This document shows positions 1-64,000 of a DNA stretch of 64,000 bases, piece by piece. The notes below the pieces were generated by a model. That model had not been told where the DNA came from. It was given only the letters and a program-made list of their open reading frames with translations, and made no database searches. Position numbers and translations under genes: made by a program. This DNA comes from Sphingomonas sp. LT1P40 (GTDB taxonomy: Bacteria; Pseudomonadota; Alphaproteobacteria; Sphingomonadales; Sphingomonadaceae), in contig NZ_JAXOJT010000001.1 of NCBI RefSeq assembly GCF_036663835.1, positions 2,108,001-2,172,000 on the forward strand, written 5' to 3'. The number at the start of each line of letters is the position of its first letter. Within the stretch, counting starts at the first letter, position 1.

Positions 1-303
1 TTCAAGCAGTTTGCGCAAAAGGCTTATGAAGGCCTCGACGTCCTGCCCTTTACCGCGCCCGCCGGGGTACGCATGGTCCGCATTGACCGCACCACCGGCA
101 AGCGCGTGTTCGGCGCATGGCCCGGCACGGACCCGAAAAGCGGTGTGATCTGGGAAGCGTTCAAGCCCGAGAGCGAACCGCGTCGCCTCGCCCGACGCGG
201 CGAGGAAGAGGACGCGCCCAAGGCGGTGGTGAAGAAGAAGGCGGTCCGTCAGGAAGGGCCGCGCGACAGCGACTTCTTGCAACGCGAGGGCGGAATCTAC
301 TAG
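1..303 (+). CDS. mrcA: Penicillin-binding protein 1A, C-terminal end (partial)
   Basis: The window opens inside a reading frame that ends with TAG at 301-303; about 100 residues are visible. The visible part begins FKQFAQKAYEGLD and contains TAPAGVRMVRID and GKRVFGAWPGTDPKSGVIWE, which match the extreme C-terminal end of alphaproteobacterial class A penicillin-binding proteins (bifunctional glycosyltransferase/transpeptidase, peptidoglycan synthesis, inner membrane). The tail is rich in Lys and Arg. The catalytic domains lie upstream of the window, so the call rests on the C-terminal signature only. A 25-bp inverted repeat follows, then prfB on the same strand. Confidence 0.75.
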   Translation, partial: FKQFAQKAYEGLDVLPFTAPAGVRMVRIDRTTGKRVFGAWPGTDPKSGVIWEAFKPESEPRRLARRGEEEDAPKAVVKKKAVRQEGPRDSDFLQREGGIY

Positions 304-310
304 CGCAATC

Positions 311-391
311 CGTCATCCCGGCGAAAGCCGGGACCTCAGGCCGCCAGCGAACGGCCTGAGGCGCGCGGTCCCGGCTTTCGCCGGGATGACG
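311..391. repeat. Intergenic inverted repeat, CGTCATCCCGGCGAAAGCC type
   Basis: The 25-base arms at 311-335 and 367-391 are perfectly complementary. A nested 8-bp hairpin (336-343 with 352-359, TCAGGCCG/CGGCCTGA) sits in the loop. The same outer arm recurs, with CACC in place of CATC, around dps at 15170-15250. It could terminate the penicillin-binding protein transcript, but there is no T-run. It looks like a dispersed sphingomonad palindrome (REP-like). Confidence 0.85.
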
Positions 392-415
392 ATTTAGTTT
401 GAAAGGTTTTCTACC

Positions 416-1543
416 ATGCGCGCCGAAGCGCAGGCTTACGCCGACAAGATCAATGCCGCGCTCGCGCTGCTTCGCCGCTTCCTCGACTGGGACAACGCGC
501 TGCGTCGTCTCGACGAACTGAACGCGCGCGTCGAGGACCCGACTTTGTGGGACAATCCACGCGCCGCCCAGGCAGTGATGCGCGAACGTCGCCATCTGGA
601 CGAGGCGATCGCCGCCACGCGAGCGATCGAACAGGAGCTGTCCGACACCGCCGAGCTCATCGACATGGCCGATGAAGAAGGCGACGAGGCGATGGCGATC
701 GAGGGGACCGAGGGCCTGGCCGCGCTGGCCGAGCGCGCCGAGCAGGACAAGGTCAAGGCGCTGTTGTCGGGCGAGGCCGATGGCAACGACACCTATCTGG
801 AAGTCCATTCGGGCGCGGGCGGGACCGAGAGCCAGGATTGGGCCGAAATGCTTCAGCGCATGTATTCGCGCTGGGCCGAACGCCACGGCTTCAAGGTTGA
901 ACTGATCGACTATCATGCCGGCGAACAGGCCGGGATCAAGGCCGCGACGCTGCTGATCAAAGGCGAGAATGCCTATGGCTACGCCAAAACCGAAAGCGGC
1001 GTGCACCGGCTGGTCCGCATCAGCCCGTATGATTCGTCGGCGCGGCGGCATACCAGCTTCTCATCGGTATGGGTCTATCCGGTGATCGACGATTCGATCG
1101 ATATCGAGATCAACGAAAGCGACCTGAAGATCGATACTTATCGCGCTTCCGGCGCGGGCGGGCAGCATGTCAACACCACCGACTCGGCGGTGCGCATCAC
1201 GCATATTCCGACCGGCATCATCGCCGCCAGCCAGCAGGATCGCTCACAGCACAAGAACCGCGCGACCGCGATGGCGATGCTGAAGGCGCGGATGTACGAG
1301 GCCGAACTGGCCAAGCGCGAAGCGGCGGCACTGGGCGAATATACCGCCAAGACGGAAATCGGCTGGGGCCACCAGATCCGCTCCTACGTCCTCCAGCCCT
1401 ATCAGCTGGTAAAGGATCTGCGCACCGGGGTGACTTCCACCGCGCCGTCGGATGTGCTCGACGGGGCACTCGACCCGTTCATGGCAGCTGCGCTATCACA
1501 GCGCGTGACCGGCGAGAAGGTCGAGGTGGAGGACGTGGATTGA
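416..1543 (+). CDS. prfB: Peptide chain release factor 2
   Basis: Class I release factor that reads UGA/UAA and triggers peptidyl-tRNA hydrolysis on the ribosome. 375 residues, the usual length. The catalytic GGQ is at residues 248-250 within SGAGGQHVN, followed by TDSAVRITHIPTGI and the SQHKNR segment typical of RF2. The stop-codon recognition loop reads SPYDSSARRHTSF, so the classic SPF tripeptide is SPY here, a conservative change. The frame is open from the ATG at 416, and I found no in-frame UGA that would need the programmed frameshift of E. coli prfB. The next gene starts 2 bases after the stop, suggesting co-transcription. Confidence 0.97.
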   Translation: MRAEAQAYADKINAALALLRRFLDWDNALRRLDELNARVEDPTLWDNPRAAQAVMRERRHLDEAIAATRAIEQELSDTAELIDMADEEGDEAMAIEGTEGLAALAERAEQDKVKALLSGEADGNDTYLEVHSGAGGTESQDWAEMLQRMYSRWAERHGFKVELIDYHAGEQAGIKAATLLIKGENAYGYAKTESGVHRLVRISPYDSSARRHTSFSSVWVYPVIDDSIDIEINESDLKIDTYRASGAGGQHVNTTDSAVRITHIPTGIIAASQQDRSQHKNRATAMAMLKARMYEAELAKREAAALGEYTAKTEIGWGHQIRSYVLQPYQLVKDLRTGVTSTAPSDVLDGALDPFMAAALSQRVTGEKVEVEDVD

Positions 1544-1545
1544 GG

Positions 1546-2316
1546 ATGGCAGACGCCATGATCGGACTGTTGATCGGCCTTGCGCTGGCAGGGTGCGACG
1601 AGACGCGTCCGCGCCCCGAGCCGACGCCGAGCGAGGCGCATAAATTCCCCGCCGCCGACCGGCCCGTCGCCACCATCGTCTCCGCCCGCTGGTCGACCGA
1701 GGAAGCGCGCGACCGGCTGAACGAGGCGGACACGGTGATGAAGCTCGCCGATATCCGCCCCGGCATGACCGTCGCCGATATCGGTGCGGGCGAAGGCTAT
1801 TACACGATTCGTCTGGCCGCGCGCGTCGGCAAGCAGGGCCGCGTGCTGGCCGGGGACATCATCCCCGAGGTGCGCGACGCGCTGGCGCAGCGCGCGGCGC
1901 GTGAACGGCTCGACAATGTGAGCGTGCGGCTGGGCGAACCGGAAGACCCCAAGCTGCCCGACAACAGCTTCGACCGCATCTTCCTGGTCCATATGTATCA
2001 CGAGATCGGCGAGCCCTATGAGTTCCTGTGGCGGATGCGTCCGGCATTGCGTCCGGGCGGGCTGGTCGTAGTGGTCGATGCCAATCGTGAGACGCAGAAT
2101 CACGGGACGCCGCCCGAATTGCTGAAATGCGAGATGGCGGCGGTTGGCTATACGCTGGTGACGATGCGCGACATGCCTTCGGCCGGCGGCTATCTTGCGA
2201 CGTTCAGGGCCGAAGGGCCGCGTCCCGACCCGTGGGCGATTCGGGCATGCCCCAATCAGGGGCTGCCGAAGGGCAAGGGCGGCGCATCGCCCAGCCCGAC
2301 GATGACCGACGAGTAA
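1546..2316 (+). CDS. Predicted lipoprotein with class I SAM-dependent methyltransferase domain
   Basis: 256 residues starting at the ATG 2 bases after prfB; a second in-frame ATG at 1558 is possible. The N-terminus MIGLLIGLALAGC ends in a lipobox (LAGC), so the protein is probably lipidated and held in an envelope membrane, though the n-region lacks a positive charge. The body has a Rossmann methyltransferase motif I (VADIGAGEGYYT), then GRVLAGD, the acidic motif DRIFLVHMYHEI and LRPGGLVVVVDAN. Exported SAM-type methyltransferase folds are odd because SAM is not expected outside the cytoplasm. Related predicted periplasmic proteins are common in proteobacteria, but their activity is unknown to me. 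Confidence 0.75.
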   Translation: MADAMIGLLIGLALAGCDETRPRPEPTPSEAHKFPAADRPVATIVSARWSTEEARDRLNEADTVMKLADIRPGMTVADIGAGEGYYTIRLAARVGKQGRVLAGDIIPEVRDALAQRAARERLDNVSVRLGEPEDPKLPDNSFDRIFLVHMYHEIGEPYEFLWRMRPALRPGGLVVVVDANRETQNHGTPPELLKCEMAAVGYTLVTMRDMPSAGGYLATFRAEGPRPDPWAIRACPNQGLPKGKGGASPSPTMTDE

Positions 2317-2320
2317 GCCT

Positions 2321-2722
2321 CTAAAGCAACCCCGCTGCCCGAAAACTCCAGCGCGCACCGTTCGACCCGACGATCACATGATCGTGCAGCCTGACGCCCA
2401 GCGCCTGCATCGCCTCAGCAATCCGCCGCGTCGTCGCGCGATCCGCCCGGCTGGGCCATGCATCGCCCGACGGATGATTGTGCGCCATCACGACGGCCAC
2501 CGCGTCGAAAGCCAGCGCATCGATCGCAATGCGGCGCACCGGCACATCTACGGCATCGGCCAGCCCCGATCGCGCATGACGCAGGCCGAGCACCCGTCCA
2601 GCCCGGTCACACCAGGCAAAGGCCGCGACCTCCGCCCGTTGCCCCGTCACGCTATCCGCAACCAAATCGCCGACGGTGTCGAACGAAGTTTCTAACGGAA
2701 AAACAAGGGCATGCGACGCCAT
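2321..2722 (-). CDS. RadC-like JAB/MPN domain protein
   Basis: Short RadC family protein with the JAMM metal-binding signature MAHNHPSGDAWPSRAD (HxH...D); it lacks the N-terminal helix-hairpin-helix region of full-length RadC. I chose the ATG at 2722 (133 residues, starting MASHALVFPL). An in-frame TTG at 2773 would add 17 residues, and neither start has a clear ribosome binding site. The gene converges on the methyltransferase gene and is divergent from thyA. Family members were once linked to DNA repair, but the true substrate is unknown; the JAMM fold suggests a zinc metallopeptidase-like activity. Confidence 0.85.
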   Translation of the reverse strand: MASHALVFPLETSFDTVGDLVADSVTGQRAEVAAFAWCDRAGRVLGLRHARSGLADAVDVPVRRIAIDALAFDAVAVVMAHNHPSGDAWPSRADRATTRRIAEAMQALGVRLHDHVIVGSNGARWSFRAAGLL

Positions 2723-2847
2723 GACGTCATCTTTGCCGCTATCGCTTTCGGGGTCACGCCAAAGCGTATCCAAAACGGAGATAGGTAGCGCGGCATTGGT
2801 GCAACCCCGCTTGGCGGCGCACCTGCGCTGGGCTAGGTTCGCGCACG

Positions 2848-3642
2848 ATGCAGCAATATCTCGACCTGATGGAACGCGCGCTCAGCCACGGTGCCGAGCA
2901 GATGGATCGCACCGGCACCGGCACGCGCAGCGTGTTCGGGCATCAGATGCGATTCGACCTGTCGAAGGGCTTTCCGGTCCTGACCACCAAGAAGCTCCAT
3001 CTACGCTCGATCATCGTCGAATTGCTGTGGTTTCTGCGCGGCGACACCAATGTGAAGTGGCTGAACGATCGCAAGGTCAGCATCTGGGACGAATGGGCCG
3101 ACGCGGACGGCGATCTCGGCCCGGTCTATGGCAAGCAATGGCGCGACTGGGAGTCGCCCGATGGCCGCCATATCGACCAGATCAGGGAATTGATCGAGAC
3201 GCTGAAGACCAACCCGTCGTCGCGCCGCATGATCGTGTCCGCGTGGAACCCCGGCGAGTTGCACGCGATGGCGCTGGCCCCGTGCCACTGCCTGTTCCAG
3301 ACCTATGTCGCAAACGGCAAGCTCTCGTTGCAACTCTATCAGCGCTCCGCCGACATCTTCCTCGGCGTCCCGTTCAACATCGCCAGCTACGCCCTGCTCA
3401 CCCACATGCTGGCGCAACAATGCGATCTGGAGGTCGGCGAATTCGTGTGGACCGGCGGCGATTGCCACCTTTATTCCAACCATCTGGAGCAGGCCGAGCT
3501 GCAATTGTCGCGCGCACCCGGCCCGCTCCCCCGCCTCGAAATCCTCCGTAAGCCTGCGTCGATCGACGCATACGAGTATGAGGATTTCGTGCTGCACGAC
3601 TATATTGCGCAACCGCATATCAAAGCGGCGGTGGCGGTCTGA
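2848..3642 (+). CDS. thyA: Thymidylate synthase
   Basis: Converts dUMP and methylene-tetrahydrofolate to dTMP and dihydrofolate. 264 residues, identical in length to the E. coli enzyme. The catalytic Cys is C146 in [10 protein letters not shown]. Also visible are [13 protein letters not shown] (phosphate loop Arg), [40 protein letters not shown] and the C-terminal [12 protein letters not shown]. It overlaps or abuts folA, the usual pairing, because dihydrofolate reductase recycles its folate product. Confidence 0.98.
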
Positions 3643-4121
3643 TTATCTTCCATCTCGCGCGTGCCGATAATGGTGTGATCGGCGTCGATGGCGGCTTGCC
3701 GTGGCGGCTGCCAGCCGACCTGAAACGCTTCAAGGCGCAAACGATGGGTAAACCCATGATTATGGGTCGCAAGACGTTCCAGAGTTTTCCTGCGCCGCTG
3801 CCCCGACGGCGGCATATCGTGCTGACACGCGATGCGTCGTGGCAGGCCGAGGGGGCGGAGGTCGCGCATTCGGTGACGGATGCGGTCGCACTCGCTGGAC
3901 CGGGCGATATCGCAGTGATCGGCGGGGCGGAGATTTTCGCGCTGATGCTGCCTATGGCCGATCGGATCGAACTGACCGAGGTGCATGTCGCGCCGGACGG
4001 CGATGCGTTCGTCCCGGCGTTTGGTTCCGAATGGCGGGAAGTGGTGCGTGAGGATCATTCGGACGAAGGCGAACGTCCGGCCTACAGCTTCGTCACGTTG
4101 GAGCGGCACGAACGCTTATAG
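3639..4121 (+). CDS. folA: Dihydrofolate reductase, probable non-canonical start codon
   Basis: Reduces dihydrofolate to tetrahydrofolate with NADPH; pairs functionally with ThyA. Family motifs: [47 protein letters not shown] and [11 protein letters not shown]. The first ordinary start codon in frame is GTG at 3675, which would remove the first beta strand ([12 protein letters not shown]) that all dihydrofolate reductases have. Upstream of it the frame has no ATG, GTG or TTG back to a stop at 3579-3581. Only CTG at 3639 and ATT at 3642 fit. Both overlap the thyA stop codon (TGA at 3640-3642), suggesting translational coupling. I take CTG at 3639, giving 160 residues. Confidence 0.93.
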
Positions 4122-4127
4122 TTTCCC

Positions 4128-4209
4128 CGTCACCCCGGGGCTTGACCCGAGGTTCCGCTTTCCGCAGCCAGACAGAAGAAGCGGAATCCCGGGTCAAGCC
4201 CGGGATGAC
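4128..4209. repeat. Intergenic inverted repeat, CCCGGGCTTGACCC type
   Basis: The left arm from 4128 (cgtcaccccggggcttgacc) and the right arm ending at 4209 (gtcaagcccgggatgac) form an imperfect long hairpin. The same element, with perfect 30-base arms, occurs at 47538-47618. It separates folA from the dipeptidase gene and may act as a transcript end. Confidence 0.8.
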
Positions 4210-4233
4210 TAGATGTAAAGGGAGCGGCGAGTG

Positions 4234-5412
4234 ATGAAAAAATACCTGCTCTGGACGCTCGCCCTGATCGTCATCGGCGCGGCCGCCTTCTTCATCCTCG
4301 CCCCCGGCATCGTCGAGCGCGACATGAACAAGGTCGTGCCGACCACCCTGCCCCCCGTCACCGCCGAAACCCGCCGCCTCCACGCCAGCCTCAAGATCGC
4401 GGACATGCATGAGGACACGCTGCTGTGGAGCCGCGACCTGCTCGACCGCGCGAATCGCGGCCATGTCGATTTGCCCCGGCTGATCGAGGGCAATGTCGCA
4501 CTGCAGGTTTTCTCGTCGGTGACCAAGACGCCGAAGGGGCAGAATTACGACAGCAACACCGCCGATACCGACAACATCACGCTGTTGACCGTCGCCCAGT
4601 TACAGCCGCCGCGCACCTGGACGTCGCTGCTCGAACGCTCGCTGTGGCATGCCGAGAAGCTCAACCGCGCCGCGAGCGCCTCGAACGACAGGCTGCGCGT
4701 CATCCGCTCCGGCCCCGATCTCGATACGCTGATGCTCGATCGTGCTGCGGGCAAACAGATCGTCGGCGGGCTGCTCTCGATCGAGGGCCTCCAGAATCTC
4801 GAGGGCAAGCTCACCAATCTCGACCGCCTCTACGATGCCGGGTTCCGCATGGCGGGCCTGGCGCATTTCTTCGACAATGACGTCGCCGGGTCGATGCACG
4901 GCGTGGCCAAAGGCGGCCTCACCCCGCTCGGGCGGCAAGTCGTGCGGCGGATGGAGGCGCGCGGGATGATCGTCGATATCGCGCATGCCAGCCGCAAATC
5001 GGTGGCCGACATTCTCGCCATGGCGCGCCGCCCGGTCGTGTCCAGCCATGGCGGGGTCCAGGCGGTGTGCGGGGTCAACCGCAACCTGACCGACGCGGAG
5101 ATTCGCGGTGTGGCGAAAACCGGCGGCGTGATCGGTATCGGCTATTGGGACGCCGCGATCTGCGGCACCGAACCGGCCAAGGTCGCCGCCGCCATTGCGC
5201 ATGTCCGTGATTTGGTGGGGATCGACCATGTCGGCCTCGGCTCGGATTTCGACGGCGCGGTGACGACCGGGTTCGACACGGCACAGCTGATCTATGTGAC
5301 GCAGGCGCTGGTCGATCGCGGGTTCACGCCGGATGACATCGCCAAGGTGATGGGCGGCAATGTTCTTCGCGTCCTGCGCGCGGGGCTGGCACCGGGGCAG
5401 CCGATCCGGTGA
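4234..5412 (+). CDS. Membrane dipeptidase, peptidase family M19
   Basis: Zinc dipeptidase of the renal dipeptidase type, TIM-barrel amidohydrolase fold. 392 residues from the ATG at 4234 (GTG at 4231 is also in frame), with GGGAGCGG just upstream as a binding site. One N-terminal transmembrane helix (LLWTLALIVIGAAAFFIL) anchors it, probably with the catalytic part in the periplasm. Metal-site motifs: ADMHEDT (usually DGHND), the bridging Glu in LLSIEGLQN, DIAHAS, VVSSHGG and GLGSDFDGAV. Likely substrates are D- or L-dipeptides from peptidoglycan or diet; the sequence does not say which. Confidence 0.92.
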   Translation: MKKYLLWTLALIVIGAAAFFILAPGIVERDMNKVVPTTLPPVTAETRRLHASLKIADMHEDTLLWSRDLLDRANRGHVDLPRLIEGNVALQVFSSVTKTPKGQNYDSNTADTDNITLLTVAQLQPPRTWTSLLERSLWHAEKLNRAASASNDRLRVIRSGPDLDTLMLDRAAGKQIVGGLLSIEGLQNLEGKLTNLDRLYDAGFRMAGLAHFFDNDVAGSMHGVAKGGLTPLGRQVVRRMEARGMIVDIAHASRKSVADILAMARRPVVSSHGGVQAVCGVNRNLTDAEIRGVAKTGGVIGIGYWDAAICGTEPAKVAAAIAHVRDLVGIDHVGLGSDFDGAVTTGFDTAQLIYVTQALVDRGFTPDDIAKVMGGNVLRVLRAGLAPGQPIR

Positions 5413-5449
5413 GTTGGCACCTGCAATCGCTGTCTCTATAGGCCCGCGC

Positions 5450-6394
5450 ATGGAGCGACTGGACGGGGCGGTGGCGGTTCCTGCCGCTTTGCGTGGCGGG
5501 ATCGTCGCGCTGGGGAATTTCGACGGATTTCATGCCGGACACCAGGCGGTGGTGGGCCGCGCGGTGGCGCGCGCCCGCGCCGAGGGTCGTCCGGCGATCG
5601 TTGCCACCTTCGATCCCCACCCGATGCGGCATTTCCGGCCCGGTACGCCGCCGTTTCGGCTGACCACGCTCGATCAGCGCCAGCGGCTGTTCGCCGAAGC
5701 GGGGGCAGACGCGATGCTGGTGTTCGGCTTCGACGGCGCGCTGGCGGGACTGTCCGCGCGCGAATTCGCCGAACAGCGGCTGGTCGAGACGATCGGTGCG
5801 GGCGGGGTGGTGACGGGTGCCGACTTTACCTTTGGCAAGGGGCGCGACGGCAATGTCGGCGTGCTGGCGGCGCTGGGCGCGGAACTCGGATTCAGCACGG
5901 ATGTGGTCGGCGCGGTCGAGGATGGCGGCGAGGTCATCTCCTCCAGCCGCATCCGCGATGCGTTGCAGGCGGGTGATCCGCGCGAGGCGGCGGCGTTGCT
6001 GACGCGCCCCTTTGCGATCGAGGGCATGGTCGAGCCCGGCGCGAAGCTGGGGCGCGAACTGGGTTATCCGACCGCGAATGTTCAGCTGGGGAATTATCTG
6101 CGCCCGCGTTACGGGATTTATGCGGTGCGGGGGCGGCTGGCCGCCAATAGTCCTTTTGGGGGCCGGGTGCTGGACGGGGTGGCGAATCTGGGGATTCGGC
6201 CGACGATCGAGCCGCCGGTGGAGTTGCTCGAACCCTATTTCTTCGATTTCTCCGGCGATCTTTACGGGCAGGTGATCGAAGTCGAACTGATCGAGTTTTT
6301 GCGGGACGAGGCGAAGTTCGACGATCTGAACGCGTTGAAGGCGCAGATCGCGGCGGATTGCGATGCGGCACGGGTGGCGCTGCGAATTACTTAG
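5450..6394 (+). CDS. ribF: Bifunctional riboflavin kinase/FAD synthetase
   Basis: Makes FMN from riboflavin and FAD from FMN. 314 residues from the ATG at 5450. The N-terminal FMN adenylyltransferase domain has the nucleotidyl-transferase motif GNFDGFHAGHQ, then TFDPHPMRHF and the ISSSRIRDAL motif. The C-terminal kinase domain starts near residue 190 with GRELGYPTANV and includes RYGIYAVRG, DGVANLGIRPT and FFDFSGDLYGQ. The in-frame region before 5450 overlaps the end of the dipeptidase gene and lacks family similarity, so the ATG was chosen. A hairpin overlaps the stop codon. Confidence 0.96.
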   Translation: MERLDGAVAVPAALRGGIVALGNFDGFHAGHQAVVGRAVARARAEGRPAIVATFDPHPMRHFRPGTPPFRLTTLDQRQRLFAEAGADAMLVFGFDGALAGLSAREFAEQRLVETIGAGGVVTGADFTFGKGRDGNVGVLAALGAELGFSTDVVGAVEDGGEVISSSRIRDALQAGDPREAAALLTRPFAIEGMVEPGAKLGRELGYPTANVQLGNYLRPRYGIYAVRGRLAANSPFGGRVLDGVANLGIRPTIEPPVELLEPYFFDFSGDLYGQVIEVELIEFLRDEAKFDDLNALKAQIAADCDAARVALRIT

Positions 6395-6418
6395 CCCCTC
6401 CCGGTTACGGGAGGGGCT
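6393..6418 (+). terminator. Hairpin at the ribF stop codon
   Basis: An 11-bp perfect stem (agcccctcccg with cgggaggggct) with a 4-base loop (gtta), overlapping the last two bases of the TAG. A mixed C/T tract (cgctttccccttttcc) follows. Probably a transcript end between ribF and ileS; the T-run is interrupted, so efficiency is uncertain. Confidence 0.6.
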
Positions 6419-6463
6419 TCGCGCTTTCCCCTTTTCCCGCTTTCCTCTAATCGGCGCACAACC

Positions 6464-9352
6464 ATGACTGACACCAGCGAACCCACGCGCGATTACCGCG
6501 ACACCGTCTTCCTCCCGAAGACCGACTTCCCGATGAAGGCCGGCCTCGCCGCCAAGGAACCGGCGATTCTGGAGCATTGGGCAAGGATCGGCCTGTACCA
6601 ACGGCTGCGCGAGCAGCGTGCGGGGCGGGAGCGGTTCATCCTGCATGACGGCCCGCCCTATGCCAATGGCGACCTGCACATGGGTCACGCCATGAACAAG
6701 ATCCTGAAGGACATCGTCGTCCGCTCACAATCGCTGATGGGCAAGGACGCGCCCTATGTGCCCGGCTGGGACTGTCACGGCCTGCCGATCGAATGGAAGA
6801 TCGAGGAAGCGTATCGCGCCAAGAAGCTGAATAAGGACGAGGTGCCCGCCGCCGAGTTCCGCGCCGAATGCCGCGCCTATGCCGCCAAATGGGTCGATGT
6901 GCAGCGCGAGCAGTTCAAGCGGCTGGGCGTGATCGGGGACTGGGACGATCCATACCTGACGATGAAGTTCGACGCCGAGGCGACGATCGCGGGCGAATTG
7001 CTGAAGTTCGCGGAAAGCGGCCAGCTGTATCGCGGCGCCAAGCCGGTGATGTGGTCGCCGGTCGAAAAGACCGCGCTGGCCGAAGCCGAGGTCGAATATG
7101 AGGATGTCGTCTCGACTCAGATCGACGTTGCGTTCGAGATCGTGGATGCGCCGAATGCGCCGGAGCTGGTCGGCGCGCATGCGGTGATCTGGACGACCAC
7201 GCCGTGGACGATCCCGGTGAATCAGGCTTTGGCCTATGGGCCGGAGGTTGATTATGTTCTCGTAACTGATGGCAGCCGCCAATACCTGGTTGCCGGGCAG
7301 CTTGCGGAAACATTCCTCAAGCGCTTGCCGGACGATCATCCAGAAGTGATGGACCTGTCGGCAATCAACGAACTTGCCGAACTCGTCAGCGGAAGCGACC
7401 GCCCTCGCTTCAAAGGTTCCGACCTCGCCGGGGCCTCCGCCCGCCACCCAATGCACCATCTCGGCGGCTTCTTTGCCAAGCCGCGCCCATTCCTGCCCGG
7501 CGATTTCGTCACCACCGACGCCGGCACCGGTCTCGTCCATATGGCGCCCGATCATGGCGAGGACGATTTCCTGCTGTGCAAGGCGCATGGCATCGACCCG
7601 GTCTTCGCGGTCGATGGCGCGGGCATGTACCGCGCCGACTGGCTGTGGCTGGGCGGCCAGGGATCGGTGATCAACAAGAAGTTCGTGGCCAGCGACGGCC
7701 CGATCTGCACCGATTTGCGCGCGGTCGGCGGGTTGCTGGCGGCATCGGACGATTTCGCGCACAGCTATCCGCATAGCTGGCGGTCGAAAGCGAAGATCAT
7801 TTTTCGCGCGACCCCGCAGTGGTTCATTCCGATGGACCGACCGACCGGGCCGGATATCGATCCGACGATGGTTTCGTTCGGCAAGGCCATGCTGCCGGTC
7901 GGCGGCGGCAATGCCCCTACCCTGCGCGGCATCGCACTCGACGCGATCGAGCGGACGCGGTGGGTGCCGGAGCGTAGCCAGAATCGCATCCGATCGATGG
8001 TCGAGCAGCGCCCCGATTGGGTCATCAGCCGCCAGCGCGCCTGGGGCGTGCCGATTCCGCTCTATGTCCACCGCCAGTCCGGCGATTACCTCCGCGACGA
8101 AGCCGTCAACGCCCGCATCCTAGCTGCCTTCCGCGAAGGCGGGGCCGACGCATGGTTCGGCGCGGATCATCAGGCGTTGCTCGGCCCCGACCGCGATCTG
8201 GCGGACTATGAGGTCGTCAACGACATCCTCGACGTGTGGTTCGACAGCGGTTCGACGCACAGCTTCGTGATCGAGGCGCGTTATGGTGAAGGCACGCGCG
8301 CCAACCTATATCTCGAAGGGTCGGACCAGCATCGCGGCTGGTTCCAATCGTCGCTGCTCGAAAGCTGCGGCACCCGTGGCCGTGCGCCGTATGACGCAGT
8401 GCTGACGCACGGCTTCGCGCTCGACGGCAACGGGCGGAAAATGTCCAAGTCGCTGGGCAATGTCGTCGATCCGCTGAAAGTCATCAACGAATCGGGCGCG
8501 GATATCCTGCGGCTATGGGTCGCGCAGACCGATTATTTCGACGATGTCCGCATCGGCAAGGAAGTGCTGGGCGGCACCGGCGACGCGTACCGGAAGATGC
8601 GCAATACCTTCCGCTATCTGCTCGGCGCATTGGATGGCTTCGAGGACAGCGAGAAGGTCGGTGTCGACACGATGCCCGAACTCGAACTCTACGTCCTGCA
8701 CAAGCTGGGCGCGCTCGACGTCGAGCTGCGCTCGGCTACGGAGGCCTATGAGTTTAACCGCTATGCCCGCGCGCTGTCGGACTTCATGAACGAAGACCTG
8801 TCGGCCTTCTTCTTCGATATCCGCAAGGACTGCCTGTACTGCGACGCACCGACCGACCCCAAGCGCCGCGCCTATCGCACCGTGCTCGACATCCTGTTCC
8901 ACGCGCTGGTCCGCTACGCCGCGCCGATCCTGTCGTTCACGGCAGAGGAAGTGTGGCAGGCGCGCTATCCGTCCGAGGATGGCTCAGTCCATTTTCTCGA
9001 ATGGCCGGAATTGCCACCCCTCCCCGGCGATGACGCGATCAGCACCGAATGGGAGGATATCCGGCGTCTGCGCGTCGCCGTGACCGAGGCAATCGAGCCG
9101 TTGCGGCGCGAGAAAACGGTGCGCTCAAGCCTGGAGGCCGAAGTCACGGTGCCGGAGATGCTGCGCCCCGCCGCCGAGCTGGCGGAGGTGTTCATCGTCG
9201 CCGATGTGAAGCTCGCGGAGGGCGGCGTCACCGTCGCCCGCACCGACAAGCATAAATGCGGCCGCTGCTGGCGGCTGTTGCCAGAGGTTGATGCGGACGG
9301 CGCGCTGTGCCACCGCTGCACCACCGTCACTTCCAGCCCCGTGGTCTCATGA
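6464..9352 (+). CDS. ileS: Isoleucyl-tRNA synthetase
   Basis: Class I aminoacyl-tRNA synthetase charging tRNA-Ile; 962 residues. HIGH motif in ANGDLHMGHAMNKILKD near residue 70; the editing (CP1) domain is in the middle with TTTPWTIPVNQALAYGP; the KMSKS motif is in GNGRKMSKSLGNVVDP. A C-terminal zinc finger (KHKCGRCWRLLP ... LCHRC) is present, as in bacterial type IleRS. The stop overlaps the lspA start (ATGA), the classic ileS-lspA pair. Confidence 0.98.
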   Translation: MTDTSEPTRDYRDTVFLPKTDFPMKAGLAAKEPAILEHWARIGLYQRLREQRAGRERFILHDGPPYANGDLHMGHAMNKILKDIVVRSQSLMGKDAPYVPGWDCHGLPIEWKIEEAYRAKKLNKDEVPAAEFRAECRAYAAKWVDVQREQFKRLGVIGDWDDPYLTMKFDAEATIAGELLKFAESGQLYRGAKPVMWSPVEKTALAEAEVEYEDVVSTQIDVAFEIVDAPNAPELVGAHAVIWTTTPWTIPVNQALAYGPEVDYVLVTDGSRQYLVAGQLAETFLKRLPDDHPEVMDLSAINELAELVSGSDRPRFKGSDLAGASARHPMHHLGGFFAKPRPFLPGDFVTTDAGTGLVHMAPDHGEDDFLLCKAHGIDPVFAVDGAGMYRADWLWLGGQGSVINKKFVASDGPICTDLRAVGGLLAASDDFAHSYPHSWRSKAKIIFRATPQWFIPMDRPTGPDIDPTMVSFGKAMLPVGGGNAPTLRGIALDAIERTRWVPERSQNRIRSMVEQRPDWVISRQRAWGVPIPLYVHRQSGDYLRDEAVNARILAAFREGGADAWFGADHQALLGPDRDLADYEVVNDILDVWFDSGSTHSFVIEARYGEGTRANLYLEGSDQHRGWFQSSLLESCGTRGRAPYDAVLTHGFALDGNGRKMSKSLGNVVDPLKVINESGADILRLWVAQTDYFDDVRIGKEVLGGTGDAYRKMRNTFRYLLGALDGFEDSEKVGVDTMPELELYVLHKLGALDVELRSATEAYEFNRYARALSDFMNEDLSAFFFDIRKDCLYCDAPTDPKRRAYRTVLDILFHALVRYAAPILSFTAEEVWQARYPSEDGSVHFLEWPELPPLPGDDAISTEWEDIRRLRVAVTEAIEPLRREKTVRSSLEAEVTVPEMLRPAAELAEVFIVADVKLAEGGVTVARTDKHKCGRCWRLLPEVDADGALCHRCTTVTSSPVVS

Positions 9353-9867
9353 ATCGCACTCGCACTATCGGCTTCGCCATCGCCGCGCTCATCTTCATCG
9401 TCGATCAGGCGATGAAGGCCTGGGTCGTGGAAGGTCTGGGCCTCAGCTATCCCGGTGCGGTGCATGAAGTGCTGCCGTTCTTCGACCTGCGCTTCGTCGC
9501 CAATATCGGCGTTTCGCTGGGGCTGTTGCCCGCCGAAACCTCGACGATGCGCTGGGGCCTCGTGCTGCTGACCGCCGCGATCGCGGGCGGCGTGGCATGG
9601 TGGATGGTCAAGGAACAGCAGCGTCAGGACATCCTGGCGCTCAGCCTCGTGCTGGGCGGCGCGCTCGGCAATATCGTCGATCGCGTGCGCTTCGGCTATG
9701 TCGTCGATTATGCCGATCTGCACTTTGGCGAATGGCGCCCTTTTTTGGTCTTTAACGTCGCCGATGCAGCGATTACCATCGGCGTTCTGATTTTGCTCAT
9801 CCGGGCGCTGTTCGTGCGTGAAAAACCTAAGGCCGAAGCTGCCCCAGTGGAGAATGTGAATGCGTAA
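9349..9867 (+). CDS. lspA: Lipoprotein signal peptidase (signal peptidase II)
   Basis: Aspartic protease of the inner membrane that cleaves prolipoproteins before the lipidated Cys. 172 residues from the ATG that overlaps the ileS stop (ATGA). Four hydrophobic helices; catalytic Asp residues lie in GGALGNIVDRVRFGYVVDYADL and in FNVADAAITIG. The N-terminal IVDQAMKAWV segment is also conserved. Its 3' end overlaps the next gene, itself a lipoprotein, by 8 bases. Confidence 0.96.
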   Translation: MNRTRTIGFAIAALIFIVDQAMKAWVVEGLGLSYPGAVHEVLPFFDLRFVANIGVSLGLLPAETSTMRWGLVLLTAAIAGGVAWWMVKEQQRQDILALSLVLGGALGNIVDRVRFGYVVDYADLHFGEWRPFLVFNVADAAITIGVLILLIRALFVREKPKAEAAPVENVNA

Positions 9868-10327
9868 GTCCTTGAGTGTCGCCGCGATCGGCGCTTCGGC
9901 GATGCTGCTCGCCAGCTGTGGCAGCGGCGGTATCGGAAATCGCCAGCGTCCCGACGAATTCGCCGTGGCGCGTCAGGCACCATTGGTGATCCCGCCCGAC
10001 TTCGCGCTCAGCCCGCCCCAGCCCGGCGCGCCGCGTCCGCAGGATTCGGGTGGTCCGGCACAACAGGCGCTCGACGCGCTGTTCGGTGGTCCGGCGCAGC
10101 GTAGCGCTTCGGAAGCAGCGGCCGTCGATTCGGCCGGCGGACGCAGCGCCGCCGACACCGGCATCCGATCGGGCGTGGGCAGCCCCGGCACATCGGTGGT
10201 CGACAAGGGTAGCACCACGCGCGACATCGTCGCCGCGCCACAGGGCGATGGCCGCGACGCGCAGACCGGCACTGGCGGCGCTGCCCCGGCACCCGCCGCA
10301 ACGCCGACCCCGGCTCCGCAGAACTAA
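9860..10327 (+). CDS. DUF3035 (BamF-like) lipoprotein
   Basis: 155 residues with a lipoprotein signal ending in the lipobox LLASC, so probably anchored in the outer membrane and itself a substrate of the LspA encoded just upstream (8-base overlap). The segment RPDEFAVARQAPLVIPPDFAL is the hallmark of the DUF3035 family, which I recall is assigned to the alphaproteobacterial outer-membrane assembly factor BamF. The rest is Gly, Ala, Pro and Ser rich and probably disordered. Role in this organism is inferred from the family only. Confidence 0.8.
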   Translation: MRKSLSVAAIGASAMLLASCGSGGIGNRQRPDEFAVARQAPLVIPPDFALSPPQPGAPRPQDSGGPAQQALDALFGGPAQRSASEAAAVDSAGGRSAADTGIRSGVGSPGTSVVDKGSTTRDIVAAPQGDGRDAQTGTGGAAPAPAATPTPAPQN

Positions 10328-10354
10328 CGGGCACCGCCCACGCCCCAGCCAAAG

Positions 10355-10394
10355 AAAAAGGGCCGCGGAACATGTCGTTCCGCGGCCCTTTCTT
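10355..10394. terminator. Bidirectional rho-independent terminator
   Basis: A GC-rich perfect stem (gggccgcggaac with gttccgcggccc, 10360-10388) is flanked by AAAAA on the left and TTTCTT on the right. It can end transcription from the lspA/DUF3035 side and from the convergent porin gene. Confidence 0.85.
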
Positions 10395-10412
10395 GTGTCT
10401 GTCGGGTGTCGC

Positions 10413-11144
10413 TTAGAAAGCGGCGCCCAGCGTGAACAGCACGGCGCCGTCCGCACCGAAAGCTTCCTTGAACGGTGCGTCCTCGTTGGTGTTGACGTAG
10501 GAAACGCCAAGCGTCAGCACTTTCCACGTGGCTTCGACGCCGACCGAATAGTCGAGCACCTTGCTGTCGCCGTCATAGCCGCCGAGGTAGCTGTCGCTCC
10601 ACGAATGGCCCAGGCTGCCCTTCAGCTTGAACGGCGTTTCCGGAATGCCGATCGTGGCGGTGACCGAGGTATAAACGGCGCTGGCGTCACCCAGCGAATC
10701 CTGGCCGCCGGGTGCATAGGCGACCATGCCCTTGATCGTGGCCGGGCCGACAGTGCCGGTCAGCGCGAAATAAGGCTCGATCACCGACGTGTCCGACACG
10801 CCCGGATACAGATACAGCGTCGCGCCGATATCGGCGGTCAGGCCCGAAGCGATTTCCTTGGCGAAACCGGCGAACACGTCGATCTCGGTGCCGTTGGCAA
10901 AGCCGATGCTGGAGCCCCAGGTGCCGACATAGAGGCCGCTCTCGTGCGCGACGGTAAAGCCGCCCTGGATCGCTGCTTCTTCGTTCGACTGCGAGAAACC
11001 GCGGAAGCGATAGTCGCTGACGACGGTGGCGCTACCGGTGATGGTGAACGGGTCGGCCGGCGCTTCGGTTTCTTCCTGCGCGAAGGCGGGGGTTGCGGTG
11101 GCGGCGAGCAGCAGCGCGCCGAGAGTCAGCTTGGTGATACGCAT
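10413..11144 (-). CDS. TorF-family putative outer-membrane porin
   Basis: 243 residues. A Sec signal peptide (LTLGALLLAATATPAFAQ) is followed by a beta-barrel sequence with alternating hydrophobic residues and a terminal aromatic (LGAAF). The start of the mature part, ITGSATVVSDYRFRGFSQS, is the signature of the TorF (Gcw_chp) family found in alphaproteobacteria. Predicted role is a small outer-membrane channel; the substrate is unknown. Transcribed convergently with the DUF3035 gene and ended by the shared terminator. A TGTGCAA/TTGCACA dyad lies about 110 bases upstream. Confidence 0.88.
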   Translation of the reverse strand: MRITKLTLGALLLAATATPAFAQEETEAPADPFTITGSATVVSDYRFRGFSQSNEEAAIQGGFTVAHESGLYVGTWGSSIGFANGTEIDVFAGFAKEIASGLTADIGATLYLYPGVSDTSVIEPYFALTGTVGPATIKGMVAYAPGGQDSLGDASAVYTSVTATIGIPETPFKLKGSLGHSWSDSYLGGYDGDSKVLDYSVGVEATWKVLTLGVSYVNTNEDAPFKEAFGADGAVLFTLGAAF

Positions 11145-11251
11145 GGGATCCCTTTCGTCTTAAAGCGATGGTCCCCGCCTGCCGTGAGAAGCTCGCCGCA
11201 TTGGCTCAGGACGTTCGTCCAGGCGCGGCTATTCCCTCCCACGGACCGAAA

Positions 11252-11277
11252 TGTGCAATAGTCCGCTGCGTTGCACA
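11252..11277. promoter_or_regulatory. Dyad TGTGCAA-N12-TTGCACA upstream of the porin
   Basis: Two perfectly inverted 7-base half-sites at 11252-11258 and 11271-11277 in the 213-base gap between the porin gene and ridA. Spacing and symmetry fit a dimeric regulator site for the porin promoter. The factor is unknown. Nearby, TGTTGCG-TTGC-CGCAACA (about 11319-11336) forms a separate small hairpin beyond the 3' end of ridA. Confidence 0.4.
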
Positions 11278-11357
11278 ATAATATTCCGCAGCGCCGCGAA
11301 GGATTGGGCCACACTGTTGCGTTGCCGCAACAGCATGGTCGCATCGGTAACCGGCTT

Positions 11358-11813
11358 TCAGCTTACCGCGACGATCGCGTCGATCTCTACCGCTGCACCA
11401 CGCGGCAGCACCGCGACGCCAACGGCCGCACGGGCATGGCGACCGGCTTCACCGAACAGTTTTTCCATCATTTCCGACGCGCCATTGGCGACCAAAGGCT
11501 GATCGGTGAACGCCGGGTCGGAGTTGACGAACACGCCCAGCTTCACGATTCGCACGACGCGATCGAACCCGACCGCCTTGTCGATCTGTGCCGCCAGCAT
11601 CAGCGCGCAACGCTCGGCTGCTTCCTGACCGTAAGCCAGATCGCGGTCCTCACCCAGCCGCCCGGTCATCACCACGCCGTCCTTGAACGGCAACTGCCCG
11701 GAGATGTGGAGCAAGCCGCCGACCTCGACCGTCGGGACATAGGCGGCAACCGGCGCGGCCGCTTCAGGCAGGGTCAGGCCGAGTTCGGCGAGCTTGGCGT
11801 GGACGTCGATCAT
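11358..11813 (-). CDS. RidA family protein
   Basis: 151 residues from the ATG at 11813. Members of the YjgF/YER057c/UK114 family hydrolyse reactive enamine/imine intermediates or have related roles. The sequence has the family beginning VAAYVPTVEVGGLLHISGQLPFKDG and the C-terminal VGVAVLPRGAAVEIDAIVAV. In archetypal RidA the Arg that binds the substrate lies in a segment like NRVRTC; here the C-terminal part is HARAAVGVAVLP, so this is probably one of the divergent Rid subfamilies. The start codon overlaps the stop of the HAD gene (ATGA), so they are co-translated. Confidence 0.88.
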   Translation of the reverse strand: MIDVHAKLAELGLTLPEAAAPVAAYVPTVEVGGLLHISGQLPFKDGVVMTGRLGEDRDLAYGQEAAERCALMLAAQIDKAVGFDRVVRIVKLGVFVNSDPAFTDQPLVANGASEMMEKLFGEAGRHARAAVGVAVLPRGAAVEIDAIVAVS

Positions 11814-12457
11814 GAGGCTTCTCCCAAGGTTTCCAGTTCGGTTGCGGGTTGTCCGGCGGCGAAGCGCGCGGCGATCCACGCCTGCGCTTCACGCCAGTCG
11901 TCGATCCGCGCATTGGCGTGCGACGCGGGTGCGATATGCGGAGCGAGTGCGGGTTCGGACACCATGTGCAGCCGGTGAACATACGGCGCGGCGCGCGCGA
12001 CCGATTCGTGATGCTGCGGCAAATCATCGACGAAAACCGTGACGGACGCTCCGTGCTCCTCGACCAGCCGCGCCACCGGACGCCCCTTGCCACCTTGATT
12101 GCACTCGACCCGGTGGACGATGCCGTGCGTCTCCAGCTGGGCGATGCGCGAATCGCGGCAATGGTCCTGAAGGTTGGTCAGGATAACGATGTCGGCGACC
12201 TGCGACAGCGCCGCCAGCGCCTCACGCGCATGCGGCACCAATGTCTGCCGCGCCATTTCGGCGGGGAAAAAGCCGTCGAGATAGCCCCACATCGCCTCGG
12301 TCGTCAGCTCGCCGCCGTCGCGTCGCTTCATCGCCTGCGCCCATTCGCCACGCGACAAGTCGAAGTCGATATCGTGCGCCTCGTCCAGCCACACGCCGAA
12401 ATGGCGGACCATGTGCAGCAGCACTTCGTCGCAATCACAGATCAACAGCGGTTTCAT
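11810..12457 (-). CDS. HAD-superfamily hydrolase
   Basis: 215 residues from the ATG at 12457, starting MKPLLICDCDEVLLH. HAD motif I is DCDEV, motif II is VILTNLQ, a Lys in the NQGGKGRP segment provides motif III, and the motif IV acidic pair is in VFVDDLPQHHESV. Probably a cytoplasmic phosphatase of unknown substrate. It lies between DUF3572 (overlap of 4 bases) and ridA (overlap of 4 bases), a compact operon. Confidence 0.87.
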   Translation of the reverse strand: MKPLLICDCDEVLLHMVRHFGVWLDEAHDIDFDLSRGEWAQAMKRRDGGELTTEAMWGYLDGFFPAEMARQTLVPHAREALAALSQVADIVILTNLQDHCRDSRIAQLETHGIVHRVECNQGGKGRPVARLVEEHGASVTVFVDDLPQHHESVARAAPYVHRLHMVSEPALAPHIAPASHANARIDDWREAQAWIAARFAAGQPATELETLGEAS

Positions 12458-12741
12458 GCGGACTCCAGCGTGGCGCGGGCGGCGACCAAAGCGGCGGGCT
12501 TGCACCCCATTTCCTCGGCACAGGCGATCAAATTCGGCTCATAGGCTTCCAGAAAGCCCAGCACCGCTGCCAGCACATCCGGTTCGGCGGCGCGCGCGCG
12601 CAGGTCGGACGGGGTCAGGCCGGTGGTGTCGAGCAACCGGCGCGCACGATCGGCGTCGGACACGGTCCAGCCCAGCGCGGCAAGACCCAGCGCAACCGCA
12701 TCCTCATTTGTTTCCGGCCCATTTGTTTCTGTGAGGCGCAT
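12454..12741 (-). CDS. DUF3572 protein
   Basis: 95 residues. The segment ALGLAALGWTVSDADRARRLLDTTGL and LAAVLGFLEAYEPNLIACAEEMG are recognisable as the DUF3572 family, small helical proteins of alphaproteobacteria that often lie next to divK. Function unknown. It is divergent from divK with about 40 bases between the starts and overlaps the HAD gene downstream. Confidence 0.85.
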   Translation of the reverse strand: MRLTETNGPETNEDAVALGLAALGWTVSDADRARRLLDTTGLTPSDLRARAAEPDVLAAVLGFLEAYEPNLIACAEEMGCKPAALVAARATLESA

Positions 12742-12779
12742 CGCCTAGTGCTCTGCCCGTCTGTTCATGGAAGGTGCGC

Positions 12780-13142
12780 GTGGCAAAAAGGGTGCTGGTT
12801 GTCGAGGACAACGAACTCAATCTGAAACTTTTCTGCGACCTGCTGCGCGCACACGGGTTCGAGACATCGCCGGTGCGCGACGGGCGGGAGGCGGTGGCGA
12901 CGGCGCGCGCGTTCGTCCCGGATCTGATCGTGATGGACATCCAGCTGCCGCATATCTCGGGTCTAGACATCATCGCGCGGATGAAGGGCGATCCGGGACT
13001 GAAGGCGATTCCGATCATGGCGGTGACCGCCTATGCCGGGCAGGAGGACGAGGTGCGGATTCGCGCGGCGGGGGCGAACGCCTATGTGACCAAGCCGATT
13101 TCCGTGATGCGGTTCGTGGAGGAGGTGAACACGCTCCTTTGA
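12780..13142 (+). CDS. divK: DivK-type single-domain response regulator
   Basis: 120 residues, receiver domain only. The acidic pair is in VLVVEDNELNLKLF, the phosphorylated Asp is D53 in LIVMDIQLPHISG, the conserved Thr is in MAVTAYAGQ and the Lys in AYVTKPIS. It follows Caulobacter DivK closely, including D53 numbering when GTG at 12780 is used; that GTG has GGAAGG five bases upstream, whereas the GTG at 12774 has none at a proper distance. DivK controls cell-cycle kinases by protein contact. Divergent from the DUF3572 gene. Confidence 0.93.
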   Translation: MAKRVLVVEDNELNLKLFCDLLRAHGFETSPVRDGREAVATARAFVPDLIVMDIQLPHISGLDIIARMKGDPGLKAIPIMAVTAYAGQEDEVRIRAAGANAYVTKPISVMRFVEEVNTLL

Positions 13143-13155
13143 GAGGGTCGCGGTA

Positions 13156-13230
13156 CCGGCCCGCTCCCCCACCCGGCCACCCATCGGCAGGATACTCTGG
13201 AATGGGTGGCCGGGTGGGGGAGCGGGCCGG
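13156..13230. repeat. 28-bp perfect inverted repeat after divK
   Basis: Arms at 13156-13183 and 13203-13230 are exactly complementary (28 of 28), with a 19-base loop. The stem is rich in GC with a C5/G5 run. No T-run follows, so it is more like a mobile or structural palindrome than a standard terminator, though it may protect or end the divK transcript. Confidence 0.85.
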
Positions 13231-13336
13231 CACTGTGACTCGAAGGCATCGCAAAAAGGCCGCCGGGCGGGTCGCCCGCGGCCTTTGGCCCGATCCTGTC
13301 GGGAGCGACACGGGGCGGCTCACGCCGCCCGCTGCA

Positions 13337-13504
13337 TCACTTGATCTTGGCTTCCTTGAACTCGACATGCTTGCGCACGATCGGGTCGTACTTCCGGAAG
13401 CTCAGCTTCTCGGTCAGCGTGCGCGGGTTCTTCTTGGTCACATAGAAGAAGCCGGTGTCAGCGGTGCTGACGAGCTTGATCTTTACGGTAGTCGGCTTGG
13501 CCAT
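13337..13504 (-). CDS. rpmG: 50S ribosomal protein L33
   Basis: 55 residues, [20 protein letters not shown] followed by [20 protein letters not shown] and ending EAKIK. This is the typical proteobacterial L33 without the zinc-binding Cys pairs, a small protein of the large ribosomal subunit. The gene converges on divK, with the 28-bp inverted repeat between them. Confidence 0.96.
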
Positions 13505-13680
13505 CGCCCAAATCCTGCAATCTGTCTAAACGAATAAAGCGGCCGCGCGCTGGCAGGCCGCTATCAGGGGTGGGCGAATGACGGCTGGACCACGGAATGT
13601 CAAGGCCGGGGCTCGATTAGCAAGCTGTTAACCATAGGGCGCGCACGTTCCGGCAATGAGATAGCGAAGGGCGGGCGGCG

Positions 13681-13998
13681 ATGGAAAAGGGACAGAACTG
13701 GGCGGTGGCGACGGAACTGGGCCGGCGAATCGATTCGATCGGCGCGCGGGCGGCGCGAGCGGCGACGTGCGACCTTGCCGCCGATCTCGATGCGATCCGC
13801 CGAATCGCCCTCGCCAACGGCATGACCCCCGCCCTTCCCGTGGTCCACGCGCTCGAATCGGCGCTGGCTTCGGGTCAGCGCGGACCGATGATCGCCGACG
13901 GACTGTCGCTGTTGCGCGATGCCGTGACCTGTGGTCGCGACGACCCACGCACCGGCGCAGCGTTCGTCGCCGCCTGTGCGATCCGGCTGACTGGCTGA
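13681..13998 (+). CDS. Hypothetical small protein
   Basis: 105 residues, mostly helical, with EKGQNWAVATELGRRIDSIG, RRIALANGMTPALPVVHALESAL and a C-terminal AAFVAACAIRLTG. I do not recognise a family; the pattern resembles small conserved proteins in sphingomonads. Codon use matches the neighbours. The stop is followed at once by the start of the UPF0016 gene (TGATTGGTG), so the two are probably one transcript. Confidence 0.6.
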   Translation: MEKGQNWAVATELGRRIDSIGARAARAATCDLAADLDAIRRIALANGMTPALPVVHALESALASGQRGPMIADGLSLLRDAVTCGRDDPRTGAAFVAACAIRLTG

Positions 13999-14001
13999 TT
14001 G

Positions 14002-14568
14002 GTGGAAGCGCTCGTCCCCGCCTTTATCGCCGCATTGCTGACTCAGGTCGGGGATCGCTCGCCATGGCTGGTCGCGATTCTGGCGGATCGATACGGTCGC
14101 CCGTTCACCGTAGCGCTTGCCGCGATCCTGGCGCATGGCGCGGGCATCGCCATCGCCGCGACCGGCGGCATGCTGATCGCACCGATGCTGACGCCCAATG
14201 CCCGACAGCTGATGCTGGCGCTCGCGCTGATCTTCGCCGCGATGGGGTTGCTCTGGCGGCTCAAGACACCCGACCGGCTGGAGGGGTGGCGGCTGGGTAG
14301 TTTCCTGACGGCGCTGTTCGGCATATTCATTCTCGCACTCGGCGACACCACGCAATTCTTCACGCTGGCGTTTGCTGCGCGCGGCCCTTCGCCGGTGTTG
14401 GCCGGGGCTGGTGCACTCGCCGGGGTCGCGGTGGTCAATCTGGCCGCCGCGCTGATGGGCGAATTGAGCTGGCGACAGCTGCCGATCCGCGGATTTCGCA
14501 TCGGCTTCGGGATCGTCTGCCTCGCGGGCGGCCTGTTCCTCGCGGCCGGGGCGTTGCGGCTGATCTAG
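14002..14568 (+). CDS. UPF0016/GDT1-type membrane cation transporter
   Basis: 188 residues with six predicted transmembrane helices. The two family motifs (E-x-G-D-K/R-S/T in most members) appear as TQVGDRSPW in the first helix and LALGDTTQFF in the fourth. So the first acidic residue is Gln and the second motif lacks Glu before the Gly. Family members move Mn2+ or Ca2+; the substrate here is not determined. Start is GTG at 14002 (TTG at 13999 also possible), directly after the upstream stop. Confidence 0.8.
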   Translation: MEALVPAFIAALLTQVGDRSPWLVAILADRYGRPFTVALAAILAHGAGIAIAATGGMLIAPMLTPNARQLMLALALIFAAMGLLWRLKTPDRLEGWRLGSFLTALFGIFILALGDTTQFFTLAFAARGPSPVLAGAGALAGVAVVNLAAALMGELSWRQLPIRGFRIGFGIVCLAGGLFLAAGALRLI

Positions 14569-14666
14569 CCACTCGATCATGCTGATCTGACATTTCACGG
14601 CGAACCGGCGGACCCTATATGGCAAGGGATCGTTGCATAGCCGACTCGAATTTCAGGGGACCGATC

Positions 14667-15164
14667 ATGACCGAACCGAATGCAAAACTGAAAACCCCGA
14701 CCGATCTGAAGAGCAACGACGCCAAGACCGTCGCCGAGGCGCTGAACGGGATCCTCGCCGACAGCTTCGCGCTGTATTTCAAGACCAAGAATTTCCACTG
14801 GCACGTCTCCGGCCCGCATTTCCGCGACTATCATCTGATGCTCGACGATCAGGCGGCGCAGATCCTGGCGACGACCGATGTGATCGCGGAGCGCGTGCGC
14901 AAGACCGGCAACACCACGCTGCGTTCGGTCGGAGATATCGCGCGGCACCAGACGATCAAGGACAATGACGCGGCGTTCGTCTCCGCCGACGACATGCTGG
15001 CGGAGTTGCGCGAGGATAATCTGAAGCTGGTCGAACTGTTGCGCGAGGCCAAGGACATCGTCGACGAGGCGAAGGACAATGCCACCAGCGGCATTCTGGA
15101 CGAATGGACCGATCAGGCCGAGGAACGCGCATGGTTCCTGTTCGAGACCAGCCGGAAAGCTTAG
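14667..15164 (+). CDS. dps: Dps ferritin-like DNA-binding protein
   Basis: Forms a 12-subunit shell that stores iron and protects DNA from oxidants. 165 residues from the ATG at 14667. Ferroxidase-site signature KNFHWHVSGPHFRDYHLMLDDQ (His, Asp, Glu ligands) with a partner region AERVRKTGNTTLRSVGDI. The Lys-rich N-terminal tail (KLKTPTDLKSNDAK) could bind DNA. A palindrome of the family seen at 311 follows. Confidence 0.95.
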   Translation: MTEPNAKLKTPTDLKSNDAKTVAEALNGILADSFALYFKTKNFHWHVSGPHFRDYHLMLDDQAAQILATTDVIAERVRKTGNTTLRSVGDIARHQTIKDNDAAFVSADDMLAELREDNLKLVELLREAKDIVDEAKDNATSGILDEWTDQAEERAWFLFETSRKA

Positions 15165-15169
15165 AAAAC

Positions 15170-15250
15170 CGTCACCCCGGCGAAAGCTGGGGTCTCCAGC
15201 CGCAAGCGCACGGCCCGTGACGCGAGACCCCGGCTTTCGCCGGGGTGACG
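15170..15250. repeat. Intergenic inverted repeat after dps
   Basis: 27-base arms at 15170-15196 and 15224-15250 (cgtcaccccggcgaaagc... and its complement) with a single mismatch. Same family as the repeat at 311-391. It lies between the convergent ends of dps and the aldo/keto reductase gene and marks the border of the accessory carbohydrate locus. Confidence 0.85.
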
Positions 15251-15251
15251 G

Positions 15252-16247
15252 CTATTGTGGTGTGGGCGCGTCCGGACGAATCAGTCCGGCATCCTTGAGG
15301 TGCGACCATAAATCTGCCGGGATCGGGTGCCGCATCAGCGCCAATGCATCATCCACTTGGCTGGGCGTTCCCATCCCCGGCACTACCGAGGCGACCTGTG
15401 GGTGTGCCAGCGGGAATTGCAGCGCTGCGGCGGCGAGCGGGGCGCCGTGCGCGATGCAGATATCCTCGATTGCGCCGACCTGCTCGACGATCGCGGACGG
15501 TGCGGGAGCGTAGTTGAAGTTCGGGATCGCGCCGCTGTGGCGAACGCCTTTCGCCAATATGCCCGAGTTGTACGGCCCGGCAATCACCAGTTGCACACCA
15601 CGCTCGGCGCAAAGCGGCAGCAAGTCGTCGAGCGGTTCCTGCTCCAGCAAGGTATAGCGTCCCGCGAGCATGATCATGTCGATATCGTCCGCCTCCAGCA
15701 TTTCGATACACACCGCCGTCTCGTTCACGCCCAGCCCGATCGCGGCGACAGCGCCTGAATCGCGCAGTTCCCGCATGGCGCGATAGCCACCGTTCAGGAA
15801 TTCGGCGAAGCGGCGGGGATGATCGTCGCCATGCGCGAAGCTGCCGATATCGTGCGCATAGAGGATGTCGATGCGGTCGCGCTGCAACCGCTTCAGGCTC
15901 TCCTCATGCGATCGCATCACCGCGTCATAGCTGTAGTCGAATACACTCTCGTACGGCTCCGGCGTGACGAACGCCTGTCGCACAGCGGACAGGTCGGCAT
16001 CGGGGCGCGGATCGAGCCGCCGCCCGATCTTGGTCGAGATGATCGCGCTGCCATCCGCGTCCAGTTCGGCCAGCGCCGCCCCCAGCCGCTTCTCGCTAAG
16101 GCCAAAGCCGTAATGCGGCGCAGTGTCGAAATAGCGGACGCCAGCATCCCACGCCCGCGCGACCACCTCGTGCGCCTGATCGTCCGGCACCGCACGATAC
16201 AGGTTCCCGATCGAAGCCGCCCCGAACGCCAGATCGCCCAATTGCAT
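15252..16247 (-). CDS. Aldo/keto reductase, D-threo-aldose/L-fucose 1-dehydrogenase-like
   Basis: 331 residues from the ATG at 16247, which overlaps the stop of the GH28 gene (ATGA). Aldo/keto reductase barrel: YFDTAPHYGFGLSEKRLG holds the catalytic Asp and Tyr, STKIGRRL the Lys, and LYAHDIGSF the His region. This DTAPHYG...SE subgroup includes L-fucose, D-threo-aldose and L-galactose dehydrogenases, which oxidise the sugar to its lactone with NAD(P). Context with a pectin-type GH28 suggests L-fucose or L-galactose from pectin side chains, but D-apiose cannot be excluded. Confidence 0.85.
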   Translation of the reverse strand: MQLGDLAFGAASIGNLYRAVPDDQAHEVVARAWDAGVRYFDTAPHYGFGLSEKRLGAALAELDADGSAIISTKIGRRLDPRPDADLSAVRQAFVTPEPYESVFDYSYDAVMRSHEESLKRLQRDRIDILYAHDIGSFAHGDDHPRRFAEFLNGGYRAMRELRDSGAVAAIGLGVNETAVCIEMLEADDIDMIMLAGRYTLLEQEPLDDLLPLCAERGVQLVIAGPYNSGILAKGVRHSGAIPNFNYAPAPSAIVEQVGAIEDICIAHGAPLAAAALQFPLAHPQVASVVPGMGTPSQVDDALALMRHPIPADLWSHLKDAGLIRPDAPTPQ

Positions 16248-17863
16248 CAGAACAGCACCCGCACATCGACGATGGCAATGCCATGGCTGTCCTTTGCCGT
16301 CACTGCCTCGCCGCGTGGCTTGCTCGATGCCAGTTCGTCGATGATCGCACCCTGCACATGCCGCAACGCCACCGTCGGACGGGCGTCGGCCTTGTCCACG
16401 CTGAACCGGCAATCCTTGACGGTCAGACGTTTCGCATGCCGCGCCCAGAGCCCATGCGCGGGCAGAGTCCTGAGATAGCTCACCTCCAGGCTGGTCTCGC
16501 GGCGGTACTCCGGATCGCGTGCCGCCTCCGCCGTCGTGCCGCCGCCGGGCGACGCCACGTCGATGCCACGAAAGGTGACATCCTCGACCGGTCCGTCGGC
16601 GATCCCCTCGACCCCGCAAGGATAGCGGGGGTCGGCGCCGGACACCTGCACATCCTCGAACCGCACCCGCCGGATCGCGCCGATCGTCGTCCCCTTCGGC
16701 GCACGCAGCCGCGCCGCGTGATGCACGAACAGCGGGTGATTGACGGGATCGCGCAGCGTGATGCCGCTCACCACCACATCCTCCATCACCCCGCCATCGA
16801 CGATGCCGATCAGGATGCCGCGGCTGTTGGTGCAGATGCAATCGCTGATCCGCACGTTGCGGAACCCGCCATTAGTCTCGGTCCCCAGCTTGATCCGCCC
16901 CAGCACGCCGGTCTTGTCCGGCGCGCCGTAATCGGACTTGCGATACGTCCCGTCGAGCAGCGATCCCATCAGATAGCCGCTGGTCTTGCAGCCCTGAATC
17001 AGAATGTCCTCGCACCTCACCTTGCGGCCCAGCGCATAGCTGCTCTTGAGCACGATCGCGTCGTCCTTGGGCGCGTTGACGGTGCAGTTGGTGACGCGCA
17101 CGTCGCGGCAACAATCGATGTCGATGCCGTCGCGGTCGGTGTCGATCACCACACCGTCCACCGCCATGTTGCTGCAGCCATGCGCCATGATGCCGAAATG
17201 CCCCGCCTGAAGGATCGTGAAATCCTTCAGCTGCACGTTGCGGCAGTTCATCAGGCCGATCATTTTGTTCGCGCGCCCGACCTGTGCCGCCTCGTTCGGG
17301 TCGCGCAGCATATATTCCTTGGGCGAGATGCCGAGCGCCTTGGCCGATTCCCAGTTATCGCGCTTCCACCAGCGATCCCCCGGCCCTTCGCGGTCGATGC
17401 CCAGACCGTGCAGCATCCCCGGACCGACCACCGCAATGTTTCTCGCGCCATCGGCGTAAATGAGGCTGTTATGGACATGCGTGATCCCGAAATCCTGGAG
17501 CTGTTCCTCCAGATAATTCTCCGGCGGGTCGTAATTGCGCCCATGCACATCGGGGTCCGCTGCCTCGATCACCGCGCCCGCCGACAGCGCCAGCGTGATA
17601 TTGTCGGTCAGCCGGATCGAGAAGCTGAGGTAGCGCCCCGGCGGCACCAACACCACGCCGCCGCCGCGCTTCGCCGCTGCCCGAATCGCGCGGTTGATCG
17701 CGGGGCTGTCGATCGCCTTGCCGTCGCCCTTGGCCCCGTGCTTGCGGACATCCTCGACCCCGCCACCGGCCAGCGCGGATTGTGCCAGTGCCGGACTTCC
17801 GAACAACAGCGCCAACATCCCGAGGGTCGAGCGGCGATCGAGGCTTGCATGCGCATCAAACAT
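16247..17863 (-). CDS. GH28 polygalacturonase-like hydrolase (copy 1)
   Basis: 538 residues, exported: twin-Arg start DRRSTLGMLALLFGSPALAQ suggests a Tat or Sec signal. The mature part is a right-handed beta-helix beginning DVRKHGAKGDGKAIDSPAINRAI. GH28 active-site motifs are DTDRDGIDIDCC and NAPKDDAIVLKS (the Asp pair) and GRIKLGTETNG (RIK). The His of the usual GHG motif is absent; the site reads TSGYLMGS. Predicted to cleave alpha-galacturonosyl links. Close paralogue of 27053-28687. The ATG lies directly against an operator-like motif, leaving no room for a ribosome binding site, so initiation may be leaderless. Confidence 0.9.
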   Translation of the reverse strand: MFDAHASLDRRSTLGMLALLFGSPALAQSALAGGGVEDVRKHGAKGDGKAIDSPAINRAIRAAAKRGGGVVLVPPGRYLSFSIRLTDNITLALSAGAVIEAADPDVHGRNYDPPENYLEEQLQDFGITHVHNSLIYADGARNIAVVGPGMLHGLGIDREGPGDRWWKRDNWESAKALGISPKEYMLRDPNEAAQVGRANKMIGLMNCRNVQLKDFTILQAGHFGIMAHGCSNMAVDGVVIDTDRDGIDIDCCRDVRVTNCTVNAPKDDAIVLKSSYALGRKVRCEDILIQGCKTSGYLMGSLLDGTYRKSDYGAPDKTGVLGRIKLGTETNGGFRNVRISDCICTNSRGILIGIVDGGVMEDVVVSGITLRDPVNHPLFVHHAARLRAPKGTTIGAIRRVRFEDVQVSGADPRYPCGVEGIADGPVEDVTFRGIDVASPGGGTTAEAARDPEYRRETSLEVSYLRTLPAHGLWARHAKRLTVKDCRFSVDKADARPTVALRHVQGAIIDELASSKPRGEAVTAKDSHGIAIVDVRVLF

Positions 17864-17875
17864 AATTCATCATAC
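17862..17875. promoter_or_regulatory. Operator-like motif, type A (GTATGATGAATTAT on minus)
   Basis: AT-rich 14-mer in the gap between the divergent GH28 and SDR genes. On the minus strand it differs by one base from the motif upstream of the second GH28 gene (28712-28725). Similar sites precede the DUF4432 operon, the enolase-family gene and the TonB receptor gene. A GntR (FadR-type) regulator is the likely ligand. Confidence 0.5.
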
Positions 17876-17922
17876 GAATAAGCAAGGCATTGTCCATGCC
17901 GCATCACCCATCAGGAGAGTTT

Positions 17923-18651
17923 ATGGGCCGTCTGGAAGGCAAGATCGCACTGGTGACCGCAGCGGGCCAGGGCATCGGCCGGGCCACCGCCGAGGCATTC
18001 GTCCGCGAAGGCGCGCGTGTCATCGCCACCGACGTTCGGGTCGAGGCATTGGAAGGACTGGAAGGCGCGGAGCACCGCCAGCTCGATGTCACGAACGCCG
18101 ACGCGGTCAAGGCGATCGCCGCAGAATTTCCCGAGTTGAACGTACTCTACAACTGCGCCGGCGTCGTCCATGCCGGGACCATTCTCGATTGCGGCGAAGA
18201 GGACTGGGACTTCGCTTATGCGCTCAACGTTACCGCACAATATCGCATGATCCGCGCCGTGCTGCCGAACATGATCGCGCGCGGCGGCGGGTCGATCATC
18301 AACATGTCCTCGGTGTGTTCCAGCATCAAGGCGGTGCCGAACCGCTTCGCCTATGGCGCGACCAAGGCGGCGGTGATCGGCCTGACCAAATCGGTGGCGA
18401 TCGACTATGTCACCAGCGGTATCCGCTGCAACGCGATCTGCCCCGGCACGGTCGAAACGCCGTCGCTGATCCAGCGGCTGCACGACACCGGCGATTTCGA
18501 CAAGGCCTATGCCGAGTTCACCGCGCGACAGGCGATGGGCCGGTTTGGACGCCCGACCGAACTGGCCGCGCTGGCGGTGTATCTCGCCTCTGACGAAAGC
18601 GCCTTCACCACCGGCACGGTCAGTGTGATCGACGGCGGTTGGGTCAATTGA
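17923..18651 (+). CDS. SDR dehydrogenase, DHRS6/2-keto-3-deoxy-L-fuconate dehydrogenase-like
   Basis: 242 residues from the ATG at 17923, with AGGAGAG upstream. NAD motif [10 protein letters not shown], then the Asp that selects NAD in [20 protein letters not shown]; catalytic Ser in INMSSVCSS and YxxxK in [25 protein letters not shown]. This pattern closely follows human DHRS6 and bacterial 2-keto-3-deoxy-L-fuconate dehydrogenase, which oxidises the C4 hydroxyl of the keto-deoxy sugar acid. Likely role: L-fuconate or L-rhamnonate-type breakdown. Probably co-transcribed with the beta-helix gene 12 bases downstream. Confidence 0.85.
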
Positions 18652-18662
18652 GAGAATTTGTC

Positions 18663-20648
18663 ATGATTGCACGCACGCTGGCACTGACTGCCGCTTTGCT
18701 CACCGCCTCATCCGCGTTGGCGCAGACCACGGTGCATGTCGCCCCCGCCGGAGACGACCGCCACGCGGGAACGCTGTCGAAACCCGTCCGCTCGCTGGAG
18801 CGTGCACAGGCGCTGGTCCGCGCGAAGAATGCGAAGGAGGACGTCACCGTCATCCTCGCCAACGGCACCTATAAGCTGACCGCACCGCTGATCTTCCGCA
18901 CCGCCGATGGAGGGCTGAACGGCAAGCGCGTCGAGTGGCGCGCGGCGGCGGGCGCGAAGCCGGTCATTTCCTCGGGCATCAGCGTCACGGGTTTCACGCT
19001 CCACGACCAGAAGGAACGCATCTACGTCGCCGACACGCCGAAGGGGCTGGATACGCGCCAGATCTGGGTCAACGGCACCGTCGCCGAGCGCGCATGGATC
19101 GAGATCAAGGCGGCGGACGTGAAGTTCGGCGTGAGCGGGTTCGAGATCGTCAATCCGAAGCTGGCGTATCTCGACAAGCTCGCCCGCCCCGCCCGGCTGG
19201 AGCTGGAGGCGACCGGATTTTTCACCGACCGCTACTCGCCCGTGAAATCGATCAGCGGCACGACCGTGACGATGCAGCAGCCCGCCTGGGACAACAACAC
19301 CTGGGGCTATGACACGATCACCAAACCGATCTTCCCGGAGGATTCGCGGCTGTTCCTGGTCAACGCGCTGGAGTTCATCGGCAAGACCAACGACTGGCAC
19401 GCGCGCTATCATCAGTGGGTGATCGACCCGCAGGCGGGCAAACTCTATCTGCGCACCGGGATCGACGAGGACATCAAGGATCTCAAGGTCGTCGTCCCCA
19501 CGTTGGAAACGCTCGTGTCGATCAGCGGCACGCCCGCCGCGCCGGTCGAACGGCTCACCTTTCGCGGCCTGACCTTCGCGCACACCTCATGGATGGGGCC
19601 AAGCAAGCCGACCGGCTATGCCAATCAGCAGAGCGGCGCGTTCCTGCACGATGTCTCCCCGATCCGGCCAAAGGACGCGTGGGACAAATGCGGCTGGGGC
19701 TGTGTCGAGTTCGAATCCATGCGCCTGAAATGGCACCAGATGCCCGCCGCCGTGCAGGTCTCCGCCGCACGCGACGTGACGTTCGAGGGCAATGAATTCA
19801 CCCAGCTGGGCCAGATTGCGCTCGGCATCGGCAACGAGCCGACCGCGCATCTGACCGGCGTAGGTCTCGCCACTAGCGGCATCCGCGTGTCGCGCAATCG
19901 CTTCAGCATCCTGAGTGGCGGCGCGATCATGGCGGGCGGCGTGCGCACCGATGCGCATCACCCCACGGACCCCAATCTCATCAACCGCGACCTGACGATC
20001 GAGGACAATGTCGTCGTTACCGTCAGCCAGGACTACAAGGACAACGCCGCGATCCTGACCACATATATCGACGGCGCGAAGATTCGGCACAACGACATCA
20101 GCGATGCGCCATACGACGCGATCGCGGTCGGCTGGGGATGGGGCTATAACGACGCAGGTGGCAACCCGAATTACGAGCAGAACCAGAAGGGCTATGTCCA
20201 CAACCCCAAATTCACGACGCCGACGACGCTGCGCAACACGCTGGTCGAGGGCAACCGCATTCACGGCGTGAAGCTGTGGTACGAGGACGGCGGCGCGATC
20301 TACAACCTTTCCGCCAACCCCAATTCGGTGATCCGCGGCAACCATATCTTCGACATCTCGAACCGCATCGGCATCTATCTGGACGAGGGCAGCAAGCACT
20401 TCACCGTGACCGGGAATGTCGTCGAGACAGGGGGCAAATGGCTGAACATCAACACCGCCGGCAAGATGTATGCGCGCAGGATTTCGACCGACAACCGGGC
20501 GTCGGGCAACTGGCACAATTCAATGTCGACCGGCGGTCGCTGGCTGCCCGAGATCGGCAACGACGCGCGCGGCAATTTCCTGATCCCCGACCGCAACTGG
20601 CCCGCCGAAGCGCGCAAGGTGATCGCGGAAGCGGGGCCGCGCGATTAG
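18663..20648 (+). CDS. Right-handed beta-helix protein, GH141-like
   Basis: 661 residues from the ATG at 18663. Sec signal ARTLALTAALLTASSALAQ. The mature start HVAPAGDDRHAGTLSKPVRS with LERAQALVR, VILANGTYKLTAPLIF and RQIWVNGTVAERAW is the pattern of the large secreted beta-helix proteins that include GH141, a family with fucosidase activity on RG-II. Beta-helix turns follow (FEGNEFTQLGQIAL, SRNRFSILSGGAIM, HNDISDAPYDAIAVGWGWGYN, EGNRIHG, IRGNHIFDISNRIGIYLDE). Assignment to GH141 is by pattern and context, without an alignment. Upstream SDR of fuconate type fits a fucosidase. An inverted repeat follows. Confidence 0.7.
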   Translation: MIARTLALTAALLTASSALAQTTVHVAPAGDDRHAGTLSKPVRSLERAQALVRAKNAKEDVTVILANGTYKLTAPLIFRTADGGLNGKRVEWRAAAGAKPVISSGISVTGFTLHDQKERIYVADTPKGLDTRQIWVNGTVAERAWIEIKAADVKFGVSGFEIVNPKLAYLDKLARPARLELEATGFFTDRYSPVKSISGTTVTMQQPAWDNNTWGYDTITKPIFPEDSRLFLVNALEFIGKTNDWHARYHQWVIDPQAGKLYLRTGIDEDIKDLKVVVPTLETLVSISGTPAAPVERLTFRGLTFAHTSWMGPSKPTGYANQQSGAFLHDVSPIRPKDAWDKCGWGCVEFESMRLKWHQMPAAVQVSAARDVTFEGNEFTQLGQIALGIGNEPTAHLTGVGLATSGIRVSRNRFSILSGGAIMAGGVRTDAHHPTDPNLINRDLTIEDNVVVTVSQDYKDNAAILTTYIDGAKIRHNDISDAPYDAIAVGWGWGYNDAGGNPNYEQNQKGYVHNPKFTTPTTLRNTLVEGNRIHGVKLWYEDGGAIYNLSANPNSVIRGNHIFDISNRIGIYLDEGSKHFTVTGNVVETGGKWLNINTAGKMYARRISTDNRASGNWHNSMSTGGRWLPEIGNDARGNFLIPDRNWPAEARKVIAEAGPRD

Positions 20649-20654
20649 CGATCA

Positions 20655-20780
20655 AATCCTCCCCCGCCAGGGGGAGGTGTCAGCCTCGAGGCTGACGGAG
20701 GGGGCGGATGCCAGACCTCTAGCGATGTGCGTCCTCCCCCTCCGTCGCTTCGCGCCACCTCCCCCTGGCGGGGGAGGATT
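20655..20780. repeat. Long inverted repeat (CCTCCCCCGCCAGGGGGAGG type)
   Basis: Perfect 25-base arms at 20655-20679 and 20756-20780, each itself partly palindromic (CTCCCCC-GCCA-GGGGGAG). An inner pair (gacggaggggg with cccctccgtc) adds a second stem, giving a long cruciform-capable element in the gap before the ThuA-like gene. Confidence 0.85.
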
Positions 20781-20815
20781 ATTCGTTTGCCGGAGTCGAC
20801 ATCGCTGTCATTTGA

Positions 20816-20830
20816 AATAGTATGACTATT
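20816..20830. promoter_or_regulatory. Operator-like palindrome AATAGT-ATG-ACTATT, type B
   Basis: Perfect 6-base half-sites with a 3-base spacer, 30 bases before the ATG of the ThuA-like gene. It resembles the ATTAGTA-type sites upstream of the GH127/RuBisCO-like operon (43059-43072) and the GH140 operon (59924-59937). Candidate binding site of a GntR-family regulator for the ThuA-GH78 operon. Confidence 0.5.
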
Positions 20831-20860
20831 ACTAAAGAACGATAACCGCCGGAGAGAGCG

Positions 20861-21703
20861 ATGATCCTGCGCAGCCTCATTGCCCTTGCCGCCTTGGCCG
20901 GACAGGTCGTCCCTTACGCTCCGCCGCCGCGCGATCCGCGCAACTGGCCGACGCCGGTGATGGACAGTGCGCCGCCCACGCTTCCGAAGCTGAAGGCCGG
21001 CGCAATCCTCGTCTTCTCCAAGACCAACGGTTTCCGCGATCCCGAACAGATTGCTGCCGCCAAAACAGTGCTGACCGACCTCGTCCGCAAACAGCGCCGC
21101 GACGTGTTCGAGACCGAGAATGCCGCCATCATGAGCCCGCGCGATCTCGCCCGCTTCTCGGCAATTGTCTTCAACAGCACGAGCGGTAACATCTTCACGC
21201 CCGATCAGCGCGCTTCCTTCAAGGCGTGGGTCGAGCGCGGCGGCGGGGTCGTGCTGCTCCACGGCGCGGGCGGCGATCCGACCTATGACTGGCGCTGGTG
21301 GCCCGAGACGCTGATCGGCGCGCAGTTCATCGGTCATACCGGGCGACCCAAACAATTTCAGCAGGCGACGATCGACGTGATCGACCGCACCCATCCGGCG
21401 ACCCGCAAGCTGCCCACCAAATGGGTGCGGACCGAGGAATGGTATTCGTTCGATCGCGTGCCAAGCGGCCACGGCACCCGGATTCTGGCGACGGTGGATG
21501 AGACCAGCTACGACCCATTTCCGGAGCGCGTGCGCATGGGTAAGCCGCACCCGATTGTCTGGAGCCGCTGCGTCGGGCGCGGGCGTGTGCTCTTCTCGTC
21601 GCTGGGCCACAAGGCCGAAACCTATGCCGAACCCCTGCACCGCACGCTGATCGACGGCGCGATCCGCTGGGCATCGCGGCGTGAGGGCACGGGCTGCAAC
21701 TGA
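20861..21703 (+). CDS. Secreted ThuA-like domain protein
   Basis: 280 residues with a signal peptide (LRSLIALAALAGQ). The ThuA-like, glutamine-amidotransferase-like fold is shown by AGAILVFSKTNGFRDPEQI, AIVFNSTSGNIFTPDQRASF, WVERGGGVVLLHGAGGDPTYDW, EEWYSFDRVPSG and GRVLFSSLGHKAETY. Members occur in sugar loci and some act on trehalose or keto-sugars, but the chemistry is poorly defined. It starts an operon with the Tat-exported GH78 22 bases downstream, so a role in processing a rhamnoside or oligosaccharide in the periplasm is plausible. Confidence 0.82.
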   Translation: MILRSLIALAALAGQVVPYAPPPRDPRNWPTPVMDSAPPTLPKLKAGAILVFSKTNGFRDPEQIAAAKTVLTDLVRKQRRDVFETENAAIMSPRDLARFSAIVFNSTSGNIFTPDQRASFKAWVERGGGVVLLHGAGGDPTYDWRWWPETLIGAQFIGHTGRPKQFQQATIDVIDRTHPATRKLPTKWVRTEEWYSFDRVPSGHGTRILATVDETSYDPFPERVRMGKPHPIVWSRCVGRGRVLFSSLGHKAETYAEPLHRTLIDGAIRWASRREGTGCN

Positions 21704-21725
21704 ACATCGGGAGGAGGACGTGGCC

Positions 21726-24700
21726 ATGAAGGCGATCGATCGACGACGCATGTTGCAGGGCACCGGCATTGCGGGGGCGGCGCTGGCGTCGCCATCCGCC
21801 GCAACGCTTGCCCCCGGCACGCTGACGGTCACGGACCTCAAGGCACAAGGCCTGACCGACCCGATCGGCGTCGATGACCGCGACGTGCGGCTGTCGTGGC
21901 GCATCGAGAGCCGCGACCGCGCCGTGCGCCAGACGCATTACCGGATCGAGGCGGCGAGCAGCCCGGCGCTGCTCCGCGCCGGCAAGCCCGATCTGTGGGA
22001 CAGTGGCGAAGTCGCCAGCGCCGCGGCGCTGGACATCGCCTGGGTAGGCAAGCCGCTGACCTCGCGCCGCATCGTCCACTGGCGCGTCACCATCCGCGAC
22101 GCTCGGGGCCGCACCGCTACCAGCAAGCCAGCGCGCTGGGAAATGGGCTTACTCGACCCTGCCGATTGGTCGGCCAAATGGATCGCTGCCGAAACCGCCA
22201 TCGCCAAGGCCGACCGCGAGGCCGGTCTTCTCTGGGTGCGCGGCGACCGCTCGAAGGACCAGACTCCGCGCTATTTCCGCCTCGCCTTCGATCTGCCCAA
22301 ATCCGGGCCGGTCACGCTCTATTCCATCTGCAACTTCCCCGCGACGGTCTGGGTCGATGGCCAGCCAATCCATCGCGGCCCCAACCGCGACACGCGATCC
22401 GGCAGCGAACCGATTGCCGTCACCACCCACGACCTGCCCGCCGGGCGTCATGTCGTTGCCGTGGCGGTGAAGGACCCGCGCGGCTTCAACGCCCGCAAAA
22501 TCCACGAATGCGCCACCGCGCTGATGATCCGCACGGGTGATGCGCGCATCACGACCAAAGGCGCCCGCACCGCGCTCCACGCCCCCGATGGCTGGCAGGC
22601 GATCGCCTTCGACGACAGCACTTGGCCAGTCGCTGAGCCGTCGAAGTATCAGCTTCAGGCATTCCCGGGCTGCGGTGCATTCCTGCTGCGACGCGGGTTC
22701 ACCGTCACCAAGCCCATCATCCGCGCGCGCCTCTACGCCACCGCGCTCGGCGGGTTCGAGGCGGAGATCAATGGCAAGCGCGTCGGCGATGCGCTGCTGT
22801 CGCCGGAAAGCACCGACTATCGCGATACATTGCTCCACCGCGTTCATGACGTTACCGCGCTCCTGCGGCGGGGCGACAATGCGGTCGGCGCGATGATCAC
22901 CGATGGCTGGTATGGCAGCTTTCACGGTCTCGCCGGGCGCTTTGCTTTCGGCCCGCCACCGCTGCGGCTGCTCGTCCAGCTCGAACTCACCTACGCCGAT
23001 GGCAGTGTCGAGACCATCGCCACCGACGAAAACTGGCAGCTGTCCGAAGCCGCGCCGGTGGTCAAAAGCGAAATCTATTATGGCGAGGATTACGATGCCC
23101 GCCGCGAACAGCCGGGCTGGTCTTCACCCGGCTTCGACGCCGCCGGATGGCGTCCCGCCGAGATCGGCGCGGTCCCACCATGCGCGGTGAAGGCGCACAT
23201 CGCCCCGCCGCTGCGCCGCATCCGCACCGTCCCGCTCAAATCGGTGAAGCAGGTCGGCCCCGACACCTACACGCTCGACTTCGGCCAGAACTTCGCCGGG
23301 TGGGTGCGGATTCTGGCAAAGGGCGATGCCGGCCGCAAGATCACATTGCGCTTCGCCGAAATCCTGAATCCCGACGGTGGCGTGAGTCGCAAGAATCTCC
23401 GCACCGCCGAAGCGTCGAACAGCTACATTTTTCGCGGTGATCCCACCCCCGAAAGCTACGAACCGCACTTCACCTATTTCGGCTTCCGTTATGCCGAACT
23501 GACCGGCCTCGGTCGCGCACCCACCGCCGCCGAGTTCGAGGGCGTCGTCGTCTCCAGCGACCTGGGCGAGACCAGCATCCTGCGCATCGACAACCCGATC
23601 ATCACCGGCCTGTGGCGCAACACCTTGTGGAGCCAGCGCTCCAATTTCTTCGGCATCCCGACCGATTGCCCACAGCGCGACGAGCGGCTGGGCTGGACCG
23701 GCGACGCCAATGTCTTCTGGGACGCCGCCGCATTCAACATGGACGTCGCCGGTTTCACCCGCCGCTATCTGCGCGACATGCGCGACGCACAGGGGCCAAA
23801 GGGGGAGTATTCGGATTACGCCCCATCGGGCTGGCGCGACTACACCCATGGCACAACGCCGGGCTGGGCCGATGCCGGCGTGATCCTGCCATGGACGGTG
23901 TGGCAGCGTTACGGCGACACCGCGATCGTCGGCGAGCATTGGTCGTCGATGACGCGCTATCTCGACTATATCCGCGCGCACAATCCCGACCTGATCTGGC
24001 GCAACAAGCGCGGTTACGATTTCGGCGACTGGGTGGCGTTCGACGCCAAGGAAGCGGGCGACGAAACCACGCCCAAGGCGCTGATCGGCACCGCGATGTG
24101 GAAACGCTCGGCCGAGGCGCTTGCCCAAATGGCGGCGGTGACAGGCCGCAGCGCCGAAGCGAAAACCTATGCCACCCTCGCCACCGATCTCGCCCGCGCG
24201 TTTCAGGCTGGCTTTATCCAGCCGGACGGGACGGTCGGTAACGGATCGCATTGCGGCTATATCCTCGCGCTGCATTTCGGGCTGGTGCCGGACACGCTCC
24301 GCCCCGCCGCCGCCGCAAAGCTCGCCGCCGATATCCGGCGTCGTGGCACGATGATCTCGACCGGCTTTCTCGGCACCCCCTACAGCCTCGATGCGCTGGC
24401 CGACACGGGCCACCAGTCGCTGGTCTATGACCTGCTGCTGCGCACCGCTTTGCCCAGCTGGGGGCATATGATCGTGGCGGGTGCGACGACGATCTGGGAG
24501 CGGTGGAACGCCGACACCAGCAATGCCGAGATGAACTCGTACAATCATTATGCGCTGGGCGCGGTGAACGGCTTCGTATTTCGGCGCATCGCGGGCATCG
24601 ACCCGATAGCACCCGGCTTCGCGCGCTGGCGTTTCAACCCGGTGCTCGACCCGCGCGTGCCGAAGGGCGGCGCGCGCTACCACAGCGCGGTCGGGCGGAT

Positions 24701-24923
24701 CGAGACCGCGTGGGCGGTGCACCCGGGCGACGGCTTCTCCGCGCAAATCCACGTCCCTGCCAACAGCATCGCCGAACTCCATCTGCCTGCCACGTCGATC
24801 GACCAGTTGCGCGAGGGCGGAAAGCCGGTCGCCCGTGCATCCGGGGTCACGGCAAAGGGGAGGGTCGGCAACCGGATCGTGCTGGAGGCCGGTTCGGGCG
24901 ACTACAGCTTCAGCATCGCCTGA
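21726..24923 (+). CDS. GH78 alpha-L-rhamnosidase, Tat-exported
   Basis: 1065 residues from the ATG at 21726, after GGGAGGAGG. The signal DRRRMLQGTGIAGAALASPSA is of Tat type. Domains in order: fibronectin-like N-terminal region (TDPIGVDDRDVRLSWRIES), beta-sandwich substrate-binding domains to about residue 550 (LDFGQNFAGWVRI), then the (alpha/alpha)6 catalytic barrel with TDCPQRDERLGWTGDANVF (general acid Glu), DAGVILPWTVWQRYGD and WERWNADTSNAEMNSYNHYA. A C-terminal beta-sandwich follows. It releases terminal L-rhamnose outside the cytoplasm. A second, cytoplasmic GH78 lies at 51651-54719. Confidence 0.95.
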   Translation: MKAIDRRRMLQGTGIAGAALASPSAATLAPGTLTVTDLKAQGLTDPIGVDDRDVRLSWRIESRDRAVRQTHYRIEAASSPALLRAGKPDLWDSGEVASAAALDIAWVGKPLTSRRIVHWRVTIRDARGRTATSKPARWEMGLLDPADWSAKWIAAETAIAKADREAGLLWVRGDRSKDQTPRYFRLAFDLPKSGPVTLYSICNFPATVWVDGQPIHRGPNRDTRSGSEPIAVTTHDLPAGRHVVAVAVKDPRGFNARKIHECATALMIRTGDARITTKGARTALHAPDGWQAIAFDDSTWPVAEPSKYQLQAFPGCGAFLLRRGFTVTKPIIRARLYATALGGFEAEINGKRVGDALLSPESTDYRDTLLHRVHDVTALLRRGDNAVGAMITDGWYGSFHGLAGRFAFGPPPLRLLVQLELTYADGSVETIATDENWQLSEAAPVVKSEIYYGEDYDARREQPGWSSPGFDAAGWRPAEIGAVPPCAVKAHIAPPLRRIRTVPLKSVKQVGPDTYTLDFGQNFAGWVRILAKGDAGRKITLRFAEILNPDGGVSRKNLRTAEASNSYIFRGDPTPESYEPHFTYFGFRYAELTGLGRAPTAAEFEGVVVSSDLGETSILRIDNPIITGLWRNTLWSQRSNFFGIPTDCPQRDERLGWTGDANVFWDAAAFNMDVAGFTRRYLRDMRDAQGPKGEYSDYAPSGWRDYTHGTTPGWADAGVILPWTVWQRYGDTAIVGEHWSSMTRYLDYIRAHNPDLIWRNKRGYDFGDWVAFDAKEAGDETTPKALIGTAMWKRSAEALAQMAAVTGRSAEAKTYATLATDLARAFQAGFIQPDGTVGNGSHCGYILALHFGLVPDTLRPAAAAKLAADIRRRGTMISTGFLGTPYSLDALADTGHQSLVYDLLLRTALPSWGHMIVAGATTIWERWNADTSNAEMNSYNHYALGAVNGFVFRRIAGIDPIAPGFARWRFNPVLDPRVPKGGARYHSAVGRIETAWAVHPGDGFSAQIHVPANSIAELHLPATSIDQLREGGKPVARASGVTAKGRVGNRIVLEAGSGDYSFSIA

Positions 24924-24925
24924 CC

Positions 24926-24962
24926 AAAAAAAGCCCGCCGCGCCGGAGAGGCGCGACGGGTT
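24926..24962 (-). terminator. Terminator of the GH2 gene
   Basis: Read on the minus strand: cccgtcgcgcc-tctcc-ggcgcggcggg followed by TTTTTTT. The GC stem has one mismatch and the T-run is long. It ends the GH28-GH2 transcript and lies between convergent genes. Confidence 0.8.
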
Positions 24963-24983
24963 CGAGGGGGGAGGGTTGGGCCG

Positions 24984-27056
24984 TTATGGCCGCGTGGCAA
25001 AACGCCAGGTGACGTTGTCGGTGAGGGTTGTGCCGCCCGCAGCACGCCCGCGCGCCTCGACGCGGTTCTCGCCCTTGGTCAGCTCGATCGTCCATGTCGC
25101 CATGCGATCGGTCACCGGCACCGTCTTCCACGCACCGCCGTTCAGCCGCAGCTCGATCGTGGGCAGGTTGGAGAACACCATGACCTTCACCTGGCTGGTC
25201 CGCTTGTCCACGTCGCGGCGGCTGGTGATGTGCAGCATCGGCTTCTCGGCCCAGTTGGCCTGATACCAATAGTACGCATCCTTCTTCGTCTGTCGATCCT
25301 CGGTCACCAGCCCCTTGTCGTTGATCGCCGGGCGGTCGCCCTCGTTGCGCTTGAACGACGGGAAATCGATGCCCAGCCAGATGAAGGTCGACCACAGGAA
25401 CGGCCGCTTCTTCATTTCCAGCCAATGCTTGACGTGGAAATCGGTCTGATACTGCTCCGGATGCCAGTAACCGTTGGACTCGGGGCGTTTCACCACCGGG
25501 TCTTCCTGATGCAGGATCGAGGCGCCCGCGCCATATTCGCTGACGCCGATCGGGCGGGTCGGCATCTTCGCGTGCAGCTCGTCCGCCCACGGCCCGATGT
25601 CCTCCGACTTGGTCCAGTACCAGCCGAAATAGCGGTTGTACGACACCGTATCGCTGTGCAGCGCGATCGGGTCGTTGTCGTCCAGACAGCAATGCGCGTA
25701 GGTCGTCGGGCGCCACGGATCGAGCGTTTTGGCGGTCGTGTTCAGCTCGGCCAGGATGCGGTTCGACGCCGCATCCGACTTGCGGATTTCGTTGCCGATA
25801 CCCCAGAGCGCGACCGAGGGATTGTTGAACGTCTGCGCGATCAGCTCGCGCATCTGCGCCACCAGATTGATACGGAATGCGTCCGACTGATCATGGTCGT
25901 CGATCAGCGGCACTTCGGTCAGCAACAGGATGCCGAGCTCGTCGGCGCGGTCGTACACCCGCTGCGGGTGCTGCATATGCGCGAGGCGAATGGCGGTGAC
26001 GCCCATCTCGTCCATCAGTTGCAGGTCCTCATCGATCTCAGCCTGAGTGACGATCGGTCCGCGACCATAGCGCGACGGGTGCTGGAGGTTGACGCCGTAG
26101 AGCGGGTAACGCTTGCCGTTGAGCAGCACGGTGCCGTCCTGCTTCACCGCGATGGTGCGAACGCCCAGCGGCACCGACTGGCTGTCGATCGTGCGACCGT
26201 TGGCCACCACGTCGCTGACGACGCGGTAGAGATAGGCGGATTTGCGCCCCTCCCACAATTTCGGCGATTTCAGCGTGAACTTCTGTTCCGCCGTGCCGCG
26301 CGCGCCGGGGGCGAGCGTCAGCGGGCTGCGCTGCGTCGCCACTGCTTTGCCGGTCGCATCTAGAATGCGGGTGACGATCTGAAAGCTGGCTGGCGCGGCG
26401 CGATCATTGACTACCGCCACCGTCGCGCCGATCGTGGCAGCGTTCTTGCCCAGCGCTTCCGTCCGCGCCCTGATCCCCGGTCCCGCATGATCGAGCCGGT
26501 CGAGATGCAACTCGGGCGTCGCGATCAGCTTCACCTCACGATACAGCCCGCCAAAGATATTGAAGTCGCCGTTGAGCGGCGAGATTTGCGGGTTCTTCGC
26601 ATTGTCCACACGCACCGCGAGCAGGTTTTCGCCCGCCTTCAGGCTGCTGGTCACATCGAACCGGAACGCGGCATAGCCACCGGCATGGCCGCCCACCTTC
26701 GTGCCGTTCAGCCACACATCGGCCTTCAGCGTCGCGCCGCCGAAATGCAGCAGATAGCGGGTGCCGGGTTGCGGCTTGTGGTCGATCTTCAGGCGATACC
26801 AGGCGGGACCGCGATAATAGACACCCTCCGGCTCGCCGCGCGCCTTCGCCCCGCCGATCCCCGAATCCTCGGCATTATAGGTATGCGGCACCGCGACCCG
26901 CGCCCAACGCGCATCGTCGAAGCCGGGGCGTTCCGCGCCCTTTGCATCGTCCTTCACGAAACGCCAGCCTTCGGCCAGCGGCAGTTCCTGTGCAACCACC
27001 GGCACGGCGATCAGCGCCGTCAGCCATGCCAGAATAAGTCCGATCCGTTTCATCAT
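24984..27056 (-). CDS. GH2 glycoside hydrolase
   Basis: 690 residues; Sec signal IGLILAWLTALIAVPVVAQ. GH2 architecture: sugar-binding jelly-roll (PGFDDARWARVAVPHTYN, WYRLKIDHKP, VWLNGTKVGGHAGGYAAFRFD), Ig-like domain, and TIM barrel with KRYPLYGVNLQHPS, acid/base Glu in LWGIGNEIRKS and nucleophile Glu in IGVSEYGAGAS. A C-terminal Ig-like domain follows. GH2 members include beta-galactosidase, beta-glucuronidase and arabinopyranosidase; specificity is not evident here. Its ATG overlaps the stop of the GH28 copy 2 gene, so the two act together on a pectic oligomer. Confidence 0.93.
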   Translation of the reverse strand: MMKRIGLILAWLTALIAVPVVAQELPLAEGWRFVKDDAKGAERPGFDDARWARVAVPHTYNAEDSGIGGAKARGEPEGVYYRGPAWYRLKIDHKPQPGTRYLLHFGGATLKADVWLNGTKVGGHAGGYAAFRFDVTSSLKAGENLLAVRVDNAKNPQISPLNGDFNIFGGLYREVKLIATPELHLDRLDHAGPGIRARTEALGKNAATIGATVAVVNDRAAPASFQIVTRILDATGKAVATQRSPLTLAPGARGTAEQKFTLKSPKLWEGRKSAYLYRVVSDVVANGRTIDSQSVPLGVRTIAVKQDGTVLLNGKRYPLYGVNLQHPSRYGRGPIVTQAEIDEDLQLMDEMGVTAIRLAHMQHPQRVYDRADELGILLLTEVPLIDDHDQSDAFRINLVAQMRELIAQTFNNPSVALWGIGNEIRKSDAASNRILAELNTTAKTLDPWRPTTYAHCCLDDNDPIALHSDTVSYNRYFGWYWTKSEDIGPWADELHAKMPTRPIGVSEYGAGASILHQEDPVVKRPESNGYWHPEQYQTDFHVKHWLEMKKRPFLWSTFIWLGIDFPSFKRNEGDRPAINDKGLVTEDRQTKKDAYYWYQANWAEKPMLHITSRRDVDKRTSQVKVMVFSNLPTIELRLNGGAWKTVPVTDRMATWTIELTKGENRVEARGRAAGGTTLTDNVTWRFATRP

Positions 27057-28687
27057 GCGCCTGTTCCGACAAGGGTTTCGACCGATCCGATCGCGATATT
27101 GCGGCTGCCCGCACTGGCCCGCACTGCCGCCGCACGCGGCTTGGGCGAGCTCAGCCCGTCGATCACCGCGCCATCGACATTCTCCAGCACGATCGCGGGG
27201 CGCGCATCGGGTGTCGCGACGTCAAAGCTGCAATTGCTCACGCTCAGATTGCGGACGTGCCGCGCATACAGCCCATGCGCGGGCAGCGTTTTCATGAAGC
27301 TCGGCTCCAGACTCGAATTGCGCCGCTCCGGCACGACCCACGCCGCATCCTCGGCTGTGCCACCGCCTGCCGCCGTCACGTTCACGCCGCGAAAGCTGAC
27401 ATCCTCGATGATCCCGTCCGGGATACCCACGATGCCGCACGGATATTCCATCCGCGCGCCCGACACCTGAATGTCCGAAAAGCGCACGCGCCGAACCTTG
27501 GCAACGCCCGCCCCCCTCGGGGCGCGATTGCGGGCGGACAGGCGCAGGAAGATCGGGTGGTTGACCGGGTTGACCAGATTGATGTCGCGAAAGCTCACAT
27601 CCTCCAGAACCCCGCCGTCGATCGCACCCAGTTGCAGCCCGCGTGAATTCTCGCACAGGCAATCGGCGATCAGGATATTGCGAAAACCGGTCGCGCTGTC
27701 CGTGCCCAGCTTGATCCGCCCCAGCACCCCGACATTGTCGGTCGAGACATAAGGCGATTTCCGGTACGTACCGTCCAGCACGGTGCCGAGCAGATAGCCG
27801 CTGGTCTTGCAGCCGATGACCTGCACATCCTCACAGAACACCGGTTCCTGCAGTGCATAGCTGCTTTTCAGCACGATCGCGTCGTCCTTTGGCGCATTGA
27901 CCACGCAGTTGGTCACGCGCACATCGCGGCAGCAATCCAGGTCGATGCCGTCGCGGTCGGTATCCACCGTCAGCCCGTCGATCCGCACGTTGGTCGACCC
28001 CAGAACGTAGACCGCGAAATGCCCGCCCTGCAGGATCGAGAAATCCTTGAGCAGGACGTTGCGGCACCGCGTCAGTCCGATCGCCTTGATGCCCCGCCCT
28101 TCATATTCCATTTCCAGCGGGATTGCGCGGCGGGCGGCATCGGCGCTCAGCCCCTGTTCCTTCGGCGATTTCCAGCCCGCCAGCCCATGCCAGCGCGGCG
28201 GCGGTCCTTCACGATCCAGCCCCAGCCCGTGGATCAAACCGGTGCCGATGATCGCGATATCGCTGACCCCGTCACCATAGATCAGGCTGTTGTGAAAATG
28301 CGCGAGGCCGTAATCGACCAGCTGCTCCTCGAACACACCCTCGGGCAGATCATAGCGCCCCTTATGCTTTTTCGGGTCCGCCGCCTCGATCACCGATCCG
28401 GGCATCAGCACCAGTGTGATGTGGCTCTGCAAGCGAATCGAAAAGCACAGATAGCGCCCGGGCGGCACCACGATCGTCCCGCCACCTTTGCGGCTGGCTG
28501 CCATGATCGCGCGGTTGAACGCGACCGAATCGATCGCCTTGCCATCGCCCTTCGCGCCATAATCGCGCACGTCGTGAAAGCCGGTTAGTGATCCGGTCGC
28601 GCGCACCTGCACTGCGCTTGCCGCCATCGCGGCACCTACACCCAACAAAGCCGTCCGCCGACTGAACGCTGCGCGCGCCTCAAGCAC
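27053..28687 (-). CDS. GH28 polygalacturonase-like hydrolase (copy 2)
   Basis: 544 residues from a GTG start at 28687 with GGGAGAG upstream. Tat-type signal FSRRTALLGVGAAMAASAV. Same layout as copy 1: DVRDYGAKGDGKAIDSVAFN, DTDRDGIDLDCC, NAPKDDAIVLKS and GRIKLGTDSATG; again no GHG His (TSGYLLGTVLDG). Probably acts on alpha-galacturonosyl bonds in a decorated pectin; exo or endo action cannot be told. It is followed without gap by the GH2 gene. Sequence similarity to copy 1 is high along the whole length, pointing to duplication within the locus. Confidence 0.9.
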   Translation of the reverse strand: MLEARAAFSRRTALLGVGAAMAASAVQVRATGSLTGFHDVRDYGAKGDGKAIDSVAFNRAIMAASRKGGGTIVVPPGRYLCFSIRLQSHITLVLMPGSVIEAADPKKHKGRYDLPEGVFEEQLVDYGLAHFHNSLIYGDGVSDIAIIGTGLIHGLGLDREGPPPRWHGLAGWKSPKEQGLSADAARRAIPLEMEYEGRGIKAIGLTRCRNVLLKDFSILQGGHFAVYVLGSTNVRIDGLTVDTDRDGIDLDCCRDVRVTNCVVNAPKDDAIVLKSSYALQEPVFCEDVQVIGCKTSGYLLGTVLDGTYRKSPYVSTDNVGVLGRIKLGTDSATGFRNILIADCLCENSRGLQLGAIDGGVLEDVSFRDINLVNPVNHPIFLRLSARNRAPRGAGVAKVRRVRFSDIQVSGARMEYPCGIVGIPDGIIEDVSFRGVNVTAAGGGTAEDAAWVVPERRNSSLEPSFMKTLPAHGLYARHVRNLSVSNCSFDVATPDARPAIVLENVDGAVIDGLSSPKPRAAAVRASAGSRNIAIGSVETLVGTGA

Positions 28688-28711
28688 TCATCTCTCCCGT
28701 CATCATTTGTT

Positions 28712-28725
28712 GTATGATGTATTAT
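28712..28725. promoter_or_regulatory. Operator-like motif, type A (GTATGATGTATTAT)
   Basis: AT-rich 14-mer 25 bases upstream of the GTG of GH28 copy 2, between it and the end of the glycerate kinase gene. It is identical in 13 of 14 positions to the site at the first GH28 gene. The adjacent TCATCATTTGT may extend it. Confidence 0.55.
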
Positions 28726-28751
28726 GTTGAGAGGGGGCGCAACCCCGGATG

Positions 28752-29537
28752 TCAGCTTACGACATGGCGATCGCTGTCGAGCCGCAGGGTCAGAGCGGCC
28801 CGACCGGGCATCTCGTCCAGGATTGCGCGGGTAATGCGCTCATAATGCTGGATGAAGCGCGCGATCTGCGCAGCATCCATCGCCAGCGCGGGATTGCGGC
28901 CTTCGCGGATCAGCGCGGCGCGCAGGTCATCCTCCTGCTGCGTCCGCCAGCCCTGGACGACTGCGAAATCGGGTGCGGCGAGCAGGATCAGCCGGTCGAT
29001 CTTCGCGAACAGCGTCTGATAAGGGCCGGCCAGTGCGGCACTCACCGCTCGTCGCCAAACCCCATCCGGGTCTTCCTCGCATTCGAGATCGTTGACCGGC
29101 ATCGACACATCGTCCTCGGCAATCGCGCCGACGCACCACCCCTCGAAGATCAGCAAATCGAGCGAGCCATCGACCCACTCGCCTTCCGGCAGGCGCTCGT
29201 CGCTGGCCTTATCAAAACGCGGCAAGCGCACGGATTCCCCCGCCTTAACCGCCGCCAGAATTGAACAGCCCAGCGCCACATCATGCGTCAACGGCACCCC
29301 GCGCGTGGCCAGCAGCGGATGAATCTCGCGCGCCAATTCGGCCCGCGCCGCCTTGCCCAGATAGAGGTCGTCGAGCGACAGCGTCGCGGCACGCACGCCC
29401 AGCCGTTTGATCAACCCGCGCGCCAGCGTCGACTTCCCGCTCCCCTGCGATCCGCAAATGCCCAGGATCAGCGGACGCGGCCCCTCCGCCAGCCAGCGCG
29501 TCACCGCATCGGCGGCGAGTTCAAGCGACCCGGTCAC
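28752..29537 (-). CDS. D-glycerate 3-kinase-like P-loop kinase
   Basis: 261 residues. Walker A GICGSQGSGKSTLARG; TLSLDDLYLGKAARAELA and HPLLATRGVPLTHDV, LPRFDKASDERLPEGEW, LLIFEGWCVG. This is the plant-type glycerate kinase family related to phosphoribulokinase, making 3-phosphoglycerate from D-glycerate. Last gene of the seven-gene minus operon; overlaps the hydroxyacid dehydrogenase gene by 17 bases. With that enzyme it would move hydroxypyruvate or tartronate-semialdehyde-level carbon into glycolysis. Confidence 0.88.
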   Translation of the reverse strand: MTGSLELAADAVTRWLAEGPRPLILGICGSQGSGKSTLARGLIKRLGVRAATLSLDDLYLGKAARAELAREIHPLLATRGVPLTHDVALGCSILAAVKAGESVRLPRFDKASDERLPEGEWVDGSLDLLIFEGWCVGAIAEDDVSMPVNDLECEEDPDGVWRRAVSAALAGPYQTLFAKIDRLILLAAPDFAVVQGWRTQQEDDLRAALIREGRNPALAMDAAQIARFIQHYERITRAILDEMPGRAALTLRLDSDRHVVS

Positions 29538-30477
29538 CCGGCTCCCGCCCCGCGAAGAACGCGTCTAGGTTATCAGCGACCTTCATCCCCATCGCCTCGC
29601 GCGTCTCCAGCGTCGCCGATCCAAGATGCGGCAACAGCACGACATTCTGCAACGCAATCAGCGCCGGTTCGACCTGTGGCTCCCGTTCGTAAACGTCGAG
29701 CCCCGCCGCCGCGATCACGCCATCGCGTAATGCCGCCGACAGCGCCACCTCATCGACCAGAGAACCGCGTCCGGTGTTTATCAGCACCGCCTCGGGCTTC
29801 ATCGTCGCCAAAGCCGCGGCGTCGATCATGTGCCGCGTCGCCGCCCCGCCCGGTGCGTGCAGCGACACGATATCGGCGACTCTCAGCAGCCCCGCCAACG
29901 TCGGATGATAGTCAGTTTCCGGCACGTCCGCCGCCCGGCTGCGGCTGTGTATCGCCACCGTCAGCCCGAACGCAGTCGCCCGTTCCGCCACAGCGCGCGC
30001 GATCCGTCCATAGCCGACCAGCCCCAGCGTTTTGCCGCGCAGCGACCGGCCACGCAGCGGCGTCGGTCCCCAGCCGCGCCATCGTCCGGCGCGCAGTTCC
30101 CGCTCGCCCTCGCCTGCCCGCCGCGTGGCCATCAGGATCAGTGTCATCGCGATATCGGCGGTGGCGTCGGTCAGCACGTCGGGGGTGTTGGTGACAACGA
30201 CGCCCGCCTCGCGCGCGGCGTCCAGATCGATATGCTCGAACCCGGCGCCGTAATTGCCGATGATCCGCGCCCGCCGCCCTTCGGCCAGGATCACCTCGCG
30301 CGTGATCTTGTCCGTCACGGTCGGGCAGACCGCGTCATAATCGCGCATCGCTTGGGCCAGCGCGGCGGCATCCATCCGCACATCGGCGTCATTCAAAGTC
30401 ACATCATAGCTGGCCGCCAGCCGCGCCTCGACCGCATCGGGCCAGCGTCGCGTCAGCAGGATTTTGGGCTTGGTCAT
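29521..30477 (-). CDS. D-isomer 2-hydroxyacid dehydrogenase (glyoxylate/hydroxypyruvate reductase-like)
   Basis: 318 residues. NAD(P)-binding GLVGYGRIARAVAERA; catalytic Arg in INTGRGSLVDE, Glu in LDVYEREPQVE and His in LLPHLGSATLETREAMG. Nucleotide-binding loop has HSRSRAAD (Arg residues typical of NADPH preference). It would reduce hydroxypyruvate to D-glycerate, the substrate of the kinase encoded next, or glyoxylate to glycolate. Follows the crotonase gene with a 9-base gap. Confidence 0.9.
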   Translation of the reverse strand: MTKPKILLTRRWPDAVEARLAASYDVTLNDADVRMDAAALAQAMRDYDAVCPTVTDKITREVILAEGRRARIIGNYGAGFEHIDLDAAREAGVVVTNTPDVLTDATADIAMTLILMATRRAGEGERELRAGRWRGWGPTPLRGRSLRGKTLGLVGYGRIARAVAERATAFGLTVAIHSRSRAADVPETDYHPTLAGLLRVADIVSLHAPGGAATRHMIDAAALATMKPEAVLINTGRGSLVDEVALSAALRDGVIAAAGLDVYEREPQVEPALIALQNVVLLPHLGSATLETREAMGMKVADNLDAFFAGREPGDRVA

Positions 30478-30486
30478 CCCCGCACC

Positions 30487-31257
30487 CTAGCGCCGTCGAA
30501 ACACCGGCGCACGTTTCTCCGCAAAGGCGGCACGCCCTTCCTTCGCGTCCTCGGTCGCAAAACAGATCGCCTGCAGGTCGCGCTCATACTCGATCGCCTT
30601 GTCCCACGGCATGATGTGCGACGCGCGCAAGTTGAGCTTGGCCGTTTCCGCCGCGATCGGCGCGCGCGACGCAATCGTCGCTGCGATCTCGGCAGCGCGG
30701 GCGGTCAGCGCATCGGGCGCGACAACCTCGCTGACGATGCCCCAGGCCAACGCCTGTTCCGCGCTCACCATATCGCCCGTCAACAGCATCATCGCGGCGT
30801 TGGACGGCCCCGCCGCATAGGTCAGCCCTGCCGCCATTCCGCCGCCGCCGATCCAGCCCAGCTTGATTTCGGGTGCCGCGAACCGCGCGTTGGTCGATGC
30901 GATGCGGATATCCGCCGCCATCGCCGTCTCCAGCCCGCCGCCCAGCGCATAGCCGTTGACCGCCGCCACCACCGGCTTGCGGCACGCCCGCAGTGCGTCG
31001 CAATAATCGTCGCGATTGCGGAAATCCCACGGCGTCGCATAGCCATCCAGCGTCGTGATGTCGGACCCGGCGGAAAACGCCTTTTCCCCCGCGCCGGTGA
31101 TGACGACGCAGCGCACCGCATCGCTGCCATTGCACTCGCTCACCGCCGCGATCAGCGCCGCCGCCATGTCGGGGGTCAGCGCGTTCAGTTTGGCCGGCCG
31201 GTTGAGGGTGATGGTGGCGACGAAATCCGCCACACCGAACAACAAGTCTGTAGTCAT
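30487..31257 (-). CDS. Enoyl-CoA hydratase/isomerase (crotonase) family protein
   Basis: 256 residues. Crotonase fold with the oxyanion-hole segments AFSAGSDITTLDGY and VNGYALGGGLETAMAADIRIA. The active-site region reads FAAPEIKLGWIGGGGMAAGL, with Glu in PEIKLG retained and the second Glu position as Gly. Family members hydrate, isomerise, hydrolyse or cleave CoA esters. Its presence in a sugar-acid operon next to a CoA-transferase suggests a CoA-ester step in breakdown of an unusual sugar acid. The start overlaps the end of the upstream gene by 4 bases. Confidence 0.87.
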   Translation of the reverse strand: MTTDLLFGVADFVATITLNRPAKLNALTPDMAAALIAAVSECNGSDAVRCVVITGAGEKAFSAGSDITTLDGYATPWDFRNRDDYCDALRACRKPVVAAVNGYALGGGLETAMAADIRIASTNARFAAPEIKLGWIGGGGMAAGLTYAAGPSNAAMMLLTGDMVSAEQALAWGIVSEVVAPDALTARAAEIAATIASRAPIAAETAKLNLRASHIMPWDKAIEYERDLQAICFATEDAKEGRAAFAEKRAPVFRRR

Positions 31258-32366
31258 GTCTCTGCTCCGGCGGGGTGGTGGTTGCGATAGAAGGTTTCGA
31301 TGTCGTCGAGGACGGCATCCGCCGCTTCCCGGTCCAGCAAGGCTGCCCGCAACCGCGCCGACGCCGCCGTCTGGAACGCAATCGCGCCGTTATGGCGCGG
31401 ACGCAGCAATGCCGCCTCCACCGTAGCCAACGTGTCGGCAAAGAAATTGCCCGTCGCCGCATTCACCGCCGGATCGCGCCATGCGGATCGCAACGCCGGT
31501 TGCCCGTCATGCTGGGGGATGAAACCGCGCTGCACCGGCTCCGACATCAGCCAGCGCAGATGATCGAGCAGTTCCGGCGTTAAGTCGCACCGCTTCGACA
31601 CGCCGATGCCGGTGCCGCCCAGCGTCGATCCGATACGTCCGCCGGGACCGGACGGCGCATCGGCAAAGCCGACGCCGCGCGTCGCGTAGTTCACATAGCC
31701 ATAGATGAGCGGACACAGGTCGATCCCCTCGCCGCGCTCAATCGCCCCCAGCATCGCGATCGGGTTCAACGCCTGCGCCCGCACCGTCACCTCGCCAGTC
31801 AGCGCGAGCATGATCCCATAGGCTTCGCGTGCAATCGCGCGGTCGACAAAATCGTCGCCTGACCGCCCGGCACCCAACGCCCCGCAGATCGACTGAAAAC
31901 TCAAAATCGCGTGCGGTCCCGCCAACGACAGCGCCACCTTATGCTGCGCAGCAAAGTCGGGCAGTGCGACCCACGAAATCGGCGGCATTTCGATCGCGTC
32001 TCGCCGATACGCCATCACCTGAGTCGCGGCATCCAGCGGCAACGCCCAATGCTGGCCCGCATAATGGTAGCTCGCCAGCGATGGCCCCGCGACCGCCGCG
32101 CACCAGCCCGCAATCTCGTCAGCGCTGAACAAGTTCTCGACCGGCACCAGGCAATCACTCGCGACCGCTTCGCCGACATGCGGATGGTCCAGCACCACCA
32201 GATCGTAACGCGCGCATAAATCGGCGATCGGGGCGGACTCGAACCCTTCCAGCGACTGCTTGTCCCACGTCAGCGACAACGCACCTGCCTGCGCCGCTGC
32301 CGCCGCCAGCGCGTTATAGCCACGTGGATGGTCCCAGGTCAGACCGCGATACGCCGGAATACTCAT
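31254..32366 (-). CDS. Periplasmic-binding-protein-like domain without signal peptide
   Basis: 370 residues beginning MSIPAYRGLTWDHPRGYNAL. The fold resembles extracellular solute-binding proteins of ABC sugar importers (YDLVVLDHPHVGEA, HWALPLDAATQVMAYRRDAI, IDLCPLIYGYVNYA, LGGTGIGVSKRC, HLRWLMSEPVQRGFIPQHDGQPA). No signal peptide or lipobox is visible, and no ABC permease or ATPase lies in the window. It overlaps the CoA-transferase gene and the crotonase gene by 4 bases each, so it is translated with cytoplasmic enzymes. It may have been recruited as a substrate-binding or carrier subunit; the function is unknown. Confidence 0.7.
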   Translation of the reverse strand: MSIPAYRGLTWDHPRGYNALAAAAAQAGALSLTWDKQSLEGFESAPIADLCARYDLVVLDHPHVGEAVASDCLVPVENLFSADEIAGWCAAVAGPSLASYHYAGQHWALPLDAATQVMAYRRDAIEMPPISWVALPDFAAQHKVALSLAGPHAILSFQSICGALGAGRSGDDFVDRAIAREAYGIMLALTGEVTVRAQALNPIAMLGAIERGEGIDLCPLIYGYVNYATRGVGFADAPSGPGGRIGSTLGGTGIGVSKRCDLTPELLDHLRWLMSEPVQRGFIPQHDGQPALRSAWRDPAVNAATGNFFADTLATVEAALLRPRHNGAIAFQTAASARLRAALLDREAADAVLDDIETFYRNHHPAGAET

Positions 32367-33556
32367 CCGTGCTGCTTGATCACGCCAGCCTCGACCAGCC
32401 GGTCGATCGCCGCCTCGTCCAGCCCGGCCTCGCGCAGCACTTCGCGGCTATGCTCGCCGACACGCGGGGCGCCGCGTTCGATCGTCGACGGCGTCTTGGA
32501 GAAACGGATCGGAAATCCTGGCACCTTCACCCGGCCCTCGCTCGCGTGATCATATTCGACGAACGTGCCGTTGTGCTTGATCTGCGCATCGTCGACCAGA
32601 TCGGCATAGCCATAGACCGGCCCCGCCCAGATATCGCGCGCGCGCATCGCCTCCAGCCACTCGGCGCTGCTCCGCTTGACCAGATTGCGCTTCACCGCCG
32701 CAAAGATGTCGTCGCGCATCGCCCAGCCGTCGCGCTGGTCCTCCAGATCGGCAAAGAATGGATCGTCGAACAATTCCGCCAGCTTGGCATAGGGTGCCAT
32801 CGCCAAGGTAATATACCCGTCCGCCGTCGCGAACACGCCATAGGGCGCACGGATATAGCTGTGCGCATGCGGCTCGGCAGAGCGCGTCTGCGGAACGCCG
32901 CCGACCGTGAACACCGACAATTCCTGCATCTGGATCGTCGTAATCGCGTCGAGCATGTTGACCTGAACCAACTGCCCCTCACCGGTTCGTTCGCGGTGGA
33001 AAAGCGCGGCCAGCGCACCCTCGAACGCCGAATAGGCGGTGATCGCATCGACCAGATATTGCCCGGCGGCGGATGGCGGCGCGCCCTCGATCCCTGCCGA
33101 CATCATCGCGCCGGACATGCCCTGCAACAACAGGTCCTGCCCCGGGTAAAAGCGATACGGCCCGTCCTCGCCATAGCCGGACATCGACACATAGATCAGG
33201 CGCGGGTTGATCGCCGACAGCGTGGCGTAATCCACGCCCAGCCGCTCGGCCACGCCGGGGCGGTAATTCTGCAGAAACACGTCGGCGTCCTTGACCATCT
33301 CCAGCAACAGCGCCTTGCCCTCTGCCGCCTTCAGGTCGATCGCCAGGCTGCGCTTGTTGCGGTTAAGCGACAGGAACGAGACGTTGACTTCGTTCCCCAC
33401 CGCACCACCGGCAGGCGCATGACGCTGCCATTCGCCGGTAGTCGGCTCCACCTTCACCACGTCCGCGCCCATGTCGCCCATGCGCTGCGCCGCGAACGGC
33501 CCGGCCATCGCGATCGAACAGTCCAGCACGCGAATGCCGCTCAGGATATTGGTCAC
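32363..33556 (-). CDS. CaiB/BaiF family CoA-transferase
   Basis: 397 residues. Class III CoA-transferase: GIRVLDCSIAMAGPFAAQRM, GADVVKVEPTTGEW, SLNRNKRSLAIDLK, catalytic Asp in YPGQDLLLQGMSGAM, and the C-terminal AGPVYGYADLVDDAQI. These enzymes move CoA between carboxylic acids through an aspartyl-CoA thioester. The substrate is unknown; in this operon the acceptor is likely a sugar-derived or branched hydroxy acid. It starts 10 bases after the SDR stop and overlaps the next gene by 4. Confidence 0.9.
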   Translation of the reverse strand: MTNILSGIRVLDCSIAMAGPFAAQRMGDMGADVVKVEPTTGEWQRHAPAGGAVGNEVNVSFLSLNRNKRSLAIDLKAAEGKALLLEMVKDADVFLQNYRPGVAERLGVDYATLSAINPRLIYVSMSGYGEDGPYRFYPGQDLLLQGMSGAMMSAGIEGAPPSAAGQYLVDAITAYSAFEGALAALFHRERTGEGQLVQVNMLDAITTIQMQELSVFTVGGVPQTRSAEPHAHSYIRAPYGVFATADGYITLAMAPYAKLAELFDDPFFADLEDQRDGWAMRDDIFAAVKRNLVKRSSAEWLEAMRARDIWAGPVYGYADLVDDAQIKHNGTFVEYDHASEGRVKVPGFPIRFSKTPSTIERGAPRVGEHSREVLREAGLDEAAIDRLVEAGVIKQHG

Positions 33557-33566
33557 TTCGAGTCCT

Positions 33567-34307
33567 TTAGTTCATGGTCCAGCCGCCGTTGACGTGCAGC
33601 GTCTGGCCGGTGATGAAACCGGACTCGTCGCTCGCGAAAAAGGCGATGGCGTTGGCGATGTCACCGGCATTTCCGCGCCGCTTGATCGACTGCGCGTCGA
33701 GCACCAGCCGGTTATAGCCCTCGGGATCGGGATGGATTTTCTCGGCGTCGGTCGGAAAGGCCCCCGGCGCGATGGCGTTCACGGTGACCCCATACGGCCC
33801 GAACTCGCGCGCCCACGCCCGTGTCAGCCCGACCAGCGCCATCTTCGACGCGACATAGGGCGACAGGTTCGCCCAGCCACCGGACAGCGTGATGCTGGAA
33901 ACGTTGACGATCCGACCAAAGCCCTTGGCCCGCATCCCCGGCAGCGCCGCCTGCACCGCGACGATTCCAGCATCGACATTGATGCGCTGAACCGCCTGAT
34001 GCTCCTCGATCGTGTAATCCTCGAACGGTTTCGAGGGATAGATCGCGGCGTTGTTGATGACGATGTCGAACCCGCCGGTCTCGTCGATCAGTTGGTCGAG
34101 CGTCGCGCGAAAAGCGCCTAGGTCGGACAGGTCGGCGGTCGACACGATTAGCCGCTCGCTTCCGTCCGCAGCAGCTTCCAGGGCCGCGACTTTGGCGAGA
34201 TCGTTGTCGATCGCAACGACGGTCGCCCCGCGCTCGATCAGCAACAGCGTGGTTTCAAGCCCCAGACCGCCCGCCGCGCCGGTGTAGAGGACCGTCCGGC
34301 CCTTCAC
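33567..34307 (-). CDS. SDR family oxidoreductase
   Basis: 246 residues. TGAAGGLGLETT nucleotide-binding motif, VAIDNDL, NNAAIYPSKPF, active-site Ser in VSSITLSGG and YVASK, then NAIAPGAFPTDAEKI and TGQTLHVNGGW. Likely an NAD-dependent sugar or sugar-acid dehydrogenase, for example oxidising an aldose made available by the mutarotase-like protein encoded just upstream (4-base overlap). The substrate cannot be read from sequence. Confidence 0.87.
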   Translation of the reverse strand: MKGRTVLYTGAAGGLGLETTLLLIERGATVVAIDNDLAKVAALEAAADGSERLIVSTADLSDLGAFRATLDQLIDETGGFDIVINNAAIYPSKPFEDYTIEEHQAVQRINVDAGIVAVQAALPGMRAKGFGRIVNVSSITLSGGWANLSPYVASKMALVGLTRAWAREFGPYGVTVNAIAPGAFPTDAEKIHPDPEGYNRLVLDAQSIKRRGNAGDIANAIAFFASDESGFITGQTLHVNGGWTMN

Positions 34308-35497
34308 GCCACGCCACCAATCGGCGGAAACACGCCGGATGGCACAGGATATTCGTCGGCTGGCTGCGTCGCCACACCCTCGATCCGCGCCACCGCATCA
34401 GCCACTGCGGCTTCGTTCGGCAGCACCCGAAACACGCTGTCGTAACGGCGCTCCTCGCCATGCTCCAGCCAGATCAGCTCGCCACGTTCTCGCGCGAAAT
34501 CCTTGCCCATGACGTGGTTGGTCGAGGGTTCGATGCCGACCGCATAATGGCCGGCGTGCAGATTCTGCCATTCGAACATCGCCGGAAATTGCGACTTCAG
34601 CGTTTCGACCTCGAACCCGAAGCCGATCGCCTCGTTCACGACCGCAACATTGACCTTGCCATTGCCATCGGTGGCCATGTCATGCTGCCAGACTTGCTCA
34701 TGGAAATTCACGATCGGCGCGGGGAAGGTACGATAGCCGGTGTTCTGCGCCCGATAGCTGTCGGTATGCGCCGCCCAGATCACGTCGCGGATCGGCGCGA
34801 CATAGCGCGATCCCTCGGCCACTACTGGATGACTGACATTGATGTGGTAGCAATACATATGCGGCGTGCGGTAGAATCCGTGATTGACCACGCGGTCGAT
34901 CAGCCGGATTTCATCGCCGCCGACGTCCGCCTCGATCCGCCGGATCAAATGCAGGTCTTCGCCGAAAACGGTCGATTGCTGGACGATTCCTTCCGCCCAC
35001 AACACGCAGTCGTCACCGTTCCACGTCTCGCCATAGCCGGTCAGCCGCGCCGGGATCGTGCCGACGCGCCCGTGCAGCGACGACGACACATTCGCGCGAG
35101 GTCCGTAGTTGTAATGCCCCGCCGGGTCGTCGTGCATGAAGAGGACATGGTCGAGGCCACAGGTAATCAGCAGCCCGGACATCGAGCGGAACCAGCCCAG
35201 CCCACCCTCGCCCTCATAATCATGCAGCCCCGGATTGCGAAAGCCGGACGGCGAGTGCCAACCGACCGCGCGACCATTATGCTCGCACTCGGCAATGTCC
35301 ATTGCGCGATCGATCAGGACGGTGAAGCGCAGACCGCTGCCGGTGCGGAATTCGAGCTGGCGCACGCCGCGCTCGACGCCGTCGCCCAAGGTCGACAACC
35401 GCACCCCTGCAAATTGCGAGAGCGCGCCGGAATGCGCGGAAAGGTCGCGCCGGGATATGCGTTTGCCGTACAGCCCTGGCACCATCCACTCCGTCAT
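34304..35497 (-). CDS. DUF4432/aldose-1-epimerase-like protein
   Basis: 397 residues. The DUF4432 family has the galactose-mutarotase beta-sandwich: SQFAGVRLSTLGDGVERGVR, TVLIDRAMDIAECEHNGRAVGWHSPSGF, SGLLITCGLDHVLF, HGRVGTIPARL and HMYCYHINVSHPVV, EWQNLHAGHYAVGIEPSTNH. Probable sugar mutarotase/epimerase or binding protein. First gene of the operon. ATG at 35497 sits only 6 bases from the type A motif; a second ATG at 35485 has GGAG six bases upstream and may be the real start. Confidence 0.85.
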   Translation of the reverse strand: MTEWMVPGLYGKRISRRDLSAHSGALSQFAGVRLSTLGDGVERGVRQLEFRTGSGLRFTVLIDRAMDIAECEHNGRAVGWHSPSGFRNPGLHDYEGEGGLGWFRSMSGLLITCGLDHVLFMHDDPAGHYNYGPRANVSSSLHGRVGTIPARLTGYGETWNGDDCVLWAEGIVQQSTVFGEDLHLIRRIEADVGGDEIRLIDRVVNHGFYRTPHMYCYHINVSHPVVAEGSRYVAPIRDVIWAAHTDSYRAQNTGYRTFPAPIVNFHEQVWQHDMATDGNGKVNVAVVNEAIGFGFEVETLKSQFPAMFEWQNLHAGHYAVGIEPSTNHVMGKDFARERGELIWLEHGEERRYDSVFRVLPNEAAVADAVARIEGVATQPADEYPVPSGVFPPIGGVA

Positions 35498-35503
35498 TAT
35501 GTT

Positions 35504-35517
35504 GTAAGACGTATTAT
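35504..35517. promoter_or_regulatory. Operator-like motif, type A (GTAAGACGTATTAT)
   Basis: Lies in the 73-base gap between the divergent DUF4432 operon and the mutarotase gene. It matches the GTATGATGTATTAT site of GH28 copy 2 at 12 of 14 positions. Could control both directions. Confidence 0.45.
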
Positions 35518-35570
35518 GTTTAGGGCAGGATGGCGCGCTGCGTCAATCGGCGCGAAGGGAGTTTTCGGAA

Positions 35571-35927
35571 ATGCCACTCGTCCGCCGCTGCTTTGCCGTC
35601 GATCTGCATGGCGATCCCGAGCGCATCGCCGCCTATCGCAAATGGCATGAACCCGGTGGCCCGCCCGCCGCCGTCAACGCAGCGATCCGCGCGGACGGGG
35701 TGGAGTCACTTGAAATCTGGTGGGTCGGGGACCGGTTGTTCATGGTAATGGAGCAGAACAGCGATGCCGCCCCGGATCCTACTGCCAAGCAGACGCGCGA
35801 CGCGGCCAACCCCGACGTTGCTGCATGGGACGCGCTGATGGCCGGATTTCAGAAGTCGCTGCCGTTCGCGTCGGACCAAACCTGGGTCGAGATGGAGCGG
35901 ATCTATGCGCTCAGCGAGCAGCCCTAA
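35571..35927 (+). CDS. rhaM: L-rhamnose/L-fucose mutarotase family protein
   Basis: 118 residues. The small ferredoxin-like fold of RhaM: RRCFAVDLHGDPERIAAYRKWH (catalytic His in WHEPGG), SLEIWWVGDRLFMVMEQNSD and the C-terminal WVEMERIYAL. The family interconverts alpha and beta anomers of L-rhamnose or L-fucose in the cytoplasm. GAAGGGAG lies upstream. The stop overlaps the stop of the convergent GntR gene by 3 bases (TAG/TAA share CTAA). Confidence 0.85.
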   Translation: MPLVRRCFAVDLHGDPERIAAYRKWHEPGGPPAAVNAAIRADGVESLEIWWVGDRLFMVMEQNSDAAPDPTAKQTRDAANPDVAAWDALMAGFQKSLPFASDQTWVEMERIYALSEQP

Positions 35928-36655
35928 CCCCTCGGCTGCGCTCGCCGTTTGTCCCACGATCCCGAAATATGCTCGCGCATCGCCAGCGCGGCGCGATCAC
36001 CATCGCCCGCCGCAATCGCCTCGTAAACCTTGCGGTGCGCCGCCTGTGTCGCCTTCACATGCTCGACGCTCAGCTTGCCGCTATACCCATGTGTGCGCAG
36101 CGCCTCCGATTGAATGCCGTCGATGATTGCCTTGCTCAACCGGTCGCCCGACATGCGCATGATGATGTCGTGGAATTTCAGGTCTTCGTGGATATAGGCG
36201 GAGGGCATCGTCACCAGCCCCTCCAGCGTCTCGATCTGTGCGGTCAGTTCCGCGACTGTGGCCGGGGTGGCATTGCGCGCCGCCTTGGCCGCCATCGCCG
36301 ATTCGAGCAGCGAGCGGACCTCCGACAGATTGTCGAGATAGGCCAGCCCCTCCTCGCCCTGGAACAGCGCCGACAGGATCATCGGATCGAGCATGTTCCA
36401 CGCGCGCCCGTCGCGCACGATCGTCCCGCGCCCCTGTTGCGAAACCACCAGCCCCTTTTCGGTCAGCGCGGTCGTGGCCTCGCGCACCACCGTGCGGCTG
36501 ACGTCGTACATGTCGCACAACATGTTCTCGGGCGGCAGCGCGGTGCCGATCGGATAGGTGCCCATCACGATGGCGTTGACCAGATCCTCGACCACCGCAG
36601 TTGACAGACGCGGGCGGCGGCGGACGCGCTGTGCGGCTGGAGTCGCTGTCGTCAT
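35924..36655 (-). CDS. FadR-subfamily GntR transcription regulator 1
   Basis: 243 residues from the ATG at 36655. N-terminal winged helix-turn-helix: LSTAVVEDLVNAIVMGTYPIG, LPPENMLCDMYDVSRTVVREA, LTEKGLVVSQQGRGTIV. C-terminal FCD ligand domain with the metal-type His/Asp pattern (EVRSLLESAMAAKAA, EDLKFHDIIMRMSG, AHRKVYEAIAAGDGDRA). Such regulators usually sense a sugar acid and release DNA. Convergent with the mutarotase gene and divergent from the enolase-family gene, with a type A motif between them. In-frame codons before 36655 do not look family-like. Confidence 0.92.
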   Translation of the reverse strand: MTTATPAAQRVRRRPRLSTAVVEDLVNAIVMGTYPIGTALPPENMLCDMYDVSRTVVREATTALTEKGLVVSQQGRGTIVRDGRAWNMLDPMILSALFQGEEGLAYLDNLSEVRSLLESAMAAKAARNATPATVAELTAQIETLEGLVTMPSAYIHEDLKFHDIIMRMSGDRLSKAIIDGIQSEALRTHGYSGKLSVEHVKATQAAHRKVYEAIAAGDGDRAALAMREHISGSWDKRRAQPRG

Positions 36656-36764
36656 CGATTCATCTCGCTCACGCCGCTCTCGCTCAAACTCATCCGCCCC
36701 GTGATTGCTGCCGAACGGTGGAACCGCAACCCCCGATACGTCAAGGGCTTGCAGATTTGGAAAG

Positions 36765-36778
36765 ATAATACATACTAT
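36765..36778. promoter_or_regulatory. Operator-like motif, type A (ATAATACATACTAT)
   Basis: AT-rich site in the 172-base gap between the divergent GntR gene and the enolase-family gene. Resembles the complement of the sites at 28712 and 35504 (ATAATAC followed by AT-rich second half). Position fits autoregulation plus control of the catabolic operon. Confidence 0.45.
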
Positions 36779-36827
36779 GTTTCGAGCAAGGGCGGATCGT
36801 GCGCCCGGATTTGGGGCGTCGTCGTAC

Positions 36828-37979
36828 ATGAAGATCACCGGATATCGCAGCCTGACGACGACCCACGACTGGGGCCGGCCGGTCGGCGACGTCAACGGTG
36901 TCGTGGACAGTGGTGTGACCGAAGTGCCGATCCTGTTGATCGAAACCGATGGTGGGTTGACCGGGATCGGTTTGGGCCAGCACCGCGATATTGAACGCGT
37001 CTTCCCCGCAGTGGAGGGGCAAGACCCGCGCGCCGTCACCGCGCTATACGATTCGATGCTGTCGCACGTGTTCAAGAGCGGGCACGCGGGATCGACCTAT
37101 GGCGCGATTGCCGCAGTCGATATGGCGTTGTGGGATTTGAAGGCGAAGATGGCGGACGAGCCGTTGTGGCGCACGCTCGGCGCGCTCGACCGCTTCGTGC
37201 CCGGCTATGCCTCCGGGCTTTGCTACGGTCTCGACGACCAAGCCTTCGCCGCGCATTATCACGGCTGGGCCGAACGCGGCTTCACCTCGGCCAAGATCAA
37301 GGGCGGCAAGGATTTGTCCCGCGATATCGACCGGCTGCTCGCCGCGCGCGATGCGCTGTCGGCCAACAGCGCCCGTCCGGCGATGATGCTCGACGTCAAC
37401 GAAGCGTGGAACGTCAAGCAGGCGATCCGCCACCTCGCACAGATCGAATCGCAACTCGACCTGACCTGGATCGAGGAGCCGGTGCGCCGCTGGGACGCCG
37501 CGGGGCTGGCGCGCATCTCCCGCGCATGCCGCGCCGCCGTCGCCACTGGCGAGAACCTCACCGGCCTCGACCAGTTCGCGCCGCTGTTCGACGCCAAGGC
37601 AGTCGATGTGGTTCAGGCGGGCAGCGTGTGGGGCATCACCCATTTTCTGCGCGTGGCGATGGCCGCGCACTCGCGCGACCTGCCGGTGTCGCCGGTCGGC
37701 TATGACGCCAACCCGATCGCCCACGCCGCCGCCGCGATGCCGAACATGATCGGGATCGAGGTGCAGGATCTGAACTGGCCCACCGGCATGACGGTCGATC
37801 AGCAGATCGGCGATGGCGGCATCCGGCTGGGCGATGCGCCGGGCCTGGGCATTACCATCGACGAGGCGGCGCTGGCGAACGGCGCGACCCCCGGCTGGAG
37901 CAGTGCCAGCGGCCCGCATCGCCGCGCGCGTCAGGCCGGATTGCGGCTGGTGCCCGACGGTCCACTCGCCGCAGAATAA
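36828..37979 (+). CDS. Enolase-superfamily sugar-acid enzyme (mandelate racemase-like)
   Basis: 383 residues from the ATG at 36828 (MKITGYRSLTTTHDW). N-terminal capping domain, then barrel with the KxK bases K156/K158 (SAKIKGGKD) and metal ligands D189 (LDVNEAW), E216 (TWIEEPV) and E242 (TGENL). The usual His-Asp dyad is not apparent: the PHG-type segment reads VSPVGYDANPIAH and the QPD segment reads VVQAGSVWGI. Expected to dehydrate or epimerise a sugar acid, but the altered acid/base set makes the reaction unclear. Followed after 21 bases by an MFS permease gene. Confidence 0.88.
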   Translation: MKITGYRSLTTTHDWGRPVGDVNGVVDSGVTEVPILLIETDGGLTGIGLGQHRDIERVFPAVEGQDPRAVTALYDSMLSHVFKSGHAGSTYGAIAAVDMALWDLKAKMADEPLWRTLGALDRFVPGYASGLCYGLDDQAFAAHYHGWAERGFTSAKIKGGKDLSRDIDRLLAARDALSANSARPAMMLDVNEAWNVKQAIRHLAQIESQLDLTWIEEPVRRWDAAGLARISRACRAAVATGENLTGLDQFAPLFDAKAVDVVQAGSVWGITHFLRVAMAAHSRDLPVSPVGYDANPIAHAAAAMPNMIGIEVQDLNWPTGMTVDQQIGDGGIRLGDAPGLGITIDEAALANGATPGWSSASGPHRRARQAGLRLVPDGPLAAE

Positions 37980-38000
37980 AAAGCATAATCGGAGAGCGAC

Positions 38001-39260
38001 ATGGCCATAGCCGCCGACACGACCCCATCCTATGTGCTCGGCCCGCAGCGGACGAAGCTGCAACTGTCGCTAATGGTCAATTTCTTCCTGCTGATGGCGC
38101 TGTACAGCGGCGTGCTCGGCGTGTTGCTGCCCAACCAGATCGCGGAACTGGATGAGGGGTCAAAGGCGAACAATCTGGCGCTGCTGTTCGCCATTACTTC
38201 GGTCTTTTCCACCCTCACCACGCCGATCGCGGGCGCGCTGTCGGATCGCACGCGCAGCCGCTGGGGCCGCCGTTCGCCATGGATCGCGATCGGATCGCTG
38301 ATCGGGTCGCTAGCGCTGTTCGGCGTGTCGTGGATGACCAGCTTCTGGTCGCTGATGATATTCTGGGTGATGGCCACCGTCGCCTACAACGCGATGCAGC
38401 CCGCGATGACGACGTTGATCGCCGACCGTTTCGCGCCGGAAACGCGCGGCGGCGTATCGGGCATCGTCGGCGCGGGCATGACCGCCGGACTGACCGCCGG
38501 CACCGTCGTCGCAGGCTATCTCGCGGGCGAGCGGGTGCTCGCTTACGGTCTGTTCGCGCTGGCGATCCTCGCCTCGTGCCTTGCCTTTGTGCTCATCAAC
38601 CGCGAGCCGCCCAGCGATGCGATGCCGCGTCGGCGTATGCACTGGGGCGAGTTCCTGAAAGGCTTCTGGATTTCCCCGCGCGAGCATCCCGATTTCGCCT
38701 GGGCATTCGCCAGCCGCTTCTTCATTTACATGGGGTATCAGGCGGTGGCGGCGTATCTGCTCTACATCCTGCGCGACTATATCGGGCTGGGGAATGACGA
38801 GTCGAATATCGCCATCGCCAATATGGCGATCGTCACCTTGATCTTCCTCGTCATCTCCTCGCTCGGCTCCGGCTGGCTGTCCGACCGCTATCAGCGCCGC
38901 AAGCCGTTCGTCATTCTCGGCAGCCTCATCATGGGTTGCGCGATGGTCGCGCCGCTGGCGTTCCCGAACATGACCGGCATGTGGGCCTATGCCGCGATTA
39001 TCGGCGTGGGATACGGCATGTTCATGTCGATCGACATGGCGCTGATGACTCAGGTGCTGCCAAAGAGCGCGCTGGGCGACGAGGGCAAGGATCTCGGCAT
39101 CCTCACCACCGCCGTCAACATCCCCCAGATCATCAGCCCGATCATGGCCGCGGTGCTGCTCAGCGCGTTCGGCAATGACTATCGCGCGATCTTCTGGGCG
39201 GCCGTGATCTTCGTGTTCGGATCGGCGCTGTGCGTCATTCCGATCCGCTCGGTGCGGTAG
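38001..39260 (+). CDS. MFS sugar permease
   Basis: 419 residues with about 12 membrane helices. MFS signature between helices 2 and 3: GALSDRTRSRWGRRSPWI; second-half repeat GWLSDRYQRRKPFV. Start has GGAGAG nine bases upstream. Located between a sugar-acid enzyme and the TonB receptor, it probably carries a mono- or disaccharide released in the periplasm across the inner membrane. Similar layouts are common in sphingomonad carbohydrate loci, where MFS carriers take the place of ABC importers. Confidence 0.9.
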   Translation: MAIAADTTPSYVLGPQRTKLQLSLMVNFFLLMALYSGVLGVLLPNQIAELDEGSKANNLALLFAITSVFSTLTTPIAGALSDRTRSRWGRRSPWIAIGSLIGSLALFGVSWMTSFWSLMIFWVMATVAYNAMQPAMTTLIADRFAPETRGGVSGIVGAGMTAGLTAGTVVAGYLAGERVLAYGLFALAILASCLAFVLINREPPSDAMPRRRMHWGEFLKGFWISPREHPDFAWAFASRFFIYMGYQAVAAYLLYILRDYIGLGNDESNIAIANMAIVTLIFLVISSLGSGWLSDRYQRRKPFVILGSLIMGCAMVAPLAFPNMTGMWAYAAIIGVGYGMFMSIDMALMTQVLPKSALGDEGKDLGILTTAVNIPQIISPIMAAVLLSAFGNDYRAIFWAAVIFVFGSALCVIPIRSVR

Positions 39261-39263
39261 TTC

Positions 39264-39277
39264 ATCATACGTATGAT
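39264..39277. promoter_or_regulatory. Operator-like palindrome ATCATACGTATGAT, type A
   Basis: Perfect 14-base palindrome directly after the MFS stop, 66 bases before the TonB receptor ATG; a TTGACA (39284-39289) follows and may be the -35 element. Best-formed member of the type A family. Candidate operator of a FadR-type regulator. Confidence 0.6.
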
Positions 39278-39343
39278 GATAATTTGACATACTCTTAAAG
39301 CTGCGCCATTCACGGTCCAAAGAACAGCTTCAGGAGGGGAATA

Positions 39344-42106
39344 ATGATCCATCGTATCGCCACGATTCGCCGCGCCGCGCTGCTTGCCGCAACCGCCGGT
39401 ACCGCGCTCGCGCTCAGCCAGCCCGCCCTCGCGCAGGATACCGCGCCCGCCGAGGAACCCGCTGCGGGTGAGGAAGAAATCCTCGTCACCGGCATCCGCG
39501 CATCGGAGCGCGCCTCGATCGACATCAAGCGCAACGCCGTTGGCGTGGTCGATTCGATCGTCGCTCAGGACCTGGGCAAGCTGCCCGATCAGAATGTCGC
39601 CGAATCGTTGCAGCGCGTGACCGGCGTGACGATCGAGCGCAATCGCGGCGAGGGCCGCTACGTCACGGTTCGTGGCTTCGGCCCCAAGTTCAACGCGGTT
39701 ACGGTCAATGGCCGCACGCTGGCCACCGACAATAATGGCCGCGAATTCTCGTTCGACGTGATCCCGTCCGAAGTCATCTCGGGCGCCGATGTGTACAAAT
39801 CGCCGCAGGCGAACATCAACGGCGCGTCGATCGGTGCGACCATCGACGTCCGCACGTTGCGCCCGCTCGACCAGAAGGAAGGCTTCAAGGTCGCGGGTGC
39901 CGCGACCGGCATGTATTCGGAAATCGCCGACACCTGGAACCCCGAATTTTCGGGCGTCGCCAGCTGGAAGAATGACTCGGGCACGTTCGGCGTCGCGCTG
40001 GCCGGGGTCTATTCGAAGCAGGAAAACCGGATCGACGAATTCACCATCGGCGCTGGCCATGTGCGGCGGTCGGCGGGCGACAGCTATTACAACCTGGCCG
40101 GTGTTCCGCGCGGACGCATCGGCGCGGGCGTCCAGAATTTCAGCGGCGTGTCGATGCCTTCGAACCTGTCGCCTTTCTTCTTCGAGCGCGAACTGACGCG
40201 CTGGGCGGTCAATGGATCGGTGCAGATGCGGCCAAGCGACAAGCTGACCGTGACGATCGACACGCTCTATTCAAAGGCGCGCTTCAAGGAGCAACAGACC
40301 GGCTTGGCCTATGATTTCGCGGGCGGCATTCTGGCCGAACAGGTCGTCCAGGGCGGCAGCGTGGTGAACGGTGTGCAGACCGGCGGCGAGTCCGTTTATC
40401 AGCGCTATACCGGCGGCTTCGTCGATCAGATCATCCAGTATGACGACCGCAACGTCACCACCGACCAGTTCGGCATCAACATCGACTGGAAGCCGACCGA
40501 CGAACTGCGCGTTCGCCTCGACGGCTCGCTCTCCGACGCGCGCCGCCGTGGCAAGGAGAATAATCTTTTCACGACGATCCGCCGCAAGAATATCGACTTC
40601 TTCTTCGATCGCCGAAGCGGCAGCCCGATCTATGATTATGGCCTGAGCAGTGCGGCCTATCCCAATGCCGCGACCAACCCGCAGGGAATCACCGCGCATT
40701 ATTATATCTGGGGCGGCGGATCGAACATCGACGACGAGATCGAGGAGTATCGCGCCGATATCGACTGGAATCCGGGCAGCGGCGCGCTGACCCTTTACGC
40801 CGGTGCGATGGCGCAAAGCCGCATCAAGACGATCACCGCCGACGAGATGCCGTTTGGCGAGCAATGCGCCTATTGCGATTCGAACCGCGCCCTTCCCACG
40901 TCGCTGTTCCAGCCGACCGATCGCGGCTTTTTCTCGGGCGGCGGCAACAACATCATTCGTGACTGGCTGATCTACGATCCGCGCGCGCTGGTGCTTCAGG
41001 TCGATCAGTTCGCCGCGCAGGACGGACGGACATTCAACCCGGCGGTCTTCTCGCCCTCCGGCTCGTCCATCGTGAACGAGAAGGTCAAGGTCGCCTATGC
41101 GATGGCCGCGCTCGATACCGAGTTCGCGGGCATGAAGCTCGCGGTGAATGTCGGGCTGCGTTACGAGAATACCGATTATACCTCGTCGGGTGCGTCGCGC
41201 ACCGTGCTCAGCGCTGTGCCGACCGGCGGCGGTCAGAACACGATCGTCGTCTCGCCGGTCGTACCGGTCAGCTTCCGCGGTAAATACTCGGACTGGCTGC
41301 CCTCGATCAACGCCCGCCTTAACCTCACCGACGATCTGCTGCTGCGGTTCGCTGCGTCGAAGGTGCTGACGCGCCCGACCCTCTCGGACCTGTCGCCGCG
41401 ACAGACCATTCAGACCAATCCCGGCAACGAGACGATCCGTCGCGGCAACCCCGATCTTCAGCCGTTCCGCGCCAGCCAGGTCGAACTGGGTGCCGAATGG
41501 TATTTCGCCGACGCGTCGCTGTTGTCGGCGGCGGCCTTCTACAAGAAGATTGACTCGTTCGTGACGTTGGTGACCACGCGCCAGCTGGTCGATCAGGTGA
41601 CCTTTTCGGTCACCGTTCCGGGCAATGGCGACGGTGCGACCGTCAAGGGCTTCGAGATCGGCTATCGCCAGTCCTTCGCCAACTGGCTGCCCGAACCGTT
41701 CGATGGCCTAGGCGTCCAGACCAGCTTCAACTACACCGACTCCGACGCATCCTACCCCAGCGTCGTGCCGGGCCAGACCTACAGCCTCGAAGGGCTGTCG
41801 AAATACTCCTACAGCCTGGTCGGCTTCTACGAGAAATACGGCATCCAGGCCCGCGTCGCCTATACCTACCGTGACAATTTCCTGCAGACCGCGGTCGGCC
41901 GGAACAGCGAGCAGGAATATTTCGACGCCTATGGCCAGCTCGACGTCAGTCTCTCTTATGACGTCGGCTCGCACTTCACGGTCTTTGCCGACGCGATCAA
42001 TGTGAACAATGCGAAGGAGTTCCTTTATTCGATGAGCGAGGATCGCACCAAGGAGTATCGCAAGACCGGTCGCCGCATCTCGGCGGGTGTCCGGGTTCGC
42101 TTCTGA
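39344..42106 (+). CDS. TonB-dependent outer-membrane receptor
   Basis: 920 residues. Signal peptide AALLAATAGTALALSQPALAQ, TonB box EEEILVTGIRAS, plug domain (NAVGVVDSIVAQDLGKLPDQ, NVAESLQRVTGVTIERNRGEG, YVTVRGFGPKFNAVTVNGRT, DVIPSEVISGADVYKSPQA) and a long beta-barrel ending RRISAGVRVRF with terminal Phe. It belongs to the Caulobacter type (TIGR01782-like) group that carries plant oligosaccharides. A strong AGGAGG lies 8 bases before the ATG. It is the only outer-membrane receptor here, so it probably imports the pectic fragment; no SusD partner is present. Confidence 0.95.
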   Translation: MIHRIATIRRAALLAATAGTALALSQPALAQDTAPAEEPAAGEEEILVTGIRASERASIDIKRNAVGVVDSIVAQDLGKLPDQNVAESLQRVTGVTIERNRGEGRYVTVRGFGPKFNAVTVNGRTLATDNNGREFSFDVIPSEVISGADVYKSPQANINGASIGATIDVRTLRPLDQKEGFKVAGAATGMYSEIADTWNPEFSGVASWKNDSGTFGVALAGVYSKQENRIDEFTIGAGHVRRSAGDSYYNLAGVPRGRIGAGVQNFSGVSMPSNLSPFFFERELTRWAVNGSVQMRPSDKLTVTIDTLYSKARFKEQQTGLAYDFAGGILAEQVVQGGSVVNGVQTGGESVYQRYTGGFVDQIIQYDDRNVTTDQFGINIDWKPTDELRVRLDGSLSDARRRGKENNLFTTIRRKNIDFFFDRRSGSPIYDYGLSSAAYPNAATNPQGITAHYYIWGGGSNIDDEIEEYRADIDWNPGSGALTLYAGAMAQSRIKTITADEMPFGEQCAYCDSNRALPTSLFQPTDRGFFSGGGNNIIRDWLIYDPRALVLQVDQFAAQDGRTFNPAVFSPSGSSIVNEKVKVAYAMAALDTEFAGMKLAVNVGLRYENTDYTSSGASRTVLSAVPTGGGQNTIVVSPVVPVSFRGKYSDWLPSINARLNLTDDLLLRFAASKVLTRPTLSDLSPRQTIQTNPGNETIRRGNPDLQPFRASQVELGAEWYFADASLLSAAAFYKKIDSFVTLVTTRQLVDQVTFSVTVPGNGDGATVKGFEIGYRQSFANWLPEPFDGLGVQTSFNYTDSDASYPSVVPGQTYSLEGLSKYSYSLVGFYEKYGIQARVAYTYRDNFLQTAVGRNSEQEYFDAYGQLDVSLSYDVGSHFTVFADAINVNNAKEFLYSMSEDRTKEYRKTGRRISAGVRVRF

Positions 42107-42141
42107 CAGCCACCGCCCCCCTCCCCGGAACGGCTGCGGTT

Positions 42142-42174
42142 CGCCCCGTCATGGCTCATCGCCGTGGCGGGGCG
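42142..42174 (+). terminator. Hairpin after the TonB receptor gene
   Basis: Stem CGCCCCG with CGGGGCG around an inner atggc/gccgt pairing, followed by ttctgttt. Probable transcript end between the receptor and the GntR gene, though some readthrough is likely. Confidence 0.5.
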
Positions 42175-42242
42175 TTCTGTTTGCGGGGAGGGTGGCAATG
42201 CGCGGCACTTCGCCGCATACACAAACCGGGGACCGCGACCGG

Positions 42243-43013
42243 ATGTACAAGTTGAACCATATCGAGGGACAAGAACCCAGCTTCGGTCGCTTCACGCGCA
42301 GTGTCCGGTCGAGCCACGATCAGGTCGCGCAGGCGCTGGGCAATGATATCCTCGCCGGCATCCTTCCCCCCGGCGAAAAGCTGCCGCAGGAGGCCGAGAT
42401 CCTCGCCCGCTTCGGCATTTCGCGCACCGTGTTGCGGGAGGTGTTCAAGACGCTGACGGCAAAGGGGCTGATCGTCTCTAAGACGCGCGTCGGCACGTCG
42501 GTGCTCGACAGCTCGCACTGGAATTTCTTCGACGCCGACATCCTTGCCTGGAAATCGAGCCAGGGCTTCGACGTCGATTTCCTGCGCGACCTTGCCGAGA
42601 TCCGCGTCGCCATCGAGTCCGCCGCCGCCCGTGCCGCCGCCGAACGGCGCAGCGATGCCGATATCGCCGAGCTGCGCCACCATCTGGCCGGCATGCGCGA
42701 CGCGACCGACAGCGCGCGCGACTTTGCCGAGGCCGATCTGCAATTCCACAAGGCGATCGGTCGCGCGTCGGGCAATGCGTTGATGCGCTCGCTGTCGGCG
42801 GTGATCGAGACCGCGCTGATGGCGTCGTTCCGGATGAGCTCGCCCGTCAACGAAGCCGAGGAGCATCAGACCAGCGTACGCGGCCATGCCCAGATCGTCG
42901 ATGCGATCGAGGCCCGCGACGGCGAGCGCGCCGCGCGGGCGATGCGCGACATCATCGGCCACGGCGTCTCGCGCATCGAAAAGAACCGCGTCCCGCAAAA
43001 GCGCCGCAAATAA
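42243..43013 (+). CDS. FadR-subfamily GntR transcription regulator 2
   Basis: 256 residues from the ATG at 42243. Winged helix: HDQVAQALGNDILAGILPPGEKL, LARFGISRTVLREVFKTLTAKG and IVSKTRVGTSVLDSSHWNFFD. FCD domain: LRDLAEIRVAIESAAARAAAE, FAEADLQFHKAIGRASGN and GHAQIVDAIEARDGERAARAMRD. The WNFFDADILAWK segment is typical of GntR regulators of hexonate and galactonate loci. Lies between the TonB receptor and the GH127 operon and may control the type B sites. Confidence 0.92.
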   Translation: MYKLNHIEGQEPSFGRFTRSVRSSHDQVAQALGNDILAGILPPGEKLPQEAEILARFGISRTVLREVFKTLTAKGLIVSKTRVGTSVLDSSHWNFFDADILAWKSSQGFDVDFLRDLAEIRVAIESAAARAAAERRSDADIAELRHHLAGMRDATDSARDFAEADLQFHKAIGRASGNALMRSLSAVIETALMASFRMSSPVNEAEEHQTSVRGHAQIVDAIEARDGERAARAMRDIIGHGVSRIEKNRVPQKRRK

Positions 43014-43058
43014 GCCGATCGCATAAATCGCGCTTTCGACCGATTGCGTCCTATCGCT

Positions 43059-43072
43059 ATTAGTATTATTAT
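43059..43072. promoter_or_regulatory. Operator-like motif ATTAGTATTATTAT, type B
   Basis: AT-rich 14-mer in the 124-base gap before GH127. It matches 12 of 14 bases of the minus-strand motif ATTAGTACTATAAT upstream of GH140 (59924-59937). Shared sites suggest that the GH127/RuBisCO-like/kinase operon and the apiosidase operon are switched together. Confidence 0.5.
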
Positions 43073-43137
43073 ATGCTTCGATTTTCCACGAATCCGTAAA
43101 AATTCGTAAGGAAGCGCGTTGCACTGGGAGAGACTGG

Positions 43138-44970
43138 ATGACTGACGGCCCAACCACGGAAGGCCTATCACGGCGACATTTCATGCACTGCGCTGCGTGT
43201 GCGACCACCGCTGTCGGCGTCGGCACCCTGCCCGCCGCTGCGCTCGCTGCAACCCAGGCTTCGGGCGCGCTGAAGGGCAAGGAGGCGATGCACGAATTCT
43301 CCTATGGCAAGGTCAAGCTGACCGGTGGTCGCATCAAGCGCCAGTTCGACCATATCCATTCGCACTTTCTGGCACTCGACAATGACCGCATCCTAAAGGT
43401 GTTCCGTCAGAATGCCGGCCTCCCCGCCCCCGGCCCCGACATGGGCGGGTGGTACGACAAGGACGGCTTTGTCGCCGGGCTTACGATGGGCCAGTATATC
43501 TCCGGCCTCGCCCGCTATGGCGCCGCGACCGGCGATCAGGCGGCACATGACAAGGTCAAATTGCTGGTCAGCGAGTGGGGCAAGGCGATGGTCAAGGCGA
43601 CCAACCCCTATGCCGGGCCGCGCGCACAGGCGCAGTGGGCCGCCTATGTCATGGACAAATATGTCGTCGGGCTGGTCGACGCCTATCGCCTGAGCGGGGT
43701 GGAGCAGGCCAAGACGCTGTTGCCGATCATCATTGAAAAGTGCCGTCCATACATCTCGCCAGTCTCGCGCGACCGCATCGGCAAGCGCGAACCGCCATAC
43801 GATGAAACCTATGTCATCTCGGAAAACCTGTTTCATGTCGCCGAGATCACCGGCGACAAGAAATATCACGACATGGCGGTCCATTACCTGCTGAACAAGG
43901 AATGGTTCGATCCGCTCGCGCGTGGCGAGGACGTGCTGCCGACCAAACATGCGTACAGCCACACCATCGGCAATGCGTCCGGCGCGCAGGCCTATCTGCA
44001 TCTGGGCGACGAGAAGTATCGCACCGCGCTCATCAACGCGTGGAAGTTCATGGAGCCACAGCGCTTCGCCAGCGGCGGCTGGGGTCCGGAGGAACAGTTC
44101 GTCGAGCTGGGCCAGGGCAATCTTGCCAAGAGCCTGAAAACGTCGAAAGCGCATTTCGAGACGCCATGCGGGGCCTTCGCCGACCTGAAACTGGCGCGCT
44201 ATCTGATCCGCTTCACCGGTGACGCGCAATATGGCGACGGGCTGGAACGCACGCTCTACAACACCATGCTCGCCACCCGTTTGCCCGACAGCGATGGCGG
44301 CTATCCCTATTATTCGGATTACGGCGCGGCGGGCGAGAAGCGCTATTACCATCAGAAATGGCCATGCTGCTCGGGCACGCTGCTTCAGGGCGTCGTCGAT
44401 TATGTGCTGAACGCCTATTTCCACGACGACGACAATCTGATGGTCAACCTCTACACCCCGTCCGAAGTCACATGGGATCGCCCCGGCGGCGCGGTCGAGG
44501 TCGTGCAGGAAACCGACTATCCGGTGACCGACACGGTGAAGCTGAAGGTGCGCAAGGCCGGCAATGGCCGCTTCACGATGAAGCTGCGCATCCCGGCCTG
44601 GACCAAAGGCGCGAAGCTGCTGGTCAACGGCCAGTCGCAGCCGACGACGCCGGGCAAACTGGCGGCGATCAGCCGCAGCTGGAAAGCCGGCGACATCGTT
44701 GAGCTGACGATACCCCAGGCGCTGCGCACGCTGCCGATCGACCCGGAGAATCCAAACCTCGCCGCGGTGATGCGCGGTGCGGTCATGTATGTCGGCATCA
44801 ACCCGTGGGAAGGGATCGAGAACGACGTCATCGCCCTGCCCAAGGCGCTGTCGCCGATGCCCGGTCATCCCGAATCCTACCGGACAAAGGTGGGTCAGCG
44901 TAACCTCGTCTTCGTGCCTTATTATGCGGTCGATACTGAGCGTTCGACGACCTATTTCAAGACCGCGTAA
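43138..44970 (+). CDS. GH127-family glycoside hydrolase, Tat-exported
   Basis: 610 residues. Tat-type signal LSRRHFMHCAACATTAVGVG. (alpha/alpha)6 barrel of GH127 (formerly DUF1680): FSYGKVKLTGGRIKRQFDHIH, FVAGLTMGQYISGLARYGA, AYSHTIGNASGAQAYLHLGD, HFETPCGAFADLKLAR and RYYHQKWPCCSGTLLQG. The Glu and Cys around ETPCG and the CC pair correspond to the zinc-linked Cys cluster of GH127. Family activities are beta-L-arabinofuranosidase and, in the RG-II system, aceric acid hydrolase. The stop TAA is followed directly by the ATG of the RuBisCO-like gene, an unusual tie of a hydrolase to an intracellular enzyme. Confidence 0.9.
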   Translation: MTDGPTTEGLSRRHFMHCAACATTAVGVGTLPAAALAATQASGALKGKEAMHEFSYGKVKLTGGRIKRQFDHIHSHFLALDNDRILKVFRQNAGLPAPGPDMGGWYDKDGFVAGLTMGQYISGLARYGAATGDQAAHDKVKLLVSEWGKAMVKATNPYAGPRAQAQWAAYVMDKYVVGLVDAYRLSGVEQAKTLLPIIIEKCRPYISPVSRDRIGKREPPYDETYVISENLFHVAEITGDKKYHDMAVHYLLNKEWFDPLARGEDVLPTKHAYSHTIGNASGAQAYLHLGDEKYRTALINAWKFMEPQRFASGGWGPEEQFVELGQGNLAKSLKTSKAHFETPCGAFADLKLARYLIRFTGDAQYGDGLERTLYNTMLATRLPDSDGGYPYYSDYGAAGEKRYYHQKWPCCSGTLLQGVVDYVLNAYFHDDDNLMVNLYTPSEVTWDRPGGAVEVVQETDYPVTDTVKLKVRKAGNGRFTMKLRIPAWTKGAKLLVNGQSQPTTPGKLAAISRSWKAGDIVELTIPQALRTLPIDPENPNLAAVMRGAVMYVGINPWEGIENDVIALPKALSPMPGHPESYRTKVGQRNLVFVPYYAVDTERSTTYFKTA

Positions 44971-46239
44971 ATGAGCGAAGCGCGCGTCACGGCGACTTAC
45001 GAGATCGAAACCGCCTTCCCCTTGGAGGCGGCTGCGGCAACGATGGCGGGCGAGCAATCGACCGGGACCTTCGTCCGCGTGCCCGGTGAAACCGACGAAT
45101 TGCGCGAGGCACATGCCGCTCGCGTCGAGCAAATGGTCGAGCTGGGCGAGGTCGCCGCGCCGTCGCTGCCGGGATCGGGAACGCCGAAGGGATGGGACGG
45201 CAAGCGCCGTCGTGCGCGCGTCGTCCTGTCCTGGCCGATGTCGAACATGGGGCCGTCGCTCCCCAATCTGCTGGCGACCATCAACGGCAATCTGTCGGAG
45301 CTAAAGGCGTTTTCCGGACTGCGCCTGGTCGACGTCACGCTGCCGCCGGTGTTCCTGACCCGCTATCAGGGGCCGCAATTCGGTGTTGTCGGCACACGCA
45401 AGCTGGCGGGCGTGTATGACCGTCCGATTATCGGCACGATCATCAAGCCCAGCGTCGGCCTTTCTCCGCAAGCCACCGCCGAACAAGTGCGTGTGCTGGT
45501 CGAGGCGGGCGTCGATTTCATCAAGGACGACGAGCTGCAATCGGACGGCCCGCACTGCCCGTTCGACGCGCGCATCACCGCTGTCATGCGCGTCATCAAC
45601 GACCATGCCGACCGCACGGGCAAGAAGGTCATGTTTGCCGCGAACCTGACCGGTGAGATCGACGAGATGCTCGCGCGGCACGACCATGTGCTGGCTGAGG
45701 GCGGCACTTGCATCATGGCCAGCATGAACTCGATCGGGTTGCCCGCGATGAAGGTCTTGCGCGCGCATTCGCAGCTCCCGATCCACGGCCATCGTAATGG
45801 CTGGGGGATGCTCGGCCGCTCGCCCGCAATTGGGATGAGCTATATCGCGTTCCAGAAACTGTGGCGACTGGCGGGGATCGATCACACCCACGTCAACGGT
45901 ATCGATAACAAGTTCTGTGAAAGCAAAGAAAGCGTGATCGCCTCTGCCCGCGAATGCCTGACGCCGATGTTCGACGCGCCGCATGCCGGATGCGAGATCA
46001 TGCCGGTCTTCTCCTCCGGCCAGTCGGCGAAACAGGCGGCACCGACCTTTGCCGCGCTTGGCTCGGTCGACTGCATGTTCGCGGCGGGCGGCGGGATCAT
46101 GGCGCACCCGCACGGTCCGGCAGCGGGCGTGCGCGCATTGCTCCAGTCATGGGAAGCCGCGGTTGCAGGCGTGCCGGTCGATGATGCGGCGAAGCATTCG
46201 CCCGAGCTGGCAGCGGCGCTGAACGCGTTCGGCGGGTGA
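44971..46239 (+). CDS. RuBisCO-like protein, probable 3-oxo-isoapionate-4-phosphate transcarboxylase/hydrolase
   Basis: 422 residues, RuBisCO large-subunit fold. Active-site Lys K159 (IIGTIIKPSVGLSP), the carbamylated Lys with metal ligands K185-D187-E188 (DFIKDDELQ), His region HGHRNGWG, and H307/K314 (THVNGIDNK) equivalent to H327 and loop-6 K334. So the metal site and proton chemistry are kept, but the context is sugar-acid breakdown. Paired with a DUF1537 kinase by a 4-base overlap (GTGA), like the OiaX-OiaK pair of apiose breakdown, where the RuBisCO-like enzyme makes 3-phosphoglycerate and glycolate. Function inferred by family and context; other RuBisCO-like proteins decarboxylate or isomerise instead. 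Confidence 0.85.
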   Translation: MSEARVTATYEIETAFPLEAAAATMAGEQSTGTFVRVPGETDELREAHAARVEQMVELGEVAAPSLPGSGTPKGWDGKRRRARVVLSWPMSNMGPSLPNLLATINGNLSELKAFSGLRLVDVTLPPVFLTRYQGPQFGVVGTRKLAGVYDRPIIGTIIKPSVGLSPQATAEQVRVLVEAGVDFIKDDELQSDGPHCPFDARITAVMRVINDHADRTGKKVMFAANLTGEIDEMLARHDHVLAEGGTCIMASMNSIGLPAMKVLRAHSQLPIHGHRNGWGMLGRSPAIGMSYIAFQKLWRLAGIDHTHVNGIDNKFCESKESVIASARECLTPMFDAPHAGCEIMPVFSSGQSAKQAAPTFAALGSVDCMFAAGGGIMAHPHGPAAGVRALLQSWEAAVAGVPVDDAAKHSPELAAALNAFGG

Positions 46240-47534
46240 AGCCGCTCTACGCATTTGTCGGCGACGATTTCACCGGATCGACCGATGTGTTGGAGCAACT
46301 GGCGGAGGGCGGCGTCCCCGCCGTATTGTTCCTGCGAACCCCGGACGACGCGCTGCTCGCACGCTTTCCGGAGGCGCGCGCATTCGGCCTCGCCAGCGAC
46401 GCACGCAGCCGCTCGCCCGCATGGATGGACGCCAATCTGCCGGCTGCATTCGACGCGCTGAGCGACGCCGCGTTGGTCCATTACAAGACCTGCTCCACTT
46501 TTGATTCCAGCCCTGGAACCGGCTCGATCGGGCGCGCGCTCGATATCGGATTGCAGGCGTTCGGTGGCCCCGCCGCGATCGTCGTCGCCGCGCCGCACCT
46601 GCGCCGCTATGTCGCTTACGGCAATCTGTTCGCGGCGGCGGGTGCGAACATCTATCGCATCGACCGCCACCCGACCATGTCGCGCCATCCGGTGACGCCG
46701 ATGCACGAGGCGGACCTGATCCGGCATCTGGCGGCACAGACCGACGCCCGCATGGCGCTGGTCCCGCTCGACCGCATTCAGGCGGGCGACACCGCATCCG
46801 CCTATGACGCGGCGAGCGATGCCGATGCGGTGCTGTTCGACGGCATCACGCTGGACGATCTGGCCGCCACCGGCGACATCCTGCTCACGCGCAAAATCCG
46901 CTTCGCTGCGGGCAGCTCCGGGGTCACGCGTGCACTTGTCCTCGCGTGGCGCGCCGCTGGCGTGATTGGCAGCGACCCCGTGCTCACGCCCGCCAACGCA
47001 ACCGATCGCCTGCTCGTCGTCAGCGGCAGCTGCTCGCCCGTCACAGCACGCCAGATCGCGCGCAGTGCCGCCGACGGGTTCGTCTCGACCCGCGCCGATG
47101 TCGCCGCCTTGCTGGCAGGGTCATCCGAAGAAGAAAACCGCCTCGCCGATGCCGCGCTCGCCGCGCTGTCCACCGGCTACCGCGCCGTCATCAATTCTGC
47201 CGAAGGACCGCTCGAGACTGACGTCCCGGCTGCTGGCGAGAAACTGGGCCAGGCGCTCGGCCGCATCACCGGCGATGTGGTCCGCCGCGCCAGCCTGCGC
47301 CGTGTGCTGTTCGCGGGTGGCGACACCTCCAGCCACGGCGTCGCGCAACTCGGCATCGACGCGCTCACCTGGGCCGCGCCGATCGAGCGCGGCGCCCCGC
47401 TGGTCCGCGCCCATGCAGCCGACCCCGCGATCGACGGGCTGGAACTTGTGCTGAAAGGCGGCCAGATGGGCGGTGACGATTTCTTCGAGGTGGTGAAGCG
47501 GGGGGTAGCGCGTGATGACTGTATCTTGAAATAA
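46236..47534 (+). CDS. DUF1537 four-carbon acid sugar kinase family, probable 3-oxo-isoapionate kinase
   Basis: 432 residues from GTG at 46236, overlapping the RuBisCO-like stop. N-terminal substrate domain FVGDDFTGSTDVLEQLAEGG, HYKTCSTFDSSPGTGSIGRA; C-terminal ATP-binding domain LLVVSGSCSPVTARQI, VLFAGGDTSSHGVAQLGI and LVLKGGQMGGDDFFEVV. The family phosphorylates sugar acids such as threonate, erythronate and 3-oxo-isoapionate. The link to the RuBisCO-like gene favours the last. A 30-bp-arm palindrome follows the stop. Confidence 0.9.
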   Translation: MKPLYAFVGDDFTGSTDVLEQLAEGGVPAVLFLRTPDDALLARFPEARAFGLASDARSRSPAWMDANLPAAFDALSDAALVHYKTCSTFDSSPGTGSIGRALDIGLQAFGGPAAIVVAAPHLRRYVAYGNLFAAAGANIYRIDRHPTMSRHPVTPMHEADLIRHLAAQTDARMALVPLDRIQAGDTASAYDAASDADAVLFDGITLDDLAATGDILLTRKIRFAAGSSGVTRALVLAWRAAGVIGSDPVLTPANATDRLLVVSGSCSPVTARQIARSAADGFVSTRADVAALLAGSSEEENRLADAALAALSTGYRAVINSAEGPLETDVPAAGEKLGQALGRITGDVVRRASLRRVLFAGGDTSSHGVAQLGIDALTWAAPIERGAPLVRAHAADPAIDGLELVLKGGQMGGDDFFEVVKRGVARDDCILK

Positions 47535-47537
47535 CCC

Positions 47538-47618
47538 CGTCACCCCGGGCTTGACCCGGGGTCCCGCTAATGGCGAACGCTCGAAGAAGCGGGACCCCGG
47601 GTCAAGCCCGGGGTGACG
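47538..47618. repeat. Inverted repeat after the DUF1537 kinase gene
   Basis: Perfect 30-base arms at 47538-47567 and 47589-47618 (cgtcaccccgggcttgaccc and so on). Same family as 4128-4209. Lies between the convergent kinase and GH42 genes, probably ending transcription both ways. Confidence 0.85.
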
Positions 47619-47665
47619 ACAAAATCAGGTGAATGTCATCACGCTATAGCAACTAGGGAATCGCC

Positions 47666-49729
47666 TCAGCGCTGCAACACCGCCACACCCTCGGCCTGCA
47701 ACACAACCGATCGCACCGACCCGCCGCCCAGCACATCCCGCATCGCCGCTGGCAGCATCACCGTCCGCATCTCAGACCCATGGTTGATCAGGATCACGAC
47801 CCGCCGCCCCTTGCCCTCGCGCGTCATCAGCTCGACGTCCTCAGGCAAGTCGAAGTCGCGGACCACGCCAGCGCCGGTCATCGCCCCGTCGATCAGGCGC
47901 GCCATTACGGCATCTCCGATCAGCGCGCCGACATAAGTGATCCGCCCCTTGCCCACCTTGCGCGTGATCGCCGCCGGTTTGCCGTCCAGCCAGCCATTGG
48001 CCTTGCCGTAGGTCAGCAGCACTTCGGCATCCTTGGCGCTGACCGACAATTGCTCGGCCCAGATCGACGCCGTGCCGCCCCCAACCTCGACCGGCTCCAG
48101 CAGCGCATAATATTGCTCGACCCGCCCGCCCAGCAACTCTGCCAGGACCCCCGGCTGACGCTGTTCCTGCAGCCGGTTATATTCGTCCTTCATCCCCGAT
48201 CGCGGCCCCAGGATCAGATACCCGCCACGGCGCACATAATCCGCCAGCCGCTTCGCCATCGCCTCGGTGATGAGGTTCAAACTCGGCGCGACCACTAACC
48301 TATACCCGGCCAGCGGCGCGGCCTCCGCCTCGACGATATCGACTGCGCCCAGCGCGCGTTTCAGCGGCTCGTAATAGTCGAGCAGCACATCGATCTGGTC
48401 GTAATCCTTGTGATGCAGCTGAAAATCGATCGCCCAGCGGCTGGCATAATCATGCAGCACCGCCACCTGCGAAACCGGATGCGTCCCCGCGATCACCGGC
48501 GACGCCTTCGCCATCTCGCGCCCGATCTGCTGCACTTCGGCATAGATCGGCAACGGCGTGCCATCCTGTCCGATCAGCGCGCCGTGCATCGTTTCCTGCC
48601 CGTTGCGCGCATTGCGCCACTGCCAGTAAAGCAGCCCGTCGGAGCCATGCCCGATCGCCTGCCACGCCATCGCCCGCGTCTCGCCCGGATGCAGCATGTT
48701 GCTGACCCCGGCCCAGTTCACATAGCCGGGCTGAATTTCCATCACCCAGAAATTCTTGCGCTTCCATCCGCGCACCAGATCGTGGCTGGCGCCGTTGCGG
48801 AACGGCTTCAGATGGCCGGACCCCACATAATTGTCCCATGACGTGAAATCGAGGTCGCGGTTGGCGGCATAACGGTCGAAACGGTTGGCCCAGCCCAGCC
48901 CACCGAAGTTCACCGTCACGAATTGCGAGCGCGGTACATTCGCGCGGATCACGCCCGCCTGGTTGCGGTGAAACGCCACCCATTGCGCGGTGATAAAACG
49001 CTTCAGCTCCAGCATCCAGCCGGGATTGGCCTTCGCCGCGCTGAACGGCACCTGCTCCCAGTCCGTATAGCTTTGCGACCAGTATGACGTGGTCCACGCT
49101 TCGTTCAGCGCATCCAGCGTGCCGTAACGCTGCTTCAGCCACGCCACCCACGCATCCTTCGCCTCTGCGTCGTAACTCTCGTCGGTCGGCTCGTTACCGA
49201 TCTGCCAGCCGATGACGTTCGGCTCCTTGCCCAGCGCGAATGCCATGCGCTTGACGATCTCGGCACAAAATGCCCGATAACGCTGCGACGAGATCGAAAA
49301 CTGGCGGCGCATCCCGTGCGGCACGATCTTGCCGGTCGTATCGACCTGCGACACGTCGGGGTACTTCGATGTCATCCACGCCGGCGGCGTATCGCTCGGC
49401 GTGCCGACCACCACCTTGATGTCGTATTTCGCCGCCAGCCGCACGGCACGGACCAGCCAGTCCATGTCATATTTGCCCTCGCGCGGCTCCATCCGGCTCC
49501 ACGCATACTCCCCGATCCGCACGACGTTGGCACCATGCGCCTTCATCAGCCGCAGGTCTTCGTCCCAGCGCGCCTCCGGCCATTGTTCGGGATACCAGGC
49601 CGACCCCAGCCACAGCCGTTCGAACTGCTGCTGACCTGCCGGGGCAACCGTGTCGGCCAGGGCTGGCGCAGCGGGCATAAGGCTCGCCAACGCCAACGCC
49701 ATCGCCATCGCCATCGCGAAGCGCATCAT
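47666..49729 (-). CDS. GH42 beta-galactosidase family protein
   Basis: 687 residues; signal peptide MAMALALASLMPAAPALA. GH42 barrel: WLGSAWYPEQWPEARWDEDLR, NVVRIGEYAWSRMEPREGKYD, acid/base Glu in IGWQIGNEPTDESYD, nucleophile Glu in FWVMEIQPGYVNW; then trimerisation and C-terminal domains. Exported, so probably acts in the periplasm on terminal beta-galactosyl or alpha-L-arabinopyranosyl units. Last gene of the nine-gene GH140 operon; its ATG overlaps the stop of the permease gene. Confidence 0.93.
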   Translation of the reverse strand: MMRFAMAMAMALALASLMPAAPALADTVAPAGQQQFERLWLGSAWYPEQWPEARWDEDLRLMKAHGANVVRIGEYAWSRMEPREGKYDMDWLVRAVRLAAKYDIKVVVGTPSDTPPAWMTSKYPDVSQVDTTGKIVPHGMRRQFSISSQRYRAFCAEIVKRMAFALGKEPNVIGWQIGNEPTDESYDAEAKDAWVAWLKQRYGTLDALNEAWTTSYWSQSYTDWEQVPFSAAKANPGWMLELKRFITAQWVAFHRNQAGVIRANVPRSQFVTVNFGGLGWANRFDRYAANRDLDFTSWDNYVGSGHLKPFRNGASHDLVRGWKRKNFWVMEIQPGYVNWAGVSNMLHPGETRAMAWQAIGHGSDGLLYWQWRNARNGQETMHGALIGQDGTPLPIYAEVQQIGREMAKASPVIAGTHPVSQVAVLHDYASRWAIDFQLHHKDYDQIDVLLDYYEPLKRALGAVDIVEAEAAPLAGYRLVVAPSLNLITEAMAKRLADYVRRGGYLILGPRSGMKDEYNRLQEQRQPGVLAELLGGRVEQYYALLEPVEVGGGTASIWAEQLSVSAKDAEVLLTYGKANGWLDGKPAAITRKVGKGRITYVGALIGDAVMARLIDGAMTGAGVVRDFDLPEDVELMTREGKGRRVVILINHGSEMRTVMLPAAMRDVLGGGSVRSVVLQAEGVAVLQR

Positions 49730-50973
49730 GCGGTCGCCAGTTTCTGGTCGAACCCCTTGCCTGCATCGATCAGCGCGAACAGCCCGGCGGCGATCAGCAC
49801 CATCAGTGCCACGCCCTGCACTGGCACCGCATAGCTGCCGGTGCCCACGATGATATAGCCGATCACCACCGTACAGATGAACCCGCCCAGATTACCCGCC
49901 GTGTTCATAAACCCCGTTGCGACGCCACCATGACGCCCACCGATCGACATGCACATCGCCCAGGCGGCAGGGAGCATCAGGTCCATGACCGCGAACGCCG
50001 CGCCCGCCAGCACGATGACCGCGACCTTGCCCGTCGCCATGCTCATCATGAACAGCAGCACCGCCGTGATCGTCAGGCACACGCTGGTGATGATGCGATA
50101 GGCATTTTTGAACCCGATCCGCGCGCCCAGCCGGTCGCACAGCACGCCGCCGACCAGATTGCTGACGATGCCCAACAGGAACGGGATCGATCCATACAGG
50201 CCCATCTCCGCGACGGTGAAGCCCGCGCCCTTGACCAGCCAGGTCGGGAACCAGCCAAAGAAGAACCAGCTGCCGAATGCATAGAAGCAATAGGCCAGCG
50301 AAATCAGCCACAGCTGCGGCAGGCTCAGCAATTTCTTCCACGGCGTGCCGCTATGCCCGCCGCCCTCGTCGCTGCCGATCTCGGCGACTTCCTCGGCGGT
50401 AATCCCCGGCTGTTCGGCCGGGCGATCATGATACCAGCGGAACCACAGCACCGCCCACAGGAACCCGATCACACCCAGGATGATGAACACCGCCTGCCAC
50501 CCCAGCGCCGCGTTCATCGGCACCAGCAGCAGCGGCGCGAGCGCCCCGCCGAACCGGCTCGCTGCCCAGATCACGCCCTGCCCGCGCGCGCGCTCCTGCT
50601 TCGGTAGCCAGCGATACAGCACGCCGGACATGTTGGGATAGGCACCCGCCGCCCCCAGCCCGAACATGAAGCGCGCGGCGGCCAGCTGCCAGAAATTGGT
50701 GCAGGCGGCCGTGATCGCGGTGAAGAACGACCACCACACGGTGATCCGCGTCAGTTCCTTGCGATAGCCATAGCGGTCGCCCAGCGCGCCCGACGGCACC
50801 TCGAACACCGCATAGGCGATGACATAGGCGCTCAGCACCCAACCCCATTGTTCGGGGGTGATGCCCAGATCCTTCTGGATCGTCGGTCCGGTAACCGCGA
50901 TCGCCATCCGGTCGATGAATGTGATGACCGAGAGCGTGGCGAGGAAGCCGAGAACGGCATGGCGCTTCTTCAT
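49726..50973 (-). CDS. MFS permease, anion:cation symporter (ACS) family
   Basis: 415 residues, 12 predicted helices. LSVITFIDRMAIAVTGPTIQKD in helix 1, VFEVPSGALGDRYGYRKELT, RFMFGLGAAGAYPNMSGVLYRW in the first half, and VGGVLCDRLGARIGF in the second. The ACS group carries sugar acids such as hexuronates and glucarate. Sitting in a rhamnose/apiose operon, it may import a sugar acid or uronide rather than a neutral sugar. Overlaps both neighbours by 4 bases. Confidence 0.9.
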   Translation of the reverse strand: MKKRHAVLGFLATLSVITFIDRMAIAVTGPTIQKDLGITPEQWGWVLSAYVIAYAVFEVPSGALGDRYGYRKELTRITVWWSFFTAITAACTNFWQLAAARFMFGLGAAGAYPNMSGVLYRWLPKQERARGQGVIWAASRFGGALAPLLLVPMNAALGWQAVFIILGVIGFLWAVLWFRWYHDRPAEQPGITAEEVAEIGSDEGGGHSGTPWKKLLSLPQLWLISLAYCFYAFGSWFFFGWFPTWLVKGAGFTVAEMGLYGSIPFLLGIVSNLVGGVLCDRLGARIGFKNAYRIITSVCLTITAVLLFMMSMATGKVAVIVLAGAAFAVMDLMLPAAWAMCMSIGGRHGGVATGFMNTAGNLGGFICTVVIGYIIVGTGSYAVPVQGVALMVLIAAGLFALIDAGKGFDQKLATA

Positions 50974-51638
50974 TTGCCCAGACCCTTCAGCACTTGCGCG
51001 GCGTGCAGCATGCCCAGTTCCGGGCTGGCCAGCACCGGCACCTGCACCGCGCCCTCGGGCAGCGCCGCAACCACCCGCGCCATCGACGCCTGCGCCAGCA
51101 CGATCGCGTCCACATCCGCCAGCGAACGCGTCAGCGCCTCGCTCACGATCCGGTCGTGCGTCGCGCCGTCGCCCGCCATCACCGCGTCGAATGCACCAGC
51201 ACAGAGATGCTCGACGATCTCGATTTCCTTGCCCTGCTCGGCGGCCACGCGACGCACCAGTTGGGCGGTGGGATTGAGGGTGGTCGACAGCGTCGCGATC
51301 ACACCGATGCGCTTGCCGGTCGCGACCGCCTTTTCCGCCATCGCGCGATCCACGCGCAGCACCGGCTGGTCATACAGCTCAGCCGCCATATCCACCGCGC
51401 GCCCGATCGACGAACAGGTCACCAGCGCCACGTCGCACCCGGCATCGAAAGTCGATCCGACCAGCCGGATCACCTGCCGCATCGTGGATTTCTGCAGATA
51501 CCCCGCCGCGATCGTGTTCTTGATCGTGCTCTCATCGACGAAATGCAGGATGCGCACGTCGGGCATCACCCGCGCCGCAATCTCGTTGAAGATCGGTGCC
51601 AGCACCGGCGAATTATGGACGAGTCCCAGCGTGGCCAT
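50970..51638 (-). CDS. Asp/Glu racemase superfamily protein with one active-site Cys
   Basis: 222 residues. First motif GLVHNSPVLAPIFNEIA and catalytic Cys C75 in VALVTCSSIGRA. The second Cys position of two-Cys racemases reads VLAQASMARV (A182-S185), so a typical two-base racemisation is unlikely. Related single-Cys proteins are decarboxylases or isomerases. In this operon a sugar-acid or keto-acid substrate is likely. The neighbours are the cytoplasmic GH78 (12-base gap) and the ACS permease (4-base overlap). Confidence 0.8.
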   Translation of the reverse strand: MATLGLVHNSPVLAPIFNEIAARVMPDVRILHFVDESTIKNTIAAGYLQKSTMRQVIRLVGSTFDAGCDVALVTCSSIGRAVDMAAELYDQPVLRVDRAMAEKAVATGKRIGVIATLSTTLNPTAQLVRRVAAEQGKEIEIVEHLCAGAFDAVMAGDGATHDRIVSEALTRSLADVDAIVLAQASMARVVAALPEGAVQVPVLASPELGMLHAAQVLKGLGK

Positions 51639-51650
51639 CGGTCGATCCCC

Positions 51651-54600
51651 TTATCGTGTAAATTCGTGCGTGCCGGACCCGATCTCGAACCGGATCAGGC
51701 CATCAATTTCCTGGATGTTATCGGGCAAGCCGCGCCATGAACCTGCAGGCAATTCCACCTCGGCCACCGCATTCCCGGGCACGGTCAACACCAGCCGGTT
51801 CAGCCCATCGGCGTCGCCACCCGTCTCGGTCGCGATCACGCCTACCAGCGAGTCATAGCGCGCCGAAACTCGACCAACCTCGGCCAGCCACACCGGCCGC
51901 ACCGCGATCCGTCGGAACCCCGGCGCGGCGGGCGCGATGCCCGCCAGCCGCCGATAGAAAAATCCGACCACCGCACCAAAGGCATAATGGTTATAGCTGT
52001 TCATGCTCAGATCGCCGGTGTCGCCGTTCCAGCGCTCCCACACCGTCGTCCCGCCCTGTTCCGGCATATAGCCCCAGCTGGGATAGCCGGTCTGCAGCAA
52101 CAGTCCCGAAACCTCGTCCCACAGCCCGGCATCGGCAAGCACGTCGAGTAGATAGGTCGTCCCCAGAAACCCGGTCGACAACTTCATGCCGCGCCCGCGA
52201 ATCTCGTCCGCCAGCACCCGCGCTGCCGCCCCGCGTCGATCCTCCGGCACCAGCCCGAACGCCAGCGACAACACCTGACTCGTCTGACTGCCATTGCCGC
52301 ACACGCCATCCGCACGCACGAACTCGGCGGCATAAGCGGCACCGATCGCGGCCCGCAAATCGTGGTAGCGCGCCGCGTCCGCATCACGCCCGCTCGCCTC
52401 CGCCATCTCGGCCATCAACTCGGCGGACCACGCCCAATAGGCGGTCGCGCACAACACGCGCGGCGTCGTCTCGTCATCCGGCTTGATCGCATCGACCGAC
52501 AGCCAGTCGCCCAGATCGAGCCCGCGATCCGCGCGCCACATATGGTCGGGATTATTCCGCGCAACATAGGCCATCCAGCCCGCCATCGCGTCCCAATTCT
52601 CGTCGATCACCGCCGTGTCGCCGTAACGCTGCCACAGCTGCCACGGCAGGATGATCCCCGCCTCGCTCCACCCCGCCGTCACCACATTGGGGAAGGACAA
52701 AGGCTGCGGCACCACGATCGGATAGGCCCCGTCGTCGCGCTGCGCCGCGCGCGCTTCGAGGAGGAAGCGGCGGATGAAGGGATCGACCTCCATGTTGAAT
52801 GCGGCAGCGTCCAGGAACACCTGAATGTCGCCCATCCACCCCATGCGCTCATCACGCTGCGGGCAATCGGTCGGTACGCTGAAGAAGTTCGAGCGCTGGC
52901 TCCACATGGCGTTGTCGAAAATGCGCTGAAGCAACGGCGCGTCGTGAAATGTCATCGTGCCGGTTTCGCGGCAATCGCTGTGCACGATGACGCCCTCGAC
53001 ATCGTCGGCGGTCGGCTCGCCGGGATAGCCCGTCACTTCGACATAGCGAAAGCCATGATAGGTGAAAGTCGGCTCGAACGCCTCGTCGCCGGTCCCGGCC
53101 AGAATGAAGCGGTCGGTCGCCTTGGCCAGCCGCAAATTGGCGAGGTCCGCCGTCCCATCCGCATTGAGCAATTCGGCAAACTTCGCGGTAATCGTCGTGC
53201 CCGCCGCACCCCGCGCACGGACGCGCACCCAGCCCGAGAAATTCTGGCCGAAGTCGAACACATGAACCCCCGGCACCGGCTCGCTCACCGATACCGCCCG
53301 CCGCGTCCCCATGCGCCGCAGCGTTGGCGAGGTCTGCGCGATCAACGCGGCATTCGGCGCGACGCCGATCTTCGCTTCGCCCCATGCCGCATCGTCGAAC
53401 CCACTCGCGTCCCAGCCCGGTTGCGCCAGCCGCGCATCGACCGTCTCGCCATCGTAAATCTCGGACTTCAGCACCGGCGACGGCGCGATCCGCCAGCCCA
53501 GCCCGGTCGTCACCCAGTCCTGTGAGCCATCGGCATAATCGACGCGCAGCATTGCGCGGAACCGGCGCGGTGCGGGCCCGAAGCCATATCGCTCGATCCG
53601 CCAGCCGAACGCGCTGGCATACCAGCCATCGCCCACCGTCGCGCCCAGCACATTCGCGCCCTCCGCGATCAGCGCAGTCACGTCATAGCTCTGATACATG
53701 ACATGGCGGCTCGCCACGCTCATCTCGGGCGCCAGGATCGCGTCGGACACCGGCTGTCCGTTGATCCGCGCGTCATACGCCCCCAGCGCCGTCGCGTAGA
53801 GCCGCGCCGCGACGACCGGCCGGCGCACGTCGAACTCGGTCCGCAACAGCATTGCCGGTTCGCTGGGTCGCGGGTCCCCCTGCGCCCATGACGTGCTCGG
53901 CACCGCCGCTGCCCACCCGCTCGCGTCGAACCCCGGCTCGATCCAGCCATCCGGCGCATCCGGCATCACCCGAAACGCCGTGCCGACGATCCGCTCGACG
54001 CTGCCATCCGCGTGGTGCAGCCGCACCAGCGCCGCAAACGCCCCGCCATCCACCGGGAAGAACCCGGTCGTATCCGCCTCGACCAGCGCGCACACGCTGT
54101 TGCGCCCCGGCGTCACTGCCCCGTCATAGGGCGCCAGCGTGCCCCAGAACGGCAGATAGGTGTCCCAGTCGAAATGCCAGTCCAGCGCGGACTTCACCCC
54201 ATTGACCCACACGCCGCGCAGATGATCCTTGCCCGCGATCAGCACCTCCGCCCGAACGACATCGGCCGGCGCATCGAAATCAAGCCGGAACGCATGCGGC
54301 CGCGCATCCAGCGAGGTTTCGCCCCAGACCCAGCTGACGCCCGCCGCGCGATCGGCGGCGGCGGCGTCATCCTCCGCCTCGATCCACTCGCCGCGCCAGT
54401 CGTCCGGCGACAGCAACCCCGCCTCGAACCATGCCGGATCGGACACGGCTTTGCCATTGACCTGAACCGTCCACCAAACCCGCTGCATCGAAACCAGCGC
54501 AGCCCCGCCATAAGGGATGTCGAACGTCGCATCGCCCGGCACGTCGCCACTGTCCCACAGCAAGTCGCCCGCAGCCAACGCCGCGACACTGACCGCCGCA

Positions 54601-54719
54601 CGAATACGGTAACCGGTCTGTTTGTCCGCACCCTCGATCCGCCATGACAGGCGCGGATGCCGTACTTCGGTCCCGATCAGATCGACCGTATACTCGGCGT
54701 GAAGATCGACAACGCGCAT
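51651..54719 (-). CDS. GH78 alpha-L-rhamnosidase, no signal peptide
   Basis: 1022 residues from the ATG at 54719, starting MRVVDLHAEYTVDLIGTEVRHP with no signal peptide, so predicted cytoplasmic. Layout as in the first GH78: N-terminal beta domains, LDFD and FDFGQNFSGWVRVRA, catalytic TDCPQRDERMGWMGDIQVF, WSEAGIILPWQLWQRYGD and WERWNGDTGDLSMNSYNHYAFG. Placed between the rhamnonolactonase gene (adjacent, no gap) and the racemase-like gene, it would free L-rhamnose inside the cell from an imported oligosaccharide. This complements the Tat-exported GH78 at 21726-24923. Confidence 0.95.
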   Translation of the reverse strand: MRVVDLHAEYTVDLIGTEVRHPRLSWRIEGADKQTGYRIRAAVSVAALAAGDLLWDSGDVPGDATFDIPYGGAALVSMQRVWWTVQVNGKAVSDPAWFEAGLLSPDDWRGEWIEAEDDAAAADRAAGVSWVWGETSLDARPHAFRLDFDAPADVVRAEVLIAGKDHLRGVWVNGVKSALDWHFDWDTYLPFWGTLAPYDGAVTPGRNSVCALVEADTTGFFPVDGGAFAALVRLHHADGSVERIVGTAFRVMPDAPDGWIEPGFDASGWAAAVPSTSWAQGDPRPSEPAMLLRTEFDVRRPVVAARLYATALGAYDARINGQPVSDAILAPEMSVASRHVMYQSYDVTALIAEGANVLGATVGDGWYASAFGWRIERYGFGPAPRRFRAMLRVDYADGSQDWVTTGLGWRIAPSPVLKSEIYDGETVDARLAQPGWDASGFDDAAWGEAKIGVAPNAALIAQTSPTLRRMGTRRAVSVSEPVPGVHVFDFGQNFSGWVRVRARGAAGTTITAKFAELLNADGTADLANLRLAKATDRFILAGTGDEAFEPTFTYHGFRYVEVTGYPGEPTADDVEGVIVHSDCRETGTMTFHDAPLLQRIFDNAMWSQRSNFFSVPTDCPQRDERMGWMGDIQVFLDAAAFNMEVDPFIRRFLLEARAAQRDDGAYPIVVPQPLSFPNVVTAGWSEAGIILPWQLWQRYGDTAVIDENWDAMAGWMAYVARNNPDHMWRADRGLDLGDWLSVDAIKPDDETTPRVLCATAYWAWSAELMAEMAEASGRDADAARYHDLRAAIGAAYAAEFVRADGVCGNGSQTSQVLSLAFGLVPEDRRGAAARVLADEIRGRGMKLSTGFLGTTYLLDVLADAGLWDEVSGLLLQTGYPSWGYMPEQGGTTVWERWNGDTGDLSMNSYNHYAFGAVVGFFYRRLAGIAPAAPGFRRIAVRPVWLAEVGRVSARYDSLVGVIATETGGDADGLNRLVLTVPGNAVAEVELPAGSWRGLPDNIQEIDGLIRFEIGSGTHEFTR

Positions 54720-55631
54720 CTAGAGTTCCAGTCCCAATCGATAAATACGGTTGGCATTCCCGCCGAACAGCGCCGCCCGCTCATCGTCACGGAAATTAGC
54801 CGTGATCGCGTCATAGGCATCGAACACGTGATCGAAGCTGCCGAACAATTTGTCGGTCGGGAAATTGCTCGCGAACATCGCGCGCTCGGTCCCGAACAGT
54901 TCGATCGTCTCCAGCACATAGGGCCGCGCCTGTTCGACGGTCCACTCACGCCACGTAAAGCCCATCCCCGAAATCTTGACCGCAACATTCGGCAATTCAG
55001 CGAACGCCGCCATCCCGCGCCGCCACACATCCCAGCCATCCGCGTCGCCGGGGATGGCCATGCCGGTGTGATTGAGGATCACCTGCGTATGGGGATGCTT
55101 GGCGATCAACGCCGCCAGATGCGCGAACTGCCCCGGATAGGCCTGCAAGTCGAAGCTCAGCCCAAATTTCGCCAACAACCCGAACCCGCGCATCCATGCC
55201 GACGTCGTCGTCACATCAGCGGGCGAATAGCTCCGCGCCGGATCGGGATGCCAGTTAATGATGTGTCGGATGCCGCGAACATTCGCATGGCAAACATGCG
55301 CCGCCAGCAGGTTCTCGACCTGCGGATCGTCGAGCGCCGCGAACGCCACGATCCCGTTCGGCATTCCGCGCATATCGGCGGTCGCCTGAAGCCACTCGGT
55401 CTCCTTCAGCGCGTCGCCCGCATCCGCCCCCGCATCGATATGCACGATCCCGCGCACATCCCACGCCACCGCATCCGCCAGATAGGCGTCGAGCGGATAA
55501 TCGACCGCAATCGCCTCGACGCTGCCATTGGGATTGTCGCTGTCGAACGGACCGGTCAGCCACGGATAGCGGATGTGCGCCAGGTCCCACAGATGGACGT
55601 GCGGATCGACCAAAGGCGGGCGCGGCTTCAT
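54720..55631 (-). CDS. Amidohydrolase family sugar lactonase, probable L-rhamnono-1,4-lactonase
   Basis: 303 residues from the ATG at 55631 (MKPRPPLVDPHVHLWD), TIM-barrel metal hydrolase. HxH in DPHVHLWD, then GIVHIDAGADAGDALKETEW, IINWHPDPARSYS, ILNHTGMAIPG, ISGMGFTWREW and MFASNFPTDKLFGSF. This COG3618-type group includes L-rhamnonolactonase and L-fuconolactonase. In the window it sits with rhamnonate dehydratase and 2,4-diketo-3-deoxyrhamnonate hydrolase, so rhamnonolactone is the best guess. The stop is adjacent to the GH78 start. Confidence 0.87.
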   Translation of the reverse strand: MKPRPPLVDPHVHLWDLAHIRYPWLTGPFDSDNPNGSVEAIAVDYPLDAYLADAVAWDVRGIVHIDAGADAGDALKETEWLQATADMRGMPNGIVAFAALDDPQVENLLAAHVCHANVRGIRHIINWHPDPARSYSPADVTTTSAWMRGFGLLAKFGLSFDLQAYPGQFAHLAALIAKHPHTQVILNHTGMAIPGDADGWDVWRRGMAAFAELPNVAVKISGMGFTWREWTVEQARPYVLETIELFGTERAMFASNFPTDKLFGSFDHVFDAYDAITANFRDDERAALFGGNANRIYRLGLEL

Positions 55632-55632
55632 G

Positions 55633-56382
55633 TCAGAAGGTGGTCCGTCCGCCCGACGTGTCGAACGTGGATGCCGTGGTAAAGCTGCACTCTTCGCTCG
55701 CCATGAAGCACACCATCGCGGCGCTCTCATGCACTTCGCCAAGGCGACCCATCGGGATTTTGGAGCGCATATAGTCCACCTGGCTCGGCGGCAGCTGCGC
55801 CAGGATCGGGCTCTCGAACGTCGCCGGGGTCAGCGTGTTGGCGATGACACCCTTGCCCGCCAGTTCCTTGCCCAGCGACTTGGTCAGCCCGATCACCGCC
55901 GCCTTCGACGCGGAATAGGCGCTGGCGTTGGGATTGCCTTCCTTGCCGGCGACCGACGCGATGTTGACGATGCGGCCATAGCCGTTCGCCAGCATCAGCG
56001 GCAAGATCGTGCGGTTGCAATAGAACAGACCGTTGACGTTGATGTCGAACACGCGCAGCCAGCTGTCGACCGGGAATTCATGTACCGGCACCGTCGCCCC
56101 GGTGATCCCGGCGGAACACACCAGTATGTCGACCTTGCCCAGCGCCGCCGCGCTCGCCTGCGCCGCCGCTTCGACTGCTGCCAGATCGGACACGTCCAGC
56201 GCCTGCACGTCGCTCGCGCCGACCTCGGCCTTTGCCGCTGCCAGCGCATCCGCGTTCAGGTCCCACAGGGCGACCGTGCCGCCTTCGGCGACGATCCGCG
56301 CGGCGACCGCCTTGCCCAGCCCCGACGCGCCGCCGGTGATGATCGCCGTGCGACCCTCGAAGCGTCCCTCATAGACGCTCAC
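55633..56382 (-). CDS. SDR, probable 2-keto-3-deoxy-L-rhamnonate 4-dehydrogenase
   Basis: 249 residues from GTG at 56382, which overlaps the stop of the FAH gene (GTGA); an ATG at 56397 would add five residues. TGGASGLGKAVA, LWDLNAD, CSAGITGATVPVHEF, active-site region VNIASVAGKEGNPNASAYSASK and NTLTPATFESPI. In the non-phosphorylating rhamnose pathway an NAD-SDR oxidises 2-keto-3-deoxyrhamnonate at C4, and the product is cleaved by the hydrolase of the FAH family. The order SDR-FAH-dehydratase in one operon supports this. Confidence 0.82.
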   Translation of the reverse strand: MSVYEGRFEGRTAIITGGASGLGKAVAARIVAEGGTVALWDLNADALAAAKAEVGASDVQALDVSDLAAVEAAAQASAAALGKVDILVCSAGITGATVPVHEFPVDSWLRVFDINVNGLFYCNRTILPLMLANGYGRIVNIASVAGKEGNPNASAYSASKAAVIGLTKSLGKELAGKGVIANTLTPATFESPILAQLPPSQVDYMRSKIPMGRLGEVHESAAMVCFMASEECSFTTASTFDTSGGRTTF

Positions 56383-57236
56383 TTGGACGGCGCCCATGCG
56401 ACGAAGTCCTGGCGCTGCTCGCCCAGCTTCTCGATACCCAGTTCGACGACGTCGCCGGCCTTCAGATACCACGGCTCCGGCTTTTGCCCCAGCCCGACGC
56501 CCGGCGGCGTGCCGGTGGTGATGATGTCGCCCGGCTCAAGCGTCATCAGCTGCGAGAGATATGACACGATCTGCGCAACGGTGAAGATCATCGTTTTCGT
56601 ATTGCCGTTCTGCACCTGCTTGCCGTTGACCGAGAGCCACATCGACAAATTCTGCGGATCGCCGACCTCATCCGCCGTCACCATCCACGGACCGACCGGA
56701 CCAAAGGTCGGGAACCCCTTGCCCTTGTCCCACGTCATGCCGCGCTCGGTCTGCCAATGGCGTTCGGACACGTCGTTGACGACGCAATAGCCCGCGACAT
56801 GATCCAGCGCGTCGGCTTCCTCGACATAGGTGGCGCGCGTGCCGATCACGATGCCCAGCTCGACTTCCCAGTCGGTCTTCTTCGAATCCTTCGGGATCGT
56901 GACCGGGTCGTTCGGCCCCTGAATGCACGTCACCCACTTGTTGAACACGACCGGCTCTTCCGGAATCGGCAGGTTCGATTCCGCCGCATGATCGGCATAG
57001 TTCAGGCCGATCGCCACGAACTGCTTCGTACCGGCGACGCACGCGCCATAACGCACCTCGCCCTCGACCAGCTTCAGCGTCGCCGGATCGACCGCCCGCA
57101 GGTTGGCCAGCGTCTCTTTCGACAGCGTCTTGCCGTTGATATCGGACACATAGTTGGACAGGTCGCGAATGCGGCCATCGGCGTCGATCAGGCCGGGCTT
57201 CTCGGCACCGGCGGCACCATAACGGCATAGTTTCAT
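56379..57236 (-). CDS. Fumarylacetoacetase family hydrolase, probable 2,4-diketo-3-deoxy-L-rhamnonate hydrolase
   Basis: 285 residues. FAH fold with metal ligands in KKTDWEVELGIVIG (E-x-E) and an Asp in YCVVNDVSERHWQ, plus KGFPTFGPVGPWMV, FTVAQIVSYLSQLMTLEPGD and TGTPPGVGLG. This family cleaves acylpyruvates; in Sphingomonas the related enzyme splits 2,4-diketo-3-deoxy-L-rhamnonate to pyruvate and L-lactate. 14 bases after the dehydratase gene. The same reaction type serves L-fucose, so a double role is possible. Confidence 0.88.
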   Translation of the reverse strand: MKLCRYGAAGAEKPGLIDADGRIRDLSNYVSDINGKTLSKETLANLRAVDPATLKLVEGEVRYGACVAGTKQFVAIGLNYADHAAESNLPIPEEPVVFNKWVTCIQGPNDPVTIPKDSKKTDWEVELGIVIGTRATYVEEADALDHVAGYCVVNDVSERHWQTERGMTWDKGKGFPTFGPVGPWMVTADEVGDPQNLSMWLSVNGKQVQNGNTKTMIFTVAQIVSYLSQLMTLEPGDIITTGTPPGVGLGQKPEPWYLKAGDVVELGIEKLGEQRQDFVAWAPSK

Positions 57237-57250
57237 GGGTCTCGTCTCTC

Positions 57251-58456
57251 TCAGTTCGAATAGGGTCGGTGGAGCGTGATCTCACGGTTGAGTTCGACGC
57301 CGAAACCGGGTTTGTCGAGTTCGGATGCGCGAATTTTGCCATTCACCGGCACCGGCTCGCCCAGCAATTGCGGGGCGAACATCGGCACCACTTCACTGGG
57401 GCCGGGGTGCATCATCAGGAACTCGGCGAACGGCGAATTGTGGCGCGTGACCACAAAGTGATAGCTGTAAACGGATGAGCCGTGCGGCACCATCATCACG
57501 CCGCGACTGTCGGCATAATTGGCGATCTTCATCAGCTCGGTCACGCCGCCGCACCAGCCGACATCGGGCTGGATGATGTCGCAGCAATCCATGTCCATCA
57601 ACATGCGGAAGCCCCAGCGCGTCGCTTCATGCTCGCCGGTGGTGACCAGCAACCCCTTTGGCGCATTCTTCTTGAGCGCTGCATAACCCCAATAATCGTC
57701 GGGCGAGAGCGCTTCCTCGATCCATTTCAGCCCGCATTCGTCCCATGCGCGATGCGCGAGGCGGGTGGCATAATCGAGGTCGAGGCTCATCCAGCAATCG
57801 AGCATCAGCCAGAAATCGTCGCCGCATTTGGCGCGCATGTCGGCGAGGTTCTCGATATTCTTCTGGAGGCCTTCGAGCCCCTCCGCCGGGCCATGATGCA
57901 GCGGCAGCTTGCCGCCGATAAACCCCATCTCCTTGGCCAGATCGGGTCGCGCGCCGGTCGCATAGAATTGCAGCTCGTCGCGCACCGCGCCGCCCAGCAT
58001 GTGATAGACCGGCTCGCCGCGCAGCTTGCCCAGCAAGTCCCAGATCGCCAGATCGACGCCAGAAATGGCGTTGATGACCAGCCCCTTGCGCCCGTAATAT
58101 TGGGTCGAGAAATACATCTGGTCCCAGATCTTCTCATACTCCGCCGGGCTGCGGCCGATCAGGAAGCGCGACAGATGCTTCTCGACGATGAAGCAGGCCG
58201 GCTCGCCACCGGTGGTCACTGCAAAGCCGATCGTGCCGTCTTCGGCTTCGAGTTCGACCACCAGCGTGCCCAGCACGTTGATGCCAAAGCTCTGGCGCGA
58301 CTGGCGATACTCCGGATAGCGCGCCATCGGCGTCGCGATATGATCGTCGATCCAGTGCCCCGCGCGCTGATCGTGATAATCCGCCCCGCCGCCGCGCACC
58401 GTATAGGCGCGGACATATTTGATCTTCGACAGCCCCACGAACTTCCCCTCGCTCAT
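57251..58456 (-). CDS. rhmD: L-rhamnonate dehydratase
   Basis: 401 residues, enolase superfamily. [21 protein letters not shown] at the start, KPxx-free metal site D ([10 protein letters not shown]), E ([16 protein letters not shown]) and E ([12 protein letters not shown]), [13 protein letters not shown], and the dyad His in [13 protein letters not shown]. The last motif and [20 protein letters not shown] are characteristic of RhmD. It dehydrates L-rhamnonate to 2-keto-3-deoxy-L-rhamnonate. ATG overlaps the stop of GH140 (4 bases). Confidence 0.94.
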
Positions 58457-59835
58457 TTCGCCACCCCGTCGAGAACCAGCACCCAGTCATTGCCGGGCTT
58501 CGTCGCCCCTGGCGGATCGAAGCGTCGCTCGCCGCGATTGGCGAACACGCCCGCTGGCGTCGAACTGCCGTCGCGTGGTGAGAACCACGACGCGCGCACC
58601 TGCCGCCCCGAAATCGCCCCCAGCTTCATCGTGAACGGCGCACCGGTGTATGAGTACGCATAGGCATAGCCGCGCCCCCGGCTCGCCAGCACGCGATCGT
58701 AGCGCACGCCGTTGCCAACGATCATCGCCTGATCCGGCACCCGCTCCAGCATCGGTCGCGATTCGATCAGCGTGCGCAGATGCCGCATCTGATCCGCGCC
58801 CAACGCGCCGGGTGCCGCCAGCGCCTTGTCCCAATGCAGGGTCGGCTCGAAATTCGCGTCCTTCGATCCGGTCACGAACATCTGCATGACGTTGTTCTCG
58901 CCATAGGTGTGGCCGAACGCGCCAGCCATCACTGCCCACCAGCCATAACGCCGCACATCGTCCGCACCCCAGCGCGGCTGGTTCGCCTCGTGCAGCCCGT
59001 GCGGGATATTCTCGTAGCTCGGCTCACCGTCGATCGTCGGCTTGGGCGGCACGCGCGCCAGATCCTGCGCGACATAGCGCCAGTTGTCCTCGCCGATCGC
59101 GTTCGCGCCTTCCTGCGCGTAGGAACGATGCCCCGACTGGAACATGTTGAAGTCCAGCCACGGCGCATCATGCCATTGCCACGACGATGTCGTCCGCCCG
59201 ATCGGATGAAACGTCATCAACTGCTTCGGCGCGGTCTTCTTGATCGTAACGCCAAGCTTGTCCCACACGGCATTGCGCATTTCGGATCGCGTATCGCCAC
59301 CGTTCAGCCAGATGATGTTGGTTTTCTTGCCGTAGCGCTCGGCCATGAAGCGGCCATAGCTTTCGACATTCTTCTCGTTCAGCTGGCGCTCCATCGCCAG
59401 ATCGCCCCAGGCAGGCACCATCGCGACGTAAATGCCATGCGCCGCAGCACGCTCGACCACCCAGTCCAGATGATCCCAATAATCATATTCCCCGGCCTTG
59501 GCCGGATCGCGTCCCGGCGTCGTGCGTGGCCGCCCCGGATCGCCTTCGATCAGCGCGGGCGCGTCATAGCGGTTGGTCATCTTGTTGGTGTGCAGCACCA
59601 TCACCTGCACGACGTTGAATCCCTGCCGCTTGCGCGTGGTCAGATAGTGTTCGGTTTCGTCGCGGTTCAGGCGGCTAAGCAATAGCCAGGCGGTATCACC
59701 CATCCAGAAGAACGGCTTGCCGCCTGCTTCGAGGTAGCGCTGGTTGGCCGATACCGTCAGCGGCGTCGTCTGGGCCAGCGCCGGGCTGGCCATCAGCGCG
59801 GCCAGCGTCGCCAGCATGATCGAACGGGCTTTCAT
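58453..59835 (-). CDS. GH140 (DUF4038) apiosidase-family glycoside hydrolase
   Basis: 460 residues; signal peptide [21 protein letters not shown]4038 barrel: [77 protein letters not shown] with Asp D181, and [18 protein letters not shown] with Glu E271. These two acidic residues fit the catalytic Asp/Glu pair of the founding apiosidase of RG-II. A small C-terminal beta domain follows. First gene of the 12-kb operon down to GH42. The product would be D-apiose or an apiosyl oligosaccharide. Confidence 0.9.
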
Positions 59836-59923
59836 CCCGGCACTCTCCCGAACCCACCGTGACCGGCGCGTATGTCATGGAATCGGGCTGCAACCGCACC
59901 CCGTCACGGCGGTCAATATAAAT

Positions 59924-59937
59924 ATTATAGTACTAAT
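59924..59937. promoter_or_regulatory. Operator-like motif ATTATAGTACTAAT, type B
   Basis: Lies in the 105-base gap between glcF and GH140; minus strand reads ATTAGTACTATAAT. AT-rich island in GC-rich DNA, with partial dyad symmetry and near identity to the site before GH127 (43059-43072). Likely holds the promoter and operator of the GH140-rhmD operon. Confidence 0.5.
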
Positions 59938-59940
59938 TGG

Positions 59941-61230
59941 TCAAGCCAGTTGAGCGCTCATTCCGGTCGGTGCAGGACCACCCGTCGCCCAGTCGAGCAG
60001 CTCGACCAGATGCACCACCGGCGTTTCCCCGAACCGTGCGATCTGCATTGCACAGCCGATGTTGCCGGTGGCAATCACATCCGCCTGCAACCGCGCCAGA
60101 TTTCCCGCTTTCCGAGCACCCAATTGCCCGGCAATCTCTGGCTGCAGGATGTTGTACGTCCCCGCCGATCCACAACACAGATGCGCCTCGACCGGCGTCC
60201 GCACGACATAGCCCGCCGCCGCCAGCAGGCGCTTCGGTGCCTCGGTCACCTTCTGCCCGTGCTGCAAAGAACACGCCGCGTGATAGGCGACGGTCAGCCC
60301 GCGCCCATCCCCGCGCGGAAGATCGGCGCAGATCAACAGCTCGGAAATATCCTTCGCCAGCGCCGATACCCGCGCCGCCTTCGCCGCATAATCCGGGTCA
60401 TTGCGCAGCATGAAGCCATAGTCCTTGATCGTCGTCCCGCACCCGGACGCGGTCACCACGATCGCGGCGAGCCCATCGCCCTCGATCTCCCGCATCCACG
60501 CATCGACATTACGCCGCGCCGCATCCAGGCTGTCGCCCTCCCGCCCCATATGATGCACCAGCGCGCCGCAACAGCCTTCGCCCGCCGCGAACACCGCGTC
60601 GTAACCCGCGCGGTTCAACAACCGCACCGCCGCCGCGCGATATTCGGGTTTCAGCACCGGCTCCGCGCAACCCTGCAACAGCGCGACCCGCCCCTTCGCG
60701 CCCGGCACGATCGCGCTGGTCGCATCCGCCTTTGCGGCCACCCGATCCGGTGCCATCGCCAGCATGGCCGCCAGAGGTTTCACCCGCGCAAACAGCGGCG
60801 CGAACGGTCGCCCCAGCCTCGCCAGCCGCAATGTCGCACGAAACCGCGCCGGATGAGGCAGCACCGCCGCCAACACGCTGCGGATCAACCGCTCATGCCA
60901 CGGCCGCTCGTAATGCTCGGCGATATACGCCCGGGCGTGATCGACCAGATGCATGTAATCCACGCCTGACGGACAGGTCGTCGTACAGGCCAGGCACGAC
61001 AGACAGCGATCGATATGCTTCACCGTCTCCGGCCCCGGCTGGCGCTCATTCTCCAGCATGTCCTTAATGAGGTAGATGCGCCCGCGCGGGCTATCAAGCT
61101 CGTCGCCCAGCAGCACATAGGTCGGGCAGGTCGCGGTGCAGAACCCGCAATGCACGCAGTCGCGGATCGCGCTTTCGGATGCCGCCATCGCCGGATCGGC
61201 CAGCTGCTTGGAGGTGAAGTTCGTCCGCAT
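59941..61230 (-). CDS. glcF: Glycolate oxidase iron-sulfur subunit
   Basis: 429 residues from the ATG at 61230, which overlaps the glcE stop. Two 4Fe-4S motifs, CVHCGFCTATCP and CLSCLACTTTCP, then two Cys-rich CCG domains (EGCCGALVHHMG, HLCCGSAGTYNILQ). With GlcD and GlcE it oxidises glycolate (or D-/L-lactate) and passes electrons to the quinone pool at the membrane. Here it would consume glycolate released by the RuBisCO-like enzyme, or lactate from rhamnose cleavage. Confidence 0.92.
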   Translation of the reverse strand: MRTNFTSKQLADPAMAASESAIRDCVHCGFCTATCPTYVLLGDELDSPRGRIYLIKDMLENERQPGPETVKHIDRCLSCLACTTTCPSGVDYMHLVDHARAYIAEHYERPWHERLIRSVLAAVLPHPARFRATLRLARLGRPFAPLFARVKPLAAMLAMAPDRVAAKADATSAIVPGAKGRVALLQGCAEPVLKPEYRAAAVRLLNRAGYDAVFAAGEGCCGALVHHMGREGDSLDAARRNVDAWMREIEGDGLAAIVVTASGCGTTIKDYGFMLRNDPDYAAKAARVSALAKDISELLICADLPRGDGRGLTVAYHAACSLQHGQKVTEAPKRLLAAAGYVVRTPVEAHLCCGSAGTYNILQPEIAGQLGARKAGNLARLQADVIATGNIGCAMQIARFGETPVVHLVELLDWATGGPAPTGMSAQLA

Positions 61231-62321
61231 CAAAAGCGTCCAATCTCGAACACGCCATCGGGATCGAACGCCCGCCGCACCCGCGCCTCCAGCGCCGCTA
61301 GCGGCCCCGGTTGCGGGTGCAGCGCAGGCACCCGCGCCCGCACATCCGCATCCGCCCGGAACAGCATCGCATGACCCCCCGCCGCTTCCGCCGCCGCGCG
61401 CACGGTCGCCGGATCGGCCTCGCTCGCCAGCCAGATCAACCCGCCGGCCCAGTCGAACAGCCAGTCCGTATCGGGCAACACCGCGACCACATCCGGCGCA
61501 CGCCCCGGCGCGACGATCAGCCGCCATAACGGACGCGCGGCGTCCAGCGGCGCGGCAAAGCGAACCGCATCCCACAATCCGGCATCATCGACCGCCTCAA
61601 ACCCCGCCAACATCGCCGCCCGCGCCGCCACCGAAGCCGGAAACCCGTCCAGCCGCACCGCCGTCACCGCGCCGCCATCCCAGTTCGGCAAATGCGCCGC
61701 CGCCGACACTTCCGCCGCCGATCCCATCGCCCCCGCCATCGCCGCGACCGCTCCCCGCGCATCCAGCCCGCGCATCACCAGTGTCCGCGACATCACCGGA
61801 CGCGGCAGCACCTTCAGCGTCACTTCGGTCAGCGCCACCAGCCGCCCCCAGCTTCCCGTCACCAGCTTGGGCAAGTCGTAACCGGTGACGTTCTTAACCA
61901 CCTTCGCCCCCGCTACGAACTTCTCGCCTCGCCCCGACACCGCTGTAAACCCCAGCAAATGATCGCGCGCACCGCCCCGCGACAGCCGCGCCGGTCCCGC
62001 CACGCCCGCCGCAATCACGCCACCAATCGTCGCACCCCCAGCATTCCCCAGCATCGCCCCATGATCGAACGGATCGAACGCGAGCATCTGCCCCTCGCCC
62101 GCGACCAGCGCCTGCACCTCGGCCAGCGGCGTCCCCGCCCCCACCGTCAGCACCAGCTCCGGCGGGTCGTAATCCACCACTCCCGCAAAGCCGCGCATAT
62201 CGACCACCGTCGCCTCAGTCGGCGCACCAACCACATCCTTGGTCCCGCCGCCCCGCAGCCGCAGCTTCCCGCCCGCCGCGACGATCTCACAGAATTCTCC
62301 GATGGAATCAGGCCGCAACAT
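61230..62321 (-). CDS. glcE: Glycolate oxidase FAD-binding subunit GlcE
   Basis: 363 residues from the ATG at 62321, overlapping the glcD stop (an in-frame TTG at 62324 is less likely). PCMH-type FAD-binding: KLRLRGGGTKDVVGAPTEAT, VLTVGAGTPLAEVQALVA, LGNAGGATIGGVIAAGVAGP and the KVVKNVTGYDLPKLVTGSWG segment that is characteristic of GlcE. Second subunit of the three-part oxidase. Confidence 0.92.
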   Translation of the reverse strand: MLRPDSIGEFCEIVAAGGKLRLRGGGTKDVVGAPTEATVVDMRGFAGVVDYDPPELVLTVGAGTPLAEVQALVAGEGQMLAFDPFDHGAMLGNAGGATIGGVIAAGVAGPARLSRGGARDHLLGFTAVSGRGEKFVAGAKVVKNVTGYDLPKLVTGSWGRLVALTEVTLKVLPRPVMSRTLVMRGLDARGAVAAMAGAMGSAAEVSAAAHLPNWDGGAVTAVRLDGFPASVAARAAMLAGFEAVDDAGLWDAVRFAAPLDAARPLWRLIVAPGRAPDVVAVLPDTDWLFDWAGGLIWLASEADPATVRAAAEAAGGHAMLFRADADVRARVPALHPQPGPLAALEARVRRAFDPDGVFEIGRF

Positions 62322-63814
62322 CAAAATCGCGGCAGTTCGGGAAACGGCACTTTGCCACCATGCACGTGCACCCGCCCGAGTTCGGCACAGCGGTGCAACT
62401 CGGGAAACATCTTCCCCGGATTCATCAGCAATTCCGGGTCGAACGCGCGTTTCACCCGCTGTTGCTGCGCTAGGTCAACGGGTGAAAACATCACCGGCAT
62501 CAGGTCGCGTTTCTCGACCCCCACGCCATGCTCACCGGTCAGCACCCCGCCGACCTCGACGCACACCCGCAAGATGTCCGCCCCGAACGCCTCCGCCGCG
62601 TCCAGCTCCCCCGGCTTGTTCGCATCATACAAAATCAGCGGATGCAGATTGCCATCGCCGGCATGAAACACGTTGATGACGCCCAGCCCGTACTGTTCGG
62701 ACAGCGCCTTCATCCGCGTCAGTACCTCGGGCAATCGCCGTCGCGGGATCGTGCCGTCCATGCAGTAATAATCGGGCGACAGCCGCCCCGCCGCCGGAAA
62801 CGCCGCCTTGCGCCCGGCCCAGAATGCCACGCGCTCGCTCTCGTCCGCCGACGCCCGCACCGACACCGCGCCATGCGCCAGCGCGATCGCCTCGACCTCG
62901 CCGACCAGAAACCCGCATTCGGCATCCGGCCCGTCCAGCTCGACGATCAGCAACGCCTCGACATCCAGCGGATAGCCGACCTTCACAAACGCTTCGGCGG
63001 CGTGGACGGCGGCGCGATCCATCATCTCCATCCCCGCCGGAATGATCCCCGCGCCGATCACCGCCGCCACGCAAACGCCCGCGCTCTCGACACTGGGAAA
63101 GCCGATCAGCAGCGCTTTCGCGGTTTGCGGGCGCGGCAAAATCCGCACCGTCACTTCCGTCACCACGCCCAGCAGCCCTTCGGAGCCGACGACCACGCCC
63201 AGCAAGTCCAGGCCCGCCGGGTCCAGCCCGCGCCCGCCAAGGCGCAACACCTCCCCCTCGATCGTCACCAGCTCGACGCCCAGCACATTGTTGGTGGTGA
63301 GGCCGTATTTCAGGCAATGAACCCCGCCCGAATTCTCTGCGACATTGCCGCCGATGGTGCACGCAATCTGGCTCGACGGATCGGGCGCATAGTAAAATCC
63401 GGCATCCTCCACCGCGCGTGTGATCGCCAGATTGGTCACCCCCGGCTGCACCACCGCCACGCGATCGGCATAGTCGATGTCGATCACGCGATTGAACTTC
63501 GCCATCCCCAGCAGCACGCCGTCGGCCAGTGGCAGTGCCCCGCCGGACAGCGACGTGCCCGCCCCGCGCGGCACGACCTTCACCCGATTGGCATGGCACC
63601 AGCGCAGCACCGCCGCGACCTGTTCCACCGTCTCCGGCAACACCACCACCAGCGGGATTTGCGCATAGGCGGTCAGCGCATCGCTCTCCCACGGGCGCAG
63701 CGACTCCAGATCGTCGACCACCCCCTCACCCGGCACGATTGCGCGCATCGCCGCCACGATCTCCGTCCGCCGCGACAATGTCGCGGCGTCGGGGACGGGC
63801 ATGGTCAGGCTCAC
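62321..63814 (-). CDS. glcD: Glycolate oxidase subunit GlcD, FAD-linked
   Basis: 497 residues from GTG at 63814, which overlaps the stop of the rhamnose dehydrogenase gene (GTGA); ATG at 63802 is an alternative. FAD-binding PVVVVLPETVEQVAAVLR, VVPRGAGTSLSGGALPL, DPSSQIACTIGGNVAENSGG and VGSEGLLGVVTEVTV; C-terminal catalytic HAGDGNLHPLILYD and TGEHGVGVEKR. Catalytic subunit for glycolate, or a close relative for lactate. Confidence 0.93.
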   Translation of the reverse strand: MSLTMPVPDAATLSRRTEIVAAMRAIVPGEGVVDDLESLRPWESDALTAYAQIPLVVVLPETVEQVAAVLRWCHANRVKVVPRGAGTSLSGGALPLADGVLLGMAKFNRVIDIDYADRVAVVQPGVTNLAITRAVEDAGFYYAPDPSSQIACTIGGNVAENSGGVHCLKYGLTTNNVLGVELVTIEGEVLRLGGRGLDPAGLDLLGVVVGSEGLLGVVTEVTVRILPRPQTAKALLIGFPSVESAGVCVAAVIGAGIIPAGMEMMDRAAVHAAEAFVKVGYPLDVEALLIVELDGPDAECGFLVGEVEAIALAHGAVSVRASADESERVAFWAGRKAAFPAAGRLSPDYYCMDGTIPRRRLPEVLTRMKALSEQYGLGVINVFHAGDGNLHPLILYDANKPGELDAAEAFGADILRVCVEVGGVLTGEHGVGVEKRDLMPVMFSPVDLAQQQRVKRAFDPELLMNPGKMFPELHRCAELGRVHVHGGKVPFPELPRF

Positions 63815-64000
63815 TGCAAATTCACGAACGCGCCGCCATCGACCAGCAGTGCTGCACCGGTGACATAGGCCGCCATGTCAGACGCGAGGAAAATGATCGG
63901 CCCCGCCAGATCCTCGCCCTCGCCCAGCCGCCCCAGCGGAATGCGCGCGGTCATGCGGTCGCGCTTGTCCGGGTCGGCCAGATCGTCCTTGTTGATCTCG
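63811..64000 (-). CDS. SDR dehydrogenase C-terminus, probable L-rhamnose 1-dehydrogenase (partial)
   Basis: The window ends inside this gene; the last 62 residues are seen. They read EINKDDLADPDKRDRMT and on to IPLGRLGEGEDLAGPIIFLA with the end VTGAALLVDGGAFVNLQ. From memory this follows the C-terminal end of the NAD(P) L-rhamnose 1-dehydrogenase of Azotobacter very closely. It would start the oxidative rhamnose pathway completed in the operon further left. Overlaps glcD by 4 bases. Confidence 0.78.
   Translation of the reverse strand, partial: EINKDDLADPDKRDRMTARIPLGRLGEGEDLAGPIIFLASDMAAYVTGAALLVDGGAFVNLQ

Follow-up and report, generated by a model that had tools for sequence, protein, structure and literature searches.

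The Weimberg pathway of Caulobacter is encoded by xylXABCD. Routes by way of 2-keto-3-deoxypentonate (KDP) are described for Herbaspirillum (PMC6336799). The deoxyribonate route of Klebsiella michiganensis shares with the locus studied here the proposed CoA ester of a sugar acid; its cluster carries a CoA-transferase and a glycerate kinase (PMC6365646), and the route uses a CoA-synthetase, a hydroxyacyl-CoA dehydrogenase and a thiolase. For the carnitine enzymes CaiB/CaiD (crotonobetainyl-CoA:carnitine CoA-transferase and crotonobetainyl-CoA hydratase), CoA cycling is described (PMC2131755). Passing CoA between product and substrate would make a ligase dispensable at each turn.

We compared with these systems a locus of Sphingomonas sp. 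LT1P40 (NZ_JAXOJT010000001.1, 2,108,001-2,172,000). Positions are given within this stretch of 64,000 nt, referred to as the window. The comparison was centred on SBPL, a protein with a predicted maltose-binding-protein fold, and covers the best 80 of at least 528 related loci, with up to 10 kb on each side; absences were scored by tblastn with the proteins of the genome itself as queries.

As in the carnitine system, a class III CoA-transferase is paired with a crotonase, and both retain conserved residues. The setting, however, is one of sugar oxidation, and SBPL is an extra partner. The cai operon has a CaiC-type priming ligase, whereas an AMP-binding acyl-CoA ligase matched in only 2 of the 80 loci, so that priming would need succinyl-CoA or a ligase encoded elsewhere. 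By analogy, the locus works like CaiB/CaiD at most, and we do not class it as a cai system. A possible likeness to the Weimberg pathway lies in a sugar dehydrogenase-like gene and in FAH proteins like KDP dehydratases (42/80), accompanied in 11/80 by a strong aldehyde-dehydrogenase match. In most loci the difference lies in the dehydratases: relatives of IlvD and UxaA were found in none of the 80 loci and an enolase match in 18, and the triad described below stands in their place. A thiolytic route of the Klebsiella type was rejected, as thiolase relatives were found in 0/80, 3-hydroxyacyl-CoA dehydrogenase in 1/80 and the CoA-synthetase in the 2/80 already mentioned.

Gene content of the operon and its surroundings

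All seven minus-strand ORFs proposed in the sequence-only reading were recovered, with Pfam agreement for the first six. The first gene encodes an aldose mutarotase-like DUF4432 protein (34304..35497; PF14486, 315 bits; present in 58/80 loci) and the second an SDR dehydrogenase, putatively an aldose 1-dehydrogenase (33567..34307; PF13561/PF00106). They are followed by the CaiB/BaiF class III CoA-transferase (32363..33556; PF02515, 354 bits), the signal-less SBPL (31254..32366; a marginal PF13416 match, 29.1 bits vs a cut-off of 27) and a crotonase (ECH; 30487..31257; PF00378, 205 bits), a candidate aldonyl-CoA dehydratase. The last two are a D-2-hydroxyacid dehydrogenase resembling glyoxylate/hydroxypyruvate reductases (2-HADH; 29521..30477; PF02826/PF00389) and a P-loop kinase, possibly a D-glycerate 3-kinase (28752..29537; weak PRK/AAA_33 matches only). 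The successive junctions are a 4-base overlap, a 10-base gap, two 4-base overlaps, a 9-base gap and a 17-base overlap. The proposed single operon is supported, and all seven genes are present, irrespective of order, in 20/80 loci.

The transcript is probably longer, ending with two further minus-strand genes for secreted proteins whose families were assigned by eye: a GH28-like protein (27053..28687; relatives in 14/80 loci), 64 bases beyond the kinase, and a GH2-like protein (24984..27056; 9/80), overlapping it by 4 bases. A hairpin on the same strand (24934..24960), with an 11-pair stem and a T run, is terminator-like by its place and stem alone, as the scan gave 5 such sites where shuffled sequence gave 6.7. 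Promoter-like sites numbered 2 against 2.3 expected.

On the other side lie plus-strand genes for a RhaM-like mutarotase of the L-rhamnose mutarotase family (35571..35927; 118 aa, 69% identical to a PF05336-matching protein of locus L016; relatives in 16/80), an enolase-superfamily protein that may be a sugar-acid dehydratase (36825..37979; PF13378, 152 bits) and an MFS transporter (38001..39260; PF07690). A GntR/FCD regulator (35924..36700, minus strand; PF07729, PF00392) is divergent from the enolase gene. Between these two we found an exact operator-like palindrome (36770..36780), which recurs with one mismatch upstream of the DUF4432 gene (35509..35519). Two matches with at most one mismatch in the window compare with 0.20 expected, and 1 of 100 shuffles contained at least two; similar sites are present in related loci. 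Since the enolase gene shares such a site with the operon, it probably belongs to the same regulon. Glycolate-oxidase-like genes were noticed by eye at 59941-63814.

The CaiB-SBPL-crotonase core

The SBPL family comprises 4070 relatives at E <=0.001 among 7998 scored candidates. Twenty-three of the 80 best-matching loci are of sphingomonad type (L014-L036); the other 57 (L037-L093) come from rhizobia, Azospirillum, roseobacters, Streptomyces and more. CaiB lies within 200 bases of SBPL in 77/80 and a crotonase beside it in 75/80, which makes these three genes the conserved heart of the locus. Occurrences of the triad span Proteobacteria, Actinobacteria and one Acidobacteria bin, and an SDR-like gene is present in 72/80 loci. 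Among the three loci without an adjoining CaiB, L040 and L041 keep an SDR-SBPL-crotonase-FAH arrangement and have a CaiB of 74-75% identity elsewhere in their genomes (a further genome, G700, gave the same places in the CaiB search as that of L041 and is probably the same genome); in the genome of L078 the best CaiB is only 38% identical. With the start chosen nearest that overlap, the CaiB-SBPL junction can be read as a 4-base overlap in 68 of 103 cases. This grouping exceeds chance, given these frequencies of CaiB and crotonase and the 20 complete seven-gene sets. That short-chain acyl-CoA genes merely sit beside unrelated sugar genes on one transcript, an idea compatible with the view from a single genome and nothing more, is thus highly improbable in the face of these junctions and of the recurrence of the triad across phyla.

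The conserved residues, which are shown here along with gene content, gene order, co-occurrence and the predicted fold of SBPL, include Asp170 of CaiB (conservation of at least 97% across 83 sequences), which aligns with an Asp of solved relatives and which we take to be the catalytic Asp of class III CoA-transferases. The nearest CaiB relatives in NCBIfam and the PDB are class III dicarboxylate CoA-transferases (SUGCT, mesaconate and formyl-CoA transferases), but no NCBIfam cut-off was reached (best 232.7 bits vs 750). In the crotonase, which aligns with 3-hydroxypropionyl-CoA dehydratase (5zai), Glu110 and Glu130 show the same degree of conservation, at least 97%, across 81 sequences; both are presumably the catalytic positions of hydratases. 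Ser138, Tyr151 and Lys155 of the SDR are likewise at least 97% conserved (61 sequences).

The AlphaFold model of SBPL (pLDDT 95) resembles maltose/trehalose-type periplasmic binding proteins (TM 0.80 to MalE3). Unlike these, SBPL is encoded between CaiB and crotonase, has an invariant set of His, Arg and Asp and lacks a signal peptide: the first strand of the model starts at residue 5, and no hydrophobic N-terminus was seen in 119 sequences (highest 12-residue mean hydropathy 1.73). Lacking a signal peptide, SBPL does not fit the role of an ABC importer's periplasmic binding protein and is presumably cytosolic.

SBPL sequences fall into two clades, separated with support 99. The sister clade has a MaoC protein in 17 of 31 rows and a crotonase in none of them, so MaoC, of unrelated fold and with hydratase chemistry, occupies the place of the crotonase. 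Altogether, the 121 distinct SBPL rows comprise 82 with CaiB and crotonase, 18 with CaiB and MaoC, 2 with CaiB and both, 13 with CaiB only, 2 with crotonase only and 4 with neither CaiB nor hydratase. Three of these last four (L120-L122) lie near enolases, which indicates that SBPL is not bound to CoA chemistry alone. Asp-x4-His, which we assume to be the usual MaoC motif, is lacking in 3 of the 8 sister-clade proteins whose active-site region is covered (the second copy of L103 and the proteins of L116 and L117); most rhizobial MaoC sequences are cut short before this region and elsewhere resemble the odd type.

Proposed chemistry and competing explanations

We tentatively favour, at slightly less than even odds, the idea that the core is a CoA-dependent aldonate dehydratase built on the CaiB/CaiD principle. 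DUF4432 and the SDR would convert a plant sugar to an aldonic acid via the lactone. CaiB would load CoA onto the aldonate, with either the product's own CoA ester (CoA cycling) or succinyl-CoA as donor, and the crotonase would strip a proton from C2 and the hydroxyl from C3 to give the enol of a 2-keto-3-deoxy-aldonyl-CoA. CaiB would then hand the CoA to the next aldonate, with SBPL as its cytosolic sugar-acid-binding partner. The net conversion of aldonate to 2-keto-3-deoxyaldonate and water would be the one for which other pathways use dehydratases of the IlvD/EDD, enolase or UxaA type. The individual reactions are inferred, as are the substrate, what SBPL does and in which direction the crotonase runs. 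Oxidation of a sugar and its activation as a CoA ester, as first suggested, is supported as probable. No paper on such an operon turned up among the matches listed from the open-access literature, in keeping with the original impression of an unfamiliar pathway; the precedent is CoA-bound deoxyribonate breakdown (PMC6365646).

Where the genes are present, an FAH-type KDP dehydratase would dehydrate the product, with subsequent oxidation to alpha-ketoglutarate; the 11 loci with FAH and a strong aldehyde-dehydrogenase match (closest solved relatives 3v4c and 1eyy) point to this route, and 10 of them have no IlvD, UxaA or enolase match. The own genome, by contrast, has two FAH homologues outside the window, each with a classical dehydratase within the 20 kb covered (IlvD in L114; an enolase-like gene about 5 kb off in L115). 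The 3-phosphoglycerate end point suggested earlier is not supported as a general scheme, as 2-HADH and kinase occur together in only 20/80 loci. In sphingomonad-type loci they would probably recover, as phosphoglycerate, glyoxylate or hydroxypyruvate that arises in a side stream. The best NCBIfam match of 2-HADH is glyoxylate reductase (287 bits, below the cut-off of 455). The D-glycerate 3-kinase label is plausible, but family matches of this protein are weak (PRK 22.7 bits vs 22; no NCBIfam cut-off reached). The proposed dehydratase is favoured by the close linkage of CaiB, SBPL and crotonase, by the conserved residues of CaiB and crotonase, by the scarcity of IlvD, UxaA, enolase and thiolytic genes in the loci, by the MaoC exchange in the sister clade and by the CoA cycling described for CaiB/CaiD. 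Against it stand the enolase, which could perform the dehydration in the window and in 18/80 loci, the absence of FAH from the window, the lactonase in only 8/80 loci, the 2-ketoacyl-CoA intermediate, which is unusual, the MaoC proteins that lack the usual motif, and the four SBPL rows with neither CaiB nor hydratase.

Crotonases can also cleave: 4-hydroxycinnamoyl-CoA hydratase-lyase performs a retro-aldol cleavage. An aldonyl-CoA might similarly be split into glycolyl-CoA and an aldehyde, with glycolate and glycerate branches taking the products, as 2-HADH with kinase and the glycolate-oxidase-like genes of the window would allow. This is the strongest competitor, yet unlikely; it would leave FAH and aldehyde dehydrogenase of the crotonase loci idle, and the sister clade replaces the crotonase by MaoC, of hydratase fold. 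The MaoC fold is not known to act as a lyase. Cleavage of a CoA-bound sugar acid does have a precedent in the deoxyribonate work (PMC6365646).

Somewhat less probable is a branched substrate derived from rhamnogalacturonan II, either apionate or the citramalate-like diacid that oxidation of aceric acid would give, which CaiB would activate like citramalate/mesaconate before dehydration. The kinship of CaiB with dicarboxylate CoA-transferases fits, as do three proteins of the window: a GH127 member, a near relative of BT_1002, and a RuBisCO-like protein of OiaX type (449 bits, short of the cut-off of 700). With the first two of these the window resembles a rhamnogalacturonan-II locus, but relatives of eight of its hydrolases occur in 23/23 sphingomonad-type loci and 0/57 others, and of GH127 in 0/80, which makes a more widespread aldonate the likelier substrate; FAH and aldehyde dehydrogenase, too, suit a straight-chain pentonate. 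Aceric acid, the initial guess, is possible and not favoured.

Weaker again is the suggestion that the triad epimerises or activates a sugar acid by dehydration and rehydration, leaving net dehydration to enolase or another enzyme. CaiD reportedly takes part in carnitine racemase activity (PMC2131755), and the enolase is in the same likely regulon; 62/80 loci, however, have no enolase, IlvD or UxaA match.

Implications

More speculative than the dehydratase itself, and doubtful, is the general scheme in which CoA-loaded acids are dehydrated by a borrowed enoyl-CoA hydratase, in addition to the IlvD/EDD, enolase and UxaA/GarD types, with crotonase serving 3S and MaoC 3R acids and a cytosolic maltose-binding-protein offshoot steering both, either as part of the CoA-transferase or by supplying it with substrate. 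We take the 3S acids to be of D-xylonate, L-arabinonate, D-lyxonate or L-ribonate type, and the 3R acids of D-ribonate, D-arabinonate, L-xylonate or L-lyxonate type; the crotonase/MaoC exchange thereby yields a stereochemical prediction. If the proposal is true, a CoA-based route would be added to a central reaction of carbohydrate catabolism. It would account for at least 528 related loci in soil- and plant-associated bacteria, whose triad genes carry unconnected annotations (CoA transferase, solute-binding protein, enoyl-CoA hydratase), and would give a family of signal-less solute-binding proteins its first setting.

The operon and its candidate regulon

Seven open reading frames occupy 28752..35497 of the minus strand, as the sequence-only reading had described, and no overlap or gap at their junctions is longer than 17 bases. 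Pfam matches were obtained to DUF4432, SDR, CoA_transf_3, ECH_1 and 2-hydroxyacid dehydrogenase families. A further match, to a solute-binding family, was barely above the cut-off; it concerns the protein without signal (SBPL hereafter) whose gene lies between those for the CaiB-like CoA-transferase and the crotonase. The last gene had been called D-glycerate 3-kinase. It encodes a P-loop kinase whose family matches are weak, and the narrower name is plausible. Two more genes, one GH28-like and one GH2-like, probably belong to the transcript, which would end at a hairpin followed by a T run (24960-24934); terminator-like sites of the hairpin type are not enriched within the window. No description of the operon was found in open PMC papers, which agrees with the earlier remark that a pathway of this form was not known.

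Upstream of the operon lie a RhaM-like gene (35571-35927, on the strand opposite to the operon), a regulator of GntR/FCD type and an enolase-MFS pair in divergent orientation. The palindrome ACATAnTATGT is exact in the GntR-enolase gap and has one mismatch ahead of DUF4432. With up to one mismatch, these 64 kb contain 2 matches compared with 0.20 expected, a number reached in 1 of 100 shuffles, the shuffle control being that of the window only. The same tolerance was applied to 17 related loci, of which L008 and L014 are the same place. The palindrome lies within the enolase-GntR gap in L015, L016 and L025, shortly past the enolase gene in L021, ahead of DUF4432 in L016, ahead of the GH28-like gene in L009, L019 and L020, and shortly past the far end of the MFS gene in L014, L015, L016, L021, L022, L025 and L028. 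L010, L017, L018, L023 and L027 gave no match. Judged by these positions, one regulon seems to cover the operon together with the enolase-MFS pair and part of the hydrolases.

Distribution of the solute-binding-like protein and its neighbours

Counting the own genome each time, SBPL is present in 6 of 61 relatives. Among 385 genomes of the class, 6 have it at E 1e-40 or below, and among 200 of the phylum, 8 have it at E 1e-30 or below. One family carries it in 53 of 199 genomes, and the proteins there resemble rhizobial ones. A scan of species genomes gave at least 528 SBPL relatives, and the best 80 by likeness to the query were kept as loci (L014-L093; the other L-numbers in this text stand for further loci); these best 80 come from Alpha- and Betaproteobacteria, Actinobacteria and one Acidobacteria bin. 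Their gene content was established by homology clustering and tblastn. In 77 of the 80 loci CaiB lies no more than 200 bases from SBPL, and in 75 the crotonase does. CaiB does not adjoin SBPL in L040, L041 and L078; elsewhere in the genomes of the first two there is a CaiB with 74-75% identity, and in the genome of L078 one with 38% at best. Within 12 kb of SBPL we found DUF4432 (58 loci), SDR-like proteins (72), FAH proteins, which are like 2-keto-3-deoxypentonate (KDP) dehydratases (42), xylose-isomerase-like TIM barrels (29), Gfo/Idh proteins (29), kinases (21), 2-hydroxyacid dehydrogenases (20), enolase-like proteins (18), RhaM (16) and lactonases (8). The Gfo/Idh and xylose-isomerase-like genes stand ahead of DUF4432 in L046, L063, L096, L100 and other loci (29/80), as if a glycoside were oxidised and then split.

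All seven genes recur in 20 of the 80 loci, those of Sphingomonadales, Asticcacaulis, Niveispirillum and Nitrospirillum. The 2-hydroxyacid dehydrogenase and the kinase occur together in just 20 loci, 10 of them also with FAH, and the core of CaiB, SBPL and crotonase therefore does not need these two. The simplest reading is that they would form a branch from glyoxylate or hydroxypyruvate to glycerate. By eye, genes at 54720-63814 resemble an oxidative pathway for L-rhamnose or L-fucose (amidohydrolase, SDR, FAH, enolase), and a glycolate oxidase, GlcDEF, was named there in the same way.

The model of SBPL (pLDDT 95.1, pTM 0.93) has a predicted fold of the maltose-binding-protein type, with a TM score of 0.80 to MalE3. 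Its first strand begins at residue 5, and a hydrophobic N-terminus was found in none of 119 SBPL sequences. The start can be read as a 4-base overlap with the CaiB stop at 68 of 103 junctions, the start having been picked nearest that overlap. Residues invariant in 76 sequences include His13, Arg15, Asp60, His61, His63, Asp112, Gln116, Gln289, Arg322 and Arg324, a polar set that would suit an acid or phosphate ligand. The distant kin L120, L121 and L122 lie near enolase-like and transporter genes and have no CaiB match, which makes a sugar acid the more likely ligand, rather than CoA. A CUT2-type importer of Shinella, compared with solved sugar-binding proteins, gave many distant matches, none pointing to a specific ligand.

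The core as a candidate CoA-level dehydratase

Four lines, namely residues, gene company, absence and exchange, point to dehydration at the CoA level. We read CaiB, SBPL and crotonase as a putative aldonate dehydratase on the principle of the carnitine pair CaiB/CaiD, for which PMC2131755 describes the cycling of CoA. The literature used also comprises PMC6365646, PMC9007349 and PMC6336799. In the proposal, this cycling is applied to an aldonate. Since the locus has no ligase, the CoA would have to come from cycling or from succinyl-CoA.

Asp170 of CaiB, the class III transferase aspartate, is kept in at least 97% of 83 sequences, and Glu110 and Glu130 of the crotonase, which we take to be the catalytic positions of hydratases, in at least 97% of 81. 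The crotonase also has a highly conserved polar segment, Leu70-Asp87 with Arg80, Asn81, Arg82 and Tyr85, which may line the acyl pocket, to judge from its inferred placement. A reading of CaiB as an AMACR-like racemase was rejected, as its nearest relatives are transferases and the AMACR score is much lower. The genes upstream of the core look like sugar oxidation, and FAH is accompanied by a strong aldehyde dehydrogenase match in 11 of the 80 loci.

Searching the 80 loci with proteins of the own genome found IlvD and UxaA in none and enolase in 18. Ligase was found in 2 and hydroxyacyl-CoA dehydrogenase in 1, a long fusion query that matches crotonase being left out of the latter count; thiolase was found in none, which speaks against breakdown by thiolysis or beta-oxidation. 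FAH occurs at two other places in the own genome, and the 20 kb fetched there include an IlvD in one case (L114) and an enolase-like gene in the other (L115). However, FAH is absent from the window itself, and the 80 loci were chosen by likeness to the query. In this organism the aldonate dehydratase may be the window's enolase, in which case the triad may have a different acid as its substrate or be an epimerase.

The exchange also bears on dehydration by the core. From 137 SBPL rows, 9 same-place duplicates were removed (leaving 128), then 6 identical sequences and one with a stop, leaving 121. With CaiB counted up to 300 bases from SBPL and crotonase up to 1.7 kb, 82 have CaiB and crotonase, 18 CaiB and the hydratase-fold protein MaoC, 2 both hydratases, 13 CaiB alone, 2 crotonase without CaiB and 4 none; many loci are just 4.1 kb (1.5 kb either side of SBPL), so the rows with CaiB alone may hide a hydratase further out. 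A branch of the midpoint-rooted SBPL tree with support 99 separates 90 rows (84 with crotonase, one with MaoC only) from 31 (17 with MaoC, none with crotonase). Asp-x4-His is the usual MaoC motif. It is present in 5 and missing in 3 of the 8 MaoC proteins of the sister clade in which the active-site region is covered; this weakens the exchange, which is a partial argument for dehydration.

The MaoC version of the triad occurs in L116 (9864-12727), L117, L011, L012 and L013. Lactonase and ABC importer genes accompany it in L116 and L117, where MaoC lacks the usual His, and L011-L013 have two CaiB genes. A second, different solute-binding-like protein is found in L012 (8842-10032) and L013 (15690-16880), its predicted start showing no evident signal peptide by eye. 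S. meliloti 1021 carries a CaiB-SBPL pair on pSymB (L098, 732477-733577), and L099 also holds such a pair; the 21 kb fetched gave no crotonase or MaoC match, and the picture is the same in an annotated relative.

Substrate and the pectin genes of the window

The window resembles a rhamnogalacturonan-II locus in its gene content. Kin from a set of eight of its hydrolases occur in all 23 sphingomonad-type loci (L014-L036) and in 0 of the 57 others; none of the 80 loci has kin of GH127 or of the protein at 58453. At 18663-20648 lies a beta-helix protein that resembles BT_1002, a glycoside hydrolase, and has kin in 19 of the 80 loci. Three Streptomyces loci have a beta-helix protein that looked like it by eye; this kinship was rejected, with no match at E 1e-8. 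Consecutive genes at 43183-47534 encode a GH127 protein, a RuBisCO-like protein related to OiaX (449 bits, under the cut-off of 700) and a two-domain acid-sugar kinase, perhaps a pathway next door for a branched sugar (apiose or aceric acid).

Aceric acid had been one guess for the substrate of the operon. Aceric acid or apiose may still be the substrate in this organism; the distribution of the core across loci, however, argues for something commoner. On the strength of the FAH and aldehyde dehydrogenase genes, we favour a pentonate. D-xylonate or L-arabinonate may be handled by the separate set of IlvD, SDR, aldehyde dehydrogenase and FAH in the own genome (L114). Crotonases usually prefer 3S and MaoC proteins 3R substrates; if these preferences hold, the crotonase triad would serve 3S aldonates and the MaoC triad 3R ones.
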